Shown here one piece after another: positions 1 to 63,820 of a stretch of DNA of 63,820 nucleotides. The first letter of the stretch is position 1. Each line of letters starts with the position of its first letter. A program made the position numbers and the translations under genes. The stretch lies in assembly GCF_000760295.1 (NCBI RefSeq), contig NZ_JNBA01000002.1:1-63820 (forward strand), written 5' to 3'. The stretch is from Prochlorococcus sp. MIT 0701 (GTDB lineage: Bacteria; Cyanobacteriota; Cyanobacteriia; PCC-6307; Cyanobiaceae). The notes beneath the pieces were generated by a model. That model worked only from the letters and a program-made list of their open reading frames with translations, did not search any database and had not been told where the DNA came from.

Positions 1-75
1 ATTCAATTCAGAGCATCATTCGCAAGGATGATGACCTATGCAGTTCTCAAGGTTCACTCCTTGGGAATGATTTTA
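1..75 (+). other. rRNA operon spacer upstream of 5S rRNA
   Basis: This stretch has no open reading frame and directly precedes the 5S rRNA. It holds two short stem-forming stretches (CATCATTCGCAAGGATGATG and CAAGG...CCTTG) that could be part of rRNA processing stems. I infer that it is the 23S-5S spacer and that the 23S gene lies outside the window; I do not recognise a 23S end in it. Confidence 0.5.
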
Positions 76-193
76 TCCTGGTGTTCATGGCGATGTGGAA
101 CCACTCCGATCCATCTCGAACTCGGTTGTGAAACGCATCAGCGGCGACGATATTTTAGGGGTAGCCCTCTGAGAAAATAGCTCAATGCCAGGT
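76..193 (+). rRNA. rrf: 5S ribosomal RNA
   Basis: The sequence starts TCCTGGTGTTCATGGCGATG and contains the 5S-type internal block CCACTCCGATCCATCTCGAA. It ends with a 3' strand (ATGCCAGG) complementary to the 5' end (CCTGG), which closes helix I. Its length of about 118 nt fits bacterial 5S rRNA. It would be the last gene of an rRNA operon entering from the left, and an intrinsic terminator follows about 60 nt downstream. Exact ends are estimated to within a few bases. Confidence 0.9.
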
Positions 194-249
194 AAAACAT
201 TTCCGCATGTAGATCATCAATCTCGAGAGAGAGTTGTTGATTCGCCAAG

Positions 250-278
250 AAAAAGCCACCCCTGCGGGTGGCTTTTTT
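250..278. terminator. Bidirectional intrinsic terminator
   Basis: A perfect 7-bp GC-rich stem (GCCACCC / GGGTGGC) with a CTGC loop is preceded by five A and followed by six T. It can therefore end transcription from both sides: the 5S rRNA operon on the plus strand and mtnC on the minus strand. Confidence 0.9.
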
Positions 279-300
279 GATGGGCAAGTCAGTGTGATTT

Positions 301-1038
301 TTAAAGAAGATAATCAAATAGATACCAGAGGTCTTTGATTGCTTTGTGGTCATGTGGGTCTTGTTCTGGATTGCCTTCCCTAAGACTGAATAAAACACTC
401 ATGCCTGCTTTTTCTGCGGCATCACATTCTGCGTAGCTATCACTAACAAATATCACCTTTTCTACGGGAATGTTCATGGCTATGCAGATGTCGCTATAGC
501 TTTTGCTCTCTTTTTTGTTGCCAGTACGAGTATCAAACCAGTGGCTAAATAGTGCTGTTTGATCTCCACCAGCCGTGTGTCTGTAGAGGAGCTTTTGAGC
601 TGATATGCTGCCTGATGAATATACAGCAAGTATATACTCTTGTTGTTTTAGTTTGCTTAGCGCCTCGAGAGTTTCTGGGTAGAGCGAAGAGCAGAGATCA
701 CCTTTCTCATAACCCTCTCGCCAGATCCTGCCTTGCAGATCTTTTAAAGCACTAGACTTGCGATCAATTGTTATTAGATGGTGAAGGTAACTGCAGATGT
801 TCTCGATTTCGCTGCTGTTCTTCATTAGTGCTTTGCTTAGAAGATCTTTGCTGCTCGGATCCGTATCAGCTTGCCATTCGCCCCAAGCTTCATCTATGAG
901 AGATTGAATCTCATTGTTTTCTTTGTGTTCATTCAGGAATTCTTCTAGATGGGTATAAGCGTAAGGGAAGAGAGTGTCGCTGACAAAACTTGTAGGGCAT
1001 GTGGTGCCTTCAATATCCAGCAAGATGTGAGTGATCAC
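301..1038 (-). CDS. mtnC: Acireductone synthase (enolase-phosphatase E1)
   Basis: This 245-aa HAD-superfamily enzyme of the methionine salvage pathway enolises and dephosphorylates 2,3-diketo-5-methylthiopentyl-1-phosphate to acireductone in the cytosol. The N-terminal HAD motif LDIEGTT (residues 7-13) is the E1-specific form, with Asp nucleophile and Glu. A VYSSGS motif lies near the middle, and [12 protein letters not shown] near the C-terminus gives the acidic motif. Its length matches MtnC. It overlaps mtnB by 4 bp, so the two are probably co-transcribed and translationally coupled. The next pathway enzyme, mtnD, is in this window at 29.9 kb. Confidence 0.93.
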
Positions 1039-1658
1039 GATTTTTGTCTTGCTATAAGTTGTTCACGCCAGCACAGCTCTAGTAGGAACTCCAGGATTTC
1101 CACATGACGTCTTGCTTCGTTTAGGCTCTCCCCCCAAGCGTATAAGCCGTGCCCTGCGACCAGTAGTCCATAGGGTGCATCATTGACTAGCTCGCCTGCT
1201 GCTTGGCTTAATTTGGCTAGGTTTTGGTTGTTCAATAGGATTGGCAGAGTGATTGATGTGGAATGGCTATCAATCCCTTGCAGCCCTTTCAGCATTTCCC
1301 AGCCCTCAATTGTTAGTTTCCCAGTATTTTTATAGTAGTTTGATAGCCATGTTGCTGTCATTGAGTGTGTGTGCAGTACTGCCTTGGCGTTGGTCTGCTC
1401 GATGATTTTTAAATGCATATCTGTTTCAGCACTAGCTCTACCTTCCCCTTTAATCACCTTACCCGAGCTGTCAACTTCAATGAGTTCGTCTGTCTCGATA
1501 TTTCTTTTCTCAATGCCGCTAGGTGCCATCAATAATCTCAATGGCGTTTTTTGTAGCACTAGGCTGAAATTACCTCCAGTCCCATCACACCAACCGCGTT
1601 GATGGAAATCGCGAATGGTGTCGCTGAGAGCTTGCCGCTGTTGCTGTGAATCGAACAT
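1035..1658 (-). CDS. mtnB: Methylthioribulose-1-phosphate dehydratase
   Basis: This 207-aa class II aldolase-fold enzyme dehydrates 5-methylthioribulose-1-phosphate, the step before MtnC in methionine salvage. Visible family features are GTGGNFS near residue 28, the metal-binding [12 protein letters not shown] around residue 96 and a second metal His in [10 protein letters not shown]. It starts with ATG at 1658, just downstream of mutM, and its 3' end overlaps mtnC. The family and neighbour context agree, so I am confident of the assignment. Confidence 0.93.
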
Positions 1659-1670
1659 TTTTGCCAGGAT

Positions 1671-2546
1671 TCATCTTTGGCAATTGGGGCACCAGTGGGT
1701 GCCACGACCGCATAGGCTTTCACGGCGGATTGGCGTGCTGCATATCCGGCAGGCTTGGCCTCCTCTGCGATACACCCAGGCTTGACCACCGTAGTTGCCG
1801 TTAATGCCTTCAAGATCTCTGAAGTCGCTGAAGGTTGTTCCTCCAGCACCGATGCTCACTCTGAGGACCTCCGTGAGGCAGTCGCATAAGCGTTCAAGTT
1901 CGACACTCTTTAATTGACCTGATGGAGTGTGGGGACGGATTCTCGCGGCAAAAAGGCTTTCATCGGTATAGATGTTTCCTGCCCCTGCCACGATTGATTG
2001 ATCCAAAAGTGCTGACTTGATTGGTCGTTTCGAACCCTTCAATCGTTGCCTTAGGTAAGAGGAATTGAAGGCGCTGCTGAATGGCTCTGGCCCAAGTTTT
2101 TGCAGCCCTGTGATGATTGTTTCCGGGGCGTTTCCAGGTGGAACCCACCACATTTGTCCGAAGCTGCGGGTGTCAACGAAGCGAAGTTCCTTACCTTTTT
2201 TGTTCCAGATGCGTACGCGTGTATGCGGGCAGGGTGAACTGATGGCCTCATGCCATTGAAATTGCCCTGTCATGCGCAGGTGAACGCCCCACCATCCACC
2301 ATCAGGATCTGGTTCTGAATCAGCTGATAGCTGGGCAAAATCATGATGCAAAGACGCCATCAAGTATTTGCCGCGTCTCAACCATGAACCAACATGCATG
2401 CCGCAGAGCATCTTGATGAACTCTCCAGATCCGCCAGGGCTTGCTATCGCTCGTTCTCGGCAAACCTCAACCTGGTCGATCTGAAAATCAACGAGACGGT
2501 CTGCCAATCCGCGGCGGACCGTCTCGACTTCAGGTAATTCCGGCAA
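1671..2546 (-). CDS. mutM: Formamidopyrimidine-DNA glycosylase
   Basis: This 291-aa base-excision repair enzyme removes 8-oxoguanine and formamidopyrimidines and nicks the abasic site. The mature N-terminus begins PELPEVET, with the catalytic proline and Glu of the Fpg/Nei family. The helix-two-turn-helix region around DQSIVAGAGNIYTDE is conserved. The C-terminus carries the four-Cys zinc finger (CRIC ... CPNC). Length is typical. It lies between psaE and mtnB on the same strand with very short gaps. Confidence 0.96.
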   Translation of the reverse strand: MPELPEVETVRRGLADRLVDFQIDQVEVCRERAIASPGGSGEFIKMLCGMHVGSWLRRGKYLMASLHHDFAQLSADSEPDPDGGWWGVHLRMTGQFQWHEAISSPCPHTRVRIWNKKGKELRFVDTRSFGQMWWVPPGNAPETIITGLQKLGPEPFSSAFNSSYLRQRLKGSKRPIKSALLDQSIVAGAGNIYTDESLFAARIRPHTPSGQLKSVELERLCDCLTEVLRVSIGAGGTTFSDFRDLEGINGNYGGQAWVYRRGGQACRICSTPIRRESLCGRGTHWCPNCQR

Positions 2547-2551
2547 ACGCC

Positions 2552-2758
2552 TTAGGCGCGGTCGAGTTCTGATTCAGCAAAGCTGTTGGTGAGGTTGCCG
2601 TTATCGGTACCTTGCATGCCGAAGTAGTTCGTTTTCTCGAAGCGAACAAGCACCCCATATTTGCCGGTGGTGTCGACAGAGGCCACTGTGCCCACTTCAT
2701 TGTGCCAGTAACTCTCTTCGCGCCTGATGCGAACTTTGTCGCCCTTTGAGATCGCCAT
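2552..2758 (-). CDS. psaE: Photosystem I reaction centre subunit IV (PsaE)
   Basis: This 68-aa SH3-fold stromal/cytoplasmic subunit of photosystem I helps dock ferredoxin and supports cyclic electron flow. The sequence starts [18 protein letters not shown] and contains [20 protein letters not shown] and [17 protein letters not shown], close to the family consensus. A longer frame reaches 2863, but the PsaE consensus begins at the ATG at 2758, so I use that start. It lies 5 bp upstream of mutM on the same strand. Confidence 0.96.
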
Positions 2759-2811
2759 CGCTGCGCAGGTATTGAATTCACCCATAAGAGTATCGCTGTG
2801 AGTGTGTGAGC

Positions 2812-2825
2812 TGACGCATGCGTCA
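2812..2825. promoter_or_regulatory. 14-bp perfect palindrome upstream of psaE
   Basis: TGACGCATGCGTCA is a perfect inverted repeat centred about 60 bp upstream of the psaE start codon. It lies in the divergent spacer shared with the gene starting near 2889. Its position and symmetry fit a dimeric regulator site. No specific regulator can be named from sequence. Confidence 0.3.
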
Positions 2826-2888
2826 CAGAATGTCGCCCCTTGGGGTGTAGGCCATGGCAGCATCCAGCCTTAAGTCAGGTCTGCTTTG

Positions 2889-3929
2889 GTGAGTTCGTCC
2901 GTTGCTCTTGATCCTCCGGCCATTGAGCTGGATCTGCCCGATCCGGAGCAGGACGACATCAGCACCATGGAGTTTCTTGCTCGACTCGAGCAAGCCTGGG
3001 CCTTGTGTGATCGCTTTGATTTGCAAACTGAGATTTGGCGGGGGCGAATCCTTAGGGCAGTGCGGGATCGTGAGAAGCGTGGTGGTGAGGGGCGTGGTGC
3101 TGGCTTTCTGCAGTGGTTGCGTGAACGGGAGATCAGTAAGACCCGTGCTTATGCCCTGATTCAGCTGGCTGATTCGGCTGAGGACTTGCTGGCAGAAGGA
3201 ATGCTGGAGGAGAGCAGCGTGAATCAATTCTCCAAACGGGCCTTCATGGAAACGACGCAGGCTGTTCCAGAAGTGCAGATGATGATTTCCGAGGCAGCGA
3301 ATGAAGGTCAAGAGATCACTCGCAAGCAGGTTCGCCGACTGACGGATGAGTTCACTTCTGCCACCAGCCCCCTGTTGCCGGAGGAGATCCGCCAGCGCAC
3401 GCAGGAGAATCTTTTGCCTCCCAAGGTTGTGGCTCCTCTGGTAAGGGAGCTGGCCAAGCTGCCGGAGCTCCAGCAGGAGGACCTCAGGCGAGCTTTGCGG
3501 GAGGAACCGGAAATCGATCGCATTAAGGATGTGACCAGCACAGCACGCTGGATCAGTAAGACCACAGAGGCCAGCGAGGCGGTGAGGGCTTTCCAGCAAG
3601 GTGAACTCAACCTGGAGAAGGCCATGCATGAGGCTCAGCGTCTCGATGCCTTGGGTTTGCTGGCTGATGCTGTTTCTCAGGCTCAGTCTTTAGAATCCTC
3701 CGTTCTGAAGCTGCACACGGCCTGGCGAAGATTAGGGGGGTTGCAGGAACGCCTTTGGGTAGAAAGTGGCAGCAGTACCCCTTATCTCCGGGATGTTTTG
3801 GGTGCTTTGCAGAGCCTCAGCGGGGCAACCTTGAGAGTGTCGCTTGGGGAGTTGGCTGGAGGGAAACGGGTTCGCTTGCAGCTGGTGGAGGAGGCTCCTG
3901 ATCAGCTAGAGCCGCCGCCGCTGCCTTGA
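2889..3929 (+). CDS. Conserved cyanobacterial protein of unknown function
   Basis: This protein of about 346 aa has no signal peptide or membrane helix. It is rich in charged helices (for example REKRGGEGRGAGFLQWLRER near residue 60). A stretch around residues 75-105 (ISKTRAYALIQLADSAEDLL) could form a helix-turn-helix-like unit. It is divergent from psaE and about 60 bp upstream of recQ. The start is either TTG at 2886 or GTG at 2889; I prefer the GTG. Candidate ideas such as a DNA-binding or ParB-like role are only suggested by helix content, so I leave function open. Confidence 0.75.
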   Translation: MSSSVALDPPAIELDLPDPEQDDISTMEFLARLEQAWALCDRFDLQTEIWRGRILRAVRDREKRGGEGRGAGFLQWLREREISKTRAYALIQLADSAEDLLAEGMLEESSVNQFSKRAFMETTQAVPEVQMMISEAANEGQEITRKQVRRLTDEFTSATSPLLPEEIRQRTQENLLPPKVVAPLVRELAKLPELQQEDLRRALREEPEIDRIKDVTSTARWISKTTEASEAVRAFQQGELNLEKAMHEAQRLDALGLLADAVSQAQSLESSVLKLHTAWRRLGGLQERLWVESGSSTPYLRDVLGALQSLSGATLRVSLGELAGGKRVRLQLVEEAPDQLEPPPLP

Positions 3930-3991
3930 GCTCGACAGCGTGCCATCAGGCTTGGCGCTCGTTATCTTGAGGGCGCTATTAGTGGTGTGAA

Positions 3992-5485
3992 GTGGATCCG
4001 CTGATCGAGGCCCTGCACCATCACTATGGCTGGGATGGTTTCAGGCCTGGTCAACGTCCTGTAGTGGAAGCGATCCTTGCGGGTCAGGATGTGCTGGCGG
4101 TGCTCCCCACCGGTGGTGGTAAATCGCTTTGTTATCAGCTGCCAGCGCTGTTACGTGATGGTCTGGTGGTGGTGATCTCTCCCTTGGTGGCTTTGATGGA
4201 GGATCAGGTCATGCAGCTGCAACGGCGGGGGATTGCCGCCGCTTGTTTGCATGCTGGCCTGGATCCGGTGCGCCGTCGGGATGCGCTGGTTCGTCTGCGA
4301 GATGAGCGCTTGCGTTTGCTCTATCTAGCTCCCGAGCGCTTGCAGGGGGAGGCCACGCGGCAATTGATCGAGGACACAGCTGCGCAGGGAAAGTTGGTGG
4401 CACTAGCTGTTGATGAGGCCCATTGCATCAGTGCTTGGGGCCATGACTTCCGGCCTGATTACCGTCGCCTTGGGCAGGTGCGCCGCCTCTGTCCAGGTGT
4501 GCCTGTGGTTGCTCTCAGTGCCACTGCAGCTCCAAGGGTGCGTGCCGACATCATTCGCCTCTTGGATCTTCGTCGGCCGCTGGTGCAGGTTTGTTCGGCT
4601 CGGCGCAATAATCTCCACTACGCGATGCGGCGGCGATCGAGAGATCCGCTGCCTGATGTGCTTGAGGCGTTAGGGAAATCAAGAGGGGCGAGTTTGATCT
4701 ATGCCCGAACACGTCGCTCTGTGGAGCAATGGGCAGAGCGGTTGCAGGCGGCTGATATTGCGGCTACCCCTTATCACGCCGGGCTTGACCCCGAGGTGCG
4801 CCAGCAGGCGCTGGCTGATTTCCTAGATCAAGACCAGCCTGTGTTGGTGGCCACAGTGGCCTTTGGCATGGGTGTTGATCGCAGCGATGTGGGATTGGTT
4901 CTGCATTTGAATCTGCCTGCAACGCCGGAGGGCTATTTGCAGGAGTCTGGTCGGGCCGGGCGTGATGGTCTGCCGGCCGATTGCTTGGTGTTGTTCTCTC
5001 CTGGTGATCGCACCAGCCTTGGTTGGGCGATGCAGGCTTCAGCTCGCCGTTGCGCTGATGAGAAAGCTACGCAGGAGATACAGATGCGGTTGGAGCTGGC
5101 GCAGCAACAGTTGCGGCGTATCGAGGCGGTAGCAGAAGGGGAGTTTTGCCTGGAACAAGGGCTCTTGCTTGCCGTTGGTGAATTGGTGCCGCCCTGTGGT
5201 CGCTGCGATCGCTGCCAGCAGACTGCCCGCCGCCGTGATTGGTCTGAGCAAGCCTTTGCTGTGCTTGAGGTGCTGGAAGATAGCAAGGGCATGAATCTTC
5301 GCAGTCTCAGTGAAAGCCTTTCGTCCACTACAAGCCGCAAGCAAGAACGTTGGGGTTGGTTGGCTCGCAGATTGGTGCAGGAAGAGCTGATTACGGAGAG
5401 TAATGATGGTGTCCAGCGGCTCTATTTACGTGAGAGTGGTCGCCGCTTTTTACGCCAACCCTGGCCGCTGCACTATGCGGCCTGA
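3992..5485 (+). CDS. recQ: ATP-dependent DNA helicase, RecQ family
   Basis: This 497-aa superfamily 2 helicase unwinds DNA 3' to 5' in recombination and repair. Motif 0/I is visible as FRPGQRPVVEAIL and LPTGGGKSLCYQ. The DEAH box with the RecQ aromatic-rich loop is VDEAHCISAWGHDFRPDY, and motif VI is QESGRAGRDG. A Cys cluster (CGRCDRC) near residue 410 fits the RecQ zinc domain. It is short for the family, with no C-terminal HRDC domain seen. The start is GTG at 3992. It is convergent with the LysM gene, 18 bp away. Confidence 0.93.
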   Translation: MDPLIEALHHHYGWDGFRPGQRPVVEAILAGQDVLAVLPTGGGKSLCYQLPALLRDGLVVVISPLVALMEDQVMQLQRRGIAAACLHAGLDPVRRRDALVRLRDERLRLLYLAPERLQGEATRQLIEDTAAQGKLVALAVDEAHCISAWGHDFRPDYRRLGQVRRLCPGVPVVALSATAAPRVRADIIRLLDLRRPLVQVCSARRNNLHYAMRRRSRDPLPDVLEALGKSRGASLIYARTRRSVEQWAERLQAADIAATPYHAGLDPEVRQQALADFLDQDQPVLVATVAFGMGVDRSDVGLVLHLNLPATPEGYLQESGRAGRDGLPADCLVLFSPGDRTSLGWAMQASARRCADEKATQEIQMRLELAQQQLRRIEAVAEGEFCLEQGLLLAVGELVPPCGRCDRCQQTARRRDWSEQAFAVLEVLEDSKGMNLRSLSESLSSTTSRKQERWGWLARRLVQEELITESNDGVQRLYLRESGRRFLRQPWPLHYAA

Positions 5486-5503
5486 GTGCAGCCCTTGATG
5501 CCC

Positions 5504-6949
5504 TTAGCCGCCTTTGGCTTTGCAGAGATCCTTGACGAGATCATGCTCAAAGCGCTGCTGTGGAGCACCCCAAGTTTTCCAAGATCCATTCGTGCCGGTG
5601 GTATTGAGCTTGCGCGCCGGGCAGTTCACAGCCAGATAAAGGGCTTTGCCATCTTTGTTGAGGGTTGGGGCCACGTAGCTTCCTCCCATAAACTTCCAAT
5701 TGGCCCAGTCCACTTGAAGTGACCCATAAGTGCGCCATTGCGTTTGCGAAGGCTTGACAGCAACTTGCTGGGTGGATTTGGGCTTGGATTGTGGTTTTAC
5801 AGCAGGCTTGGTGGTGGATTTAACAGTTGGTTTAACGGTGGTTTTTGCAGTCGGTTTGATGGCAACTTGAGTGGTGGATTTGGGCTTGGATTGTGGTTTT
5901 ACAGCAGGCTTGGTGGTGGATTTAACAGTTGGTTTAACGGTTGGTTTAACGGTGGTTTGTGTAGTCGGTTTGATGGCAACTGCCGTGGTGGATTTTGGCT
6001 TGGTTGTTGTTAATGGTTTGACCTGTAGTGCGAGATTGCTGCCGACTAATAACTTGTTGGGATTGTTGATCCCATTGATCTTGATCAGGGTTGCTACAGG
6101 GATTTGATATGCCCCAGCGATTTGGTTCAATGTTTGCCCTCGAGCCACGGTGTGGGAGGTGGCATTTGGATTTGCCTTAATGGCTACAGGTTTGCGCTTT
6201 GCTGCTGCTTTGGGTTTGGGAACGACAGCCCCCTGGGGCAGTTTCAGGGTTTGGCCACGTTCGACATGGTTGGCATTGGCAAGGCCATTGAGGGCGACGA
6301 GATCCTGTTGGCGAACTCGGTAGCGGCTAGCAATGATGCTGAGAGTTTCGCCACTTCGTACCGTGTGGCGATTGGCGCCAGCTCTGACTGTGCCTGATGA
6401 GCTGCCTGGCAGTTTGAGGGTCTGGCCGATGAATAAGGTATCGGCATTGGCAAGGCCATTGAGGGCGATGAGATCCTGTTGGCGAACTCGGTAGCGGGTA
6501 GCAATGATGCTGAGGGTTTCGCCACTTCGTACCGTGTGACGACTGGCTCCAGCTCTGATTCCCCCGGAAGCACCTCCCGGTAATTTCAACGTTTGGCCGA
6601 TATATAAATTGTTGGCATTGCTCAGGCCATTGAGGGCGATGAGATCCTGCTGGCGCACTCGGTAGCGAACAGCAATGGTGCTGAGGGTCTCGCCACTTCG
6701 TACCGTGTGACGGCTTGCCCCAGCTGTGACTGTGCCTGATGAGCTGCCTGGCAGTTTGAGGGTCTGGCCGATGAAGAGGTTGTCTGCATTGGCTAGGCCG
6801 TTCAGCCGCATCAAGGCCCGAAGGGATACTTGATATCGCGTTGCGATCTCCGAAAGGGTGTCACCGGGCCTCACTGTGACGCTGGCACCCCAGGATGGCA
6901 GCGGTAGAAGTGTTGTCAGGGCTAGAGCGCTAACAATGATCCGGCGCAT
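5504..6949 (-). CDS. Secreted LysM-repeat cell-wall protein
   Basis: This protein of about 481 aa starts MRRIIVSALALTTLLP, a signal peptide ending near SWGA. Five LysM modules of about 45 residues follow. Modules 2-4 are nearly identical (HTVRSGETLS ... ALNGL ... GQTLKLPG). A long Lys/Pro/Thr linker follows, made of KPTVKSTTKPAVKPQSKPKS-type repeats, and then a C-terminal domain of about 75 aa with two Cys. LysM binds peptidoglycan, so a periplasmic or wall-anchored role is likely; no catalytic domain is recognised. The open frame extends to 7012, but ATG 6949 places the signal peptide first. The near-identical repeats imply recent internal duplication. Confidence 0.85.
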   Translation of the reverse strand: MRRIIVSALALTTLLPLPSWGASVTVRPGDTLSEIATRYQVSLRALMRLNGLANADNLFIGQTLKLPGSSSGTVTAGASRHTVRSGETLSTIAVRYRVRQQDLIALNGLSNANNLYIGQTLKLPGGASGGIRAGASRHTVRSGETLSIIATRYRVRQQDLIALNGLANADTLFIGQTLKLPGSSSGTVRAGANRHTVRSGETLSIIASRYRVRQQDLVALNGLANANHVERGQTLKLPQGAVVPKPKAAAKRKPVAIKANPNATSHTVARGQTLNQIAGAYQIPVATLIKINGINNPNKLLVGSNLALQVKPLTTTKPKSTTAVAIKPTTQTTVKPTVKPTVKSTTKPAVKPQSKPKSTTQVAIKPTAKTTVKPTVKSTTKPAVKPQSKPKSTQQVAVKPSQTQWRTYGSLQVDWANWKFMGGSYVAPTLNKDGKALYLAVNCPARKLNTTGTNGSWKTWGAPQQRFEHDLVKDLCKAKGG

Positions 6950-7049
6950 CAATCTCTCTCTACAGTTTGGTGAAAGATAAGGTGCCTCCACAGATGCGCT
7001 AGCCCTTTTCAAGCATCCCGAAATGATGCCCTTGCAAAAAGCGGCTTGA

Positions 7050-8429
7050 TTATCCCAGCAGCTTTTTGAGCAACGCCAGATTGGCCTTGTAGGGGGGGTA
7101 GCGCAATTTGAGATCTAACCAGAAGGGGCGACGCAAGACAGACTTTTGATGGGAGAAGGTTTCGAAACCAGCCAGGCCGTGATAACGCCCCATGCCACTG
7201 GCCCCAACTCCACCAAAGGGCAGCTCAGGAATGCCTACATGCATCACCACATCGTTGAAACAAACCCCGCCTGAACTGGTTGTGTTGAGGAGCTGTTGTT
7301 GGTCGGCATCTGTTCCGCCAAAGAGATAGAGGGCCAGGGGCTTTGGTTGTTGTCGGACCTCAGCAAGAGCTTGATCAAGGTTGGCTACGCTGATAACAGG
7401 CAGCAGTGGGCCGAAGAGCTCTTCCTCCATCAGCGGATCGTCGCGCTTGTCTACGTCAATCAGAGTGGGAGCGATGCGTCTTTGATCGGGGTCAATTTGA
7501 CCGCCTGAGAGCACCTTGCCGCGCTGCTTTGCTTGATCAAGCAAGTGTTGTAGTCGCTGGAAATGACGATCGTTGATGATTTTTGCGAGGTGGGGTGATC
7601 GCAGCGGATCGCCTCCATAGAGCTCAGTAATGGCTCCTTTCATCGCCTGCAGTAGAGGCTGTTTGAGTTGTTCTTGGATAAGTAGATGGTCTGGGGCGAT
7701 GCAGGTTTGACCAGCATTGAGGCCCTTCCCCCATACCACTCGCCTAGCCGTGACCGAGAGATCGGCGCCATCAATGACGATGGCTGGGCTTTTCCCTCCT
7801 AGCTCCAGGGTCACCGGAGTGAGATGTTCGGCGGCAGCAGCCATGACCTTCTGGCCGATGGCGCCGCTGCCGGTAAAGAAGATGTGATCAAAGGGTTGCT
7901 TGATCAGTGCCGCTGCAATGGCCCCATCCCCCTCGATCACCTGTACGACCTCGCTGGAGAAATGTTGAGGGATCAAATGGGCGATCAGTCGAGAGGTGGC
8001 AGGGGCATGCTCGGAAGGTTTGAGCACTGCTGTATTGCCTGCTGCCAGAGCACTAATCAGTGGTTGGAGGGTTAGAGAGAAGGGGTAATTCCAGGGGCCG
8101 ATGATCAGAACGCAACCCAGGGGGTCCAGGATCACCTCGGCTTGACCTGGCTGATGGGCTAAAGGCACTTGTACGTGCCTGGGTTGCATCCAGCGGCTGA
8201 GCTGCCGTTGAGCCAGTTTGAGCTCTCCACGCAGCGCGATCAGCTCAAACAATGCCTCGGTTGGTGGTTTGCCTAGATCCGTTGCCAGAGCATCAAGCAC
8301 CTCGTCTTGGTGCTTTTCGATGAGGACCTCAATTTGCTTGAGTTGCTGTCTGCGCCAGGCTTCTGGTCTTGTGAGACCCGAAATGACTGGCTTGCGCAGT
8401 TCACTCAGCAGAAAGTTCTCAGGGAGCAA
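7050..8429 (-). CDS. Aldehyde dehydrogenase (class 3 / fatty-aldehyde type)
   Basis: This 459-aa NAD(P)-dependent aldehyde dehydrogenase oxidises aldehydes to acids. Visible motifs are IGPWNYPFSLTLQPL, the cofactor loop FFTGSGAIGQKVM, the general-base region VTLELGGKSPAIV and the nucleophilic Cys in NAGQTCIAPD. The absence of the long N-terminus of other ALDH classes fits class 3, which in cyanobacteria often uses long-chain aldehydes; the substrate is inferred. The start is TTG at 8429, because an in-frame stop lies 18 nt upstream. The glycerol-kinase-like remnant lies just upstream. Confidence 0.9.
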   Translation of the reverse strand: MLPENFLLSELRKPVISGLTRPEAWRRQQLKQIEVLIEKHQDEVLDALATDLGKPPTEALFELIALRGELKLAQRQLSRWMQPRHVQVPLAHQPGQAEVILDPLGCVLIIGPWNYPFSLTLQPLISALAAGNTAVLKPSEHAPATSRLIAHLIPQHFSSEVVQVIEGDGAIAAALIKQPFDHIFFTGSGAIGQKVMAAAAEHLTPVTLELGGKSPAIVIDGADLSVTARRVVWGKGLNAGQTCIAPDHLLIQEQLKQPLLQAMKGAITELYGGDPLRSPHLAKIINDRHFQRLQHLLDQAKQRGKVLSGGQIDPDQRRIAPTLIDVDKRDDPLMEEELFGPLLPVISVANLDQALAEVRQQPKPLALYLFGGTDADQQQLLNTTSSGGVCFNDVVMHVGIPELPFGGVGASGMGRYHGLAGFETFSHQKSVLRRPFWLDLKLRYPPYKANLALLKKLLG

Positions 8430-8454
8430 GGTCTGACACCATTGTTACTAGTGT

Positions 8455-8595
8455 CTAGGTGTCTAGCAGTGGTGCCGGCGCTGTTGGCGGATGGGCACAA
8501 GCGTTGGCGATCAGTTGACCTGCGGGGTTGAAGACGGCGGCCCTGGAGCTACTGGTGCCCTGAGCGTGAGCCAGGCTTAGGGGCTGATCATCCAT
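8455..8595 (-). pseudogene. Remnant resembling the N-terminus of glycerol kinase
   Basis: A 46-codon frame starts at ATG 8595 and stops at 8455. It contains SLAHAQGTSSSRAAVFNPAG, which matches the phosphate-binding N-terminus of glycerol kinases (ALDQGTTSSRA...). The family's Asp of the DQGT motif is replaced here (HAQGT), and the frame ends where a kinase would run for about 500 residues. No further kinase sequence follows. I read it as the decayed 5' end of a lost glpK-type gene, although expression of a short peptide cannot be excluded. Confidence 0.6.
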
Positions 8596-8647
8596 GGCTG
8601 TTCTCTTGTTCAAGTGCTAGCGGTGGGATCTTGGTATTCAATGGGGC

Positions 8648-10087
8648 ATGCAGCAGATCGATGGGCTGACCAACACTCCCCGCTGGGTTGCCCAGGCGGT
8701 GGTGTATCAGATCTTCCCTGATCGTTTTCGTTGTAGTGGCCGTGTCTTAGCTCATCAGCATGTGGCTTTGCGCTGCTGGGGCAGTGATCCTTCTGAGCAG
8801 GGTTTTCAGGGGGGAGATCTCTACGGGGTGATCGAGGCCCTTGATCATCTCCAGGCGCTTGGTATCAGCTGCCTTTACTTGACACCCGTCTTTAGCTCTG
8901 CCGCTAACCATCGCTATCACACTTATGACTACTTGCAGGTGGATCCGCTTCTCGGTGGCAATGCAGCGTTAGAGGCTTTGATTGAGGCGGTGCATCGCCG
9001 CGGGATGCGCATCATTTTGGATGGCGTGTTTAATCACTGTGGTCGCGGGTTCTGGGCTTTTCATCATCTTTTGGAAAATGGTGAGGCTTCGCCCTATCGC
9101 GATTGGTTTGAGGTGCGGCAATGGCCGCTTCATCCCTATCCACGGCGTGGGCAGGATTGTGGTTACAGCTGCTGGTGGAACGATCCAGCCTTGCCAAAGT
9201 TCAATCATGCCCATGCCCCTGTGCGTGAGTATTTGATTGCCGTAGCCCGCTATTGGCTCGAGCAGGGAATCGATGGTTGGCGACTTGACGTTGCTGATGA
9301 GGTGCCTGCTGAGTTTTGGCTGGAGTTTCGGCAAATGGTTAAGGCAGTGAATCCAGACGCTTGGATCTTGGCTGAGATCTGGGGTGATGCGAGATCGTGG
9401 CTACAGGGGCAGCACTTTGATGGGGTGATGAATTATCGGATGGGTTGGAGCAGCCTTTGCTGGGTTGCTGGTAAGCGATTACGCCGTCGGTATCGCAATC
9501 CTGCCTATCCCCTTGACCCTCTGAGTGGGGAGGCTTTTGTTGAGCTATTGGCAACAACGCTGGGTTGGTATCGACCTGAGGTGAACCGCAGCCAGTTGAA
9601 CCTGCTTGATAGCCACGATGTGCCGAGAGCTCTGCACACACTTCAGGGTGATCTTGCGGCGTTGAAGTTGGCCTTGCTGTTGCTGTTTTTGCAACCAGGG
9701 GCGCCTTGCCTCTACTACGGCACAGAGGCGGGTTTGCAGGGTGGCCCTGAACCCGGTTGCCGCGAAGGGTTCCCTTGGCATACGCCTTGGCCTGCAGACC
9801 TGCGCGATTTCATTCAGTCGTTGAGTGATCTGCGCCAACGTTGCCCAGCGTTGGCTGATGGCGGTTTGCAATGGCAATCGCTTGGAGCTGATGCACTTCA
9901 TGCTTGGTGGATGCAGCCAGAGCCAACCACAACGCAAAGGGAGACGTCGATTCAGGTGTGGGTCAATCGCAGTCGCAGGTCATGGTTGCCGACGAAAGGC
10001 TCATCGACAGATCCTCTATGGCTGGAAGGAGCATTTGAATGCAATGGCCGGGGATTAGGCCCTCAATCAGCAGTGTTGTTTCACTGA
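8648..10087 (+). CDS. GH13 alpha-amylase family glycosidase
   Basis: This 479-aa (beta/alpha)8-barrel glycoside hydrolase starts with the family signature AVVYQIFPDRF. Conserved region I is DGVFNHCGRGFW. The catalytic nucleophile is in GWRLDVADE, the acid/base Glu in ILAEIWGD and the third Asp in LLDSHDVPR. The pattern resembles cyclomaltodextrinase/neopullulanase-type enzymes, so it probably trims alpha-glucans from glycogen. No signal peptide is seen, so it should be cytosolic. Exact specificity is not readable from sequence. Confidence 0.88.
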   Translation: MQQIDGLTNTPRWVAQAVVYQIFPDRFRCSGRVLAHQHVALRCWGSDPSEQGFQGGDLYGVIEALDHLQALGISCLYLTPVFSSAANHRYHTYDYLQVDPLLGGNAALEALIEAVHRRGMRIILDGVFNHCGRGFWAFHHLLENGEASPYRDWFEVRQWPLHPYPRRGQDCGYSCWWNDPALPKFNHAHAPVREYLIAVARYWLEQGIDGWRLDVADEVPAEFWLEFRQMVKAVNPDAWILAEIWGDARSWLQGQHFDGVMNYRMGWSSLCWVAGKRLRRRYRNPAYPLDPLSGEAFVELLATTLGWYRPEVNRSQLNLLDSHDVPRALHTLQGDLAALKLALLLLFLQPGAPCLYYGTEAGLQGGPEPGCREGFPWHTPWPADLRDFIQSLSDLRQRCPALADGGLQWQSLGADALHAWWMQPEPTTTQRETSIQVWVNRSRRSWLPTKGSSTDPLWLEGAFECNGRGLGPQSAVLFH

Positions 10088-10105
10088 TCAAGATCACCTC
10101 TATGT

Positions 10106-11518
10106 TTAGCCCTCTTCAAATTGGTAGTTTTTGGAGAGGCGGAAGACAGTGCCTGAGAGCAGAACCAGTGCGATCAAGTTAGGAATCGCCATCAGACCAT
10201 TAAGTGTGTCAGCGACGTCCCACACTACGCCGCGATTGCCTGCAACAGCGCCAATGACAACCACAGCGACCCACACCAGGCGGAAGGGAAGAATGGCTTG
10301 CACCCCAAAGAGATATTCAGTGCAGCGTTCGCTGTAAAAGCCCCAGCCAAGAACTGTTGTCAGGGCAAACACCACGAGGCCAGCAGTCACGACCCAACCT
10401 GAGCCTGCAAGGCCACTGTTGAAGGCAGCGATTGACAGATCAGAGCCTGACTCACCACCCAAATAGGCACCGGTGGTGATGATCACCAGAGCCGTCATTG
10501 TGCAGATGATCAACGTATCGATGAAGGTTCCAAGCATGGCGATAGTGCCCTGACGGACTGGGTCATTGGTGTTGGCGGCAGCGTGAGCGATAGGCGCACT
10601 ACCGAGACCAGCCTCATTGGAGAAGATGCCGCGCTTGAAGCCCATCAGGATCACTTGGGTCAACGTGCCGCTGGCAGCGGCTTCTCCTGTGAAGGCATTG
10701 GAGAAGATCGTTGAGAACGCTGCTGGCACTTCGCTGATGTTGCTGAGAATGATCACCAGGCAAGCAATCACATAAAACAACGCCATCAAAGGAACGATGG
10801 CGGATGCAGCCTGGGCGATGCGTTTGATGCCGCCAATGATGACTCCAAAGACAAGCACTCCAAGCACGACACCCGTTAAAAGCCGAGGGATGCCGATCGT
10901 GGCTAAGGCACTGGAGACCTCAAACGATTGCACTCCATTGCCAATGCCAAAGCCCGCGAGCATTCCAAACAGGGCAAAGAATCCGCCCAGCCAGGCCCAG
11001 TTTGGACCTAGGCCATTGCGGATGTAGTACATCGGACCACCGACATGATTGCCGAGGGGGTCCACTTCGCGGAAGTGAACTGCAAGTAAGGCTTCGGCGT
11101 ACTTGGTGGCAATACCAAAAATGGCAATGAGCCACATCCAGAACACCGCCCCAGGGCCGCCCATGGCGATCGCAACAGCGACACCGGCGATGTTGCCCGT
11201 GCCGATCGTGGCCGCCATCGAGGTCATCAGTGCCTGGAATGGACTGATTTCGCCCTCGCTAGAGGAGGTTGGATTGCGAAGCAGCATGCGCACGCCATAG
11301 GGGATGCGCAGTAAGGGCATAAAGCCCAGCCCAACCATCAGCAAGATGCCGGTGCCTGCAATCAGGATGACTGTGGGCCAACCCCAGGCAAAGCCGTTGA
11401 TCGGATTATTGATGGCCTCGACTGCGTCTTCCAGTCCGCTTGGGAACTGTCCGAGTTGTAAGGATAAATTCGTCAAGAGCGACGCTGGCAACACATCCAT
11501 TTTTGCAAAGGCGTTCAA
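10106..11518 (-). CDS. Sodium:alanine/glycine symporter, AGCS family
   Basis: This 470-aa inner-membrane protein has about 11 hydrophobic segments. Family signatures are ATIGTGNIAGVAVAIAMGGP, the GIFSNEAGLGSAPIAHA block and GGPMYYIRNGLG. It would import alanine or glycine with Na+, as expected for a marine cyanobacterium taking up amino acids. An alternative start at Met7 is possible. I looked for a glycine-riboswitch-like leader in the upstream region and did not see one. It is convergent with the amylase gene, with an 18-bp gap. Confidence 0.92.
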   Translation of the reverse strand: MNAFAKMDVLPASLLTNLSLQLGQFPSGLEDAVEAINNPINGFAWGWPTVILIAGTGILLMVGLGFMPLLRIPYGVRMLLRNPTSSSEGEISPFQALMTSMAATIGTGNIAGVAVAIAMGGPGAVFWMWLIAIFGIATKYAEALLAVHFREVDPLGNHVGGPMYYIRNGLGPNWAWLGGFFALFGMLAGFGIGNGVQSFEVSSALATIGIPRLLTGVVLGVLVFGVIIGGIKRIAQAASAIVPLMALFYVIACLVIILSNISEVPAAFSTIFSNAFTGEAAASGTLTQVILMGFKRGIFSNEAGLGSAPIAHAAANTNDPVRQGTIAMLGTFIDTLIICTMTALVIITTGAYLGGESGSDLSIAAFNSGLAGSGWVVTAGLVVFALTTVLGWGFYSERCTEYLFGVQAILPFRLVWVAVVVIGAVAGNRGVVWDVADTLNGLMAIPNLIALVLLSGTVFRLSKNYQFEEG

Positions 11519-12511
11519 AGATGTTGTCAGAGGCTCTTACTGACGGCAATGTTCGTATCAGGCTGCCTTTGAGGTTGTTACATCAGCAGTAGAAAGCGTT
11601 GTTTAAAGGTTGGTCCTTTTCGTCTTGCTTTGGAGGGTTGTGGTGAGCACAGTATTTAGTTGTGGTCCATCCCAGGTTCTTTCTGTTTGTCGCTTCAGCT
11701 TTAAGAGCGACTTAGATCCTTTCTCATCCCTATAGAAGGACAGAGCAGTGCTTGACGGTTGATACACACTGTTCCCGCTATCGGTTGCGGCGATGTCGAA
11801 GCAGCTTGTGCCGGTAATGGAGTCATAACTGTCGCTGCTGTCTGAATCTTGCTCAAGACTGCTTGCAGCAGAGTTATTTTCAATAGGGTGACTTGTCAGC
11901 AGAGCTGGAGCCAGCAAGGCTTAACTCTGTAGAGGTTGCTGCGATAGACGCTGCTGCTGCTGAAGGCGTTGTTGTCGTTGCAGGACTGTCTAGTGGCATT
12001 GCAGTAGACGTTATTGCTACTTCAAGCCTTTCTAGATCGGCGTAGTGGTGTGATTGAATTTTCAAAGAAATGATCAATGCCTACATGCTTGGTTGCGATA
12101 TCTAAATTAATGTCGATGTTTTTTGAGGAGACGGCGATCGAGAAGGGTCTGATCGCTACAGGTGTGAATGCGTCATGGCTGCGCATGAAATGTTGCTTGT
12201 CGCTGATGGATTCAATATTTGGCAGATGTGACGTCTTGCGCCAACTTTGCTCTTGAAAGTCAGTTAAGGCTTCGCTAGGTGCGTCCTCTGGCAGCTGTTG
12301 TGATCGGGGGCTCCTCTCGTCTTGTTTGCTTCTTCTATGATCGTCCGCTCAGACGAGTTTGAGCAATGGAACAATGGAACAATGGAACAATGGAACAATG
12401 GAACAATGGAACACCGTTTACATATTGATCGCGTTCCATAGGGTTGGCAGCGCCTTGAAAAAGACCTCCTCGCTTTCTTAAGCTGGTATTGACTTCCCAG
12501 GAGCCAATGAA
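11519..12511. other. Gene-poor region with decayed-looking sequence
   Basis: Almost 1 kb lies between the AGCS symporter and the next small gene. Open frames at 11603-11917 and 11880-12077 on the minus strand are low-complexity (Ser/Thr/Ala-rich), lack recognisable domains and overlap in different frames. I treat them as chance or remnant sequence. An 8-bp tandem repeat is present at 12364-12411. No tRNA, riboswitch or terminator was recognised. Confidence 0.5.
12364..12411. repeat. 8-bp tandem repeat, six perfect copies
   Basis: The unit CAATGGAA is repeated six times without a mismatch, about 100 bp upstream of the small membrane-protein gene at 12512. Its perfect conservation suggests recent slippage, so copy number may vary between cells or strains. 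There are no spacers, so it is not a CRISPR array. Confidence 0.95.
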
Positions 12512-12739
12512 ATGGAGACACTGAAAGGCGTTGTGCTTCCTGTGGTTACGGCAGCTGCTCTGCTAATAGCTGCTTTGTCTCTCGCTTTCATTGCCTTCAG
12601 TTTGGCGCCTGTCGCTCACTGGGCAAATAATCAAAACATCTGTGTTGAACAAGAAATCACGAAGTCGAAGGCTCCTATCTCGTGGGGTGTGAGGAAGTGC
12701 AATGGCCGCTCAAAGGTTTATCAAGTGCAGCCAACTTGA
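12512..12739 (+). CDS. Small membrane protein, unknown function
   Basis: This 75-aa protein has one long hydrophobic segment at residues 8-36 (VVLPVVTAAALLIAALSLAF) followed by a soluble tail with two Cys (ICVEQ, RKCNG). An AGGAG-type ribosome site sits about 8 nt upstream of the ATG, which supports translation. It probably anchors in the cytoplasmic or thylakoid membrane with the Cys-containing tail on the outer side, which would allow a disulfide. I do not recognise a named family. Confidence 0.65.
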   Translation: METLKGVVLPVVTAAALLIAALSLAFIAFSLAPVAHWANNQNICVEQEITKSKAPISWGVRKCNGRSKVYQVQPT

Positions 12740-13022
12740 TTTGGCGGGAGCCTGTGGAAAGGCCCCCTGAGCCACAACGGGTCTCCATCGTGCCCGTATC
12801 CCATTTGTGCAAGATGAGATCTAGTGGCTTTCCCTAGCAATAAGCCAAGGCTTTTGGGATGTCATTGGGATGAATCAGACAGTGCTTTTACTCGGCTTGG
12901 TTGATTGTTAAAAGTCTTTTGAGCGAACTAGCAAGGCTGGGCTCGCCTGTTGATTGCTGGCCTTGAGGTTGCATCGCAAGAGGTATTGGGTAGAAAGCAG
13001 ATCAGCATGCAGTCCGGCCACC

Positions 13023-13202
13023 ATGTCTTTGATCGAGCGTTGGGATGCGATGAGCGACGAAACAAAGACAATCGTCAAGAAATTCGGTGCGTTCTCTCTG
13101 CTTCTCTTTGCTGCTCTCTCGGTTCTTAGAGCCCTTGTGCCTTTGGCGATCATTGCCGCGGGTGGCTATTGGGCTTACAAGGAGCTGGCGAAGAGGACTT
13201 GA
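13023..13202 (+). CDS. Small membrane protein conserved in picocyanobacteria
   Basis: This 59-aa protein starts MSLIERWDAMSDETKTIVKK, an amphipathic N-terminus. A hydrophobic hairpin-like stretch follows (FSLLLFAALSVLRALVPLAI) and the protein ends with Lys/Arg. The open frame extends upstream to 12954, but ATG 13023 gives a start in keeping with the hydrophobic profile. The function is unknown. From memory, short proteins of this look are common in Prochlorococcus and marine Synechococcus genomes, but this was not checked. Confidence 0.65.
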   Translation: MSLIERWDAMSDETKTIVKKFGAFSLLLFAALSVLRALVPLAIIAAGGYWAYKELAKRT

Positions 13203-13250
13203 CGCACTCCCCATCACTGAAGTAATACATGCTTACTACTGAGGGGCGTT

Positions 13251-13520
13251 ATGGGTGGCAGTTCAGCATGTGAGCCAGAAGGTTGGTTGATTGACCCAAA
13301 CAAGCACTGGTCCCTTCGTTTTCATCGAGATCAAAAGTCTTGGAGGAGCGATCTATTTGTGTTTATGGATAAAGGGCGAGCAATGCCTGACGGGTCTCCT
13401 GCCTTGCTCAAAAGCAGGAGGCACTTACCGAAGCGTGATGCCGTCGAGATCTGGAACAAGTTGAGGGCAGATGGATGGCACCGTGTGGAGCCGCAATGGG
13501 GGGTTGGCTTAGACCCTTGA
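13251..13520 (+). CDS. DUF1651 family protein
   Basis: This 89-aa soluble protein matches the picocyanobacterial DUF1651 pattern: GWLIDPNKHWSLRFHRDQ, then DLFVFMDKGRAMPDG, then SRRHLPKRDAVEIW and the ending DGWHRVEPQW. The family has no known function and often occurs in several copies per genome, sometimes near variable regions. It starts at ATG 13251, about 50 bp after the previous small gene, and lies upstream of two tRNA genes on the other strand. Confidence 0.8.
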   Translation: MGGSSACEPEGWLIDPNKHWSLRFHRDQKSWRSDLFVFMDKGRAMPDGSPALLKSRRHLPKRDAVEIWNKLRADGWHRVEPQWGVGLDP

Positions 13521-13709
13521 GACATCAAGAAGAAACTTGAACACCTCGTCGTCAAAACCAGCAAAAAAACAAGCCATCCTTTTGCTTGGGTGAAAGATCT
13601 TGACAACAGGAGATGGGTTTTATTTCTCTCCATTGCCTGCCTCGGCACAACAAAAGAAACTTTTGAGGCCTCTGGACTGCCCTTGGATTTCCGTAGGTCC
13701 CGGGTTCAA

Positions 13710-13781
<72 letters not shown>

Positions 13782-13791
13782 ATGTGGAAGG

Positions 13792-13873
13792 TGGGCCGGG
13801 TTGGATTTGAACCAACGTAGGCAGAGCCAGCGGATTTACAGTCCGCCCCCATTAACCACTCGGGCACCGACCC
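13792..13873 (-). tRNA. trnY: tRNA-Tyr (anticodon GTA)
   Basis: This minus-strand tRNA of about 82 nt has acceptor stem GGGTCGG/CCGGCCC and anticodon stem GCGGA/TCCGC enclosing CTGTAAA (anticodon GTA). It has a long variable arm typical of tyrosine tRNAs, T-arm GTTGG/CCAAC with TTCAAAT, and discriminator A. CCA is not encoded. It is followed by tRNA-Thr and diverges from aroQ. Confidence 0.95.
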
Positions 13874-13982
13874 GAACCACACCTGCAGACATTACCAGCA
13901 GATCGCACCTTTGTGGCTGAATGTCTGGGAAGGTCTTGTGGGGATCGATACGATCCATCCAACCCCTTCATGCTTCAGGGCC

Positions 13983-14432
13983 ATGCGACTGCTGCTGCTC
14001 AACGGCCCCAATCTCAACCTTCTGGGTCAACGAGAGCCTGGTGTTTATGGAGTCATGACGTTGAAAGCGATTGAGGCAGACCTGCTCGCTCAGGCGGAGG
14101 CAGAAGCGGTTCAGCTTGAGTGTTTCCAGAGCAACTTTGAAGGTGCTTTGGTGGATCGCATCCATCAAGCCATCGGCCAGGTGCAAGGAATCCTGATCAA
14201 TGCTGGGGCCTATACCCATACCTCGATTGCTTTACGGGATGCTCTGCTTGGAGCAGCGATTCCATACGTGGAGTTGCATCTCAGCAATACCCATGCCCGT
14301 GAGGGCTTCCGCCATCACTCTTATCTTGCTGATCGCGCTGTGGGTGTGGTGAGCGGTTTTGGTGCATTGAGCTATCGCCTTGCTTTGGAAGGGCTGTTGG
14401 CTCATTTGCGTCAGCAGCAGCAGGCCCTATGA
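13983..14432 (+). CDS. aroQ: 3-dehydroquinate dehydratase, type II
   Basis: This 149-aa enzyme of the shikimate pathway converts 3-dehydroquinate to 3-dehydroshikimate. The start [20 protein letters not shown] carries the family signature, and GVYG contains the catalytic Tyr. The blocks [17 protein letters not shown] and [19 protein letters not shown] are also diagnostic. The open frame continues upstream to 13911, but the family consistently starts at this Met. It overlaps miaE by 4 bp (ATGA), which suggests translational coupling. Confidence 0.96.
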
Positions 14433-15043
14433 GTGCTCTTGCTGTTGCTAAGAAGTCAAACGCCACGATCAAATGGCTGGCGGCTCCCACCAGTGATGCT
14501 TGGTTGGAGCAGGCGATTGCTCATCCGCTCGAGCTGCTGATTGATCACGCTCATTGCGAGCGCAAGGCGGCGGGTGCCGTCGTGCAATTGATGTTCCGCT
14601 ACTTGTGTGAGCCTGGGCTCGGAGAAGTTCTCAGCCCCTTAGCAAGAGAGGAGCTGGAGCATTTTGAGCGTGTGCTCACGTTGCTTAAGGCCAGAGGGCG
14701 GTATCTGGAGCCTCTGGCTGCACCTCCTTATGGAGCAGTGTTGGCCAAACAGATCCGTAGGGATGAACCGCAGCGCATGCTCGATAGTTTTCTGGTGGCA
14801 GGGCTGATTGAAGCCCGTAGCCATGAACGCATGTCGTTGCTTGCCACCCACCTAGCTGATCTGGAGTTGCGTCAGCTCTATGCAGATCTCCTGGCGAGTG
14901 AGGCGCGTCATTTCGGCCTCTATTGGAGGCTCTGTGAGCAGCGTTTTCAGCGTGAGCTGATCATTGCTCGTTTGCAGGAGTTGGCAGCGGTGGAGGCAGG
15001 GATCCTCGCCAACTTGCATCCTCAGCCGCGCATGCATAGCTGA
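14429..15043 (+). CDS. miaE: tRNA-(ms2io6A37) hydroxylase
   Basis: This 204-aa ferritin-like diiron monooxygenase hydroxylates the isopentenyl group of ms2i6A at position 37 of tRNAs. Diiron ligands are visible in [32 protein letters not shown] and [10 protein letters not shown]. Length and motif order fit MiaE. The last codons (Arg-Met-His-Ser-stop) lie inside the 18-bp repeat that also occurs at 29843-29860, so this gene's 3' end marks the left edge of the inserted island. The gene itself is intact. Confidence 0.92.
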
Positions 15044-15047
15044 ATCC
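15030..15047 (+). repeat. Island-flanking direct repeat, left copy (attL-like)
   Basis: GCATGCATAGCTGAATCC covers the last four codons and stop of miaE plus 4 bp. The same 18 bp recur exactly at 29843-29860, 14.8 kb away in the same orientation, next to mtnD. This is the pattern left by site-specific integration or short-homology insertion at a gene 3' end. Confidence 0.85.
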
Positions 15048-15374
15048 TTCCCTTATGCAAGAATGAATCTGGGTGAATAAGTGGTTGGAATGATAGAAGA
15101 TGTTTATTAGTTCAATAGCTTCTTTCTCCCTATTGAAAGCTGCTGGTTATTTAGCCGTAAGAGAGGTTTTAAAGCGAAACCGATTCATGAGAAAGAAATT
15201 CTGAATAGTTTCAGTAGGTCTCGTTGGGATTAATGAAGTGAAGTGATCATTCGATATTGCTGTAAGTCACTAGTAACAGTAGCTTCCTAGTCATTTGTAT
15301 GTCCTTCGCGCTACGAAAGTGGATGCGCTTTGGCAGTAGATAGCAGCCTCGCCGCCAAGTTGGAATAAATCGTA

Positions 15375-15491
15375 CTAGCTGACCTTGCTCCGCAGCTTCA
15401 ACAGCAAATAGCCCCCATAAAGCAACATCAAAGTAGCCATACCACCAGTAACTAGAAGCGTAGAAGCATTTAGTTCAATACCCATAGTCAT
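15375..15491 (-). CDS. 38-aa single-helix membrane peptide (paralogue of 35484-35594)
   Basis: A minus-strand frame starts at ATG 15491 (a second Met at 15485 is possible) and stops at 15375. It encodes one hydrophobic helix containing LNASTLLVTGGMATLML and YGGYLLLKLR with a basic C-terminus. The peptide at 35484-35594 matches it at 22 of 30 aligned residues, mostly with different third codon positions. That pattern indicates selection on the protein in both copies. The function is unknown. Both copies lie within a few hundred bp of a Nif11-type gene. Confidence 0.7.
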   Translation of the reverse strand: MTMGIELNASTLLVTGGMATLMLLYGGYLLLKLRSKVS

Positions 15492-15560
15492 TAAGGTGCT
15501 TTTACAGCCAGTATATGAAATTTAGCAAGGGGTGCCTATGGGGGCAGATGAGGTCCTTCT

Positions 15561-15611
15561 ATATACGTTGTATGGCTGCAGATATTTGCGACGTAAAAAA
15601 CTCTAGGCTAT
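15561..15611 (+). promoter_or_regulatory. Conserved upstream element, copy A
   Basis: The block ATATACGTTGTATGGCTGCA followed by GATATTTGCGACGTAAAAAA and CTCTAGGCTAT recurs with a few changes at 29231-29280, and in part at 29687-29720. Here it lies 66 bp upstream of the truncated Nif11 leader. Further similarity (AAGGTTAGCTA...) continues to the start codon. It probably contains a promoter and 5' leader shared by these genes; which bases act as -35 and -10 is not certain. Confidence 0.5.
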
Positions 15612-15676
15612 CTCGAATTTGATTTTGTGCTAATTCCTTTAAGGTTAGCTATACTAATAGAAGTTAAATATCATTG

Positions 15677-15799
15677 ATGAGTGAAGAACAACTCAAGGCA
15701 TTTATCACCAAGGTTCAGGCAGATAGCTCACTAAAGGAACAGCTCAAGGCAGAAGGTACAGACCCTGTTGCTATTGCCAAAGCTGCTGGTTGGATATGA
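15677..15799 (+). pseudogene. Truncated Nif11/prochlorosin-type leader peptide
   Basis: The 40-codon frame begins MSEEQLKAFITKVQADSSLK and continues QLKAEGTDPVAIAKAAGW before a TGA stop. This matches the N-terminal half of Nif11-type prochlorosin (ProcA) leaders. Those leaders normally continue with a second helix, a Gly-Gly cleavage site and a Cys/Ser/Thr-rich core, none of which is present. I read it as a 3'-truncated precursor gene. A 35-codon basic frame starts at 15796 with an ATGA overlap; it has no recognised family and may be chance. Confidence 0.7.
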
Positions 15800-16388
15800 G
15801 ATTGGCTAAGGCAAGAGCAGCAGCACCAGTCAGCGATAAGGCGAGACGAACGGAACGTTGCACTGGGATTGAACGATTAAAAGATCATCCATTATCTGGT
15901 TGATTGCTTTCAGCAGATATCAGACCACATCAACTGCTGTAATTGGTTTGTATTAAGCGGCTAGGCCAAGTGAGATCTTCATTCATCAACTCCTTCCCTA
16001 GGCGAAAGAGCTAGTTAAGGAAGTTGTATTAAAGATGGTTGTTCACTCGCTCGCATGGGTCGCCCGTTCACCTCACCATCAGCACTAGAGAACGCAGTCA
16101 ATGTTATGTCTTTAATTAATGGCTTCTGGGCCTTAAGAGCAGAGTAACCTCTCCAGAGTCAATCGCACTGAAGCTGGCCAACCCTTAAAAATATGCTCTA
16201 CCCCTTTTGATTCACTCAAGTTTGTCTATAGGCCTGAGAGATAAGCAAGCTGCTCTTTTAGAGTGTTCTTACTTCATCCCTGCCTAACAACTGTTGCTTG
16301 TACGCATTAGCCATTTCGCGCTTACACGAAAGAGGCTCACTGAAAACCCCAAGGCACATCGCTAACCTTGAGGAAGGTGATCGGCACC
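15800..16388. other. Non-coding left margin of the island
   Basis: About 590 bp separate the leader remnant from the halogenase-like gene. Only short frames with no recognisable domain are present. No tRNA, integrase fragment or strong terminator was seen. A purine-rich GAGGAAGGTGAT stretch just before 16389 may serve as ribosome-binding region for the halogenase-like gene. Confidence 0.5.
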
Positions 16389-17633
16389 ATGAGAATCGCC
16401 ATCCTTGGACTTGGGACTGCGGGAGCTATTGCAGCACGGATGCTGAAAAGCAAATTCAAACGCTCTGCTATCACGGTGTTTCACACGTCCACCATTCCCA
16501 CAACCGGCGTGGGAGAAGGAGGAGGGCCATGGTTGAAGCAGTGGCTGGATGAAGAAGGCATCAGTCGGGAGCTGATGCAGAGGGATGTCAAGGCAACAAC
16601 CAAACAAGGTATTCTTTTTGTAGACTGGGGACAGCAACCAAAACAAATTCTGCATGCATTTACCCCGAAGGGACAAGCACACTCATATCATTTCGACGCC
16701 AAAAGGCTGAGCAAGATTCTGCTAGATGGTCTTGAGCTCGACATTAGGAATCAGGTCGTGGAAATAGTGGAGAGCGAGAAAAAAAATAAAGAACTGATCC
16801 ATACAAAAGAATCAGGGATCGAAGCATTCGATTACATTATCGATTGCAGAGGAATCCCATCAGCACATCACAGTGACCAGGAAGAAAATTGCAGCCCACT
16901 GATCGCCAGCGGGGCTCTACTGCAAACTTGTGAGCCTCTGCAAAGCGTGCATGAAGATCTAAACAACTTTCAAACCACTAATGCGATTGCGAGGCCCCAC
17001 GGCTGGATTTTCTTGATACCACTGCAAAGCCGAACATCAATCGGTTACATCCATGACAGCCACATCACCAATACGGAGGCAGTAAAACAAGACCTAAAAA
17101 TGTATTTAGCGGCAAGCAATTTGACACCAATAAGCCCAACAAGAAACATTCAATTCAAAACACATATCAGCACACAATTTCTCAAAAATCGTATTTACAA
17201 GCTGGGAAACCGTGCTGCATTCATAGAACCACTGGAAGCAACAGCCATTGAATCAACAATCCTTCATTGCAAGCTGATCACAGCACACATTGCAAAAAGG
17301 AAGAGAAATCAGCCAACAACAAAGGAAGAGGTAGAAATGGAAAATAACTTCAACAGAGTAATACTCAACAATATGGAACGAATAGCACTATTTGTTAGTT
17401 GGCATTATTCGCAAGGCTCAATTTACGACACACCCTACTGGTGTAAAGCAAAGGCGAATCACGAGATCTTGAAAGAGAATAGAGTACACCCGATTATTGC
17501 CAGAGATTTCGATAAGTGGATTGAGAAGGGATTACAGAGACAGCCTAGAAAAGTGCCTAGTCAAGGAAGGGACAACATGTTCTTTGCATGGAGCGAACAA
17601 TCGTTTGCTGCAATCGCCAATATACTTTCATGA
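16389..17633 (+). CDS. Flavin-dependent tryptophan-halogenase family protein
   Basis: This 414-aa protein starts MRIAILGLGTAGAIAARML, an FAD-binding GxGxxG fold. Halogenase-type marks follow: TIPTTGVGEGG near residue 38, a Lys in KQGILFVDW that aligns with the catalytic Lys region, HGWIFLIPL in place of the usual W-x-W-x-I-P motif, and FIEPLEATAIES near residue 275. Family members use FADH2, O2 and halide to chlorinate or brominate Trp, free or in peptides. The Phe in the WxWxIP block is unusual. It is shorter than typical Trp halogenases (about 500 aa), so activity is uncertain. ATG 16389 is preferred over a start at 16368. It overlaps the next gene by ATGA. Confidence 0.75.
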   Translation: MRIAILGLGTAGAIAARMLKSKFKRSAITVFHTSTIPTTGVGEGGGPWLKQWLDEEGISRELMQRDVKATTKQGILFVDWGQQPKQILHAFTPKGQAHSYHFDAKRLSKILLDGLELDIRNQVVEIVESEKKNKELIHTKESGIEAFDYIIDCRGIPSAHHSDQEENCSPLIASGALLQTCEPLQSVHEDLNNFQTTNAIARPHGWIFLIPLQSRTSIGYIHDSHITNTEAVKQDLKMYLAASNLTPISPTRNIQFKTHISTQFLKNRIYKLGNRAAFIEPLEATAIESTILHCKLITAHIAKRKRNQPTTKEEVEMENNFNRVILNNMERIALFVSWHYSQGSIYDTPYWCKAKANHEILKENRVHPIIARDFDKWIEKGLQRQPRKVPSQGRDNMFFAWSEQSFAAIANILS

Positions 17634-18817
17634 TTAGGGACGAATGCCGCCAACTTACTCTGCACATCGGGCTTCCAAAGGCAGGCAGCTCAACAATTCA
17701 GAAATTCCTCCATACACAAAAACATCAACTAATAAGACAATCTCTGAACGTCCCTAAATGCTTGGGAGCATTCTCACATTTCAAGCTGGCCCTAATGTTC
17801 TACAGCAGCACACACAAGCCAGACTTTTTAGCACGCAACAATCAACTAATCTCAGCGGCAGAAAGACTAATATTCAAAGCGAGGCTAGAACAACAATTAG
17901 AACAAGAACTTGGCGATTCGAATATTCGCCGTTGGATCATCTCAAGTGAGTTTCTCCAGCACTGTTTGCAGGAGCATCATGAGATTCAATCGTTGTCTCT
18001 GCTTCTGGGACAATTTTTCGAGACCATTAACATACTTCTCTATGTACGAAGCCCGCTCGAAGCTGCTACATCCATGATGTCGACGGAGGTAAAAATGGGA
18101 AAGACCCACTTCGCACTTGAAAAGCCAGAATACTACAATATTCTTTGCAACCATCAACGTACAATCACAACATGGCAATCAGCATTTAGGCCCAAAAAAC
18201 TTATTGTACGAGACTTCAATAAGCACAAAAAAGAAAATACATTGATTCGTGATTTTTGCGATCTAATTGAATTGGACTGGCAAGAAGATTACGCATTATC
18301 GCCACGGGCTAACGAGAGCCTTACACTTGATGGTCTGAAAATAATCAGCAGCCTAAACAAACACCTAAAGCAAACGAAAACGAGAGTCGCCACAAGACAA
18401 CGATTCAGGTTTATTGATCATGTAAGCAGAAATTTTCAAAATTCCGAACATTACACGCCATCATTAGAACAAACAGAACAATTTCAAAGCTACTACAAAG
18501 CCTCAAATGATTGGCTCAAGCAGCAAAGTGGTATTGACTATACCGACATACAATCAACAAGCCTTTCAAAGCAAAACAAACCAGCAACATATTCACTAGA
18601 CTGTAATCAAGAGCCTACCATCAGCGAAGAAGAATCACTTCATATATGGGAAACGTGGCGAAAAAACCAGGAGATCAGAACTAATCACCAAGATGTCACA
18701 TCATCCCAAGCATCAGAGGTCCAATCACTAGCTGAATCCCAGGCATCTGAGGCCCAATCACTTGCAGCATCAGCAGCTTCAGACACAGCAGAACTGATTG
18801 ACTTGGCAGCTGAATGA
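17630..18817 (+). CDS. Sulfotransferase-like protein
   Basis: This 395-aa protein has the PAPS-binding 5' loop LHIGLPKAGSSTIQKFL near its N-terminus. A 3'-phosphate-binding-type motif, LLYVRSPLEAATSMMSTEV, lies around residue 140. PAPS-dependent sulfotransferases transfer sulfate to sugars, lipids or proteins; the acceptor here is unknown. It starts at ATG 17630 inside the stop region of the halogenase-like gene, so the two are coupled. The last 44 residues are a low-complexity Ser/Ala/Glu repeat (SQASE) that overlaps the opposite-strand gene by 133 bp and may be an extension gained by loss of an earlier stop. Confidence 0.7.
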   Translation: MIRDECRQLTLHIGLPKAGSSTIQKFLHTQKHQLIRQSLNVPKCLGAFSHFKLALMFYSSTHKPDFLARNNQLISAAERLIFKARLEQQLEQELGDSNIRRWIISSEFLQHCLQEHHEIQSLSLLLGQFFETINILLYVRSPLEAATSMMSTEVKMGKTHFALEKPEYYNILCNHQRTITTWQSAFRPKKLIVRDFNKHKKENTLIRDFCDLIELDWQEDYALSPRANESLTLDGLKIISSLNKHLKQTKTRVATRQRFRFIDHVSRNFQNSEHYTPSLEQTEQFQSYYKASNDWLKQQSGIDYTDIQSTSLSKQNKPATYSLDCNQEPTISEEESLHIWETWRKNQEIRTNHQDVTSSQASEVQSLAESQASEAQSLAASAASDTAELIDLAAE

Positions 18818-20478
18818 ATGTCAGCAAAAGCATCATTGACTAGATCTTCAGCATAGGCAGAGACTTCATTCATAACATCACTAACATAGGCACTCACCTC
18901 TGTGACAACCCAGGACACAAATTTTGGGCTAGTGAGAAACTCCCCAAGGTTCAAAAGAGAGTTTACGCTATCAACAAAATTAGACCATGAAGGATTCTCA
19001 AAGAATTCAACAAACTCTTCACCAACATTTTCAAATATTTCCGTCATAGCCTTCCATGAATCGGGCTTGTCAAAACTGTACTCAAAATTCAGATCGAAAG
19101 AAGGTCTCCCAACATCGATTCCATCTTGCAAGGAAAAATCAATCGTCCAACTCAACTCCGGGTCGATAGATGCAGAAAGAAAGGCCCCATTATATTCTGG
19201 ATTGACAATTAATCCCGCTATCATTTCCAACTGAAGGCCTGAAGAAGAAATGTTATAAGAACTTATACCTTGCTCACCAGGATTCTTCTCCAAGGTCAGC
19301 ATGATACTTGTACCAAGAGTTGCTGAAAGCTCTAAATCATAGCGAGGAATCTCCTTGGTATAGGTTCCCTCCAAGCCAAGCGTAAGATTAAAATCTAAAT
19401 CAGAATTTTCCAAAGAAAGACTGTACTCACTTTTGCCATCTCGTTCAATTGAAGGATTGAGTGAACCATCAATACTGAATTTCAGAGTGATATCACCGTA
19501 TGCCCCATCGTAAAGATCAACTGTTTCACTACTCCAGTTCACAGGAATCGAAGTCTTCTGATCAATCTCCTGACGTAGCCCATTATCTAAACCAGCCCGA
19601 ATTGGATTGAGGAAACCCAAATTAATATCGCCAGGCGTATGAGAAGATGTTTCCGGAGAGACGACCGAAGCAGCTAGAGACGAGGAAACCTCATGAGATG
19701 ATGATACGCTCTGTTCGGAGATTTCGGATGTACCGCGATTCAATCCATCCAAATCCCGTTTTTCTGAAGTTAAATCAGACCTTTGAGCAAAACCCTGTGA
19801 TTCCCATGGCTGGCCGTATTCCAACCGATCTTGGCCACGATCAGGTTGCTGACCATCTCCCAAAAAATCCGACCTTAGTTCCTGAGAACGTTCTGATTCA
19901 AAAACATCATCTGAAAGTGCTAGTGGATTAGATAGCTCGGTCTGGGCATCTGGGCCGCCACTCGGGTCAACCAAACCATCGGCATCCACATTCAAGGGAT
20001 GACTATCATGCTGTTCATTACTCTCCTCAACGGGATCAAATTCCAACTGTCTTGCACGAAATTGAGGGTCTGAAGAGGGGCCGGAAGGCTGAAAGTGACC
20101 AGGTCGAGCGGCACCACCTGCAACAGAGCGAAGGGTTCCCTGAACCTCGAGCAATTGCAGACGAATCGAAGCGTGAACATCATCAGCACCTAGCTCGCGA
20201 GCACTGGCAATGATCGTTGAAAAGGGGATGACCGTACCATCTCTACGCCGCTCTTCGTCATCAATCCATGAAGAAAATGTATAGGTCTTGCCCTCTACGT
20301 CAAAGCTGAGGGTATCCAAAGCAGCCCAAATCTGAAATTTGTCAAAACCCAGTCTTGTCATCAGCTGTCCGCGGGCAGCACGGTTAGGCAGGGCAAAGAA
20401 GCGGCGACGCAATGCTCTTCTATGCTGAAGAAGGAGAATAAAAGAGAGAAACTCATCTAGCGCAACCCGGGCAGCCAC
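18685..20478 (-). CDS. Large protein with Nif11-like leader; candidate export substrate
   Basis: This 597-aa protein is the likely cargo of the island. Residues 5-55 (LDEFLSFILLLQHRRALRRR ... LGFDKFQIWAAL) resemble a Nif11-type leader. Residues 115-122 end TLRSVAGG, with Leu at -7 and Val at -4, a double-glycine site for C39 peptidases. Then come an acidic, Ser/Gln-rich, probably disordered stretch (about 123-290) and a beta-rich segment (about 300-470). The helical tail ends in Trp/Asp/Ser repeats (DWASDAWDSASDW ...) with five Trp in the last 30 residues. The start is GTG 20478, since a stop lies 15 nt upstream. No domain of known function is recognised. Confidence 0.65.
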   Translation of the reverse strand: MAARVALDEFLSFILLLQHRRALRRRFFALPNRAARGQLMTRLGFDKFQIWAALDTLSFDVEGKTYTFSSWIDDEERRRDGTVIPFSTIIASARELGADDVHASIRLQLLEVQGTLRSVAGGAARPGHFQPSGPSSDPQFRARQLEFDPVEESNEQHDSHPLNVDADGLVDPSGGPDAQTELSNPLALSDDVFESERSQELRSDFLGDGQQPDRGQDRLEYGQPWESQGFAQRSDLTSEKRDLDGLNRGTSEISEQSVSSSHEVSSSLAASVVSPETSSHTPGDINLGFLNPIRAGLDNGLRQEIDQKTSIPVNWSSETVDLYDGAYGDITLKFSIDGSLNPSIERDGKSEYSLSLENSDLDFNLTLGLEGTYTKEIPRYDLELSATLGTSIMLTLEKNPGEQGISSYNISSSGLQLEMIAGLIVNPEYNGAFLSASIDPELSWTIDFSLQDGIDVGRPSFDLNFEYSFDKPDSWKAMTEIFENVGEEFVEFFENPSWSNFVDSVNSLLNLGEFLTSPKFVSWVVTEVSAYVSDVMNEVSAYAEDLVNDAFADIHSAAKSISSAVSEAADAASDWASDAWDSASDWTSDAWDDVTSW

Positions 20479-20560
20479 GAGAATCCAACATTAGTTAATA
20501 AATCGTAGCTACAGACCTGAATAGAGACCAAAACGAGTAACAAACTATAGATTCAAGTAA

Positions 20561-22348
20561 TTATTCAGATCCAAGAGTCAAAAAACTGGAATTAAAGTAC
20601 AGACCAGTAAGAGCAATTAACTGGAAATAAGCAGAAAAAAGACTTTCATAAGTAGAACTATAAGATGAAAGTAACGTGGAGAGCATTTGCTGAGACTGAA
20701 AAATCACAGAATAATCATCCAAGCCTGCATGCATTCGTAAAATGTAGGCTTTGTAGGCCTCAACCTCAGCTTGATAGCTGGATTCAATTGCATGAAGAGC
20801 AGGCAATGTATAACGAACGATCTCGATGCTAGAGATTGCCTCTGCGAAAAGAGACTGTTGTTGAGCAAGGCTTTGTTGCTGATAAGAGCGAGCTTGCGAT
20901 TGATAACTACGAGCCTGCTGAGCAGCAGAAAAACCGTCAAAAATATTCCATGTAAAATTCAAACCAATGTAGTTTGACAGTTGCGTTGACCATGCGCCAG
21001 AGGGTGGTTCAGGAGGTGAATACTGCTGACTCCCCTGAGTGCCGATATAAGTAAGATAACCGAGTACAGATATCAACGGCCAGTATCCGCTATAGCTTCC
21101 TGCAGATAAGTGGGCGTATTGCTTTGCCTGGTGCTGATAAGCAATAATACTGGGGTATTGGGATACCAGGCGCTTAGTTTGTTCTAAACTTACGCTCCAC
21201 TGCTTAGGAAGAGATAAGATCTGTGGAAATATCAAATTAACAGCAGAATCCTTAATCATTGCCAAAGCTTTAATCTGCTCGAGAGTAGATTGATGGCTGG
21301 CAACAGCAGAAAGAAGCTGAGCGCGAGATGATTCAAAGTATGATCGCTGAGAAAGAAAGATTGGGTTTGCGATTCTTCCCTGCTTCAATTGACGATCATA
21401 GATTTTCATCAGTTCAAATGAAGAAAGACAGAGAGAGAGAAGCGTTGAAATTTGATATTCAGTCGCCTGAAGTTGGCTATAAAGTTTTGCCGCCGAAAGA
21501 ACGGTTTGTCTTGCCTGATCAAGTGCCTGAAATTGCGCTGATGTCAATTGATCCTTTGAGGCAGCAATTGATGATGAGCGTGCTAGATTAAATAACTGCC
21601 AGTTCAAAGTAAGAACAGGGTAGGCCTGCAAATAGGAAGATGTTTGCGTATAAGGGCTCACAAGCCCTGAATCATTATCTGGAAGAATCGAGGATCGACC
21701 CCCACCAATTGCTGTAGATGGCTGAAAGGACGTGCCACTAGCTGAGGGATTCACAGCGAAAGGACTTGAAGACCCATAATTCTGAGTATTGGAAATGTTG
21801 ACAGATAACAGTGAGCCTGAGGTAATAGCAATTGAAGGATACCAAGAACTGAATGCTTGACGAACCAGCCAACGGTTGGAATCAACACTATCGAGAGATG
21901 AAGCAATAGAAGGCGAAAGTAAAACTGAACGCAACAAGAGATTTTTAAATCCAAGCATCGATAGGGGTTGCCCTATCTGAATGGGTCGACAACGCTGATT
22001 GATCAGTGAATAATCTGGCTTCTTTGAAAGAGCTGAATCACAAAGGAAGTTATACCCCTCAAACTCAATAGGGTTAAAAGAATTAATGTCATCAATGTTG
22101 ACAAGCTCAATAGCTGGCTTCAAGGAGGATGGAATACTCCTAATCAGAGAAGAGAGTTGATTGTAGGAGTGAGCTCCTGGAGAAATTTCAACAGCTAAAG
22201 GCGATACGTCGATGAGCTGCTTTACTTCGGAAGCATGCAATAAAGCAAAGCATTGCTGGGAAGCAAGCAAAAACAGCAAGCCCAATGCAAATGGTTTACT
22301 GCGTCCACTCATCAGCAGCGCGTTACGCCGTTCTAACAGTAGCGACAT
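20561..22348 (-). CDS. TolC-like outer-membrane efflux protein
   Basis: This 595-aa protein has an N-terminal hydrophobic signal (FALGLLFLLASQQCFA). After a pre-domain of about 140 aa come two TolC-type repeats of long amphipathic helices rich in Gln, Ser and Ala with beta segments (YPVLTLNWQLF; YIGLNFTWNIFDG). It ends FNSSFLTLGSE, typical of outer-membrane factors. It would form the exit channel for the adjacent HlyD/ABC exporter. It is divergent from the HlyD gene with a 120-bp spacer. Met13 is an alternative start. Confidence 0.8.
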   Translation of the reverse strand: MSLLLERRNALLMSGRSKPFALGLLFLLASQQCFALLHASEVKQLIDVSPLAVEISPGAHSYNQLSSLIRSIPSSLKPAIELVNIDDINSFNPIEFEGYNFLCDSALSKKPDYSLINQRCRPIQIGQPLSMLGFKNLLLRSVLLSPSIASSLDSVDSNRWLVRQAFSSWYPSIAITSGSLLSVNISNTQNYGSSSPFAVNPSASGTSFQPSTAIGGGRSSILPDNDSGLVSPYTQTSSYLQAYPVLTLNWQLFNLARSSSIAASKDQLTSAQFQALDQARQTVLSAAKLYSQLQATEYQISTLLSLCLSSFELMKIYDRQLKQGRIANPIFLSQRSYFESSRAQLLSAVASHQSTLEQIKALAMIKDSAVNLIFPQILSLPKQWSVSLEQTKRLVSQYPSIIAYQHQAKQYAHLSAGSYSGYWPLISVLGYLTYIGTQGSQQYSPPEPPSGAWSTQLSNYIGLNFTWNIFDGFSAAQQARSYQSQARSYQQQSLAQQQSLFAEAISSIEIVRYTLPALHAIESSYQAEVEAYKAYILRMHAGLDDYSVIFQSQQMLSTLLSSYSSTYESLFSAYFQLIALTGLYFNSSFLTLGSE

Positions 22349-22468
22349 GTCGAAAGAAGAGCAAGTAAGCCTCGTGGATCATTAATAAACAGCAGCTGAA
22401 CTCACAGCAACATCCAAATTTTGCAGCTAAGTGATGGCAAGTGTGGCCAAAACAGCTAACTTGCACAA

Positions 22469-23686
22469 ATGAGATTCAATACAAAACGAATCAGAAGGAT
22501 ATACCCCTTCCTTGAGTTGGTTACAAACCAGCCATTTGCTTTGGCTAGCTATGGCCTGGGTGCCTTTGCTGTCTGCTTGCTGATCTGGGCATGCCTATAC
22601 AAAGTCAATGCCACAGTGAATGGAATCGGTTTCACTCTTAATCAAGGCAGGAATGTGCGTGCTTATACCCGTGTCGCAGGGCGAGTCACCAATGTATATG
22701 TCAGTACAGGCCAGCAGGTAGACCGCAATCAAAGACTCGCCAGCATCGACAATCGTGTGCAGGAAATAGAAGCTAACTCATATCAACAAATTAAATCGCT
22801 TAGCAATAATCTCACGCCCCAACAGGTTAACGCAAAGGTAGTGGCAACCCGCCAGAGCATTGATGGTATGGCGAGAAGCAAGATTGCCCTTGGAGAACAG
22901 TTGAAACTCCATCAAGCACAACTAAGTCGATACCAAAAACTTTTAGATAATAAAGATATCAGTCAGGCTGAGTACCTCAGTCAACTCAATGAAGTTGAAT
23001 CAATAAAAACTCAGTTGTTACAGCTACAGGGATCAATCGAGGAAAAACAATCAGACCTGCTTCAGCTTGAAATATCGGCGAAATCAAGCCAGATCACAAT
23101 CAACAGTAATGCAGCTCTGTCCGCGAATCAATCGAGCCTATCTAAGGACATTGTTGCAAATGCCAAAGGAGTCATCAGCGTGATCGATATTAGTGAAGGT
23201 GACTACTTACAAGAAGGTGTAACAATTGCCACGATCTCTCTAGAAACAGGGCCTGCTCAGGGAGTCTTTTTAGTGTCAGCGAAAGCTGCTAAGCGAGTCA
23301 AACCCAACAATCTCTGTTTTTTGAGTCCAGCAGAAACACCAGCATCGAAGTATGGATATCTACTCTCCAAAGTTAAGTCGATTGGGAAGTTGCCAACCAA
23401 TCCTCAGGAACTAACAAGAATTCTAGGCCTTGAATATACAGCAAATGCCCTTTTCGATCAATTAACAAACCGTGCTATAGCAGAAGAATTTTCAGCATTT
23501 CCATATCTACTGGTGGTCTCATTGAGCCGCACAGAGCAAGGACATCTGAAATGGACCACGACAAATCCACCTGAATGGGGCTTCAGTGCCGGTGGTGCTG
23601 CCAGTGTGGATTGCGTATACGACACTTGGTCTCCTATTACATACCTGATTCCACTTATGAGAAGAAATCTAGGATACGGGAGGTAG
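22469..23686 (+). CDS. HlyD-type membrane fusion protein (NHLP/Nif11 export type)
   Basis: This 405-aa protein has one N-terminal membrane helix (LGAFAVCLLIWACLYK). A barrel-sandwich half follows (AGRVTNVYVSTGQQVDRNQRL), then a coiled-coil hairpin (about residues 90-220) and a second lipoyl half (GVISVIDISEGDYLQEG). It would bridge the ABC exporter and the TolC-like channel across the periplasm. The arrangement HlyD, C39-ABC, second ABC in one operon is the layout known for NHLM/NHLP-type (Nif11 and nitrile-hydratase leader) export systems. It ends 3 bp before the next gene. Confidence 0.8.
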   Translation: MRFNTKRIRRIYPFLELVTNQPFALASYGLGAFAVCLLIWACLYKVNATVNGIGFTLNQGRNVRAYTRVAGRVTNVYVSTGQQVDRNQRLASIDNRVQEIEANSYQQIKSLSNNLTPQQVNAKVVATRQSIDGMARSKIALGEQLKLHQAQLSRYQKLLDNKDISQAEYLSQLNEVESIKTQLLQLQGSIEEKQSDLLQLEISAKSSQITINSNAALSANQSSLSKDIVANAKGVISVIDISEGDYLQEGVTIATISLETGPAQGVFLVSAKAAKRVKPNNLCFLSPAETPASKYGYLLSKVKSIGKLPTNPQELTRILGLEYTANALFDQLTNRAIAEEFSAFPYLLVVSLSRTEQGHLKWTTTNPPEWGFSAGGAASVDCVYDTWSPITYLIPLMRRNLGYGR

Positions 23687-23689
23687 ATC

Positions 23690-25837
23690 ATGAGCCTACA
23701 GATATTTGATCAAAATCGTCAAATGAAAACACCCTTAATCTTCCAATCCGACGAGTCGGAATGTGGACTAGTATGTCTAGCGATGTTATCTGCCGTAATA
23801 GGTCAACCATACTCCCTGCAAGAAATCCAAGGTGCGTATGGATCATGTCGTGGTGGTGTTAATGCTGATCAATTGATTCTTCTTGCCGAACACTTTTCCA
23901 TCCGTTTGGTTCCCTATTCAATCAAAAAAGGTATTGACAATTTAGAGAACCTTGAATTTCCGTTCATTGTTTGCTGGCAACGCAATCATTTCATATTAAT
24001 CGTCGATAGGGAAGGGGATCGATTTATTGCTCATGATCCGGCATCGGGTTTCCTAGAGATTGAAAAGCAGGCACTGGTCAGATCGATTCAAGACTATGTA
24101 TTAGTGGGGCGAGCTATCACATTAGGAAAAGTGCAAGAAGTTCCAAAAGGGAGGGCAAAAGTTGATCCGATATGGCTGGTCAGCTTGAAACAGAGTTTTC
24201 CAGCTTCAGTGCTCACAATGGTGAGCATTTTACTAGTTGTCATTGCAACTTTTGAACTGGCTAATGCACAGATACTGAATATCTTCTTTACCTGGGTTGT
24301 TGAACTTGGCCTTCCGCAATGGAGCCGCCCCCTCGCGATCTCTCAATTTATTATCGCAATCGTGAGTGGCCTTGGTACGTTTCTACTGTTTGGATGCGTC
24401 TGTCTGAGCATCAGTGAACTAAGTCTTAAACTAAACAAATATTTCTATAGAAAGCTAATTCGATTGCCTGAAAACTATTTCTTAAGTCGTCATACAGGCG
24501 ATATCAGTGCAAAGTTTGAGAGTCTTGATCGGCTGATTCTAGCCAATCAGTCATCCCTAATTACACTGCTAATTGCATCAGTCAATTTAATTATTCTATT
24601 CGCAATCCTTCTTATAACTTCCTTTTGGCTATTTATCTTTATCGCTATTCTGATGACGGCGATTGCAACAACTTCATTGGCAATGATACCCATACAAGTT
24701 GATTTGCAGCAGGAAAACCAACAAGCAGCGGCAAAAAATCAAAGCGATCTATATCAAATAATTGGTGCATACGAGCAAATCAAGATGGAGGGCCAGGAAT
24801 ACTTTCGTCTTTCTCGTTATGCAGGAAGTCTCATTGAGGCTCAACAGTCTCAAAACCTTCTTGATATAACGTATTCACAGCAAGGATTATTTCTTGGCTT
24901 GATTGATAGCTTGTCAACAGTCGTGCTGCTGTTTGCGGCATCAATGCTCATCCTCAATGGACAAATTACACTAGGACAATATGCGGCACTAGATGCGCTT
25001 GTTAGCTTGTCTTTGGCACCAATGTCAAGTCTGGCAAGTATCATTCGTAATCTTCAAGAAACTATGATTGCTTATAGAAGACTTGAAGACCTTACAACAA
25101 CGCCTCTTGATTCCAGATACAATCCAGACTTCAACAAGAGCTTTTCAACAATTTCAAAGAAATTCAATAAAAACATTACTCTCGAACTACAAGATGTTAG
25201 CTTTAAATATTCTTTGTTCGGCCCGAAAATACTGGATCATGCATCGCTAAGAATCGATCGAGAAAACTTCCCGGTCATGATCAAAGCTCATCGGTCATCC
25301 GGAAAATCGACCCTGGGAAAATTACTGGTAGGTCGTATCCAAGCAAATACAGGCAGCATTCGGATTTTTGGTCAACAAGTAAATCAGCTTTCAGGTCATA
25401 ATCTGAACAGATTGATCTTAATAATTAATTCTGAACCCCTTTTATTTCAAAACACAATACTGTTTAACCTTGATCCATTCCATCAAAGCAGCCACAAAGA
25501 GCTCATCAACATTATAGAAAAACTTGGCGTCAGCCAATTAAACCTATTCCGAGATCTTAATCGCCAAATTGGTAACTCTGGAAGTCTTAGCGGTGGGGAA
25601 AAGGTGATCATTCAGGTAATTCGGGCGATTGTTAGGAATCCTTCCGTTCTCGTGGTGGATAATGTAATGGACAGCTTACCGAACGAACTTCGGAAAAGAT
25701 TTCTCCTTGGTCTTCTTTCTTATCAAGAACAGACTATCTTTCTTGTAGATCATGATTTAGAGCTTGGTGATGTAATGAAAAAGATTTGGAGCTTTGAGCG
25801 CGGAGTATTACGAACAATAGAGGAGTCAGATCAATAA
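23690..25837 (+). CDS. ABC exporter with N-terminal C39 peptidase (NHLP-type ABC1)
   Basis: This 715-aa protein begins with a C39 peptidase domain with complete active site: Gln19, Cys25 (QSDESECGLV), His100 (RNHFILIVD) and Asp116 (AHDPASG). It should cut leaders after Gly-Gly. A six-helix ABC membrane domain (about 160-450) and a nucleotide-binding domain follow. Walker A is changed to AHRSSGKST (first Gly to Ala) and the signature LSGGE is intact. Walker B is VLVVDNVMD, with Asn in place of the catalytic Glu, so its own ATP site should be poorly hydrolytic. The partner is the next gene, 4 bp away. Confidence 0.85.
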   Translation: MSLQIFDQNRQMKTPLIFQSDESECGLVCLAMLSAVIGQPYSLQEIQGAYGSCRGGVNADQLILLAEHFSIRLVPYSIKKGIDNLENLEFPFIVCWQRNHFILIVDREGDRFIAHDPASGFLEIEKQALVRSIQDYVLVGRAITLGKVQEVPKGRAKVDPIWLVSLKQSFPASVLTMVSILLVVIATFELANAQILNIFFTWVVELGLPQWSRPLAISQFIIAIVSGLGTFLLFGCVCLSISELSLKLNKYFYRKLIRLPENYFLSRHTGDISAKFESLDRLILANQSSLITLLIASVNLIILFAILLITSFWLFIFIAILMTAIATTSLAMIPIQVDLQQENQQAAAKNQSDLYQIIGAYEQIKMEGQEYFRLSRYAGSLIEAQQSQNLLDITYSQQGLFLGLIDSLSTVVLLFAASMLILNGQITLGQYAALDALVSLSLAPMSSLASIIRNLQETMIAYRRLEDLTTTPLDSRYNPDFNKSFSTISKKFNKNITLELQDVSFKYSLFGPKILDHASLRIDRENFPVMIKAHRSSGKSTLGKLLVGRIQANTGSIRIFGQQVNQLSGHNLNRLILIINSEPLLFQNTILFNLDPFHQSSHKELINIIEKLGVSQLNLFRDLNRQIGNSGSLSGGEKVIIQVIRAIVRNPSVLVVDNVMDSLPNELRKRFLLGLLSYQEQTIFLVDHDLELGDVMKKIWSFERGVLRTIEESDQ

Positions 25838-25841
25838 CCCC

Positions 25842-27902
25842 ATGAGAAACACCGAGCAATACTGGCTAGACCATTGCGATGCTCTCAACCTGATCACGCA
25901 GGATCCGGTTTTATGTATTGGCATGAATACAATGGAAATAGATTTAATCAAGAATCAGATAGACAGATTGCAACAACAAGGTAAAGAGGAGTTGATGCAC
26001 TTCATGAATCAAAGAATGAAATTGATAGCTTTAAAGTTCGAAGTAACGCCAACCATGAAAGCGCTGGCATCTCTACCGATGAAAGTTCTCATAATTGACA
26101 ATCAAACTCATAAATGGTGCTATCTGAACTCTTATCAAAGCTACAGAAAATTTATTCAAATTCATACTCATATTCAACCAAACTGTGAATTTTATAGTCT
26201 TACCTCTTCATTGCCTAAGCGTGCTCTTACAAAACTTGAACTGTCCTGGTGGCATATCTTCGCACGCTGGCAGGGCTATTCACTCACATTAATTGGATTA
26301 GCTATTTTCACACTGCTATCAACATTGCCGGTTCTGGCAATTGGACCGATTTTCGATCAAATCATTCCAACCGGTCAACTCAACCAACTCATACTAATTT
26401 GCTGCGGTTTATTTGCAAGTCAGATAATTGCTACATTCTTTAAAACAATATCAAATATCTCGATTGGTATTGCTCAATCTTCTATCGACTTTCATGGATT
26501 AATTGGTCTAATGGAACGCTATCTCTCAGTCAGGCCAAGTTCAATCCCACAACTCTCACTAAGCTTATGGGAACAAATTTTTAAAACTGCACTTGCTTTT
26601 ACCTCAAGTGCAAGAGCACTACTAATTTCATTGCCGATTGCTTTTTTGACGATTGGAATATACATGGTAATTTTTGGATTCTATCTCCTAGAACCGCGAC
26701 TTGTCCTCTTGATCCTACTATTGAGCTCACTACCAGCTTGGATATCACTCCTTTCAGGTTACATTACAGGGCGCATATCATTTCAACTAATTCGGACACA
26801 AGCGGAATGCAATCAGCTGATCGTTGATACAATCCGGTCAATAAGCGAAATACGCTCGCTAAGCTTAGAAACAAGCTATGATCAGACATTAATAAACAGT
26901 AAACGAAAGTACTTCAAGACCATTATTTCAATCAATCAGTGGAGCAGTTATGGAATACTCTTTTCAAGGGTTTTTAGCTCATTGCTTGTAGCATTAATCT
27001 TATTTAGCTATTCGCAAAATCTAGGCTTATCACAAGGCAAATACTTGGTAATGTTTACGGCTTTTTCGTTTATCTCATCAGGTTTTTCTCAGGTAGCTGA
27101 AGCAATTTCTTCATTGATGATTGCATTGCCAACCTACTTCAGCAAGAACAGCTTGAGAGGAATGACGCAGTTTGAACAGCTTCAACAGCCATGGATGCAA
27201 ACAACCGTTGATACACGCAAGGTCCGTGAGATTGAAACTATTGAATTGAACCAAATCGCCTACAAATATACCAATTCTAGATTCAATATTATCAGTAATT
27301 TAAACTTTATATTTGAAAAGGATAAAAACTACGCGATCACTGGCAAGCCAGGATCAGGAAAATCAACTTTGCTGAAACTGATGGGTGGATTACATGAAAG
27401 TAGTGAAGGGAATATTATTATAAACAATACCCTTCTTTCTGAAAATCAGGGAATCAAACACTTTACTGATATCATGTTCATACCCCAGATTCCAGTTTTG
27501 TTTGGGAGTACGATTCGCGATTTTCTTGACCCATCTGAAAGCTTTGATGATGAGTTGATTTCTAGAGCCTTGAATGATTGTGATTGCTTAAACGTCATTG
27601 AATCTCTAGCAATGGGTTTGAACACAAACCTCAGCGAATCCTCTCAAGACTTATCCAATGCAGAGCTTCAATGCCTGCATGTTGCTCGTGTTGTACTCGG
27701 CAAGCCCACGATTCTGCTAACCGATGAGCCAACTTCCTATCTAGATGAGATCAGTCATTTGAGTTTGATTGATGCACTTAATAAAGCCAGTTCAATCCAC
27801 ATTACCAGTTTGCACCGACTCTCGGCTCGCAATTGCTTTGATGCAATCATCGACATGAATTTGTATAACCAAAATCCGTACACAATACAAGAGTCGTTAT
27901 GA
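25842..27902 (+). CDS. ABC exporter permease/ATPase without peptidase (NHLP-type ABC2)
   Basis: This 686-aa protein has a soluble N-terminal part of about 130 aa with no C39 residues. A six-helix membrane domain and an ATPase domain follow. Walker A (GKPGSGKST, about residue 500) and Walker B with catalytic Glu (ILLTDEPTS) are intact, but the signature motif is degenerate (LSNAE for LSGGQ). This is complementary to the preceding ABC protein, as in asymmetric heterodimeric exporters with one working ATP site. Its stop overlaps the ATG of the cupin-like gene (ATGA), so the operon is tightly coupled. Confidence 0.82.
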   Translation: MRNTEQYWLDHCDALNLITQDPVLCIGMNTMEIDLIKNQIDRLQQQGKEELMHFMNQRMKLIALKFEVTPTMKALASLPMKVLIIDNQTHKWCYLNSYQSYRKFIQIHTHIQPNCEFYSLTSSLPKRALTKLELSWWHIFARWQGYSLTLIGLAIFTLLSTLPVLAIGPIFDQIIPTGQLNQLILICCGLFASQIIATFFKTISNISIGIAQSSIDFHGLIGLMERYLSVRPSSIPQLSLSLWEQIFKTALAFTSSARALLISLPIAFLTIGIYMVIFGFYLLEPRLVLLILLLSSLPAWISLLSGYITGRISFQLIRTQAECNQLIVDTIRSISEIRSLSLETSYDQTLINSKRKYFKTIISINQWSSYGILFSRVFSSLLVALILFSYSQNLGLSQGKYLVMFTAFSFISSGFSQVAEAISSLMIALPTYFSKNSLRGMTQFEQLQQPWMQTTVDTRKVREIETIELNQIAYKYTNSRFNIISNLNFIFEKDKNYAITGKPGSGKSTLLKLMGGLHESSEGNIIINNTLLSENQGIKHFTDIMFIPQIPVLFGSTIRDFLDPSESFDDELISRALNDCDCLNVIESLAMGLNTNLSESSQDLSNAELQCLHVARVVLGKPTILLTDEPTSYLDEISHLSLIDALNKASSIHITSLHRLSARNCFDAIIDMNLYNQNPYTIQESL

Positions 27903-28597
27903 CCATTTCCACTGCCAAAAAAGAGCCCTATCTTGAGACAATTAGCACCAAAAAATTGAATGCTCTTTTCAACTTGATTAACCATCGAACATTGACTGTT
28001 CAGGGTTCCTACGATGCCTATGTGAACATTAGCGATGGTCGAGTTGATCTAAAGGGTTTTCTCAATGAGATGATTAATTTGCCACCACAGTCATCAGATT
28101 TTTATGTATCTCACCCCTTTGTTTTTGAGGGCAATGTTCTAAATCATAACATTTACGGTGCTTTCGGTGGCCCTCAAACCATTGACTTAATAGCACAACA
28201 AATTCGGATGGCTCGTCTTTTTGCGGGCTGTTCAGGCACAGGCACACACGTTCATCAACATACTCGAGCCTGCTTTGAGTGTCTGATGGGGGAAAAAATA
28301 TGGTTTTTAGCGCCACCTACTAAACGCAATCATTCTGTTCTGTCCCAATACAATCACGAGCTTTATGGAACCAGATGTCAATCCTTAAATGACTGGTTTC
28401 GACTTGAATTGATTGACAATCTCTGGCCGCATTTGGAAGGAGCCAAAATTATGCGTTCTAAAGCCGCTGAATGCCTATACATTCCTGATCGATATTTCCA
28501 CGCCACCCTTAATCAATCTGCATGTATAGGGATCTCCTACTCTTGGAGAGCCAGCCTTGTGACATTTGATCATGACGCCCTGCTCCAGAACAACTGA
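27899..28597 (+). CDS. Cupin/JmjC-like oxygenase family protein
   Basis: This 232-aa protein has the core SGTGTHVHQHTRACFECLMG followed by EKIWFLAPP, which matches the metal-binding strand of cupin_8/JmjC hydroxylases (GTxTxxHxDxxxN...GxKxwxLxPP). A distal His occurs in IPDRYFHATLN. The usual HxD metal pair appears as H-Q-H, so the iron site would be three-His or altered. Relatives hydroxylate protein side chains with Fe(II) and 2-oxoglutarate. As the last gene of the export operon, it may modify the exported protein. Function is inferred from fold motifs only. Confidence 0.65.
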   Translation: MTISTAKKEPYLETISTKKLNALFNLINHRTLTVQGSYDAYVNISDGRVDLKGFLNEMINLPPQSSDFYVSHPFVFEGNVLNHNIYGAFGGPQTIDLIAQQIRMARLFAGCSGTGTHVHQHTRACFECLMGEKIWFLAPPTKRNHSVLSQYNHELYGTRCQSLNDWFRLELIDNLWPHLEGAKIMRSKAAECLYIPDRYFHATLNQSACIGISYSWRASLVTFDHDALLQNN

Positions 28598-29230
28598 CTC
28601 TAAGTTGCTCCATATCAATTCAAACAATCGTATAAATATATTCTAGGGGTGGCCGCCTAACAACATTAGTGTAAGAAAGATCTAATGATGCTTAGACCTC
28701 GAAAAAGCACAAGCAGGATACAAATCAGAGTCAATCTCCGGAAAAAATTCGACAAGACAGCACATGGAAGCATGTGATCACCTCACTTCCTTCGACGAGC
28801 TGCGGCTGCAAAATCGACATGACCTATGTCCTGCTGCGATGGCTAGGGAACTGAGCAGCACATGCAAGGGCAGGCGATCACGAACGCCGGCCCCTCAACC
28901 CGTGCTAAGCGATCTCTGTCCAGCACTTGCTAACAAAATCTTCTTCAACTAGAGAGCATTACCACAACAGTCTCTAAAATCTTTTGCAGTGCATAGCTTT
29001 TCAGGAATAGAGAATTAGACCTATCCCAACAGCTGTACCAAGGTCATCCGCAGACATCAGAAGTAATCCCTATAGGAAAAATCAATGGGGGGATAGGAGA
29101 TGTTGAATTTCCAGCAGGCTCCGATTCTCTGCATCTTGAGAATGGTCGCACCTTGTTCACCCTAACAGATCACATCTTAAAGCAATAGACGTGAATGGAA
29201 GGGTTGCAATAAGGCAAATCATGCCCATCT

Positions 29231-29280
29231 GCATACGTTATATCTCTTCAGACATTTGTATCGTAAAAGTACTAAGCTAT
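29231..29280 (+). promoter_or_regulatory. Conserved upstream element, copy B
   Basis: GCATACGTTATATCTCTTCA followed by GACATTTGTATCGTAAAAGT and ACTAAGCTAT aligns along its length with copy A at 15561-15611. Downstream similarity (TAAGGCTAGCTA) continues to the ATG at 29346, as in copy A to its ATG. It is probably a shared promoter and 5' leader. Confidence 0.5.
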
Positions 29281-29345
29281 TTATAATTCTATTTTCTGTA
29301 GTTTCCCATAAGGCTAGCTACTATCAGTCAATCCAAGATACTAAG

Positions 29346-29420
29346 ATGAAACCTGGTAGTTATTTGAAAAGAGCAGCGATCCTGGTTGGTGGCGCTGGAG
29401 CTATTGTTATCATTGAATAG
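29346..29420 (+). CDS. 24-aa hydrophobic peptide, doubtful
   Basis: The frame encodes a basic start (MKPGSYLKRA) and a short Gly/Ile/Val stretch ending at TAG 29418. Its ATG sits at the position equivalent to the Nif11 leader's ATG downstream of the same conserved upstream element, which is the only support for translation. It shows no similarity to the Nif11 leader and no known family. Confidence 0.3.
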   Translation: MKPGSYLKRAAILVGGAGAIVIIE

Positions 29421-29686
29421 ATAACTGTTGACAGCTTACATTTGACTAGAAATAGAGTAGGGAAAACCTGAAATAACTATCTTAGCGATTATAGGCATGC
29501 GGCTAATATATGCTGGACTGGTCGGTGCAAAAAGTATGCGGAATACAGAAAAGTAGTGACATATGGATCCAAAGTGAATGGCTATAGAATTGTATTCACA
29601 AATAAGGAAGCAGATGGGGCACAGGCTGGCTGACTAGATCAAGCAGTTGAATGCAATTGGTTGAGTTAGGGGGGGGTAAGGTTTCA

Positions 29687-29720
29687 CAGACATATATAGT
29701 AAAAAATACTAAGCCATTTA
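29687..29720 (+). promoter_or_regulatory. Conserved upstream element, copy C (partial)
   Basis: CAGACATATATAGTAAAAAA followed by TACTAAGCCATTTA matches the second half of copies A and B (CAGAyAT...GTAAAA...CTAaGCtAT). It lies upstream of the dead Nif11 leader at 29788, as copy A lies upstream of the leader at 15677. Confidence 0.45.
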
Positions 29721-29787
29721 AAAAAATTATGATCTTCTAGAAATATCTTCGAAAGATCGCTACACGAATAAGAATTGAATATCATCA

Positions 29788-29842
29788 ATTTAAGAAGACA
29801 GTTCAAGGCATTCATCACCAAGGTTCAAGCAGACACCTCACT
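29788..29842 (+). pseudogene. Dead Nif11/prochlorosin-type leader fragment
   Basis: The sequence GTTCAAGGCATTCATCACCA and its flanks align with the leader at 15677 (CTCAAGGCATTTATCACCA). The ATG has become ATT and the next codon TAA, and the reading frame is shifted. Similarity stops at about 29841, directly where the right copy of the 18-bp repeat begins. The gene therefore appears cut by the island junction. Confidence 0.7.
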
Positions 29843-29860
29843 GCATGCATAGCTGAATCC
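29843..29860 (+). repeat. Island-flanking direct repeat, right copy (attR-like)
   Basis: GCATGCATAGCTGAATCC is identical to the miaE 3' end at 15030-15047. It lies 8 bp before the stop codon of convergent mtnD. It is out of context here, as no miaE reading frame precedes it, so it marks the right edge of the inserted segment. Confidence 0.85.
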
Positions 29861-29868
29861 GATCAGCC

Positions 29869-30426
29869 TCATGGCAGCTTGGCGAATCTCTCGGCGATCA
29901 CATCCCCTGTGAAGCTTGCAATCCAGCCTTCTGGGTTATCGAAGAAGCGCACAGCACAAAACTGTGGCTTGCTGCCCATATCGAACCAATGGCGTGTTTT
30001 TGCTGGCACGTTGATGCAGTCGTTTTGTTCGCAGAGCACTTGCAGCACTTCCGCGCCGATGTGTAAGCAGAACAAACCACGGCCTTCTACAAAGAAGCGA
30101 ACTTCGTCTTCGGCATGGGTGTGTTCGGCTAAGAATTTTTGGCGCAGCGCTTCACGATCGGGGTGGTCTGGCGTGATTCGGATTGCATCCACCGTGGGGT
30201 AACGGCCATCAGCCTGCACTCGGGCGATCTCGACGGCGTAGGCCGCAAGGATGTCGGACTCGCTTGGGTTCTGATGGAGCTTGACTTTGGCTGGCCAACG
30301 CTGGAATTCAATGCCCCGTTTGGCCAGCTCGGCTTTGATCACTGCAGGATCATCGCTCTCCAATAAGGGTTCCGCCGGGCTTGTGGCGTTGGTTCTGCCT
30401 TCGGGGTGGATGCTGAGGCGACTCAT
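29869..30426 (-). CDS. mtnD: Acireductone dioxygenase
   Basis: This 185-aa cupin enzyme of methionine salvage converts acireductone and O2 to the 2-keto acid precursor of methionine (Fe form). The metal-binding signature EHTHAEDEVRFFVEGRG gives His, His and Glu, and PAKTRHWFDMG gives the fourth ligand. The open frame runs upstream to 30525, but the family starts at ATG 30426 (MSRLSIHPEG). It belongs with mtnB and mtnC at the left end of the window. It is divergent from cobI. Confidence 0.93.
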   Translation of the reverse strand: MSRLSIHPEGRTNATSPAEPLLESDDPAVIKAELAKRGIEFQRWPAKVKLHQNPSESDILAAYAVEIARVQADGRYPTVDAIRITPDHPDREALRQKFLAEHTHAEDEVRFFVEGRGLFCLHIGAEVLQVLCEQNDCINVPAKTRHWFDMGSKPQFCAVRFFDNPEGWIASFTGDVIAERFAKLP

Positions 30427-30488
30427 TCCCAGAGGTTTAAGGGGTCTTTGCAGCCATCTTGATCGTGGCGTCTTAGAACGACGGCTGA

Positions 30489-31253
30489 ATGTTTCGTTCG
30501 GCTTTGTCGAGCCCTGCTGTTTCAACTACAGCTCTCATCCTGGTCGGGGTGGGCCCTGGTGATCCTGCCCTGTTGACACTGGCTGCCATTGAGGCGATTG
30601 AAGCGGCCACTGTTGTGGCCTATCCCGTGGCACGGCTAGGGGGTGAAGGGATGGCGGCGAGCATTGCCTCGCGATGGATTCGTGCTGAGCAACGCCAACT
30701 GCCATTGCTTTTTCCCATGGTGGCTGCCGCTGAACCGCGCCAGCAGGCTTGGCGAGAGGCCAGTGATCAACTGGCAGCTGCCGTTGCTGAAGGAGAGCGA
30801 GTGGTGGTGCTTTGTCAGGGGGATGTGTCTCTGTTTGCCACAAGCTCTTACATCTTGCTGGCTCTCAAGAAGCATCATCCTGACTGCCAGGTTCGGCTGA
30901 TCCCAGGGGTCACGGCCGTTGCCGCCGCCGCTGCTGCAGGTGCCTGGCCCTTGGCGATGCAGCAGGAACAACTTTTGCTTTTGCCGACCCCAGATCAATC
31001 CAGCGAGCTTGAGGCTCTGCTGGAGGATGCGGCTGGTAAGGGGCGTGTGCTGGCGTTGCTCAAGTTGGCGCACCGCTGGGCCTGGGTGCGGCCCATGCTG
31101 GAAGAGCGGAATTTATTGCAATCAGCACTGTTTGCCCAGAGATTGGGCTGGCCCGATCAGCAGGTGATGCAGGCCAGCGAGGTGCTCGCAACAGCTAGGC
31201 CCTATTTTTCGTTGTTGTTGGTGAGGCAAGGCTGGCCGGAGGTGATGCCCTGA
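30489..31253 (+). CDS. cobI: Precorrin-2 C20-methyltransferase
   Basis: This 254-aa SAM-dependent methyltransferase of corrin ring synthesis is needed for (pseudo)cobalamin. The tetrapyrrole methylase signature VGVGPGDPALLTLAAI is near the N-terminus. VVLCQGDVSLFATSSYI is the family's second conserved block, and LIPGVTAVAAAAAAG the third. Length fits CobI/CbiL. An internal start nearer VSTTALILVGVG is possible. Its stop overlaps the next ATG (TGATG). Confidence 0.88.
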   Translation: MFRSALSSPAVSTTALILVGVGPGDPALLTLAAIEAIEAATVVAYPVARLGGEGMAASIASRWIRAEQRQLPLLFPMVAAAEPRQQAWREASDQLAAAVAEGERVVVLCQGDVSLFATSSYILLALKKHHPDCQVRLIPGVTAVAAAAAAGAWPLAMQQEQLLLLPTPDQSSELEALLEDAAGKGRVLALLKLAHRWAWVRPMLEERNLLQSALFAQRLGWPDQQVMQASEVLATARPYFSLLLVRQGWPEVMP

Positions 31254-31903
31254 TGTCGAGTGCTCTCTCTTTGACCCCCATGCAATGGCTGGGCTTATTG
31301 CACCCTGTGTTGATCATTTTGTTTGTCTATCCAGTGGTGGGTGCCACGATTCGGCTTGGCACTTTGGCTCGCGAGCGGCGCTTGCAGATCAATCCGCTGC
31401 CTGCCTCGGTGCCTGTTGAACATGCCGAACATGGCCGCTGGGTTGCTGGAGGGGTGTTGGTGGCAGTGTTAATCGCCTTTTTTCATAGCTATTTGGCCGC
31501 TTGGTTCGAGGCGTCGCCTGGGGGCTTGGCTGGGGTTGGTCGACTCGCGGTCTTGGCCTTTGCAGAGCTGGGCACTGTATTGATTTACCTCCGTCTTCTC
31601 AAGGTGAGGCGCCCTGCTGCGCGTGCGCTGTTGGGCCTCGCTTGCTGGTTGGCATTGCTGCTGTTGGGAGCACAACCGGAGATCAATCGACTCACAGACA
31701 ACCCTTTCCAAGCAGATTTTTGGCGCTCCCACTACTGGAGCGGTGTTTTGCTGAGCGGGTTGTTAATTGCCTCGGTGGCAGCCAAGCCTGAGATTGCTCG
31801 TCATCTCTCGATGCGACGCCTGCATGTTTACGCCAACGTGTTGGTTGCTGTTCTACTTGCAGTTCAGGCGATCACAGGCACACGTAATCTCTTAGCAGCT
31901 TGA
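31253..31903 (+). CDS. DUF4079 family membrane protein
   Basis: This 216-aa integral membrane protein has about five hydrophobic segments, starting with MQWLGLLHPVLIILFVYPVVG. The HP near the N-terminus, HAEHGRWVAGG and FWRSHYWSGVLLSGLL are typical of the cyanobacterial DUF4079 family. Conserved His residues suggest possible haem or metal contact (inference). It overlaps cobI by 1 bp and is probably co-transcribed with it. The family has no firmly known function. Confidence 0.75.
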   Translation: MSSALSLTPMQWLGLLHPVLIILFVYPVVGATIRLGTLARERRLQINPLPASVPVEHAEHGRWVAGGVLVAVLIAFFHSYLAAWFEASPGGLAGVGRLAVLAFAELGTVLIYLRLLKVRRPAARALLGLACWLALLLLGAQPEINRLTDNPFQADFWRSHYWSGVLLSGLLIASVAAKPEIARHLSMRRLHVYANVLVAVLLAVQAITGTRNLLAA

Positions 31904-32023
31904 GCAGGCCATTGATCGCAACTGGATGATGAGCCGTTGAGTTGATGACGGCGATTGATTAGTGATATTGGCTGGGTGATTGGATGTGGCTTGGTAGCGG
32001 CTTGATCGCAACTTGAGGCTGGA

Positions 32024-33055
32024 TTAGGCGTTGGTCGCTTCAGGCCATGCCGTTATGAGTTCTGTGCTGGCTTGCTCTAACAGTGATATGGCATCCGTTG
32101 GCGTTGGTGCACGCATCAGGGCATGGCGCAGTTTCGGCGCGCCGGGGAAGCCGCTACAAGTCCATCCCATGTGTTTACGGGCAATTAAGAGGCCATGTTC
32201 CCCCTTTGCTTGTACCAGCGCTTCCAGTTGTTCACGAGCAATGGTGAGTCGCTCTGACGCTCCAGGCGTTGCAGGCACTGGTAGGCCGGATAGTGCTGCA
32301 TCGATTTGACCCACAAGCCATGGCGCTCCCATCGAGCCTCTGCCCACCATCACGCCATCGGCTCCAGTGATCGTCAGGCAGCGCTTGGCATCCATGCAGC
32401 TCCTGACATCGCCATTGGCAATCACGGGGATTTGCAGTGTTCTTTTGACGGCAGCGATGGCGAGCCAATCAGCTGAGCCTTTGAAGCCTTGTTCTCGAGT
32501 GCGAGCATGCAATGTCAACAACTGGGCGCCGGCCTGTTCGAGCCATTGACACCAGCTCACAGGGCTTGCATCGCTGCCACACCAGCCCAGCCTTGTCTTC
32601 ACGGTGACTGGGATTTTGACCGCTGAGGCAACAGTGCTCACGATTTTTGCCGCCAGTTGTGGGTCACGGATCAGACCAGAGCCACCGCCCTTGCGTGCAA
32701 TCTTGCGCACAGGACAGCCCATGTTGATGTCGATCAGGAAGGCACCAGCAGCCTCTGCTCGCTGTGCAGCATCGGCCATCGCTTCTGGGCGGTGATCGAA
32801 CAATTGCACGCCAATGGGCCCGGCTTCATGGGCGAGTTCGTCGAGTTTCTGTAGGCCGTGGCCCAGCTCCAGGCTGGTGGCATTGACCATTTCCGTGAAT
32901 AACAATGCATCTGGCGCCCAGCGCCGAACCAGGCTTCGGAAGATCTGATCACTCACGCCTGCAAGGGGCGATTGCAGCACTCTGCAGCGCAGCGCCCGTG
33001 TTGTTCCCCTACCGGCCAGGCTGAGTTCAGGCACAGCTTGGTTCATCACATTCAT
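32024..33055 (-). CDS. dus: tRNA-dihydrouridine synthase
   Basis: This 343-aa FMN-dependent enzyme reduces uridines in tRNA D-loops. Family marks are QSPLAGVSDQIFRSLVRRWA at the N-terminus, the catalytic-Cys block DINMGCPVRKIARKGGGSGL, TVKTRLGW, LLTLHARTREQGFKG, PVIANGDVRS and VMVGRGSMGAPW. The pattern is DusB-like, but the paralogue class is not certain. It starts at ATG 33055 and has no close operon partner. Confidence 0.92.
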   Translation of the reverse strand: MNVMNQAVPELSLAGRGTTRALRCRVLQSPLAGVSDQIFRSLVRRWAPDALLFTEMVNATSLELGHGLQKLDELAHEAGPIGVQLFDHRPEAMADAAQRAEAAGAFLIDINMGCPVRKIARKGGGSGLIRDPQLAAKIVSTVASAVKIPVTVKTRLGWCGSDASPVSWCQWLEQAGAQLLTLHARTREQGFKGSADWLAIAAVKRTLQIPVIANGDVRSCMDAKRCLTITGADGVMVGRGSMGAPWLVGQIDAALSGLPVPATPGASERLTIAREQLEALVQAKGEHGLLIARKHMGWTCSGFPGAPKLRHALMRAPTPTDAISLLEQASTELITAWPEATNA

Positions 33056-33127
33056 TTGATGAACAGCTTAAAGAGCTAGATCTGTTCTTCAGCGCAAGGG
33101 CTGGCTGGCCAAAGAAGAAAACATCTT

Positions 33128-33319
33128 ATGGCTCCTTTTATCGCTGATGGTGAGTTGAGGGAGGGAGAAAGGGATTCAGCACAACACCATCATTCATGTA
33201 TTTCCTTAGAGGAGATCGAGGAGCTGATGCCTATTGCCTTAGCAGTGGCAGGGATAGGATTCAATCCTTTTCCTTTGAGATCTATTGAGAGATCTAATGC
33301 ATTTTCAATAAAACTATGA
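33128..33319 (+). CDS. Small hypothetical protein, doubtful
   Basis: This 63-codon frame begins MAPFIADGELREGERDS and has a mid-part ISLEEIEELMPIALAVAGIG. No family is recognised and no clear ribosome site is seen. It fills the spacer between dus and the lipoprotein gene. It could be a real small protein or chance. Confidence 0.3.
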   Translation: MAPFIADGELREGERDSAQHHHSCISLEEIEELMPIALAVAGIGFNPFPLRSIERSNAFSIKL

Positions 33320-33320
33320 G

Positions 33321-33842
33321 CTACTTTCTAAATCCCTGTGGAGTAACAATAGGGCTTACTTCTCCTAATATTGTTATCGAGCTATATATAACGGGCTTTG
33401 TTTCTTGTGATTTTGGATGCTCTACCGACTGCACCTGAAGTTGAGACACAACCCCCATAAGTGGAAAGGATGAGTAGAGATCCCTTACAAGCCCTTCATT
33501 GAGTACTTCCCAATATTCATCTTGCGGTTGTGAGGGGCGAACGCGCAGAAACTTTACAGCAGCAGTATGAACTTTTGCCCAGTCCGGGTATTCAGTGGTA
33601 GCTAGATCTTGGCGATAGCGATAGCGAAGGAAAAGATTGATTTTTCTTCCCTCTTGTCTTGGTGTTTGGTGATTGATGACTTGAAATTGAAACTCTTGCA
33701 CGACCGGTGCTTGAACAGGCTTTTCAGTGATCTGGGTGGAACAGCCGCCTACAAGACCTAGCAATAGGACTGCAGCCGTTGGGCGGATAGGCCATCGAGA
33801 ATGGGCTACATGTATTGATTTGCATGACGTCAACCGATTCAT
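33321..33842 (-). CDS. Putative lipoprotein, unknown function
   Basis: This protein of about 173 aa starts at ATG 33842 (MNRLTSCKSIHVAHSRWP). A hydrophobic stretch ends in a lipobox, LVGGC, so it should be anchored in a membrane facing the periplasm. The mature part has mixed alpha/beta character (INLFLRYRYRQDL; DEYWEVLNEGLVRDLYSSFP). The open frame extends to 33983, but the signal peptide favours the later start. No family name is recognised. Confidence 0.6.
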   Translation of the reverse strand: MNRLTSCKSIHVAHSRWPIRPTAAVLLLGLVGGCSTQITEKPVQAPVVQEFQFQVINHQTPRQEGRKINLFLRYRYRQDLATTEYPDWAKVHTAAVKFLRVRPSQPQDEYWEVLNEGLVRDLYSSFPLMGVVSQLQVQSVEHPKSQETKPVIYSSITILGEVSPIVTPQGFRK

Positions 33843-33983
33843 GGGGCAATCCCTTGTTGGTTTATCAAAGCAAGGAAATCCTTCATGGTCAAACTGCCTT
33901 TGCAGTGGCACTTTTAATATGCTTGCTTCTATTTCAAGTATATTAATCCTTGTTTCTAAATAGCATTTCTTTGCATGACACAT

Positions 33984-34341
33984 GCTGCACGCTAGCGATT
34001 GAATGGTTTTAGTGAATTCGAATAATGCACTCAGCTCTCAATGAATAAAAGAGCAGCTTTAAACCCAGAAGACTTCAATTTTACTTGCTCTTATCCTTGA
34101 GTTGCAGATTTAACTCAGGGCTTATTTTTTGATCGGGTGCGAAGATATTGAGATGCCAGCTTATGCTGTTCCCTCAGTAAAATCCTGCAACTTTTGCTAA
34201 TAATGACCGCAAGCCAGTCTGGCCAATGCTTGTTGAGCTTAAGAACGCACCACTAACTAAGACGAGCTGCTCTCTTGAATTAAATAATCTTGCAGGCATG
34301 TCTATGCTATAATTATTACAAGAATATGTAGCCTTTAAGAC
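33984..34341. other. Intergenic region without a gene
   Basis: About 360 bp of A+T-rich sequence contain only very short frames. The one supported element is the extended -10 promoter at 34305-34313, just before the DUF1824 gene. Confidence 0.5.
34305..34313 (+). promoter_or_regulatory. Extended -10 promoter of the DUF1824 gene
   Basis: TGCTATAAT is a perfect TATAAT box with the upstream TGn of extended -10 promoters, ending 28 bp before the ATG at 34342. No good -35 box lies at normal spacing. It implies a very short 5' leader. Confidence 0.5.
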
Positions 34342-34746
34342 ATGGATGACACGGCGATTAAGTCATTAAAGGATCTCAATAATCTTCGTTCGGCTCCCGA
34401 TCTTGATGCGACGCAATCTAAGCACTTGCTTGATCAGCTTTGTGCCTTTATGGGCGATGCTGATTGGTTCACGGTGGGGATCATGGCCCCTTCCTCTAGC
34501 TTGGCAATTTTTGTTTTAAGAGAGATGGAATCTCGTTTTAATTGGACTGCCATGAATGTAGTCGATAAACCAACTGAGGATGGACCTGTCTTTCTTAAAG
34601 CGAATCAAAAGACAGGGGATATCCATGTGCGCATCGAGCATGGCTTAGGCGAAGGCGTCCTACTCAGTTGCCAACATGATAATGAAGAGAAAGAGGCTGA
34701 CACCCTAGGCCCTTTCCCGTTGGACTTTTTTAAAATCAAGGATTGA
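34342..34746 (+). CDS. DUF1824 family protein
   Basis: This 134-aa soluble protein contains LLDQLCAFMGDADWFTVGIM and SSLAIFVLREMESRFNW, in line with the cyanobacterial DUF1824 family. The C-terminus (DTLGPFPLDFF) is also family-like. Its function is unknown. It is a single gene with its own promoter, followed by small membrane-peptide genes. Confidence 0.75.
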   Translation: MDDTAIKSLKDLNNLRSAPDLDATQSKHLLDQLCAFMGDADWFTVGIMAPSSSLAIFVLREMESRFNWTAMNVVDKPTEDGPVFLKANQKTGDIHVRIEHGLGEGVLLSCQHDNEEKEADTLGPFPLDFFKIKD

Positions 34747-34857
34747 ACTTGTTCTCATGTTGAATAAAAATCCTTCGATTTTATAATCAGCAGAATGGAT
34801 ACACGATCGGCAAATTACAGGAACTAGGCCTTATAATTTCACTAAACGTTCTTTGTA

Positions 34858-34983
34858 ATGCCTCTTCCATTCTTTTTTGATATCCCTCTTTCTTATCTTT
34901 ATTATCTATTGGCGGGCACGCTTCTGGGTTTTCTCTTGTTAATTGCTTTTATCTTCTTTAGAATCAATCAAGCTCGCTCCTAA
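34858..34983 (+). CDS. 41-aa single-helix membrane peptide
   Basis: The frame from ATG 34858 to TAA 34981 encodes a mostly hydrophobic peptide (LYYLLAGTLLGFLLLIAFIF) with a basic tail (RINQARS). The topology resembles small thylakoid complex subunits, but no such family is recognised. It lies between DUF1824 and the orphan Nif11 gene. Confidence 0.45.
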   Translation: MPLPFFFDIPLSYLYYLLAGTLLGFLLLIAFIFFRINQARS

Positions 34984-35041
34984 AAGCTTTATTTGTGATC
35001 ACTGCCCTTTTCTTTGCTGCTGCCAAAACTTAATTTGGCAT

Positions 35042-35272
35042 TCATCCGTTCATTTCTTTTCTATAGCCACTTCTAAAATATCCACGCTCATCATGTGAAA
35101 GCTCTGTGCCTGAGTATTCACAGATGCCTTTCTCTAAGTCTTCCATCGTGACCGTATATCCTGCAGCTTTTGCAAGCATCAAAACATCCGTTCCCTCGGC
35201 TTTTAGCTTCTGCTCTAAAGACGGGCACGCACGCAGCATGGTCATGAATGCTTTGAGATGTGCTTCAGACAT
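35042..35272 (-). CDS. Nif11 domain protein (orphan, no core peptide)
   Basis: This 76-aa protein starts MSEAHLKAFMTMLRACPSLE and continues LKAEGTDVLMLAKAAGYTVT with MEDLEKG, a clear Nif11-type leader domain. The rest (ELSHDERGYFRSGYRK) has no Gly-Gly site and no Cys-rich core, so it is unlikely to be a lanthipeptide precursor. It may be a stand-alone Nif11 protein or one that has lost its core. It aligns with the truncated leader at 15677. Confidence 0.8.
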   Translation of the reverse strand: MSEAHLKAFMTMLRACPSLEQKLKAEGTDVLMLAKAAGYTVTMEDLEKGICEYSGTELSHDERGYFRSGYRKEMNG

Positions 35273-35483
35273 ACCGTCTTTGGTAGTTGAGCTGCATTAT
35301 CTTATCGATAATTGCCAATCAATCAAGTGCCAATAGTGGGGCTTTTGGTTTGTTCGATGTTGGCTGTGGCGTGCGATTGATTTGGTTAATGAGCCCTTAT
35401 TCCTCGCGTAGCTCTTCCCGATTCTGCCTATGGCGTGCCTCTCAATCTCGATTACTCTTGACAGTAAACCTAGAATAAAATTT

Positions 35484-35594
35484 ATGCTTAGTTCTCTGAA
35501 CGCTTCTACCCTGCTTGTCGTTGGTGGGATGGCAACCTTGATGCTGTTCTATGGCGGTTTCATTCTGTTTAAGATACGGCAGCGGACTCCTTAG
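35484..35594 (+). CDS. 36-aa single-helix membrane peptide (paralogue of 15375-15491)
   Basis: The frame from ATG 35484 to TAG 35592 encodes a peptide with LNASTLLVVGGMATLMLFYG then GFILFKIRQ. It shares 22 of 30 aligned residues with the island peptide at 15375-15491, although many codons differ at third positions. It is therefore a genuine coding sequence of unknown role, about 210 bp upstream of and divergent from the Nif11 gene. Confidence 0.7.
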   Translation: MLSSLNASTLLVVGGMATLMLFYGGFILFKIRQRTP

Positions 35595-35919
35595 AATGCA
35601 TCTCTCGCTTTGATTTGAGGCAATAAGGATCTTGGCTGTTTGGCTTCGATTTTGTTAAGGCGATTATGTGACGCAGGGCAGTGGTTGCCCCAGCCCACAA
35701 TTTTCGATGTTGATATCATTATTGATAGCCTTTGTGTGGTGTTAGTCGTGGCATATCTCGATGAATGGGTAGACGATCAGAGGAGCAACCAAAGGCGCAT
35801 CAACATCCATTCAGGCAAGAGCGAATCTCAGCGGCTAGAGCTTTTGCCATGCTCACATCAGCATGCGCTTGAAAGCCGGTGTACTAGTTCCAGTTCATGC
35901 AGCTAATATCAACACCAGC
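35595..35919. other. Intergenic region, only doubtful frames
   Basis: A plus-strand frame of 88 codons (35640-35906) covers this stretch. Its sequence (hydrophobic start, then Gln/Arg/Ser-rich and Cys-rich end) matches no family and has no clear ribosome site. I see nothing else supported here. Confidence 0.4.
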
Positions 35920-36057
35920 ATGAAATACATCGAAGACCATCACTTCCACTGCAGAGAAGATGAGGTAACAGATCTATCCACTCAAGCCAGGAAAATAAAT
36001 AAAGCGGTAGAAGATCATCTTGATTGGATTGATGAGATCATTCATTCATCGTATTGA
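35920..36057 (+). CDS. Small acidic hypothetical protein, doubtful
   Basis: This 45-codon frame (MKYIEDHHFHCREDEVTDLS ...) is acidic and helical, with several His near the start. A longer frame begins at 35863. It ends at the position where the upstream-most TTG of the large repeat protein lies. No family is recognised. Confidence 0.3.
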   Translation: MKYIEDHHFHCREDEVTDLSTQARKINKAVEDHLDWIDEIIHSSY

Positions 36058-36143
36058 TTAACCAACACGTTAAAAGTAATCAAACACTGTATACATATAG
36101 TATTCAACTATGCTATCATTCGAACAAGTTTTTGTTGGGTCAT

Positions 36144-38711
36144 ATGGGCCAGTATCCAACTCTTAACAACCTATATGGGCCAGTCACGGGCCAGCAGCTC
36201 TCTCTAAGTTGGATTAGTCCAAGTAAAGAACTACCAGAAGGTTGGGAGCGCTATACCTACCGTGATGATTATAACAATGAAACGCGTTATGAAATTAACG
36301 GCACGTTGTGGCACCTCATTTCCCCGCCATACACCTTGAACAACTACCGCTCGATGGTGATCACACGAAAAGGTACGCTTAACAATGGTGGGAGCCCCAG
36401 CGGAACAACTTTCGAAACTTATAACACCACGCTGAACAACGGCGAACCCGGCTGGGACGAGAGCCGTGACGATGGCTTGGACTACCACGAGAAAAGGTAC
36501 AGTGTGTACCTGAGCATCTTCGGCGGCGGCAGGCTGAACAACGGCGGCACGCTGAACAACTACGCCAGGCTGGGCAGCGCCACAACACGTCGCGGCAGCT
36601 CGACAGACATCGGTGAGCTGAACAACAGCGGCACGCTGAACAACATCGGCACGCTGAACAACGGCGGCACGCTGAACAACAGCGGCACGCTGAACAACAG
36701 TGGTAAGCTGTTTAACATCAACCCCTCCTTCGCCACGCTGAACAACAGCGGCACGCTGATCTTCCAGGCGGGTTCAACATTCGAAAACAAATTCGGCGGC
36801 GGCACGCTTAACAACAGCGGCACGATTGAATCCTACATCGACAATTTTTTTCAAACGTTATTAAGTGACGTGGGTGGAACCGTTGATTTCCAGAGTGGCA
36901 GTAAATTTGTGAATCATGCCACGATTACCAATGCGGATGGCCAGACACTGAACAACGATCATGCGCTCACTAATGCCGGCATGCTGACCAACAGCGGCAC
37001 GCTGAACAACAGTGGCAAGCTGATGAACAACGGCACGCTGAACAACAGCGGCACGCTGATCTTCCAGACGGATTCAACATTCGATAATACCGATGGCACG
37101 TTCACTAACAGCGGCACGATTGAATCCTACATCGACAATTATTTTCAAACGTTATTAAGTGACGTGGGTGGAACCGTTGAATTCGAGAGTGGCAGCAAAT
37201 TTGTGAATCATGCCACGATTACCAATGCGGATGGCCAGACACTGAACAACGCTCATGCGCTCACTAATGCCGGCATGCTGAACAACAGCGGCACGCTGAA
37301 CAACAGTGGCACGCTGATCTTCCAGGCGGGCTCAACATTCGATAATACCGATGGCACGTTCACTAACAGCGGCACGATTGAATCCTACATCGACAATTAT
37401 TTTCAAACGTTATTAAGCGGTGCGGCTGGAACCGTTGATTTCCAGAATGGCAGTAAATTTGTGAATCATGCCACGATTAAAAATGAAAATGACCAGACAC
37501 TAAACAACGCTCACGAGCTCACCAATGCCGGCAAACTGTACAACCACGCCGACAGCACGCTTAACAACAACAGCACGCTTAACAACAACGGCAAGCTGAC
37601 AAACTTCCTCGAGAGCACGCTGAACAACAGCGGCATGTTCAACAACAACGACGGCGCCAATCTGTACAACGACGATAGCAGCACGCTGAACAACAGCGGC
37701 ACGCTGAAGAACGGCGGCACGATCAAGAGCAGCGGCACGCTGAACAACAACGACGGCGCCAGGCTGATCAACAGCGGCAGTCTGGCTAGCGACGGGACTA
37801 TTGACAATTCGAACAATCAATTAGGCGCCAATGGTTTTTTAAATTGGGGAACCTACACGGGTACTGGTAAAATTAAAGGTGATTTTACAGACGGTGGAAC
37901 TGTTAAGCCTGGCAATTCCGCAGGTGGAATGTTGGTTGATGGTGACTACTACAAGGAAGGTGGCTTTACGGAAATAGAACTAGGTGGTGTAGACGATGGC
38001 GATGGCGATCGCACCGCTACAAAACACGATTGGATTGAGATTACTGGCAACCTAGAACTAGCAGGAAAACTCGATGTTTCACTCATTGATGGTTTTAAGC
38101 TTTCTGTAGGTGATTCCTTTGTGATTACCAAAGTTGATGGAGAGCTCACTGGTCAATATGAGGGCCTTGATGAAGGCGATTCAGTAGGCGAATTTGCAAG
38201 TGATGGTGGAGGTACCCTAGAGCTCTTCATTACATACGATCGTGGTGGTGATGGTAATGATATTGAGCTGTATACGAAATCAGTCTCTGGTGCTCTTCCT
38301 GAGAGCTTGAGTGAACCAAGAATGATTGGTTCTGATGCTTATGATTCCTTAACTGGAACATCTGCAGATGAAGTGATCTTTGGCGGTAGTGGTGATGATG
38401 TTTTGTTAGGGGGCAGTGGAGATGATCAAGTTACTGGTGGCAATGGTGATGATTGGATTGATGGTGGCTTAGGAGATGACACCCTTAAAGGTGATCGTGG
38501 AGCTGATGATTACATCCTCAGTAGCGGGGAGGATGTCTATGAGTCTTTCTCAATCGATGAGAATGATCAGCTTGTCGTTGGAGAAGGTGTTGACTTATCG
38601 TTTAAGCAAGTTGGTGATAATCTATTGATTAAAGGAATTGCTATTCACACCACATTGCTTGATGTCGATAAAGATGAGTTCCTGGCTGCTAATTGTATTG
38701 ATTACATCTGA
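36144..38711 (+). CDS. Large TLNN-repeat RTX protein, probable secreted adhesin
   Basis: This protein of about 855 aa (885 if TTG 36054 is used) contains dozens of TLNNSG/TLNNGG units from about residue 80 to 560. Three long repeats each carry SGTIESYIDN and SGSKFVNHATITNADGQTLN. An autotransporter-like passenger region follows (TVKPGNSAGGMLVDGDYY). RTX nonapeptides then occur (GGSGDDVLLGGSGDDQVTGG), which bind Ca2+ and usually direct type I secretion by a C-terminal signal. No N-terminal signal peptide is seen. It probably forms a beta-solenoid at the cell surface. GC-rich AAC/GGC codons in the repeats differ from the A+T-rich surroundings. Confidence 0.8.
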   Translation: MGQYPTLNNLYGPVTGQQLSLSWISPSKELPEGWERYTYRDDYNNETRYEINGTLWHLISPPYTLNNYRSMVITRKGTLNNGGSPSGTTFETYNTTLNNGEPGWDESRDDGLDYHEKRYSVYLSIFGGGRLNNGGTLNNYARLGSATTRRGSSTDIGELNNSGTLNNIGTLNNGGTLNNSGTLNNSGKLFNINPSFATLNNSGTLIFQAGSTFENKFGGGTLNNSGTIESYIDNFFQTLLSDVGGTVDFQSGSKFVNHATITNADGQTLNNDHALTNAGMLTNSGTLNNSGKLMNNGTLNNSGTLIFQTDSTFDNTDGTFTNSGTIESYIDNYFQTLLSDVGGTVEFESGSKFVNHATITNADGQTLNNAHALTNAGMLNNSGTLNNSGTLIFQAGSTFDNTDGTFTNSGTIESYIDNYFQTLLSGAAGTVDFQNGSKFVNHATIKNENDQTLNNAHELTNAGKLYNHADSTLNNNSTLNNNGKLTNFLESTLNNSGMFNNNDGANLYNDDSSTLNNSGTLKNGGTIKSSGTLNNNDGARLINSGSLASDGTIDNSNNQLGANGFLNWGTYTGTGKIKGDFTDGGTVKPGNSAGGMLVDGDYYKEGGFTEIELGGVDDGDGDRTATKHDWIEITGNLELAGKLDVSLIDGFKLSVGDSFVITKVDGELTGQYEGLDEGDSVGEFASDGGGTLELFITYDRGGDGNDIELYTKSVSGALPESLSEPRMIGSDAYDSLTGTSADEVIFGGSGDDVLLGGSGDDQVTGGNGDDWIDGGLGDDTLKGDRGADDYILSSGEDVYESFSIDENDQLVVGEGVDLSFKQVGDNLLIKGIAIHTTLLDVDKDEFLAANCIDYI
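36751..37545 (+). repeat. Three long in-frame repeats in the adhesin gene
   Basis: Near-identical DNA blocks start at about 36751, 37051 and 37309 with GCACGCTGATCTTCCAG. Periods are 300 and 258 bp; the longer one holds extra TLNNSG-type units. Differences between copies are few, so the expansion is recent and copy number may vary. Confidence 0.85.
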
Positions 38712-38785
38712 TAGAAGAAACCTTGGCCTGGTTCCACATATAATGATTGTAAGCGGTGAAATTGGCTTTGCTTCTCGTTTAAGTC

Positions 38786-39277
38786 TTGAATTGTTCTGAA
38801 ATTTCTTTGCAGTATCCGTCTCTAACTTGGCCTCTTAGCCGCGCCTTATTAATTCAGATTCTTGAAGACCGTCTTAGCGATACCTTTGTCGTTGAGCTGA
38901 TTTGGGAGCGGCTTGGGTATCAGCCCAGTGCTGATTCAACGTCTGCTTGGTCTGCCGGGCCCCAAACCCCTAAGACATGGCGTGATGCCTTTCCCAGTGC
39001 CCCACCTGTGATTGCGCAGCGGCCGGCAGCTGTACAGCTCACCCGTTCGATTGCAAAAGAAGATAAGCAGCTGTTAAAGCAGCAGCTTGGTTTCGCTGGC
39101 TATCGCATTGATCAGCTCTACCCTCGTCGCACCCGTCGTGCCACGGCTGTGAATTGGTTGTTGGCTTGGTTGGCGCAACGGGGAGACGCTTTGCCTGCTG
39201 AGGGGCCCTTGCCGCAACTTCTCGAGCCTCCCCTCAACCCCGTTAAAGGACATCCAGGTGACCCGATTGTTGAGTGA
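38786..39277 (+). CDS. DUF1823 family protein
   Basis: This 163-aa soluble protein contains LTWPLSRALLIQILEDRLSD, VVELIWERLGYQP and TWRDAFPSAPPVIAQRPA, consistent with the cyanobacterial DUF1823 family. The function is unknown. The start is TTG 38786 or a nearby downstream TTG, since no ATG precedes the conserved part. It lies upstream of der on the same strand, with an 80-bp gap. Confidence 0.78.
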   Translation: MNCSEISLQYPSLTWPLSRALLIQILEDRLSDTFVVELIWERLGYQPSADSTSAWSAGPQTPKTWRDAFPSAPPVIAQRPAAVQLTRSIAKEDKQLLKQQLGFAGYRIDQLYPRRTRRATAVNWLLAWLAQRGDALPAEGPLPQLLEPPLNPVKGHPGDPIVE

Positions 39278-39357
39278 ATCCTGATTGCAGAGCTGCATCA
39301 CCCCGTCTCGGTTTGATTCCTCTGTAGGGTCGAGATTGATTGCAAGGGTTCAGCCAA

Positions 39358-40725
39358 GTGGCGCGTCCGATTGTCGCCATCATCGGTCGCCCCAACGTCG
39401 GCAAGTCCACGCTGGTGAATCGACTTTGTCGCAGTCGCGAGGCGATCGTTCATGACAAGCCTGGCGTGACCCGCGATCGCACCTATCAGGATGGTTTTTG
39501 GGGGGATCGTGAGTTCAAGGTGGTCGACACCGGTGGGCTGGTCTTCGATGACGACAGTGAGTTTTTGCCCGAGATTCGTGAACAGGCCAACTTGGCCCTG
39601 GCGGAAGCCTCTGTTGCACTCGTGATTGTTGATGGTCAGCAGGGTGTTACGGCTGCAGATGAGTCGATCGCTGAATGGTTACGCGCGCAACCATGTCCCA
39701 CCCTGGTGGCGGTGAATAAGTGCGAATCGCCAGATCAGGGTTTGGCGATGGCGGCCGAGTTTTGGCGTCTTGGGCTGGGAGAGCCTTTCCCGATTTCTGC
39801 AATCCATGGAGCTGGCACAGGTGATCTGCTCGATCGTGTGCTCTCTCTTCTGCCGCCAAAGCATGAGGAGGCAGAAGAGGATGAACCGATTCAGATGGCG
39901 ATTATTGGCAGGCCCAATGTGGGTAAATCAAGCCTGCTAAATGCCATTTGTGGCGAGCCACGCGCGATTGTTAGCCCGATTCGTGGCACCACCCGCGACA
40001 CCATCGATACACGTCTTGAACGTGAAGGCCATCCTTGGAGACTGATCGATACAGCTGGCATCAGGCGTCGGCGCAGTGTGAATTACGGTCCTGAGTTTTT
40101 TGGCATCAACCGTAGTTTTAAGGCGATTGAACGCAGCGATGTGTGTGTGTTGGTGATCGATGCCCTTGATGGGGTCACAGAGCAGGATCAGCGCCTGGCC
40201 GGCAGGATTGAAGACGATGGCCGCGCTTGCGTGCTGGTGGTGAACAAATGGGATGCGGTCGAGAAAGATAGTCACACCATGCCGATGGTTGAAAAAGAGC
40301 TACGCGCCAAGCTTTACTTTCTCGATTGGGCCACAATGTTGTTCACCTCTGCACTCACTGGGCAGCGGGTGGAAAGTATCTTTGCTTTGGCCTCCTTGGC
40401 GGTTGAGCAGCACCGTCGTCGGGTGAGCACCTCGGTGGTGAATGAGGTGTTGAAGGAAGCATTGAGTTGGCGCAGTCCACCCACGTCCCGTGGGGGTCGC
40501 CAGGGACGTCTTTATTACGGAACTCAAGTAGCCAGCAGGCCGCCTAGTTTCACGTTGTTTGTCAATGACCCGAAGTTGTTTGGCGATACGTACCGCCGCT
40601 ATGTGGAACGGCAGTTACGAGAAGGGCTTGGTTTTGATGGCACTCCCTTGAAGCTTTTTTGGCGTGGCAAGCAGCAACGTGACGCCGAACGCGACCTGGC
40701 ACGTCAGCAGAACCGTTCGGGATAA
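39358..40725 (+). CDS. der: Ribosome assembly GTPase Der (EngA)
   Basis: This protein of about 455 aa has two GTPase domains: [13 protein letters not shown] and DTGGLV in the first, [14 protein letters not shown] and DTAGIRRR in the second. A KH-like C-terminal domain follows ([20 protein letters not shown]). It acts in maturation of the 50S subunit. GTG 39358 gives the usual start M-A-R-P-I-V; a TTG at 39340 would add six residues. It lies 3 bp upstream of the EcfT-like gene. Confidence 0.95.
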
Positions 40726-40728
40726 GTC

Positions 40729-41643
40729 ATGGACTGGTTGCGTCAGCTTCCGATCGGGCAGTACGTAGCTGGCAGCTCCGGTTGGTTGCGTCGTCTCGAT
40801 CCCCGTTTGAAGCTGGCCTGGGTGTTGATGTTCCTGCTGACGCCAGTACTGGCTGGCTCGTTGTGGCGTATTGGTTTGGTTGTTGCGCTTGTGTTGATCA
40901 CCTTGGCCAGTGGTCTGCCGGTGCGGATCTGGTGGCGATCGTTGCTGCTGTTGCTGCTTCTGGGCGCTCTTGTGGGGCTGTTCGCCATGATGTTGCCTAC
41001 GGGGGAAACCGCTGCCACCCTTGCTGTGCGCTCGCCGCAGGAAGTGCCGGGGGCGAGTGTGACCAGTCTTTCTTGGGAGTTGCTGCGGCTTGGTCCCCTG
41101 CGCCTTGGCCCTTTGGCATTGGGGCCCTTTGTGGTTAATCGTCGCTCTGCTGAGTTGGGATTGAACACAGCCACTCTCATCTTCACTGTGGTGCATAGCG
41201 TCAACTTGATGTTGCTCACCACCCAACCGGAAGATTTGGTTTGGGCTCTGAGCTGGTGCCTGGCGCCGTTGGCCTTGATTGGGGTGCCTGTCGATCGGCT
41301 TAGCTTTCAGTTACTACTTGCCTTGCGCTTTCTGCCCCTGGTGCAGGAGGAGTTGCAGAACCTCTTACGGGCACTGGCCAGCAGGGCCGTGAACTTGCGG
41401 CAGTTGGGTTTCAAGGCCTCCTTTGCTTTGATCCTTTCAGTGGGCGAACGCCTCTTAGCAAACATCCTCTTGCGAGCTGAGCAAGGAGCAGAAGCTTTGC
41501 TTGCTCGTGGAGGTCTTTGGTTGCCGCCTGATCAGTTCCGCCCTCAGGTGTTACTGACTGGAGCGTCTCTTTGGCTCAACATCGCTTCGGCAATGTTGCT
41601 GCTGTTTGTGCTTGGCTTGCGTGGGAAGTACGGTGCTTTGTAG
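40729..41643 (+). CDS. EcfT/CbiQ-family transmembrane protein
   Basis: This 304-aa membrane protein has the EcfT pattern: RRLDPRLKLAWVLMFLLTPV near the N-terminus, several helices, and a coupling region with ALRFLPLVQEELQNLLRALASRAVNL. In ECF transporters this subunit couples ATPases to a substrate-binding S component for vitamins or metals. No S or A component is adjacent, so the substrate is unknown. It is followed within 20 bp by pipX. Confidence 0.85.
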   Translation: MDWLRQLPIGQYVAGSSGWLRRLDPRLKLAWVLMFLLTPVLAGSLWRIGLVVALVLITLASGLPVRIWWRSLLLLLLLGALVGLFAMMLPTGETAATLAVRSPQEVPGASVTSLSWELLRLGPLRLGPLALGPFVVNRRSAELGLNTATLIFTVVHSVNLMLLTTQPEDLVWALSWCLAPLALIGVPVDRLSFQLLLALRFLPLVQEELQNLLRALASRAVNLRQLGFKASFALILSVGERLLANILLRAEQGAEALLARGGLWLPPDQFRPQVLLTGASLWLNIASAMLLLFVLGLRGKYGAL

Positions 41644-41660
41644 ATGATGAACTGTTGCAG

Positions 41661-41927
41661 TTGAGCGCCGAGCGCTATCTCAATCACCCCACGTTCGGAA
41701 TGCTCTATCTCGTGGCTCCCGCCAGTGATGGGCGAGACGTTTACGCCACGCTCTATGCACAGAGGATGTTTTTTCTCGTCACGCTGCAACCTCGTGGGGC
41801 ACAGTTTGAGGTGATTCCCTATCAGGACGCGCGCCACTACGCCGAACTCCATCTGTCTCATTGTCGGCGTGATCGCTCCCCCGAGTACGAGAGTTGGCAG
41901 CAGTTGTTTGCTCAGACCTTTATCTGA
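41661..41927 (+). CDS. pipX: PII-interacting protein X, NtcA co-activator
   Basis: This protein of about 88 aa has the diagnostic core YLNHPTFGMLYLVAP, then DVYATLYAQRMFFLVTLQP and FEVIPYQDARHYAELHLSHC. PipX swaps between PII and the transcription factor NtcA according to nitrogen/carbon status and also works with PipY. No ATG is in frame at the expected place; TTG 41661 gives M-S-A-E-R-Y-L-N, and TTG 41655 is an alternative. It is followed after 7 bp by pipY, the conserved cyanobacterial order. Confidence 0.92.
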   Translation: MSAERYLNHPTFGMLYLVAPASDGRDVYATLYAQRMFFLVTLQPRGAQFEVIPYQDARHYAELHLSHCRRDRSPEYESWQQLFAQTFI

Positions 41928-41934
41928 GGTTGAT

Positions 41935-42612
41935 GTGACGTTGTCTGCTCGTTGGCACGACCTGGTCGATCGGCTTGCTGATGGAGTGCATCTTGTGGCT
42001 GTGAGCAAGGGGCATTCCTCAACCTTGATCCGTCAACTTGCCGAGCTTGGTCAGCAGGATTTCGCAGAGAGTCGCTTGCAGGAGGCGTTGCCTAAGTTGG
42101 AGGCCTTGGCTGATCTCAAAGGTCTGCGTTGGCATTTCATTGGACGCCTACAGGCGAACAAGGTGCGTGGAGTGGTGAGATCCTTTGCCGTAATCCATTC
42201 CGTGGATTCTCAGGCTCTGGCAGAACGCATTTCACGAATTGCTGCTGAAGAGCAGTGCTGCCCGCAGGTGATGTTGCAGGTCAAACTTCGCGATGATCCC
42301 TCTAAGGGTGGTTTCTCTCAAGAGCAACTCAAGCAGGCCTGGCCCCATCTGATCCAGTTGCCTCATTTGCAGTTGATTGGTCTGATGACGATGGCTCCTA
42401 TAGAGCTTTCACTCGAGCAACGCCAGGAGCTTTTTCGGCAGTGTCGTGAACTTGCCGATCAGCTTGGTTTACCGGATTGCTCGATGGGAATGAGCGGTGA
42501 TTGGCTTGAAGCTATGCATGCTGGGGCTACCTGGTTACGGCTGGGGTCAATTCTCTTTGGCGCGCGTTCAATGGCTAAGCCTTCTTCCATAGATGACATT
42601 AATGCTGTCTAA
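41935..42612 (+). CDS. pipY: PLP homeostasis protein PipY (YggS/COG0325 family)
   Basis: This protein of about 225 aa is a single-domain PLP-binding protein involved in vitamin B6 and amino/keto acid balance. Family marks are VHLVAVSKGHS (PLP Lys), DFAESRLQEALPKLE, LRWHFIGRLQANKVR, LIGLMTMAP and CSMGMSGDWLEAM. The open frame extends upstream, overlapping pipX, but GTG 41935 fits the family start. It pairs with pipX, and then sepF and proC follow, like the ylmE-sepF order of Gram-positive bacteria. Confidence 0.92.
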   Translation: MTLSARWHDLVDRLADGVHLVAVSKGHSSTLIRQLAELGQQDFAESRLQEALPKLEALADLKGLRWHFIGRLQANKVRGVVRSFAVIHSVDSQALAERISRIAAEEQCCPQVMLQVKLRDDPSKGGFSQEQLKQAWPHLIQLPHLQLIGLMTMAPIELSLEQRQELFRQCRELADQLGLPDCSMGMSGDWLEAMHAGATWLRLGSILFGARSMAKPSSIDDINAV

Positions 42613-42709
42613 ACCCTTGCCCCGGCCTGCTTAGAGCGCTATTTAGGTGTCAGGTTAAGCAGTCTTCCCCTAAGGGGTACTTACCTTCAGTCGGTTTTAA
42701 GCCGATTGA

Positions 42710-44156
<1,447 letters not shown>

Positions 44157-44157
44157 G

Positions 44158-45336
44158 TTAGGCCGCCATCTTTGTCGCCCCTAATAAGCCGCGGTAGAGC
44201 GTTTCCAGGTCATCGATGTTGCGGGTGATGGTGTATCGCTCCAGCACGCGCATACGGGCGCGGCGACCCAGTTCGGCTGTTAGTACGGGCTGATCGCGTA
44301 GCACCGGCAGCAGGGTGCGTAATTGGGTGGTGACACCCTGTGTGCTTAATACGATGCCCGCACCGCCATCCAACACTTCCCCATCAGCCCCGGCGTCAGT
44401 GGCCACGCAGGCTGTCCCTGTTGCCATGGCCTCTAGCAGTGCCAGAGACAGACCTTCTACCAGGCTTGGTAGTAGGAAGACTTCAGCGCATTGCAGTAGG
44501 GCCACCTTGGTATTGAGATCTGACTCATAGCCCCACCAGAGCACGTCGTTTTCTTTTGTTGGGGTTGAGTTGTTTTGCAGGGTCGAACGCAGAGGACCAT
44601 CGCCAACGATGACCAGTCGGCAGCCCTTGGTGTCCACAAGCCGCCAAGCGCGCAGAAGTGCCTCCACATTTTTTTCTGCTGCGATGCGTCCCATGTAGAG
44701 GAAAATTCGTTCATTCCCCAGACGTTCAAGCACCTCCTGCTGCATTGGGTTGGTGCATTGTGGACTTGTTGGTGCCCAACATTCAGGATCCACTCCGTTG
44801 GGGATCACGGCGAGTCGTTGTTCCTGTACTCCAAGTTTGGTAAGAACTTCAGCTTGCAGCTCGGAGAAGACGATCACCTTGTCATAGCGAGCCAGGGCAG
44901 GGGCGTAGAGCTGATACGTGAGCTGTTGTGTGCCAGCCGTGAGGTGGCGCATGCCGCTATCAAATGGTGGGTGGAAGGTTGCCACCAATGGCACACCGAT
45001 TTGCTCGCAGAGCTCTGGCAGCCGGAAGTCGAGGGGGGAAAGAGTGAGGCTGGCGTGAACGAGATCGGGTTGCAGTCTTTCTAATGATTCCCTGAGTTCT
45101 CGCTGCGCTCCTGGGAAGGGAATGGTGTAAACCTGTGACTTCACCAGGTAAGGCAGGCTCACTTCTGGGTCATTGGCCAACAGATCGCTCTCGCCGTTGC
45201 TAAGGCCGCCTGGATTGTCGAAGTGAATGAAACTGGTCTGATGGCCGCGTTGCCTTAGGGCCTCAGTCGTGTTGAGACCGTAGGTGACGTTGCCGCAAAA
45301 CGGTGTTTTTTTGCCTAGCCAGGCAATGTGAGCCAC
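44158..45336 (-). CDS. Glycosyltransferase, GT4 family
   Basis: This protein of about 392 aa has a GT-B fold. The N-terminus AHIAWLGKKTPFCGNVTYGL and the middle VIPNGVDPECWAPT fit GT4 enzymes. The nucleotide-sugar site is FLYMGRIAAEKN with the E-x7-E type motif in LPSLVEGLSLALLEAMATG. Donor and acceptor are unknown; cell-envelope or glycolipid sugar transfer is plausible. GTG 45336 gives M-A-H-I-A; a TTG at 45345 is also possible. The next upstream gene on this strand is an MFS transporter. Confidence 0.88.
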   Translation of the reverse strand: MAHIAWLGKKTPFCGNVTYGLNTTEALRQRGHQTSFIHFDNPGGLSNGESDLLANDPEVSLPYLVKSQVYTIPFPGAQRELRESLERLQPDLVHASLTLSPLDFRLPELCEQIGVPLVATFHPPFDSGMRHLTAGTQQLTYQLYAPALARYDKVIVFSELQAEVLTKLGVQEQRLAVIPNGVDPECWAPTSPQCTNPMQQEVLERLGNERIFLYMGRIAAEKNVEALLRAWRLVDTKGCRLVIVGDGPLRSTLQNNSTPTKENDVLWWGYESDLNTKVALLQCAEVFLLPSLVEGLSLALLEAMATGTACVATDAGADGEVLDGGAGIVLSTQGVTTQLRTLLPVLRDQPVLTAELGRRARMRVLERYTITRNIDDLETLYRGLLGATKMAA

Positions 45337-45366
45337 CTGCTGCAATCCTCCTGCCGAATGTGAAAG

Positions 45367-46782
45367 CTAGCAGCGCTGCCAAGGGCGTTCTAATAAAGCT
45401 GCTAATAGGGCAAGTGCAGCAAGCAACCACAGCACTGGTACTAGCCCATAGCTGCTGACCAGAGCGCCAGCCAGCACAAGAGGCAGACTCAACGTGATGT
45501 TGATGAGGTTGTTTTGTAGACCAAACACCTTGCCGCGCTGTGCTTCTGGCGTGTCTTCTTGAATGGTGGTCTGGGCTGGAATCGCTACAAGGGCTGCTCC
45601 CACGCCCAGCAAGCCGCATAGCAACAGAGTCGGTCCAAGAGAACCAAGGACCCCCCCCAGTAGCACAAGGGTGCAGGCGATTGTGCCCAGGCCGGTTGCG
45701 CACAAGTTGCGGCGGTTGAAGCGGTGGCCGGCCTGGGCCATCACCACAGCCCCCAGTGCCATCCCGATTCCACTCATCGCCAAGATCATGCCGAAACCAG
45801 TTGGCCCCAAACCTTTGATCGAACCTGCCAAGGTGATGGCCAGCACGTACATGGCGGCTAGCAGGCTATAGATCACAACAAGGTGGAGCATTGCCCCTCG
45901 AACAGCAGGCTGTTGACGAAGCACCTGCAGACCATCGCCGATTTCCTTCCAGACGCTTTCTGTGGAGTTGTCGCGGGGCTGCTCCTGCATGTGGATTGTG
46001 CTCAGGCTGATCGCTGCCATGCCGTAGCAGAAAGGTAGTAGCAAGAATTCCCCTCCATTCAGTCCTAGGGAGAGGAAGGCTTGTTTGAGTAGACGCAGAA
46101 TCGGATCACCCAGGGCAAAACCCACAATCGTGGCGCCCATGCTGGTTGCTTGATACAGGGAATTGGCAGCCAGGAGATGTTCCTTGGGCACCAGTTGAGG
46201 GATGGTTGCTTGCTCGGCTGGCGCGAAGAATTGAGTGAGAACTGACTCGAGAAAGGTCATCACTAGCAGTGCCCAGTAGCCCCAGCTGAGACCCAGCCAA
46301 TGGGGACCAGGCAGGAGACAAACTGGGGCCAAGAGCACAAGCAGAGCACGCAACGCGTTGGAGGCCACCATCACGCGACGTTTTGGCCAGCGATCAGCCC
46401 ATACACCCGCAACGGTTCCCAGCAGCATGGCTGGGATGGTGTTGGCTACATAAATTCCTGTTGCTAGCAGGGTGATTCTTTGGGCGCGGGTTTCGAAATC
46501 CATCCGAATCGCCGCCGCTACCTCGGCAAGGGCTTCGTTGCTTTGCCCATTACTGCTTACCCAGTACTGGGCAATCAGGTACACCATCAAAACGATGTAG
46601 AACTTGTCCGCCAGTTGGGAGAAGATCTGACCGATCCACAGCCGGCGAAATCCATCCAGCTTGATCACCGCTTGAAGCCCGCGGCGTCCTTCTGGATTAG
46701 AGCCGGTCGGTAGGGCCGGTTCGGGGCTGTTTAGAGTTGGACCGCTCAAGATGCTTGTGGTGCCGCGGTTATGATCGCCCAT
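45367..46782 (-). CDS. Major facilitator superfamily transporter
   Basis: This 471-aa inner-membrane protein has about 12 helices. The first membrane part (GFRRLWIGQIFSQLADKFYI) and the loop GVWADRWPKRRVMVASNALR are typical of the drug-efflux-like MFS branch. The cytosolic N-terminus of about 40 aa is polar. The substrate is unknown. Its 5' end overlaps the 3' end of recO by 14 bp. Confidence 0.88.
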   Translation of the reverse strand: MGDHNRGTTSILSGPTLNSPEPALPTGSNPEGRRGLQAVIKLDGFRRLWIGQIFSQLADKFYIVLMVYLIAQYWVSSNGQSNEALAEVAAAIRMDFETRAQRITLLATGIYVANTIPAMLLGTVAGVWADRWPKRRVMVASNALRALLVLLAPVCLLPGPHWLGLSWGYWALLVMTFLESVLTQFFAPAEQATIPQLVPKEHLLAANSLYQATSMGATIVGFALGDPILRLLKQAFLSLGLNGGEFLLLPFCYGMAAISLSTIHMQEQPRDNSTESVWKEIGDGLQVLRQQPAVRGAMLHLVVIYSLLAAMYVLAITLAGSIKGLGPTGFGMILAMSGIGMALGAVVMAQAGHRFNRRNLCATGLGTIACTLVLLGGVLGSLGPTLLLCGLLGVGAALVAIPAQTTIQEDTPEAQRGKVFGLQNNLINITLSLPLVLAGALVSSYGLVPVLWLLAALALLAALLERPWQRC

Positions 46783-47572
46783 CGTCTGAGCTGATGATTG
46801 CCTCGCGCAACATCCCTAGAGCGCGCATGTGGTGTGGCAGATGGGTGCGGATCCAGCACTCGACCACCGCGAGCAACCGCAGCCATACCTCTATAGGACC
46901 CATCAACTCGCCATCGCGTCGCATGGGCAGGGCAGGGCGAAGCAGCCGCTGCAATAGGGCTAGCTCTGAGGGATTCAGTTGAATTGCTGCGCCTGGTAGG
47001 GCGCCGATTGCAAAACCCTCTTCAGGCATCAAACTGCAGCGCCATTCCCATTGGCCCAGCGGTGGCTCCAGCGCTGTGCCGTTGCGACAGCATTCCTGTA
47101 CTGGCAGGCCATAGCCGCCTAGAGCAAGCAAATGCACGCAAGCTTGAACGCTGCAGGCCAGGGTGGTGTTTGGCTGCGCTGGATGGGCTTGGCTGAGGGC
47201 CTCGAGTCGTTCGAGATGCATCAGCAGTGTGTTGAGCAGGCCAGGGAGAGGATCGTTTCCGCCTACCAACATCAGGCTGAGTTCTGCAAGAGCCTGGGCA
47301 GCCGCCAGTGTTTCTAGCTGCTTCCCCACACTGTTAAAGCTGCGCAATACCTTGAGTTGCCGCACCCTTGATAGCCCCCTGCGTCCTCCGACTTGCAGCT
47401 CGAGCAAGCTGAGTGGCACTGCTGCCGCAAGGCTGCTGCGTGGTCGTCGCGCCCCAGGTACGGCAAGGCGGGTCACTCCTTCTTGATCGCTGAGCAGAGT
47501 GAGAAGTCGATCATGTTCACCCAGCGGTCCCACCTTCAAAGAGAGGCCGTTGAGGCGTCGTTCTCCACTCAC
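46769..47572 (-). CDS. recO: DNA repair protein RecO
   Basis: This protein of about 267 aa works in the RecFOR pathway, loading RecA on gapped DNA. The N-terminal OB fold has GLSLKVGPLGEHDRLLTLLS and VPGARRPRSSLAA; the rest is helical. No zinc-finger Cys set is evident. GTG 47572 overlaps the stop of deoC (GTGA), so it is coupled to it; the longer open frame to 47701 lies inside deoC and is not used. Confidence 0.9.
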   Translation of the reverse strand: MSGERRLNGLSLKVGPLGEHDRLLTLLSDQEGVTRLAVPGARRPRSSLAAAVPLSLLELQVGGRRGLSRVRQLKVLRSFNSVGKQLETLAAAQALAELSLMLVGGNDPLPGLLNTLLMHLERLEALSQAHPAQPNTTLACSVQACVHLLALGGYGLPVQECCRNGTALEPPLGQWEWRCSLMPEEGFAIGALPGAAIQLNPSELALLQRLLRPALPMRRDGELMGPIEVWLRLLAVVECWIRTHLPHHMRALGMLREAIISSDDGRS

Positions 47573-48255
47573 GTTTGGCCGCGGCGTAGTGCCTGCATAA
47601 GCGCTGGGCCTTGGCTGGTGCCAAGACGGGTTGCGCCAGCTTCCACCATGTCGAGGGCTTGCTCGAGAGTGTGTAACCCTCCGGCAGCTTTGATTCCGCA
47701 ACGACCTCGAGCCAGGTTTGAAAGCAGACGAACATCAGCTGCCGTTACTGCTGGGCCGAACCCATTACCACTTTGAAGCCCGCTGACGTCAGCATCGATT
47801 GCTGCGTCGACTGCCAGGCTGAGGATATCCGCCGGTAGGCGGGCCATGTTGAGGATGACGTGTACAGGCAGCCCTAGTGCACAGATCTCAGCGAGTTCTT
47901 CGGCAAAGAGTTCTGCTCGGCCGTGGCTGAGGGCCCAGAAATCTGGAACCACATCGAGCTCTTCAGCTCCATGATCGGCGGCCCATTCCGCTTCGGCTTG
48001 TTTGAGCGTGCTTGGTATGGCACCGAAGGGAAAAGCGATCACGGCAATCAGCCGCGTTGGACTTGGAGGACCGAGTCGTTCGCGAGCCGCCTGCAGGCGA
48101 TTGAGGTTGGTGCATAAACCTGAAAAGCCGAAGTGGCGTGCTGCATCACAGGCCTGCTGCAGGACCTCTTGATCAATGTGGGGATCGAGCAGTGCCTGAT
48201 TGATCAGTGGTGCTAGATCCGGTAATTCACGCTGCTGGGAGGGTCCAGGCATCAA
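47569..48255 (-). CDS. deoC: Deoxyribose-phosphate aldolase
   Basis: This 228-aa class I aldolase cleaves 2-deoxyribose-5-phosphate to acetaldehyde and glyceraldehyde-3-phosphate in nucleoside salvage. Visible blocks are FSGLCTNLNRLQAAR, IAVIAFPFGAIPSTLK, GAEELDVVPDFWAL, the Schiff-base region GLQSGNGFGPA and RCGIKAAGGLHTLEQAL with the second Lys. In the usual signature, the Lys precedes T/S-S-T-G-F; here SGLQSGNGF lacks that Lys, so activity is not certain. It is coupled to recO downstream. Confidence 0.85.
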   Translation of the reverse strand: MMPGPSQQRELPDLAPLINQALLDPHIDQEVLQQACDAARHFGFSGLCTNLNRLQAARERLGPPSPTRLIAVIAFPFGAIPSTLKQAEAEWAADHGAEELDVVPDFWALSHGRAELFAEELAEICALGLPVHVILNMARLPADILSLAVDAAIDADVSGLQSGNGFGPAVTAADVRLLSNLARGRCGIKAAGGLHTLEQALDMVEAGATRLGTSQGPALMQALRRGQT

Positions 48256-48266
48256 GATTGCCAGGC

Positions 48267-48854
48267 TTAATCTCGAGCCTGTATGACCCCGTAGCCGCCA
48301 TGGTTACGTCGGTAGATCACCTGCAATTGGCCGCTTTCTTGTTCGCGGAACAGGTAGAAGTCGTGGTCGATCAGGTCTAATTGATGCCTGGCTTGTTCGA
48401 CGGTCATTGGCGGCATGGCGAAGTATTTGCGCCTAACGCCTGGGCTGGGGAGGTGGGCCTCCTTGCCGTCGAGTAGTGAACCGTCGATAGGTGCTTCATC
48501 GATCACCGCTTCGGTGGTTGGCGTTGAAGAGGCTCGATGCCCGGGGCTGTGATGGTGATCGCTGTGGCGTTCCTTGTAGCGGCGTAGCTGACGGCAGAGC
48601 TTGCTGGCTACCAGATCAATGCTGGCGTAAAGGTTTTCACTGCGTTCTTGAGCGCGGATCACGGTGCCGTTAGCAAAAACGGTGACCTCGGCAGTCTGTT
48701 GAGGCACGCTCGGGTTCCGGGCGACTGAAAGGTGCACATCAGCTTCCTTCACCATGTCTTCAAAGTGTTGAATCGCCCGCTCCAGTTTTGATTGTGTGTA
48801 TTCGCGTAGGGCAGGTGTTAGTTCAAGATTGCGTCCATGGATCAGCAGCTTCAT
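48267..48854 (-). CDS. hpf: Ribosome hibernation promoting factor, long form (LrtA)
   Basis: This 195-aa protein dimerises 70S ribosomes into inactive 100S particles in the dark or in stationary phase; cyanobacterial LrtA is light-repressed. The N-terminal domain has [20 protein letters not shown] and [21 protein letters not shown] linker of about 40 aa follows, and then the long-form C-terminal domain with [20 protein letters not shown] and [20 protein letters not shown]. It is divergent from lipB with overlapping 5' ends. Confidence 0.95.
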
Positions 48855-49598
48855 GGCATCCCTCCGGTGCCGATTGATATCGGCAAGTTAGGTACTACCT
48901 CTACATCGGCACCATCCCGATCTGCTTTTCTTTTTGAGTGCACTGAGCCAGTGCCCTTCGAGATAGCTTGGATTTGGCAGCAGCATTGGCAGCAACACTT
49001 GTTTGCTAAACCCGTTGCCCCGCAGGCGGTTTGGCTGTTGCAGCATCAGTCTTGCTACACCCTCGGTCGCGGTGCAAGCGAGGCCAATCTGCTCTTTGAT
49101 ACCAACAATCCGCCGGCTGCGTTGCATCGCATTGATCGTGGTGGTGAGGTGACTCACCATTTACCTGGGCAGTTGGTGGCCTATCCGGTGTTGGATCTTC
49201 GGCGCCATCAAACTGATCTGCATTGGTATTTGCGTCAGCTTGAGCAGGTATTGATTGATGTTTTGGCTGTTTTGGGATTGGCCGGTGAGCGCTTGCACGG
49301 GCTCACCGGGCTATGGCTGGAAGGTCGCAAGGTGGCTGCGATTGGTGTGGGGTGTCGTCGCTGGATTACTCAACATGGATTGGCTCTCAACGTGGATTGT
49401 GATCTTGAGGGTTTTTCCGCTGTTGTCCCCTGCGGCCTGGTGGGTCATCCGGTGGGTCGGCTGAATCAATGGATCCCAGGGCTCACGGTGGCAGAGGTGC
49501 AGCCTCTGATGCGTCAGAGCCTGAGTGACCGTTTTGGGTTGGTTTGGCAGATCCCAGAATCTCTGGCCAAGCCAGGGGCATCTGCGTCCGATGATTAG
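48837..49598 (+). CDS. lipB: Octanoyl-(ACP)-protein transferase
   Basis: This protein of up to 253 aa moves octanoate from ACP to lipoyl domains, so it serves the nearby pdhC product. Motifs are [55 protein letters not shown] with the conserved Lys and [14 protein letters not shown] with the catalytic Cys. ATG 48837 would overlap the hpf start by 18 bp; GTG 48867 is an equally good start because the first residues are not conserved. Confidence 0.92.
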
Positions 49599-49624
49599 CG
49601 TTGTTATCCCTGCTCGCATTGAAG

Positions 49625-51619
49625 ATGACAGATGTGGTAGCAGCAGGCAGCAGGGTGAAAGACGACAACAATGAGGGTTCTCTAGCTAAGGCGATTTGGC
49701 GCCCTTCTCGACAGGAAGAAGATGCATTGGCGCATCAGGGTCATGTTGCCAAGATGGGCCGCGTTGATCAGATCTGGCCTTGGTTGGCGCAGAAGCATGG
49801 CCAGATCCTGGCAGTTGATGCTCCTCACGCGACTCATCCTGAACGCTTTCGCTATAGCGAGCTTGCTGAGCAGATCGCCTTAGCCGCGGCTGCGTTCAGC
49901 CATCTCGGCATCGGCGCTGGAGATGTGGTGGCGTTTTTTGCTGAAAACAGCCCCCGCTGGTTGATTGCGGATCAGGGTTTGATGCGCACTGGTGCTGCTA
50001 ATGCGGTGCGAGGAGCGACTGCTCCACTGGAAGAGTTGCGTTACATCCTCGCGGATTCAAGTGCTATTGCCCTGGTGGTACAGAGCGCCGAGTTGTGGCA
50101 CAAGCTTGCTCTTACCGATGAGCAACGTAGGCGCTTGCGCTTGGTTTTACAGCTTGAAGGTGAGCCGGCCGATGGCGTGCTGGGGTGGCAGGCACTGCTT
50201 GCGGCAGGAGCGGGGCAGCCTGCACCGGATCCGTTGAAGGATCGCGATTCCGGCTCAGCGGCAACTGTGACGGCCACGATTCTCTACACCTCTGGAACAA
50301 CAGGGCAGCCAAAGGGTGTGCCCCTTAGCCACGCCAACCTTCTCCATCAGATGAGGTGTTTGGCTTGTGTGGCTTTCCCCTCACCGGGTGCACCGGTGTT
50401 GAGTGTGTTGCCGATTTGGCATGCCTACGAACGCAGCGCGGAGTATTACTTCTTTTCGTGTGCATGTACTCAGAGCTACACCACGATCAAGCAATTGAAG
50501 CGGGATCTGCCGCGGGTCAGACCGATCGTGATGGCGACGGTGCCGCGGCTTTGGGAGGCGATTCAGGCGGGCTTTGATGAAGCGGTGAAGGGTATGCCAA
50601 CTGGTCGGCAACGCTTGCTGCGGGTGGCCCTCGCCAACAGTGGTTCGCAACGAAAGGCTTGGCGTAGGTCTCGTAACCTGCTTCTTGAGCCGGTGCCGTT
50701 GACCAGCCGCACGCTGGCTTTGTTGGAGGCAACGCTGCGTTGGCCTTTGCATGGTCTGGCGGCCGCTTTGCTCTGGCCAAAGGTGTTGAATCAGCTCTGT
50801 GGGGGGCAGCTACGTTTCCCCATTAATGGTGGTGGAGCGATTGCACCACATGTGGATGCCTTCTTTGAGGCGGTCGGGGTGGAGCTGCTGGTGGGCTACG
50901 GCCTCACTGAGACAAGCCCAGTCGTCAGTTGCCGAAGGCCTTGGCGCAACATTCGTGGCAGTTCTGGGCCACCTCTGCCTGATACTGAGTTTCGGATCGT
51001 TGACCCTGAAAGCGGCGCGGCCTTGATGTTCCGTCAACGTGGCCGTGTGTTGGTGCGGGGTCCTCAAGTGATGGCTGGTTACTTGAGGAAACCAGAGGCG
51101 ACAGCCAAGGTGCTTGATGGGCAGGGGTGGTTCGATACCGGTGATCTGGGAATGCTGTTGCCCGATGGCTCCTTGGTTCTGACTGGTCGCGCTAAAGACA
51201 CGATCGTGCTCAGCAGTGGCGAGAACATCGAGCCTGGTCCGCTGGAGGCGGCATTGGTTGCGAGTCCACTGTTGGAACAGGTGATGCTTGTGGGCCAGGA
51301 CGAGCGGCAGCTTGCTGCACTGGTGGTGCCTAGGGAGGAGGAAATGCTGGCTTGGGCAGAGGATCAGGGATTATCTATGCAGACCGGCTTGAGTGGATCT
51401 CCTGGGGATGAGGGGTTGCGGCGCTTGCTGCGCGGCGAACTCAATCGATTGCTGGCTCAGCGCTCAGGGTCTCGGATGGATGAACGGTTGGCGGGTGTCG
51501 CCCTGGTCGAGGCGTTCACGATCGAGAACGGTTTGCTGACTCAGACTCTCAAGCAGCGGCGCGATCGGATCACGCTCCGAGATGGGGCATTGATTGCGGC
51601 CCTTTATGGTCGCTGTTGA
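49625..51619 (+). CDS. aas: AMP-forming long-chain acyl-activating enzyme
   Basis: This protein of about 664 aa activates fatty acids with ATP; in cyanobacteria it is usually the acyl-ACP synthetase that recycles free fatty acids. Motifs are ILYTSGTTGQPKGVPLSHAN (AMP loop), LPIWHAYERSAEYYF, GYGLTETSPVV and GWFDTGDLGMLLPDGSLVL, and LTGRAKDTIVLSSGENIEP. ATG 49625 is preferred over a frame start at 49601. The acceptor (ACP or CoA) is inferred from the lineage. Confidence 0.88.
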   Translation: MTDVVAAGSRVKDDNNEGSLAKAIWRPSRQEEDALAHQGHVAKMGRVDQIWPWLAQKHGQILAVDAPHATHPERFRYSELAEQIALAAAAFSHLGIGAGDVVAFFAENSPRWLIADQGLMRTGAANAVRGATAPLEELRYILADSSAIALVVQSAELWHKLALTDEQRRRLRLVLQLEGEPADGVLGWQALLAAGAGQPAPDPLKDRDSGSAATVTATILYTSGTTGQPKGVPLSHANLLHQMRCLACVAFPSPGAPVLSVLPIWHAYERSAEYYFFSCACTQSYTTIKQLKRDLPRVRPIVMATVPRLWEAIQAGFDEAVKGMPTGRQRLLRVALANSGSQRKAWRRSRNLLLEPVPLTSRTLALLEATLRWPLHGLAAALLWPKVLNQLCGGQLRFPINGGGAIAPHVDAFFEAVGVELLVGYGLTETSPVVSCRRPWRNIRGSSGPPLPDTEFRIVDPESGAALMFRQRGRVLVRGPQVMAGYLRKPEATAKVLDGQGWFDTGDLGMLLPDGSLVLTGRAKDTIVLSSGENIEPGPLEAALVASPLLEQVMLVGQDERQLAALVVPREEEMLAWAEDQGLSMQTGLSGSPGDEGLRRLLRGELNRLLAQRSGSRMDERLAGVALVEAFTIENGLLTQTLKQRRDRITLRDGALIAALYGRC

Positions 51620-51688
51620 TTTCGTTTTCAGCCGGCAGTTGACCTCATGGTCACAGGCTGAGACCCTTAGCCATTACTCATCACTTTC

Positions 51689-52132
51689 ATGTCCGAAGGC
51701 ACGACCCTGTCGATTAAGCGCTCGATTACTGTGCGCGCGGTGGTTACACCAGACTGGAAGGAGGAGGCTGAGCGTGAGCTCAGCAACGCCATTGCAACCA
51801 CCGATCAACAGTTGGCCCAGTTGGAGCAGGAAGGTCAGCAGGTGGTTGATGAGGTCCGTCGCCAGAGTGCCAATCCCCTCGACCCTCGTGTGCAGGAGCA
51901 GGTTGCACAAGTGCAGCAACAGGTGGCTGGCAAGCGCAGTGAACTGGAAGAACAGAAGCGAAACTTGCTTCAGCAGCAGGCGCAGGTGCGCGAACTAGAG
52001 ATGGAGCAGATTGTTGAGCAGGGCCAGATTGAAAGCTTTTGTGACCTGAGTGTGGGCGACAACCTCGTGAAGAAGATGCAGGTGTCTGTGGTTGTACGCG
52101 ATGGTGTCGTGCAAGCGATCGAGGAGGTTTGA
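51689..52132 (+). CDS. YlqD-like coiled-coil protein
   Basis: This 147-aa protein starts LSIKRSITVRAVVTPDWKEE, then forms a long coiled coil rich in Gln, Glu and Val (about residues 30-115). It ends with SVGDNLVKKMQVSVVVRDGV. The layout resembles the YlqD family of unknown function. It is cytosolic by appearance, sits 70 bp after the acyl-activating gene and is upstream of pdhC. Confidence 0.7.
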   Translation: MSEGTTLSIKRSITVRAVVTPDWKEEAERELSNAIATTDQQLAQLEQEGQQVVDEVRRQSANPLDPRVQEQVAQVQQQVAGKRSELEEQKRNLLQQQAQVRELEMEQIVEQGQIESFCDLSVGDNLVKKMQVSVVVRDGVVQAIEEV

Positions 52133-52200
52133 TCTTGTAGGCCTTCTGATCGATTAAATGGTCTTTTAAATTTCCTTAGTCAGCCCATCTGGAGTCGGTT

Positions 52201-53541
52201 TTGGCGACACACGACATTTTTATGCCTGCTCTGAGCTCCACGATGACGGAGGGCAAGATCATTGAGTGGCTTAAGCAACCTGGCGACAAGGTTGGACGTG
52301 GTGAGTCGGTGCTTGTGGTGGAGTCAGATAAGGCGGATATGGATGTGGAGTCATTTCAGGATGGCTACTTGGCTGCGGTATTGATGCCTGCTGGTCGTTC
52401 GGCTCCAGTTGGCGAAACGATTGGTTTAATTGTTGAAACTGAGGCCGAAATCGCGGCTGTTCAGGCCAAGGCTCCTGCAGCGCCAGCGTCTGTTTCTGCG
52501 GCGTCAGCAGTTGCGGATGATCCGGCGCCAGTCCCAGCCCCAGTAGTGCCACCAGCGCCAGTCGCGGCGAAGGCTGCTGCTGCTGTCCCGTCGCCGACTG
52601 CCCGCGTGGCTGCGGAGAGCAATGGGCGCATTGTTGCTTCACCGCGAGCGAAAAAACTTGCTGCGCAGATGGGTGTGGATCTGGCCAAGTTGAGGGGCAG
52701 TGGCCCCCATGGCCGTATCCAGGCTGAAGACGTGCAGCTGGCTGCAGGTCAGCCGATCAGTGTTCCACAGGTTGCTGAAGGAAACGCTTCTTTCGCAACG
52801 GCGCATGCAACTTCTGCAGGCGTTGCTCATGCAGTGTCATCTCCTGCAGGTCAGAGCTTTGGGGCCCCGGGAGAAACCGCAGCCTTCAACAACCTTCAAC
52901 AGGCAGTTAACCGCAATATGGAGGCCAGTTTGGCCTTTCCCTGCTTCAGGGTTGGCTACACGATCACGACTGATCAGTTGGATGCTTTTTACAAGCAGGT
53001 GAAGCCTAAGGGCGTCACGATGACAGCCCTTCTGGCCAAAGCCGTGGCCTTGACTTTGGCGCGTCATCCACAGGTGAATGCTGCCTACAGCACCGCTGGG
53101 ATGGTGTATCCAGAGCAGGTGAATGTTGCTGTTGCAGTGGCGATGGACGACGGCGGTCTGATTACACCGGTTTTGCAGAATGCTGATCGCACTGATCTTT
53201 ATGAGATGTCGCGGCAGTGGGCCGATCTTGTGAAACGTTCACGCAGCAAGCAGCTGCAACCCGAGGAATACAGCACTGGTACTTTCACACTCTCCAATCT
53301 GGGTATGTTTGGTGTGGATCGCTTTGATGCAATCTTGCCCCCTGGCACTGGCGCAATTTTGGCGGTAGCTGCATCGCGGCCTTCTGTGGTAGCAGGAAAG
53401 GATGGCTCGATTGCGGTCAAGCGCCAGATGCAGGTCAACCTCACTGCCGACCATCGCGTGATCTATGGTGCCCATGGGGCCGCCTTCCTCAAGGATCTGG
53501 CAGAGCTGATTGAGACGCGGGTAGAGAGTTTGGCGCTCTGA
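52201..53541 (+). CDS. pdhC: Pyruvate dehydrogenase E2, dihydrolipoamide acetyltransferase
   Basis: This 446-aa core subunit of the pyruvate dehydrogenase complex makes acetyl-CoA. The lipoyl domain carries the modified Lys in VESDKADMDVESFQDG. An Ala/Pro/Val-rich linker follows (about 85-140), then the E3-binding domain ASPRAKKLAAQMGVDLAKLR and the catalytic domain ending NLTADHRVIYGAHGAAFLKD. The usual D-G-A of the active-site block is G-A-H-G-A here, as I recall for cyanobacterial forms. The start is TTG 52201. A strong terminator follows. Confidence 0.95.
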   Translation: MATHDIFMPALSSTMTEGKIIEWLKQPGDKVGRGESVLVVESDKADMDVESFQDGYLAAVLMPAGRSAPVGETIGLIVETEAEIAAVQAKAPAAPASVSAASAVADDPAPVPAPVVPPAPVAAKAAAAVPSPTARVAAESNGRIVASPRAKKLAAQMGVDLAKLRGSGPHGRIQAEDVQLAAGQPISVPQVAEGNASFATAHATSAGVAHAVSSPAGQSFGAPGETAAFNNLQQAVNRNMEASLAFPCFRVGYTITTDQLDAFYKQVKPKGVTMTALLAKAVALTLARHPQVNAAYSTAGMVYPEQVNVAVAVAMDDGGLITPVLQNADRTDLYEMSRQWADLVKRSRSKQLQPEEYSTGTFTLSNLGMFGVDRFDAILPPGTGAILAVAASRPSVVAGKDGSIAVKRQMQVNLTADHRVIYGAHGAAFLKDLAELIETRVESLAL

Positions 53542-53573
53542 AGAGGATTCAGATCCAGGTTTGACAATCTTTT

Positions 53574-53610
53574 GCCGCTCGCCAAAAAGTGATGGCGAGC
53601 GGCCTTGATT
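53574..53610. terminator. Terminator between convergent pdhC and the NHL-repeat gene
   Basis: A perfect 10-bp GC-rich stem (GCCGCTCGCC / GGCGAGCGGC) with a 10-nt loop lies 32 bp after the pdhC stop. It is followed by a T-rich stretch on the plus strand and a short T/A run on the other side, so it may serve both convergent genes. Confidence 0.85.
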
Positions 53611-55611
53611 TTATTCAGGACGCCTAACCACACCAAGTAGAGGGTTCTTGACCGGGCCGGCGACCCCGTAGGTCACCACGAATCCTTGACCACCAGCAAA
53701 AGTCGATATTCGACCCAAAGAACTTTTGTTGATGGCGGCATTTTCGTCGTACCAGTTGTTCGCACTCCAGATATTGCCGGCATCATCGACAATCACATCG
53801 GTGGTCATCTGAATAACACCACTCTGATAATCATGAATCACATCACCTGTCGTTTTCCCGTCTGGACAATTTGATGTATTGGTTCCGCAGATATGTATTA
53901 AACTGCTGCCAAAAAGATTTGCAACCCATACATTGTCATTGCCATCGATGCTTACCCCCCAGGGAACATAGACATCTCCTTTCGCAATGTCTGATTTAAT
54001 CATCTTTAAGTCAGGGGAGATCAGCGCAACCATTCCAGAGCTAGTTTGCTGCGGATTTGCTTTCGCATATTCAAGACCTTGCATGAATTCCTGCATGATT
54101 GTTGTTGGGCGTGGAGGCGCCTTGCTGACCCCAGGTGGTAAAACTAGGTTTGCTGAATCAGTTTGCTGGGCGACCCAAGCATTGCCTTTGGAATCGATTG
54201 CTACACCTCTTGCTCCTAAGGCTATATCAATTGTTTTCACTGCCTGAGGGTTTTCTGCAGGGAAGATGGTGAGTTTATTGTTGTAACTGCTTGTTACCCA
54301 GACCCTATTCTGTTGGTCCACGGCAACACCGAAAGGAGCTTGTAATCCTTTAATTGTTAGTCGCTCGCCATTCTTATAGTCACCATCGGGGAAGCGAATT
54401 ATGTGATCCTTGGTGTTATCTGCAATCCATACATCTCCATTCGCTGCGGTTGTTACTGCCTGCAGTTCGCCGATCTCGCCATTAACAGTTGCGGGGCCAA
54501 GTGGTTTGCCGTCTTCAAGATCAAAGACCCCAATCTTGTTGTTAAAGGTGCCTACCCAGGCATAATTTTTCGAGATCCCTGTTCCCCAGCCCACACCATT
54601 CAGGCCCTGTCCGTTATACCCCTGGGGAGAGGGAGATAAGGCTTCTCCGCTGGCGTTGAACTTGGTGAGACCTCCTCCGATGGAGTTGATGACACCAGAC
54701 TGGGAACCAGGCATCCAGTTGGCACCACTCCACATATTGGCTTTGTCGTCAAACATCATTTTTCCGAGTGCCATGGTGCCGCCACCCTCTAGACGGATAG
54801 AGAGTGAAAAGCTCTCTGGTTCAAATAAGAGGTAGGGAAGGGTTGCGCTTTCTCGAAGTTGTTGTGCTTTGTTGAGTGGATATTGCTGAGTGAACAGTTT
54901 GTAGAGCTCACTGGCTTTTGCCCACGGTGCTTTGGCGATAGAAATCAGTGCGTTGAGGCTGTTATCTGAATTGGTTAGATTTAGGAACTGACTACAGCCA
55001 TCGGCTGTATTGCTATTGCCACAAAGGGCCAATAGGTTGGAAAGAACGTTGAGACGAACCATCGTCTCGGAATTGGGTAAGTTTAAGCCGCTCAGAAGTG
55101 TTTTGCCATATTTGCCGGTGTTTGTATTGACTAGGTGACTCACATGTCCAGAACCAATGGCTAAAGCTGTTTTGCTACCTCTGATCTTATTTCCGTTGAT
55201 CAGTTGAGCATTGGGCCACACTGATCCCACGGATGTCAGTTCGTTGATGACGACAGACTTGTTGGAATTGGAGTCAAGAACACTGAGCATTTTCAAGTTG
55301 CCAGCGTCTTGCCCATCGATACTTCCTCCTTCGGAAATTAAATAAGTGACCTTATCCTTATTGCGGGGTATGGCCAATTTGAACGCCCCATCCTTAGAGG
55401 TTTTGGTCTCAACGATCTTCTTTGCTCCATCCTTGGCGGAAGACTGCCAGAGCAAAACCTTGGCTTCACTGACGGGCTTCCCTAATACGGAAACCCTCCC
55501 GGAGAAACTTGATGCATTACCCGTGATTCCGGAGACATCACATGAAGCCAGCAAGACCGACAGCGAGCCCAGCAATGCACCTCCAAGGATGGGAAAGGAA
55601 AGGGGTTTCAT
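53611..55611 (-). CDS. Lipoprotein with NHL/SMP-30-type beta-propeller
   Basis: This 666-aa protein begins with a signal peptide and lipobox (GSLSVLLASC), so it is a membrane-anchored periplasmic protein. Residues 30-110 look like a carboxypeptidase-regulatory-like fold (SFSGRVSVLGKPVSEAKVLL). The C-terminal half holds at least six propeller blades with signatures such as TAANGDVWIADNTKDHIIRF, VDQQNRVWVTSSYNNKLTIF and IDGNDNVWVANLFGSSL, resembling Vgb-lyase/NHL proteins. It may bind a ligand or protein; catalysis is not evident. It is divergent from the APC permease. Confidence 0.8.
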   Translation of the reverse strand: MKPLSFPILGGALLGSLSVLLASCDVSGITGNASSFSGRVSVLGKPVSEAKVLLWQSSAKDGAKKIVETKTSKDGAFKLAIPRNKDKVTYLISEGGSIDGQDAGNLKMLSVLDSNSNKSVVINELTSVGSVWPNAQLINGNKIRGSKTALAIGSGHVSHLVNTNTGKYGKTLLSGLNLPNSETMVRLNVLSNLLALCGNSNTADGCSQFLNLTNSDNSLNALISIAKAPWAKASELYKLFTQQYPLNKAQQLRESATLPYLLFEPESFSLSIRLEGGGTMALGKMMFDDKANMWSGANWMPGSQSGVINSIGGGLTKFNASGEALSPSPQGYNGQGLNGVGWGTGISKNYAWVGTFNNKIGVFDLEDGKPLGPATVNGEIGELQAVTTAANGDVWIADNTKDHIIRFPDGDYKNGERLTIKGLQAPFGVAVDQQNRVWVTSSYNNKLTIFPAENPQAVKTIDIALGARGVAIDSKGNAWVAQQTDSANLVLPPGVSKAPPRPTTIMQEFMQGLEYAKANPQQTSSGMVALISPDLKMIKSDIAKGDVYVPWGVSIDGNDNVWVANLFGSSLIHICGTNTSNCPDGKTTGDVIHDYQSGVIQMTTDVIVDDAGNIWSANNWYDENAAINKSSLGRISTFAGGQGFVVTYGVAGPVKNPLLGVVRRPE

Positions 55612-55753
55612 CGCTTCAGACCGTTCTGTTGGTTCTTCTAGTTGTAGTACGCCAGCCGTGCAAGCTCTTTAGTTCTCGGTGTTACGTCATAGACCTGTGA
55701 AAGTGCCGTTTGCTTCCTTGTGTGCATCCTGAAGAAAACGATTCCAAGACGAC

Positions 55754-57601
55754 TTGAGCTTTTTCCAGAAACTTCTGGGGCATCCACTCCTCCGCAATAA
55801 GGCTGACGATGAGCGTCTGCCCAGTGTTCAGGCTCTGCCGATCCTCTCGTCGGACGCTTTGTCGTCAGTGGCTTATGCCACTGAAGCCGCACTTGGTGTT
55901 CTGATTCTTGGCGGCAGCGGTGCCCTTCGCCTTTCTGTGCCGATCACCCTGGCGATTATTGCTCTGGTTGCCATCGTTGTGCTCTCCTACCGCCAGGCGA
56001 TTGAGGCTTATCCGAAAGGGGGCGGCTCCTACGTCGTGGCACGCGACAACCTTGGCCGCAACGTTGGTTTGATCGCAGCTGCGGCATTGCTAATCGATTA
56101 CACCCTTACCGCGGGGGTGAGCCTGATGGCAGGCACTCAGGCCCTCTCATCCCTGGTGCCATCGATGCTCGATCACGAGGTTTCGCTTGCCTTGCTTTTG
56201 TTGGCGTTGATCGGCTGGGCCAATCTGCGGGGCCTCAAGGAGACTGGACGGCTTTTCTCTTTGCCTACCTATGCCTTTGTGGTGATGGTGGCTCTGTTGA
56301 TCCTTGCAGGCTTGAAGGATCTGATTTTTGAGCATGGCTTCGTGCCGGATATGCCCTCAGCTGTTCAAGCCGTTCAGCCGCTGGGGTGGTTTTTGATCCT
56401 GCGGGCCTTCAGTTCAGGTTGTTCAGCGATGACTGGTATTGAGTCCATTGCCAATGGCGTGAAGGTTTTTCAAGAACCTGCGGTGGTCAATGCCCGTCGC
56501 ACGTTGTTGGTGATGGGTGTGTTGCTAGCCGCCATGTTTATGGCGGTTAGTGGGCTGGGGTATATGTATGGCATCGCTCCGAATGATCGGGTCACTGTGT
56601 TGGCTCAGATCGGCTCGCGGGCTTTTGGTTCGGGCAGTGTTCTGCTTTGGGCCCTGCAGCTTTCCACTCTCTTGATCCTTGTGTTGGCGGCCAACACCGC
56701 CTTTGCGGGTTTTCCTCGTTTAGCGGCGATGTTGGCAGAAGATCATTGCCTGCCACGGCAGTTGAGCTGGATTGGTGATCGCTTGGTTTATCAGAACGGT
56801 ATTGGCGTTCTTTTGGTGGTCACGGCGCTGATCATCGTGATCTGCCACGGCGATACCACTGTTGCCGTGAACCTTTATGCCCTGGGTGTCTTCACTGCCT
56901 TCACCCTTTCTCAGTTGGGATTGGTCCGTCGTTGGTGGCGGTTGCGGGGGAATGGTTGGCAGGGCCGACTGTTGATGAATGCTCTTGGTGCAGGCACCAC
57001 TTTTGTGGTGCTTGTAGTGATTGTGGTGAGCAAATTCCAGGAGGGTGCCTGGACTGTGGTGATTGCCATCCCTGCATTGGTATGGGGTCTGGCGCAGATT
57101 CGACGCCGCTATCGCAAGGCGTATGCAGCCCTTGCTTTGGAGCCTGACTTCGGCCCATTGCAGGTGGAGCCTCGCAAACCTCCTTTGGGTAACCACTGCA
57201 TCGTTTGGATCCCTGGTTTGTGGCGTGCCTCCATGGAAGCGTTGCGTTATGGATGTTCCATTGCTGATTCCGTGACGGCTGTCTTTGTGCTCGGCGACGA
57301 TGATGATCCAGACGCAATCCGTACCGCTTGGGAAAGACTTGTTGGCGATCATCCCGGTGAACTCGAACTTCGCCTTTTGGAGAGTCCCTTTAGTTCGGTG
57401 ATTGATCCTTTTTGTGATTATGTCGTGGAGCAGGAAGAGCTTCATCCGGAGCGCACCACCACTGTGGTGATGGCGCTGGTGATCACTCGCGATTGGCTCG
57501 ATCAGACGCTTCTCAATCAGCGGGCGGTCTATTTGTTTAAGGCCCTGTCTGGCGACTACAGCCGAGTCTTTTGCGTGGTGCGTTATTACCTGGCGGGGTA
57601 G
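55754..57601 (+). CDS. APC-superfamily permease (KimA-like)
   Basis: This 615-aa membrane protein has about 12 helices and a soluble C-terminal domain of about 150 aa. Marks are LPILSSDALSSVAYATEAAL, SYRQAIEAYPKGGGSYVVAR, ALLIDYTLTAGVSLMAGTQA and SGCSAMTGIESIANGVKVF. The pattern resembles KimA-type potassium/proton symporters rather than classical amino-acid permeases, but amino acid transport cannot be excluded. The start is TTG 55754. No riboswitch is recognised in the 140-bp upstream spacer. Confidence 0.85.
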   Translation: MSFFQKLLGHPLLRNKADDERLPSVQALPILSSDALSSVAYATEAALGVLILGGSGALRLSVPITLAIIALVAIVVLSYRQAIEAYPKGGGSYVVARDNLGRNVGLIAAAALLIDYTLTAGVSLMAGTQALSSLVPSMLDHEVSLALLLLALIGWANLRGLKETGRLFSLPTYAFVVMVALLILAGLKDLIFEHGFVPDMPSAVQAVQPLGWFLILRAFSSGCSAMTGIESIANGVKVFQEPAVVNARRTLLVMGVLLAAMFMAVSGLGYMYGIAPNDRVTVLAQIGSRAFGSGSVLLWALQLSTLLILVLAANTAFAGFPRLAAMLAEDHCLPRQLSWIGDRLVYQNGIGVLLVVTALIIVICHGDTTVAVNLYALGVFTAFTLSQLGLVRRWWRLRGNGWQGRLLMNALGAGTTFVVLVVIVVSKFQEGAWTVVIAIPALVWGLAQIRRRYRKAYAALALEPDFGPLQVEPRKPPLGNHCIVWIPGLWRASMEALRYGCSIADSVTAVFVLGDDDDPDAIRTAWERLVGDHPGELELRLLESPFSSVIDPFCDYVVEQEELHPERTTTVVMALVITRDWLDQTLLNQRAVYLFKALSGDYSRVFCVVRYYLAG

Positions 57602-57867
57602 TTGATCAGCAATGTCGTTTGGGTTGACAACCTTTCTCCACGCCCTGGTGTTTCAGCTTGAGAGAGGGCGTAGAGGGCTTTTGGAATAACTTCATCGCAT
57701 TGCTGCTATCTATTCACTCCCGCAGTAGGCCTGAGGCTCAAATGAGGGCAGCTCAACTGCACGTGCCATGCATCGATTATGAGAAGGGAGCTGGCGGTTG
57801 GATGGGCGGCTGAGGTTGTCTAAACATCAGAATGGAGTTGAAGTAGAGCAACAAACTCAAGGAAGCA

Positions 57868-58269
57868 TTAAAGATCTCCCATTCCACCCATTACACATCT
57901 CCCTTGCTTGCAAATCTTCTTCACCCAACCCTCTTTTGTGCAACTGAATAGGTCATTGGTTGATGCGTCCCTCTTCAGAGCATCATTCCTGCAGAAATAA
58001 GTTCCTTTTGGTGTTTGCATGACTTCATTACTTATCCGTTTCCACTTGCCAAGATTTATGTAGGGTTCCTTTTCGCAATCTTCAGGAAATCTTGACATGC
58101 AGGGATCAAAGACATAGCCATCCTTGTCAACATGAACCCCAGCATCCCCAGGACTCCATGGAGAGTAATAATCATAGCCATTGGTGATACCTTTACTTGG
58201 CTGTGATTTGATTGATAGAGGGAAGAATGCAGTGATTAGGAAAAGAAAATAAGCGGTGAAGAGATTCAT
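57868..58269 (-). CDS. Small secreted Cys-containing protein, unknown function
   Basis: This protein of about 133 aa starts MNLFTAYFLFLITAFFPLSI, a signal peptide ending near KSQ. The mature part has six Cys (DPC, EDC, YFC, FSC, KIC, GRC), enough for three disulfides, and aromatic/Gly-rich turns. The frame extends to 58362, but ATG 58269 puts the signal first. No family is recognised. It stands alone, with 266 bp of non-coding sequence between it and the APC permease. Confidence 0.6.
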   Translation of the reverse strand: MNLFTAYFLFLITAFFPLSIKSQPSKGITNGYDYYSPWSPGDAGVHVDKDGYVFDPCMSRFPEDCEKEPYINLGKWKRISNEVMQTPKGTYFCRNDALKRDASTNDLFSCTKEGWVKKICKQGRCVMGGMGDL

Positions 58270-58434
58270 GTTTCTAGCCACTCTTAATCGTATGCTATTA
58301 AATAATAATGGATTAGTAGGAGCAATTGGCCAGACATTGCAATTGATCCTGTTAATGCCCATTCCTATGCAAACATTTTCAACCCTGTATTGCCTTTAAA
58401 TAGTTAGCGTAGAGGGGAAAGAGTCGAGTTTGCA

Positions 58435-58713
58435 ATGCTCAGCATGATGGCTTATTCCTACAAGCGATCTGATGCAAGAAATGGCAAGACATTATTTCTT
58501 CTTAGAATGATAGGTAAAGATCAATTTTGTCAACATCATGATTTTGAATTGATATTCAGATGTCATCCTCCAGAAATAGTTGAATGCACCCATGAATTGC
58601 ATCTTGGATCACACAAGTTTTTACTTAGTCCCAACAGAGGCAGGCTTTTGCATGATTTTTGCGAGAGAAAACTTCGAGCTTTAAATCAATCATTTTCGCC
58701 CTATTCACTTTAA
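58435..58713 (+). CDS. Hypothetical protein, doubtful
   Basis: This 92-codon frame starts MLSMMAYSYKRSDARNGKTL and has several His and Cys (FCQHHDFELIFRCHPP; HDFCERKLRA). No domain is recognised. It lies 165 bp from a divergent secreted-protein gene. The composition is protein-like but support is limited to length. Confidence 0.4.
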   Translation: MLSMMAYSYKRSDARNGKTLFLLRMIGKDQFCQHHDFELIFRCHPPEIVECTHELHLGSHKFLLSPNRGRLLHDFCERKLRALNQSFSPYSL

Positions 58714-59002
58714 GCCGAATAGCATCAAGTGCCTGGTTCCGCAATGTGCGATGAGGTTGATGCTGCATGCCTACAGCAGAGCAGATGGAAAACCTCTAGT
58801 GATTTCCAGGAGATTTGCTTTGGCTTGCTCCGACCCCTTTTGCAAGGGCTGCTGAACTGACGCTCTGCTCTGGTGGATGCTCTTCCTTACGAGAGCATTA
58901 AAATGGATATGGATAACGAACGGACCAAAAACTTGCTGGTTTGTGAACCCAGAACTTTTTGAACGGTTTTTTGAACGTCACTCATAAAGCAATCCCTAAC
59001 GA

Positions 59003-60118
59003 ATGGTTCTAGACCCAAGAGATTCTCTGCTCAGTTCTTATGACTATCCGCTTGATCCTGAGCGCATAGCTCAGCTGCCTGTGGAGCCAAGGCATGCGGC
59101 GCGGCTTTTGATTGTGCAGCCATTTGGGATGAAGCCTCCCATCGCTCGACATGCTGAGGTTTGGGATTGGCAGGAGGAATTGCGAGCTGGTGATCTGCTT
59201 GTCATCAATGACACTCGCGTTCTTAAGGCTCGGCTGCGGGTGCGGCGATCAGGTGGTGGATTGGCTGAGTTGTTGGTACTTGAGCCGCGTGATGAGGGTC
59301 GCTGGCTGTGTTTGGGTCGGCCGGCTAAGCGTTTGCGTCCAGGTGATCAGGTTTGGCTAGAGGCTCTGGGAGAGGATCCAATCGCTTTGCAGGTGATTAG
59401 CAAAGACAGCGCTAGTGGCGGACGGGTTGTGCAGTTCCCGAGCCATTACGCCAGTGCCGATGAAATTGAGGTGCTGCTTGAGCGCTACGGCGAAGTGCCA
59501 TTACCGCCTTATATCCAACGTCATGATCCAAGTGATAGCGAGCGTTATCAGACCCGTTATGCATCCCGCCCCGGCGCCGTTGCGGCGCCAACGGCTGGGC
59601 TTCATCTCAGTGATGAGTTATTGGAGGCTCTCAAGCAGCGGGGAGTGATGCAGACAAGTGTCACCTTGCATGTGGGCTTAGGCACGTTTCGACCTGTTGA
59701 CACTGAGGATCTGAGGCATTTGCAGCTTCACAGCGAGTGGGTGGAGGTGCGCGATGAAGTTGTTGAGGCGGTGATGGCTTGTCGAGCAAGAGGAGGCCGG
59801 GTGATTGCTGTGGGAACAACCAGCGTCAGGGCCCTTGAAGGTGCGGCTTTGGCAGGTGGGGGATTCCTGCAGTCGTTTTGTGGGCCTGTGGATTTGGTGA
59901 TTCAGCCGGGTTATCGCTTTGCCGTGGTGGATGGACTGCTCACCAACTTCCATTTACCCAAAAGCTCTCTATTGCTGTTGGTGAGTGCCATGGTTGGTCG
60001 TGAACGGCTGCTGGCGCTCTATTCAGAGGCCATTGAGCACCAATATCGCTTTTTCTCTTATGGCGATGCGATGTGGATTGATCCAGGGGCGGTGTTGCCG
60101 GCGGCCCGCCCCTGTTGA
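59003..60118 (+). CDS. queA: tRNA preQ1 ribosyltransferase-isomerase
   Basis: This 371-aa enzyme moves the ribosyl group of SAM to preQ1 in tRNA to form epoxyqueuosine. Diagnostic blocks are [43 protein letters not shown]-like ([20 protein letters not shown]), [33 protein letters not shown] and [17 protein letters not shown]. Length is typical. It starts at ATG 59003 and is convergent with cysK, with a 21-bp gap. Confidence 0.96.
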
Positions 60119-60139
60119 TCAGTTCGAGGTGGAGGCGAT

Positions 60140-61126
60140 TTAGGCAGGGACAGGGTCCTGAATGATGCCTGTGGGCACACTCTCAAACATCACTGAGGAG
60201 AGATAACGCTCGGCCATATCTGGCAGCACCACCACAATGGTTTTGCCCGCAAATTCGGGTTGTTCTGCCAGACGAATAGCCGCTGCAACTGCGGCACCAC
60301 TGGAGATGCCGACCAGTAGACCTTCTTCATCTGCCAAGCGCAGGGCCATGGCGATGGATTCATCATTGCTGACCTGCTCAACACGATCCACTAAAGAAAG
60401 ATCGAGGTTTTTGGGAATGAAGCCGGCGCCAATGCCCTGGATTTTGTGTGGACCAGGTTTGACCTCTTCCCCGTTGAGGGTTTGGCTAATGACCGGGCTA
60501 TGGGTTGGTTCGACGGCCACAGAAAGGATGGCTTTACCTTTCTCCTGCTTGATGTAGCGGGAGACACCGGTGATCGTGCCGCCAGTGCCTACGCCAGATA
60601 CGAGTACATCAATGGCGCCATCACAGTCGTTCCAGATTTCTGGACCGGTTGTTTTGCTGTGGATGTCGGGATTGGCCGGATTCTCAAACTGACCGGGCAT
60701 GAAGTATTTCTTGGGATCGCTTTCGGCGATCTCTTTTGCCTTGGCAATGGCGCCTGGCATCCCCTTGGCGGCTTCTGTGAGAATGAGTTCTGCACCAAGC
60801 ACTGCCATCACCCGCCGCCGTTCTAGCGACATTGATTCGGGCATGGTGAGGATCAGTTTGTAGCCGCGGGCTGCTGCTGTGAAGGCCAGAGCGATGCCGG
60901 TGTTGCCAGAAGTGGGCTCAATGATCGTGCGCTCTTTGCTCAGTAAGCCGCGCTTTTCGGCATCCCAGATCATGTTGGCGCCAATGCGGCATTTCACGCT
61001 GTAGGCGGGATTGCGGCCTTCAATCTTTGCGAGAACAGTTGCCTTGGCGTTTTTGCTGACGGCGTGCAGTTTGACCAGCGGAGTGTTGCCGATTGCCTGG
61101 CTGTTGTCTTCGTAAATGCGGGACAT
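60140..61126 (-). CDS. cysK: Cysteine synthase A
   Basis: This protein of about 328 aa is a PLP enzyme that makes cysteine from O-acetylserine and sulfide. Marks are [20 protein letters not shown], the PLP Lys in [39 protein letters not shown] and the phosphate-cup loop [21 protein letters not shown] 61126 (MSRIYEDN) fits the family; the open frame runs to 61147. It sits beside two cystathionine gamma-synthase-like genes, giving a sulfur amino-acid cluster on one strand. Confidence 0.95.
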
Positions 61127-61222
61127 GCGTGCGTATGAATCGACCACATCATTAGCTGGAATTTGGCTCTATTGGTAAGGACGATGATCTGTTGTGACGA
61201 CCATGTGATGGGTTGCTTACGG

Positions 61223-62692
61223 TTAGGCCTTTAAGGCCATCTCAAAGCGGTGCCAAAGGCTATCTGGATCTTCAAGTCCTACGGATACACGCAACAGATG
61301 GCTCGGCACTCCACAGGATTCTGCCCAGCTCAGTTCGTTGTAATGGGCGAGCAGTACATAGGGGCACACCAGCGTGAAGCTTGTGCCGAGGCTTGGACCT
61401 TTGCAGACCTGCAGGGCGTCATATACCCGTTTGGCTTGTGTTACGCCCCCCAATAGCTCAAAAGAGAGCAAGCAGCCGTGACCGGCGCCAGGGCGCATCA
61501 GGGCTTGGAAGTTGGCGCATTGGCCTGGATGGTGGACGCGAGTAACAGCGGGATGGCTTTTCAGTTTGTCTGCCAATATTTGGCAGGCGTTGTTGAGCTG
61601 CGGCAGCCGCTGGGCTACATCTCTGCTGGCTTGTTCTAAGGCGATGGCATCAGCATCCCCGAGGGGAGCAAGGGCAGTCGAGAGCTCTCTGGACAGTTCC
61701 TCTCGCCAGCGGGAGCTAGGGCTTACGACGAGAGAACCCGCCAGGATGTCGCCACGGCCGGCGAAGCTTTTGGTGAGGGAGCTAAACACCAGGTCTGCAT
61801 GGGGCAGGGCGTCAATATTGAGTGGTGAGCCGATGGTGTCATCAGCGATCACGGGAATACCACGCGCCTGTGCCAGGCGGGCTACGGCTGGCAGATCGAC
61901 ACACTGCAGCATGGGGTTGCTGGGTAGCTCAACGATGACAGCGGCTGGTTGTCTGCGATCGAACTCCACGGCCAATCGGTTCAGCTCTGTTGTCAGTAGA
62001 AGGTCGCAACCTTCAAACACCACCTCAGGCAGCTTGAGCACATCCACATAGGGGAAGCCAAGTTGCAAGCATGGTTTGCCTGGGCGTAACGCTGTGATCG
62101 CTTCCAGGGCTTTGGTGAGAGCAGCCATCCCGGAGGGATGGAGCTGCACGAGCTCTGGGTCGCAGCCATAGATCTTTGCGAGTCGTTGTTTTAGCAACGT
62201 CTGGGCGTCCGCGCTGGCTTGCAGTGAGGGAGTTGGTTCGCGCTCGAGTGCCTTAGCAGCCTGACGTGAGGAGGCACCAAGGCCGCTGTGTTGCCAGAAG
62301 GCCTTTGCAGCGCTGCAGCCTTTTGCATCGGTGAGCAAACATGGCAGGCCCAGTACGGTTTTGATGCTTGTTTTTGCCATCGGCTCACTGCGCTGGCAAT
62401 GACACCTGGCTCGCTCAGCGGCTGCAGCAGTGGGATAGGGCCAGGCGCTGCCATCTGCACAGCCATGCTCCTCTCGTGCTTTTTGGGCGATCTCTGCCAC
62501 CAGTGGATGGAACCCGAAACGGGGGTAGATGGCCTGCAGGGCCTTGAGACAAGCAGGGTCTTTCTCCTCATAGGCAACGACGTCTTGCCAGCGGGGTAGG
62601 GCTACCGAAACTGCATGGGGACTATCTGGTAGAGCTTTGCCGAGGTCATCAGCGTGCCAGCAGGGATCCTGTAGTAGGTCGCGTGGGCTCAC
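61223..62692 (-). CDS. Cys/Met-metabolism PLP enzyme with N-terminal extension
   Basis: This 489-aa cystathionine gamma-synthase-like protein has its PLP Lys in VFSSLTKSFAGRGDILAGSL. The aspartate/PLP region is GIPVIADDTIGSPLNIDALP and the substrate loop LHPSGMAALTKALEAI. An N-terminal extension of about 120 aa (VSVALPRWQDVVAYEEKDPA; IYPRFGFHPLV) resembles that of fungal-type cystathionine gamma-synthases. It starts with GTG 62692, whose first base pair is shared with the stop of the next gene upstream, so the two are coupled. Whether it makes cystathionine or does another gamma-replacement is not decided by sequence. Confidence 0.82.
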   Translation of the reverse strand: MSPRDLLQDPCWHADDLGKALPDSPHAVSVALPRWQDVVAYEEKDPACLKALQAIYPRFGFHPLVAEIAQKAREEHGCADGSAWPYPTAAAAERARCHCQRSEPMAKTSIKTVLGLPCLLTDAKGCSAAKAFWQHSGLGASSRQAAKALEREPTPSLQASADAQTLLKQRLAKIYGCDPELVQLHPSGMAALTKALEAITALRPGKPCLQLGFPYVDVLKLPEVVFEGCDLLLTTELNRLAVEFDRRQPAAVIVELPSNPMLQCVDLPAVARLAQARGIPVIADDTIGSPLNIDALPHADLVFSSLTKSFAGRGDILAGSLVVSPSSRWREELSRELSTALAPLGDADAIALEQASRDVAQRLPQLNNACQILADKLKSHPAVTRVHHPGQCANFQALMRPGAGHGCLLSFELLGGVTQAKRVYDALQVCKGPSLGTSFTLVCPYVLLAHYNELSWAESCGVPSHLLRVSVGLEDPDSLWHRFEMALKA

Positions 62693-63820
62693 TACAGCTG
62701 TTTGAGGGCCTGATTCAAGTCGGCGCTGAGATCAGCGAGGTCTTCGCAGCCCACGGAGAAGCGCACCAGACCATCATCGATGCCAAGTTTTCGCTTGACA
62801 TCTGGATCGACTGAGGCATGGGTCATGGTGGCGGGATGACAAACGAGGCTTTCAACACCGCCCAGGCTTTCGGCCATCGTGAAATAGCGCAGGCTCTTGC
62901 AGAAGGCGTAAGTCTGGCTTTGGTCAGCGTCGAGACTGACCGTGACAATTGCACCACCCGCGCTCATCTGCTTGAGGGCTAAAGCCTGCTGGGGATGGTC
63001 TGAACGGAATGGATAGCGCACCCAGTGCATGCGGGGATGGCCGGCCAGTTGATCGGCGATGGCGGCAGCATTAGCGATTTGGCGTTCGAGCCTGAGTGGC
63101 AGGGTTTTGATGCCGCGAGTAATCAACCAGGCGTCAAATGGGGAGGGTTGTAAGCCCAAGGCCTTTTGCGCGAACACCATTTTTTGCTGCCATTGCTGGT
63201 CGTCGCTGCAAACCACACCGCCAAGGGCATCGGAATGGCCATTGATGTATTTGGTGGTGCTGGTGAGTGAGAGGGTGGCGCCCAGCTGCAGTGGTCGTTG
63301 CAGTAGGGCTGTGGCAAAAGTGTTGTCGACGACGACTGGGATTTTCTCTGCTGCAGCGGCATCACAGACGGCCGCTAGATCGATCACTTTGAGTAGGGGA
63401 TTGGTTGGACTCTCCAGCCAGATCATTGCGGGTTTTTGAACTGCAATGGCATCAACAGCTGATGGATTGGTGAAATCCAGCCAGGCTGTTTGTACACCAA
63501 AACGACTAAAAACCTGCTCGAATAAGCGCACTGTGCAGCCGTAGAGGTTCTCTTCGCAAAGCACCAGATCCCCTTGGCTGAGGGTGGAGGCAATCGCGGT
63601 GATCGCGCTCACCCCCGAGCCAAATACCGTGGCATGGCTGCAGGCTTCCACTGAGGCCAGCACCCCTTCAAGAATGCGGAAGTTGGGGTTGCCCGAGCGG
63701 GTGTAATCGAATCCGCCTGGGTTGCCATGCTCAAACGTCGATGTGGCGTAAATGGGTGGCATCACCGTGCCGGTTTCGCTCGCGAAGCTTTCGCCGTGGT
63801 GAATTGCCCGGGTGGCTGTC
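62692..63820 (-). CDS. metB: Cystathionine gamma-synthase/lyase family protein (5' end outside window)
   Basis: Of this PLP enzyme 375 codons are visible; the frame stays open to the window edge and the upstream residues (TARAIHHGESFASETGTVMP) are the family's N-terminus. A start at 63765 would be internal. The PLP Lys is in TLSLTSTTKYINGHSDALGG; other blocks are MPPIYATSTFEH, YGCTVRLFEQVF and WLESPTNPLLKVIDLAAVC. It acts in transsulfuration between cysteine and methionine. The assignment as MetB rather than a lyase (MetC or CGL) is tentative. Confidence 0.88.
   Translation of the reverse strand, partial: TATRAIHHGESFASETGTVMPPIYATSTFEHGNPGGFDYTRSGNPNFRILEGVLASVEACSHATVFGSGVSAITAIASTLSQGDLVLCEENLYGCTVRLFEQVFSRFGVQTAWLDFTNPSAVDAIAVQKPAMIWLESPTNPLLKVIDLAAVCDAAAAEKIPVVVDNTFATALLQRPLQLGATLSLTSTTKYINGHSDALGGVVCSDDQQWQQKMVFAQKALGLQPSPFDAWLITRGIKTLPLRLERQIANAAAIADQLAGHPRMHWVRYPFRSDHPQQALALKQMSAGGAIVTVSLDADQSQTYAFCKSLRYFTMAESLGGVESLVCHPATMTHASVDPDVKRKLGIDDGLVRFSVGCEDLADLSADLNQALKQL

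Follow-up and report, generated by a model that had tools for sequence, protein, structure and literature searches.

A 14.8-kb insertion in the 2.59-Mb genome of a picocyanobacterium probably constitutes a mobile island that is self-contained and devoted to tailoring and secreting one large, ribosomally made protein. It lies within the window analyzed here, a 63,820-nt stretch of DNA, and carries eight genes encoding a halogenase-like, a sulfotransferase-like and a JmjC/cupin_8-like protein, a 597-aa cargo protein, and the TolC, HlyD, ABC1 and ABC2 components of an exporter. The ORF map agreed with the initial annotation on the order and orientation of all eight. For seven of the eight ORFs the expected family was recovered; in three of these cases the match was weak or fell short of the curated cut-off. 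The initial annotation had read the island as a large-protein version of a RiPP system with a Nif11 leader; a self-contained system for one large protein with a double-Gly leader was supported, as the unit recurs in three genomes, is mobile, leaves no gap for a short precursor and has sister exporters beside large leader proteins, but the Nif11 leader was not.

The island has a G + C content of 42% and is bounded by perfect 18-bp direct repeats. The left copy, GCATGCATAGCTGAATCC (15030–15047), coincides with the 3′ terminus of the MiaE gene, and the right copy (29843–29860) adjoins an acireductone dioxygenase gene. The insertion site is empty in two congeners (G029 and G098), where the flanks are contiguous and 95–97% identical and the 18-bp site is present in a single copy, with one base differing in G029. 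The flanking repeats together with the empty, contiguous site demonstrate that the eight-gene block is a mobile insertion. The G + C content was 42–45% within the three known islands vs about 54–61% in their surroundings. No recombinase was recognized among the long ORFs of the island. A truncated 40-aa Nif11 ORF (15677–15799, plus strand; PF07862, E value 1.9e-11) lies inside the left edge, and a second Nif11 remnant (29798–29842, plus strand) was found at the right edge, where repeat D1 matches 15688–15747 at 80% over 60 nt. Descent of the cargo gene from a phage or plasmid was considered and rejected, as no match was obtained among phages, plasmids and viral contigs.

Among 400 genomes of the family, the cargo gene was present only in the genome of the window and in G252 and G282, which belong to another genus, and the three islands span two genera. 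No further cargo gene was detected in 31 genomes of the genus of G252 and G282 or in 340 genomes of the class. Roughly 700 genomes were searched with the cargo, and the contigs of a named genome collection contained no relative of it. Both G252 and G282 carry all eight genes in the order and orientation of the window, with protein identities of 46–67%, and the anticipated co-occurrence of the genes as one unit was borne out in all three genomes. The islands of G252 and G282 are collinear over a 12.3-kb block with 75.6% DNA identity, and their immediate surroundings differ. As the largest gaps in the conserved core measure 82 and 120 nt, the other neighbors overlapping or lying a few nucleotides apart, a separate short precursor gene would not fit, and none was found within this core in G252, G282 or the window. 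The 120-bp intergenic region (22349–22468) separates the divergent tolC-cargo and hlyD-ABC1-ABC2-jmjC genes in a conserved arrangement and is presumed to be a promoter region.

The cargo gene (18685–20478, minus strand) is one open frame whose product aligned end to end with its orthologues in G252 and G282. A comparison of these two orthologues gave a dN of 0.12, a dS of 1.42 and a dN/dS of about 0.09; the frame is under purifying selection. The protein starts with a leader; a linker of variable sequence, a conserved core, and a helical tail rich in Trp follow, the last residue being Trp. The leader comprises codons 1–122 (20113–20478, minus strand), with the Gly-Gly codons at 20113–20118. 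The double-glycine site of the initial annotation is present: SVAGG forms residues 118–122 (codons 20113–20127, minus strand), VAGG recurs unchanged in both orthologues, and the motif is located where conservation drops. Pairwise identities among the three orthologues drop from 75, 73, and 85% in the leader (residues 1–122) to 29, 30, and 64% in the linker (residues 123–300), and amount to 75, 74, and 89% in the core (residues 301–470) and 63, 63, and 81% in the tail (residues 471–597). The C39 cleavage site is predicted after G122, which would yield a mature protein of 475 aa and 51.9 kDa. The calculated pI is 9.7 for the basic leader and 4.05 for the acidic mature part, and the cargo of the window contains no Cys. 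Tryptophans occur in the tail at positions 575, 580, 586, 591, and 597, a spacing of 5-6-5-6, and the final residue is Trp in all three orthologues.

A single-sequence model of the cargo had a mean pLDDT of 41.9, with the helical tail as its sole confident part, and the leader model was also poor (mean pLDDT, 57.3). RTX nonapeptide repeats were not detected in the cargo with the HemolysinCabind model, which did find another RTX protein in the window. The leucine at position −12 and the LXXXXL motif of other leaders were not clearly present in the cargo leader. Matches of the cargo tail to PHROG tape-measure proteins were put down to helical-repeat composition rather than homology. SwmA/SwmB motility and HetC were considered as possible links, and the literature yielded none.

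The island encodes a full C39-ABC/HlyD/TolC exporter, as had been annotated. The TolC-like outer membrane channel (20561–22348, minus strand; PF02321, OEP/TolC, E value 1e-26), identified also by its orthologues, is encoded on the strand of the cargo gene and upstream of it. The HlyD-type periplasmic adaptor (22469–23686, plus strand) had NHLM_micro_HlyD as its best NCBIfam match (E value, 8.6e-27; 94 bits; cut-off, 156.2). ABC1 (23690–25837, plus strand), a C39 peptidase-permease-ATPase, matched PF03412 (E value, 1.2e-19) and PF00664, and its best NCBIfam match was NHLM_micro_ABC1 (E value, 6.7e-76; 256 bits vs a cut-off of 853.3). ABC2 (25842–27902, plus strand), a permease-ATPase, matched NHLM_micro_ABC2 (E value, 4.3e-43; 148 bits vs a cut-off of 709.4). 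As regards an NHLM affiliation, NHLM models were the best for ABC1 and HlyD, but HlyD, ABC1 and ABC2 all fell below the equivalog cut-offs.

The catalytic triad of the C39 domain of ABC1 (C25, H100, and D116) aligned with that of PCAT1 and is invariant in the three islands. ABC1 keeps the signature LSGGE, its Walker B Glu is replaced by Asn, and its H-loop His is lost. In ABC2, the Walker A, Walker B and H-loop motifs are intact, and the signature is degenerate (LSNAE or ISHAE). These complementary defects are common to the three islands. In a heterodimer, one ATP site would therefore be complete and the other not. The motifs argue directly, at the sequence level, for joint action of ABC1 and ABC2 and imply one asymmetric heterodimer.

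The next-ranking relatives of the HlyD protein (E value, about 1e-32) were found in G261 and G192, where tolC, hlyD, ABC1, and ABC2 are clustered. Beside the exporter, G261 encodes four large proteins (445–552 aa) and G192 encodes one (861 aa), all with long leaders ending in AGG. A leader-profile search recovered 15 large-protein loci in 4 of 390 genomes and also matched named MAGs of freshwater picocyanobacteria. The 13 leaders taken in full have 118–162 residues and end in AGG without exception, and in most of them a hydrophobic, glycine-rich stretch follows. The mature sizes of the large AGG-leader proteins measured are 32.5–81.5 kDa, and these proteins had no family match in Pfam or NCBIfam. 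In a tree built from a small sample of 20 ABC proteins, the ABC1 proteins of the island, G261, and G192 formed one clade with 100/100 support, as did the ABC2 proteins (100/100); the ABC proteins of G245, whose cluster has short precursors of about 113–151 aa, lie outside both clades. Since the nearest exporters found adjoin large proteins with long AGG leaders, a large-cargo branch of NHLM-like exporters is likely. The ATPase-site defects of the island are absent from G261 and G192. Homology of the leaders between the island and the G261/G192-type proteins is not claimed because 4 of 150 shuffles equalled the hhalign score. It is conceivable, although short of probable, that a picocyanobacterial C39-ABC1/ABC2 lineage is specialized for whole proteins (32–82 kDa when mature, among those measured) whose long N-terminal leaders would be cut at AGG, and that at least one of its branches halogenates or sulfates the cargo before export, as a protein-scale counterpart of RiPP systems.

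Three candidate tailoring enzymes are encoded in the island. The assignment of the first as a flavin-dependent, Trp-halogenase-like enzyme of 414 aa (16389–17633, plus strand) was upheld by PF04820 (E value, 1.3e-46) and by its orthologues, and its ATG start at 16389 is consistent with its relatives. It aligned with solved flavin-dependent halogenases, is about 100 residues shorter than these, and keeps the positions of the catalytic Lys and Glu of PrnA and RebH. In all three orthologues, WIFxIP replaces WxWxIP. The second enzyme, a sulfotransferase-like protein of 409 aa (17588–18817, plus strand), had no Pfam sulfotransferase match at E values up to 1, and its annotation is only partly sustained, by motifs and profile comparison. 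LHIGLPKxGSST and LLYVRxP..A..SMMST read as PAPS-binding motifs, and a three-sequence profile scored 30.3 in hhalign against Sulfotransfer_3, above the maximum of 22.3 in all 60 shuffles. The last approximately 50 codons of this ORF are a read-through antisense to the cargo gene that occurs in this genome only. The third protein (27899–28597, plus strand) had been called a cupin-like oxygenase; Cupin_8 and JmjC matches were obtained, but these were weak (E values, 1.5e-4 and 3.8e-3) and below the curated cut-offs. It has HVH...H in all three orthologues where JMJD6 has HID...H, and the HxD/E...H triad was not found; therefore, its function as a standard hydroxylase is doubtful.

Halogenation of the cargo tail, sulfation, and hydroxylation are plausible as judged from the sequences. 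The Trp-rich tail with its invariant terminal Trp plausibly fits a Trp halogenase, and W597 would be the foremost candidate site. The Lys and Glu positions are kept, but WIFxIP and HxH deviate from the standard motifs, so that the proposed chemistry is no more than plausible. The same deviations, along with the weak sulfotransferase assignment, would agree with a different reading, in which export proceeds as proposed and the three enzymes produce or modify another molecule, or act elsewhere as a hydroxylase or other oxidase, and are simply co-inherited. The best NCBIfam match of the halogenase-like protein, far below the cut-off, was the flavin monooxygenase QhpG, and no homologues of the three enzymes occur in the cluster stretches of G261 and G192 that were read, so large-cargo export can do without them. 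This reading is nevertheless somewhat unlikely: all three genes are kept in 3 of 3 islands with adjoining gaps of a few nucleotides at most, and the cargo tail suits a Trp halogenase.

The leader itself allows a further alternative, namely that it is a diverged and extended Nif11 domain, which would make the island an N11P system whose core is very large. The initial annotation had described a Nif11-like N-terminus, which could not be substantiated, as none of the three cargo leaders matched Nif11 in Pfam or NCBIfam (PF07862/TIGR03798). The Pfam Nif11 model found 24 matches in the genome, two of them within the window and none in the cargo. In hhalign, leader residues 2–46 aligned in register with the start of Nif11, with a score equalled by 1 of 150 shuffles, and a VAGG ending is also found in many Nif11 leaders; however, the hhalign probability was 3%, from three sequences only. 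In the poor model of the leader, two strands follow the first helices, and a PDB search with this model gave no match at an E value of 0.001. A remote relation is possible from the alignment, and we consider a Nif11 domain of this kind unlikely. Considerably less probable still is a scenario in which short Nif11-type precursors from other parts of the genome use the exporter and the cargo stays in the cytosol or is otherwise secreted. The abundance of Nif11 matches in the genome, the truncated ORF and remnant at the island edges, and the small substrates typical of known C39 transporters (PMC8277102) would suit such a role, but the edge pieces are truncated and lie outside the shared 12.3-kb block, the conserved core of the three islands holds no short precursor, the cargo gene is always located between tolC and the sulfotransferase gene, and the sister exporters likewise adjoin large AGG-leader proteins.

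The reading that we prefer is an island dedicated to its own cargo. The 122-residue leader would be recognized in the cytosol, and the precursor would be tailored while the leader is still attached. The most likely tailoring step would be modification of the Trp-rich C-terminal tail by the Trp-halogenase-like enzyme; the sulfotransferase-like and JmjC-like proteins may modify the precursor too. The ABC1/ABC2 heterodimer would use a single consensus ATP site, formed by the Walker motifs of ABC2 and the signature of ABC1. The C39 domain of ABC1 would cut after G122, and the acidic protein of about 52 kDa would exit via HlyD and TolC. That the secreted protein acts at the surface or envelope, against neighbors or grazers, is only a guess. 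The number of islands (three), the poor cargo and leader models, the leader motifs, and the non-canonical halogenase and JmjC motifs count against this model.

PCAT1 is a homodimer that transports a small substrate. The ABC1 of the island resembles PCAT1 (PDB 4ry2) in domain order and in the positions of the catalytic Cys, His, and Asp, whereas the island has two unequal ABC proteins with complementary defects. According to a review, transporters with an active C39 domain appear to be restricted to substrates of up to about 10 kDa, which counts against the export model; large cargos are associated there with a C-terminal signal combined with a degenerate C39-like domain (PMC8277102). Like the proposed pathway, RTX type I secretion (HlyB/HlyD/TolC) takes a large protein out in a single step by way of ABC, HlyD, and TolC, but its signal is C-terminal and its C39-like domain degenerate (PMC8277102), whereas the island has an N-terminal leader, an intact C39 domain, and no RTX repeats. 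The island and the related picocyanobacterial clusters combine an intact C39 domain with whole AGG-leader proteins, a misfit to the 10-kDa picture if these are exported. If export is true, the 10-kDa rule for active-C39 transporters falls, and abundant marine phototrophs would have a natural means to cleave and export full proteins under the guidance of a leader, and possibly to halogenate them at specific sites.

RaxST-RaxA-RaxB, in which a sulfotransferase is paired with a C39 exporter, provides a precedent for sulfation before export (PMC4216712). The raxX-raxSTAB genes of Xanthomonas (PMC4216712, PMC6637879) likewise place a sulfotransferase gene beside a C39-ABC/HlyD exporter with a leader-bearing substrate, but have a 60-residue precursor and one ABC protein, compared with two ABC proteins and additional halogenase-like and JmjC-like genes in the island. 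The halogenase SrpI is guided by a leader, brominates the C-terminal Trp only, and is active on a maltose-binding-protein fusion (PMC10286304, PMC10858898). SrpE/SrpI and the island have in common a flavin-dependent halogenase and a long-leader substrate ending in Trp, and the accepted fusion is protein-sized. SrpE differs in its short natural core, azoline rings, and proteusin leader, and the island enzyme differs in its WIFxIP motif and shorter length. NHLM/NHLP export systems (TIGR03794, TIGR03796, TIGR03797; PMC2887384) also bring together HlyD, C39-ABC1, and a second ABC protein with a leader ending in GG, and NHLP cores near LanM enzymes have a mean of 26 residues (PMC2887384). The island components, in contrast, score well below the NHLM cut-offs, and the cargo has about 475 aa with no short core and a leader without a family match. 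No published description of the island or its sister clusters was found in the part of the open-access literature that was covered. Set against these systems, the island amounts to a variation on NHLM-like C39 export in which a whole protein as probable cargo and three candidate tailoring enzymes are brought together on mobile DNA.

In the window genome, the sulfotransferase-like ORF (17588-18817, + strand) and the gene of the 597-aa cargo (18685-20478, - strand) converge and overlap by 133 bp at 18685-18817. The ancestral stop of the sulfotransferase-like ORF has been lost, and the frame now reads through in antisense across the Trp-rich tail of the cargo. The stops of the two genes lie approximately 2 bp apart in G252 and G282, the two picocyanobacterial genomes of another genus carrying the same eight-gene block.

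Each island edge carries one truncated Nif11 gene (15677-15799 and 29798-29857), the right-hand one being joined exactly to the 18-bp repeat. These two remnants may mark the mode of island integration. A 76-aa ORF at 35042-35272 (- strand) was identified as a true Nif11 (PF07862; E value, 4.3e-12), and it lacks a Gly-Gly ending.

An 885-aa protein (36054-38711, + strand), consisting largely of TLNNSGTLNNSGT-type repeats and ending in RTX calcium-binding repeats (PF00353; E value, 6.8e-10), is likely an ordinary type I secretion substrate. Its gene sits within a second low-GC stretch. Tandem repeats elsewhere included 6.2 perfect copies of the 8-mer CAATGGAA (12364-12413) and, at 5760-5947 and 6272-6799, arrays whose periods are 102 and 171 bp.

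A LuxR-family regulator was found with both large-protein exporter clusters (L068:15057-15950 and L069:8754-9449), and the N-terminal parts of the two regulators resemble each other; the island has no such regulator. Freshwater picocyanobacteria also encode a family of 331-600-aa proteins (loci L068, L083, L084, L091, L094, L095, and L096), with up to seven members per genome and no Pfam or NCBIfam entry. Their leaders contain the motif W-x-W-L-D-[DE]-E-G-Y and end in AGG, often followed directly by a hydrophobic Gly-rich segment.
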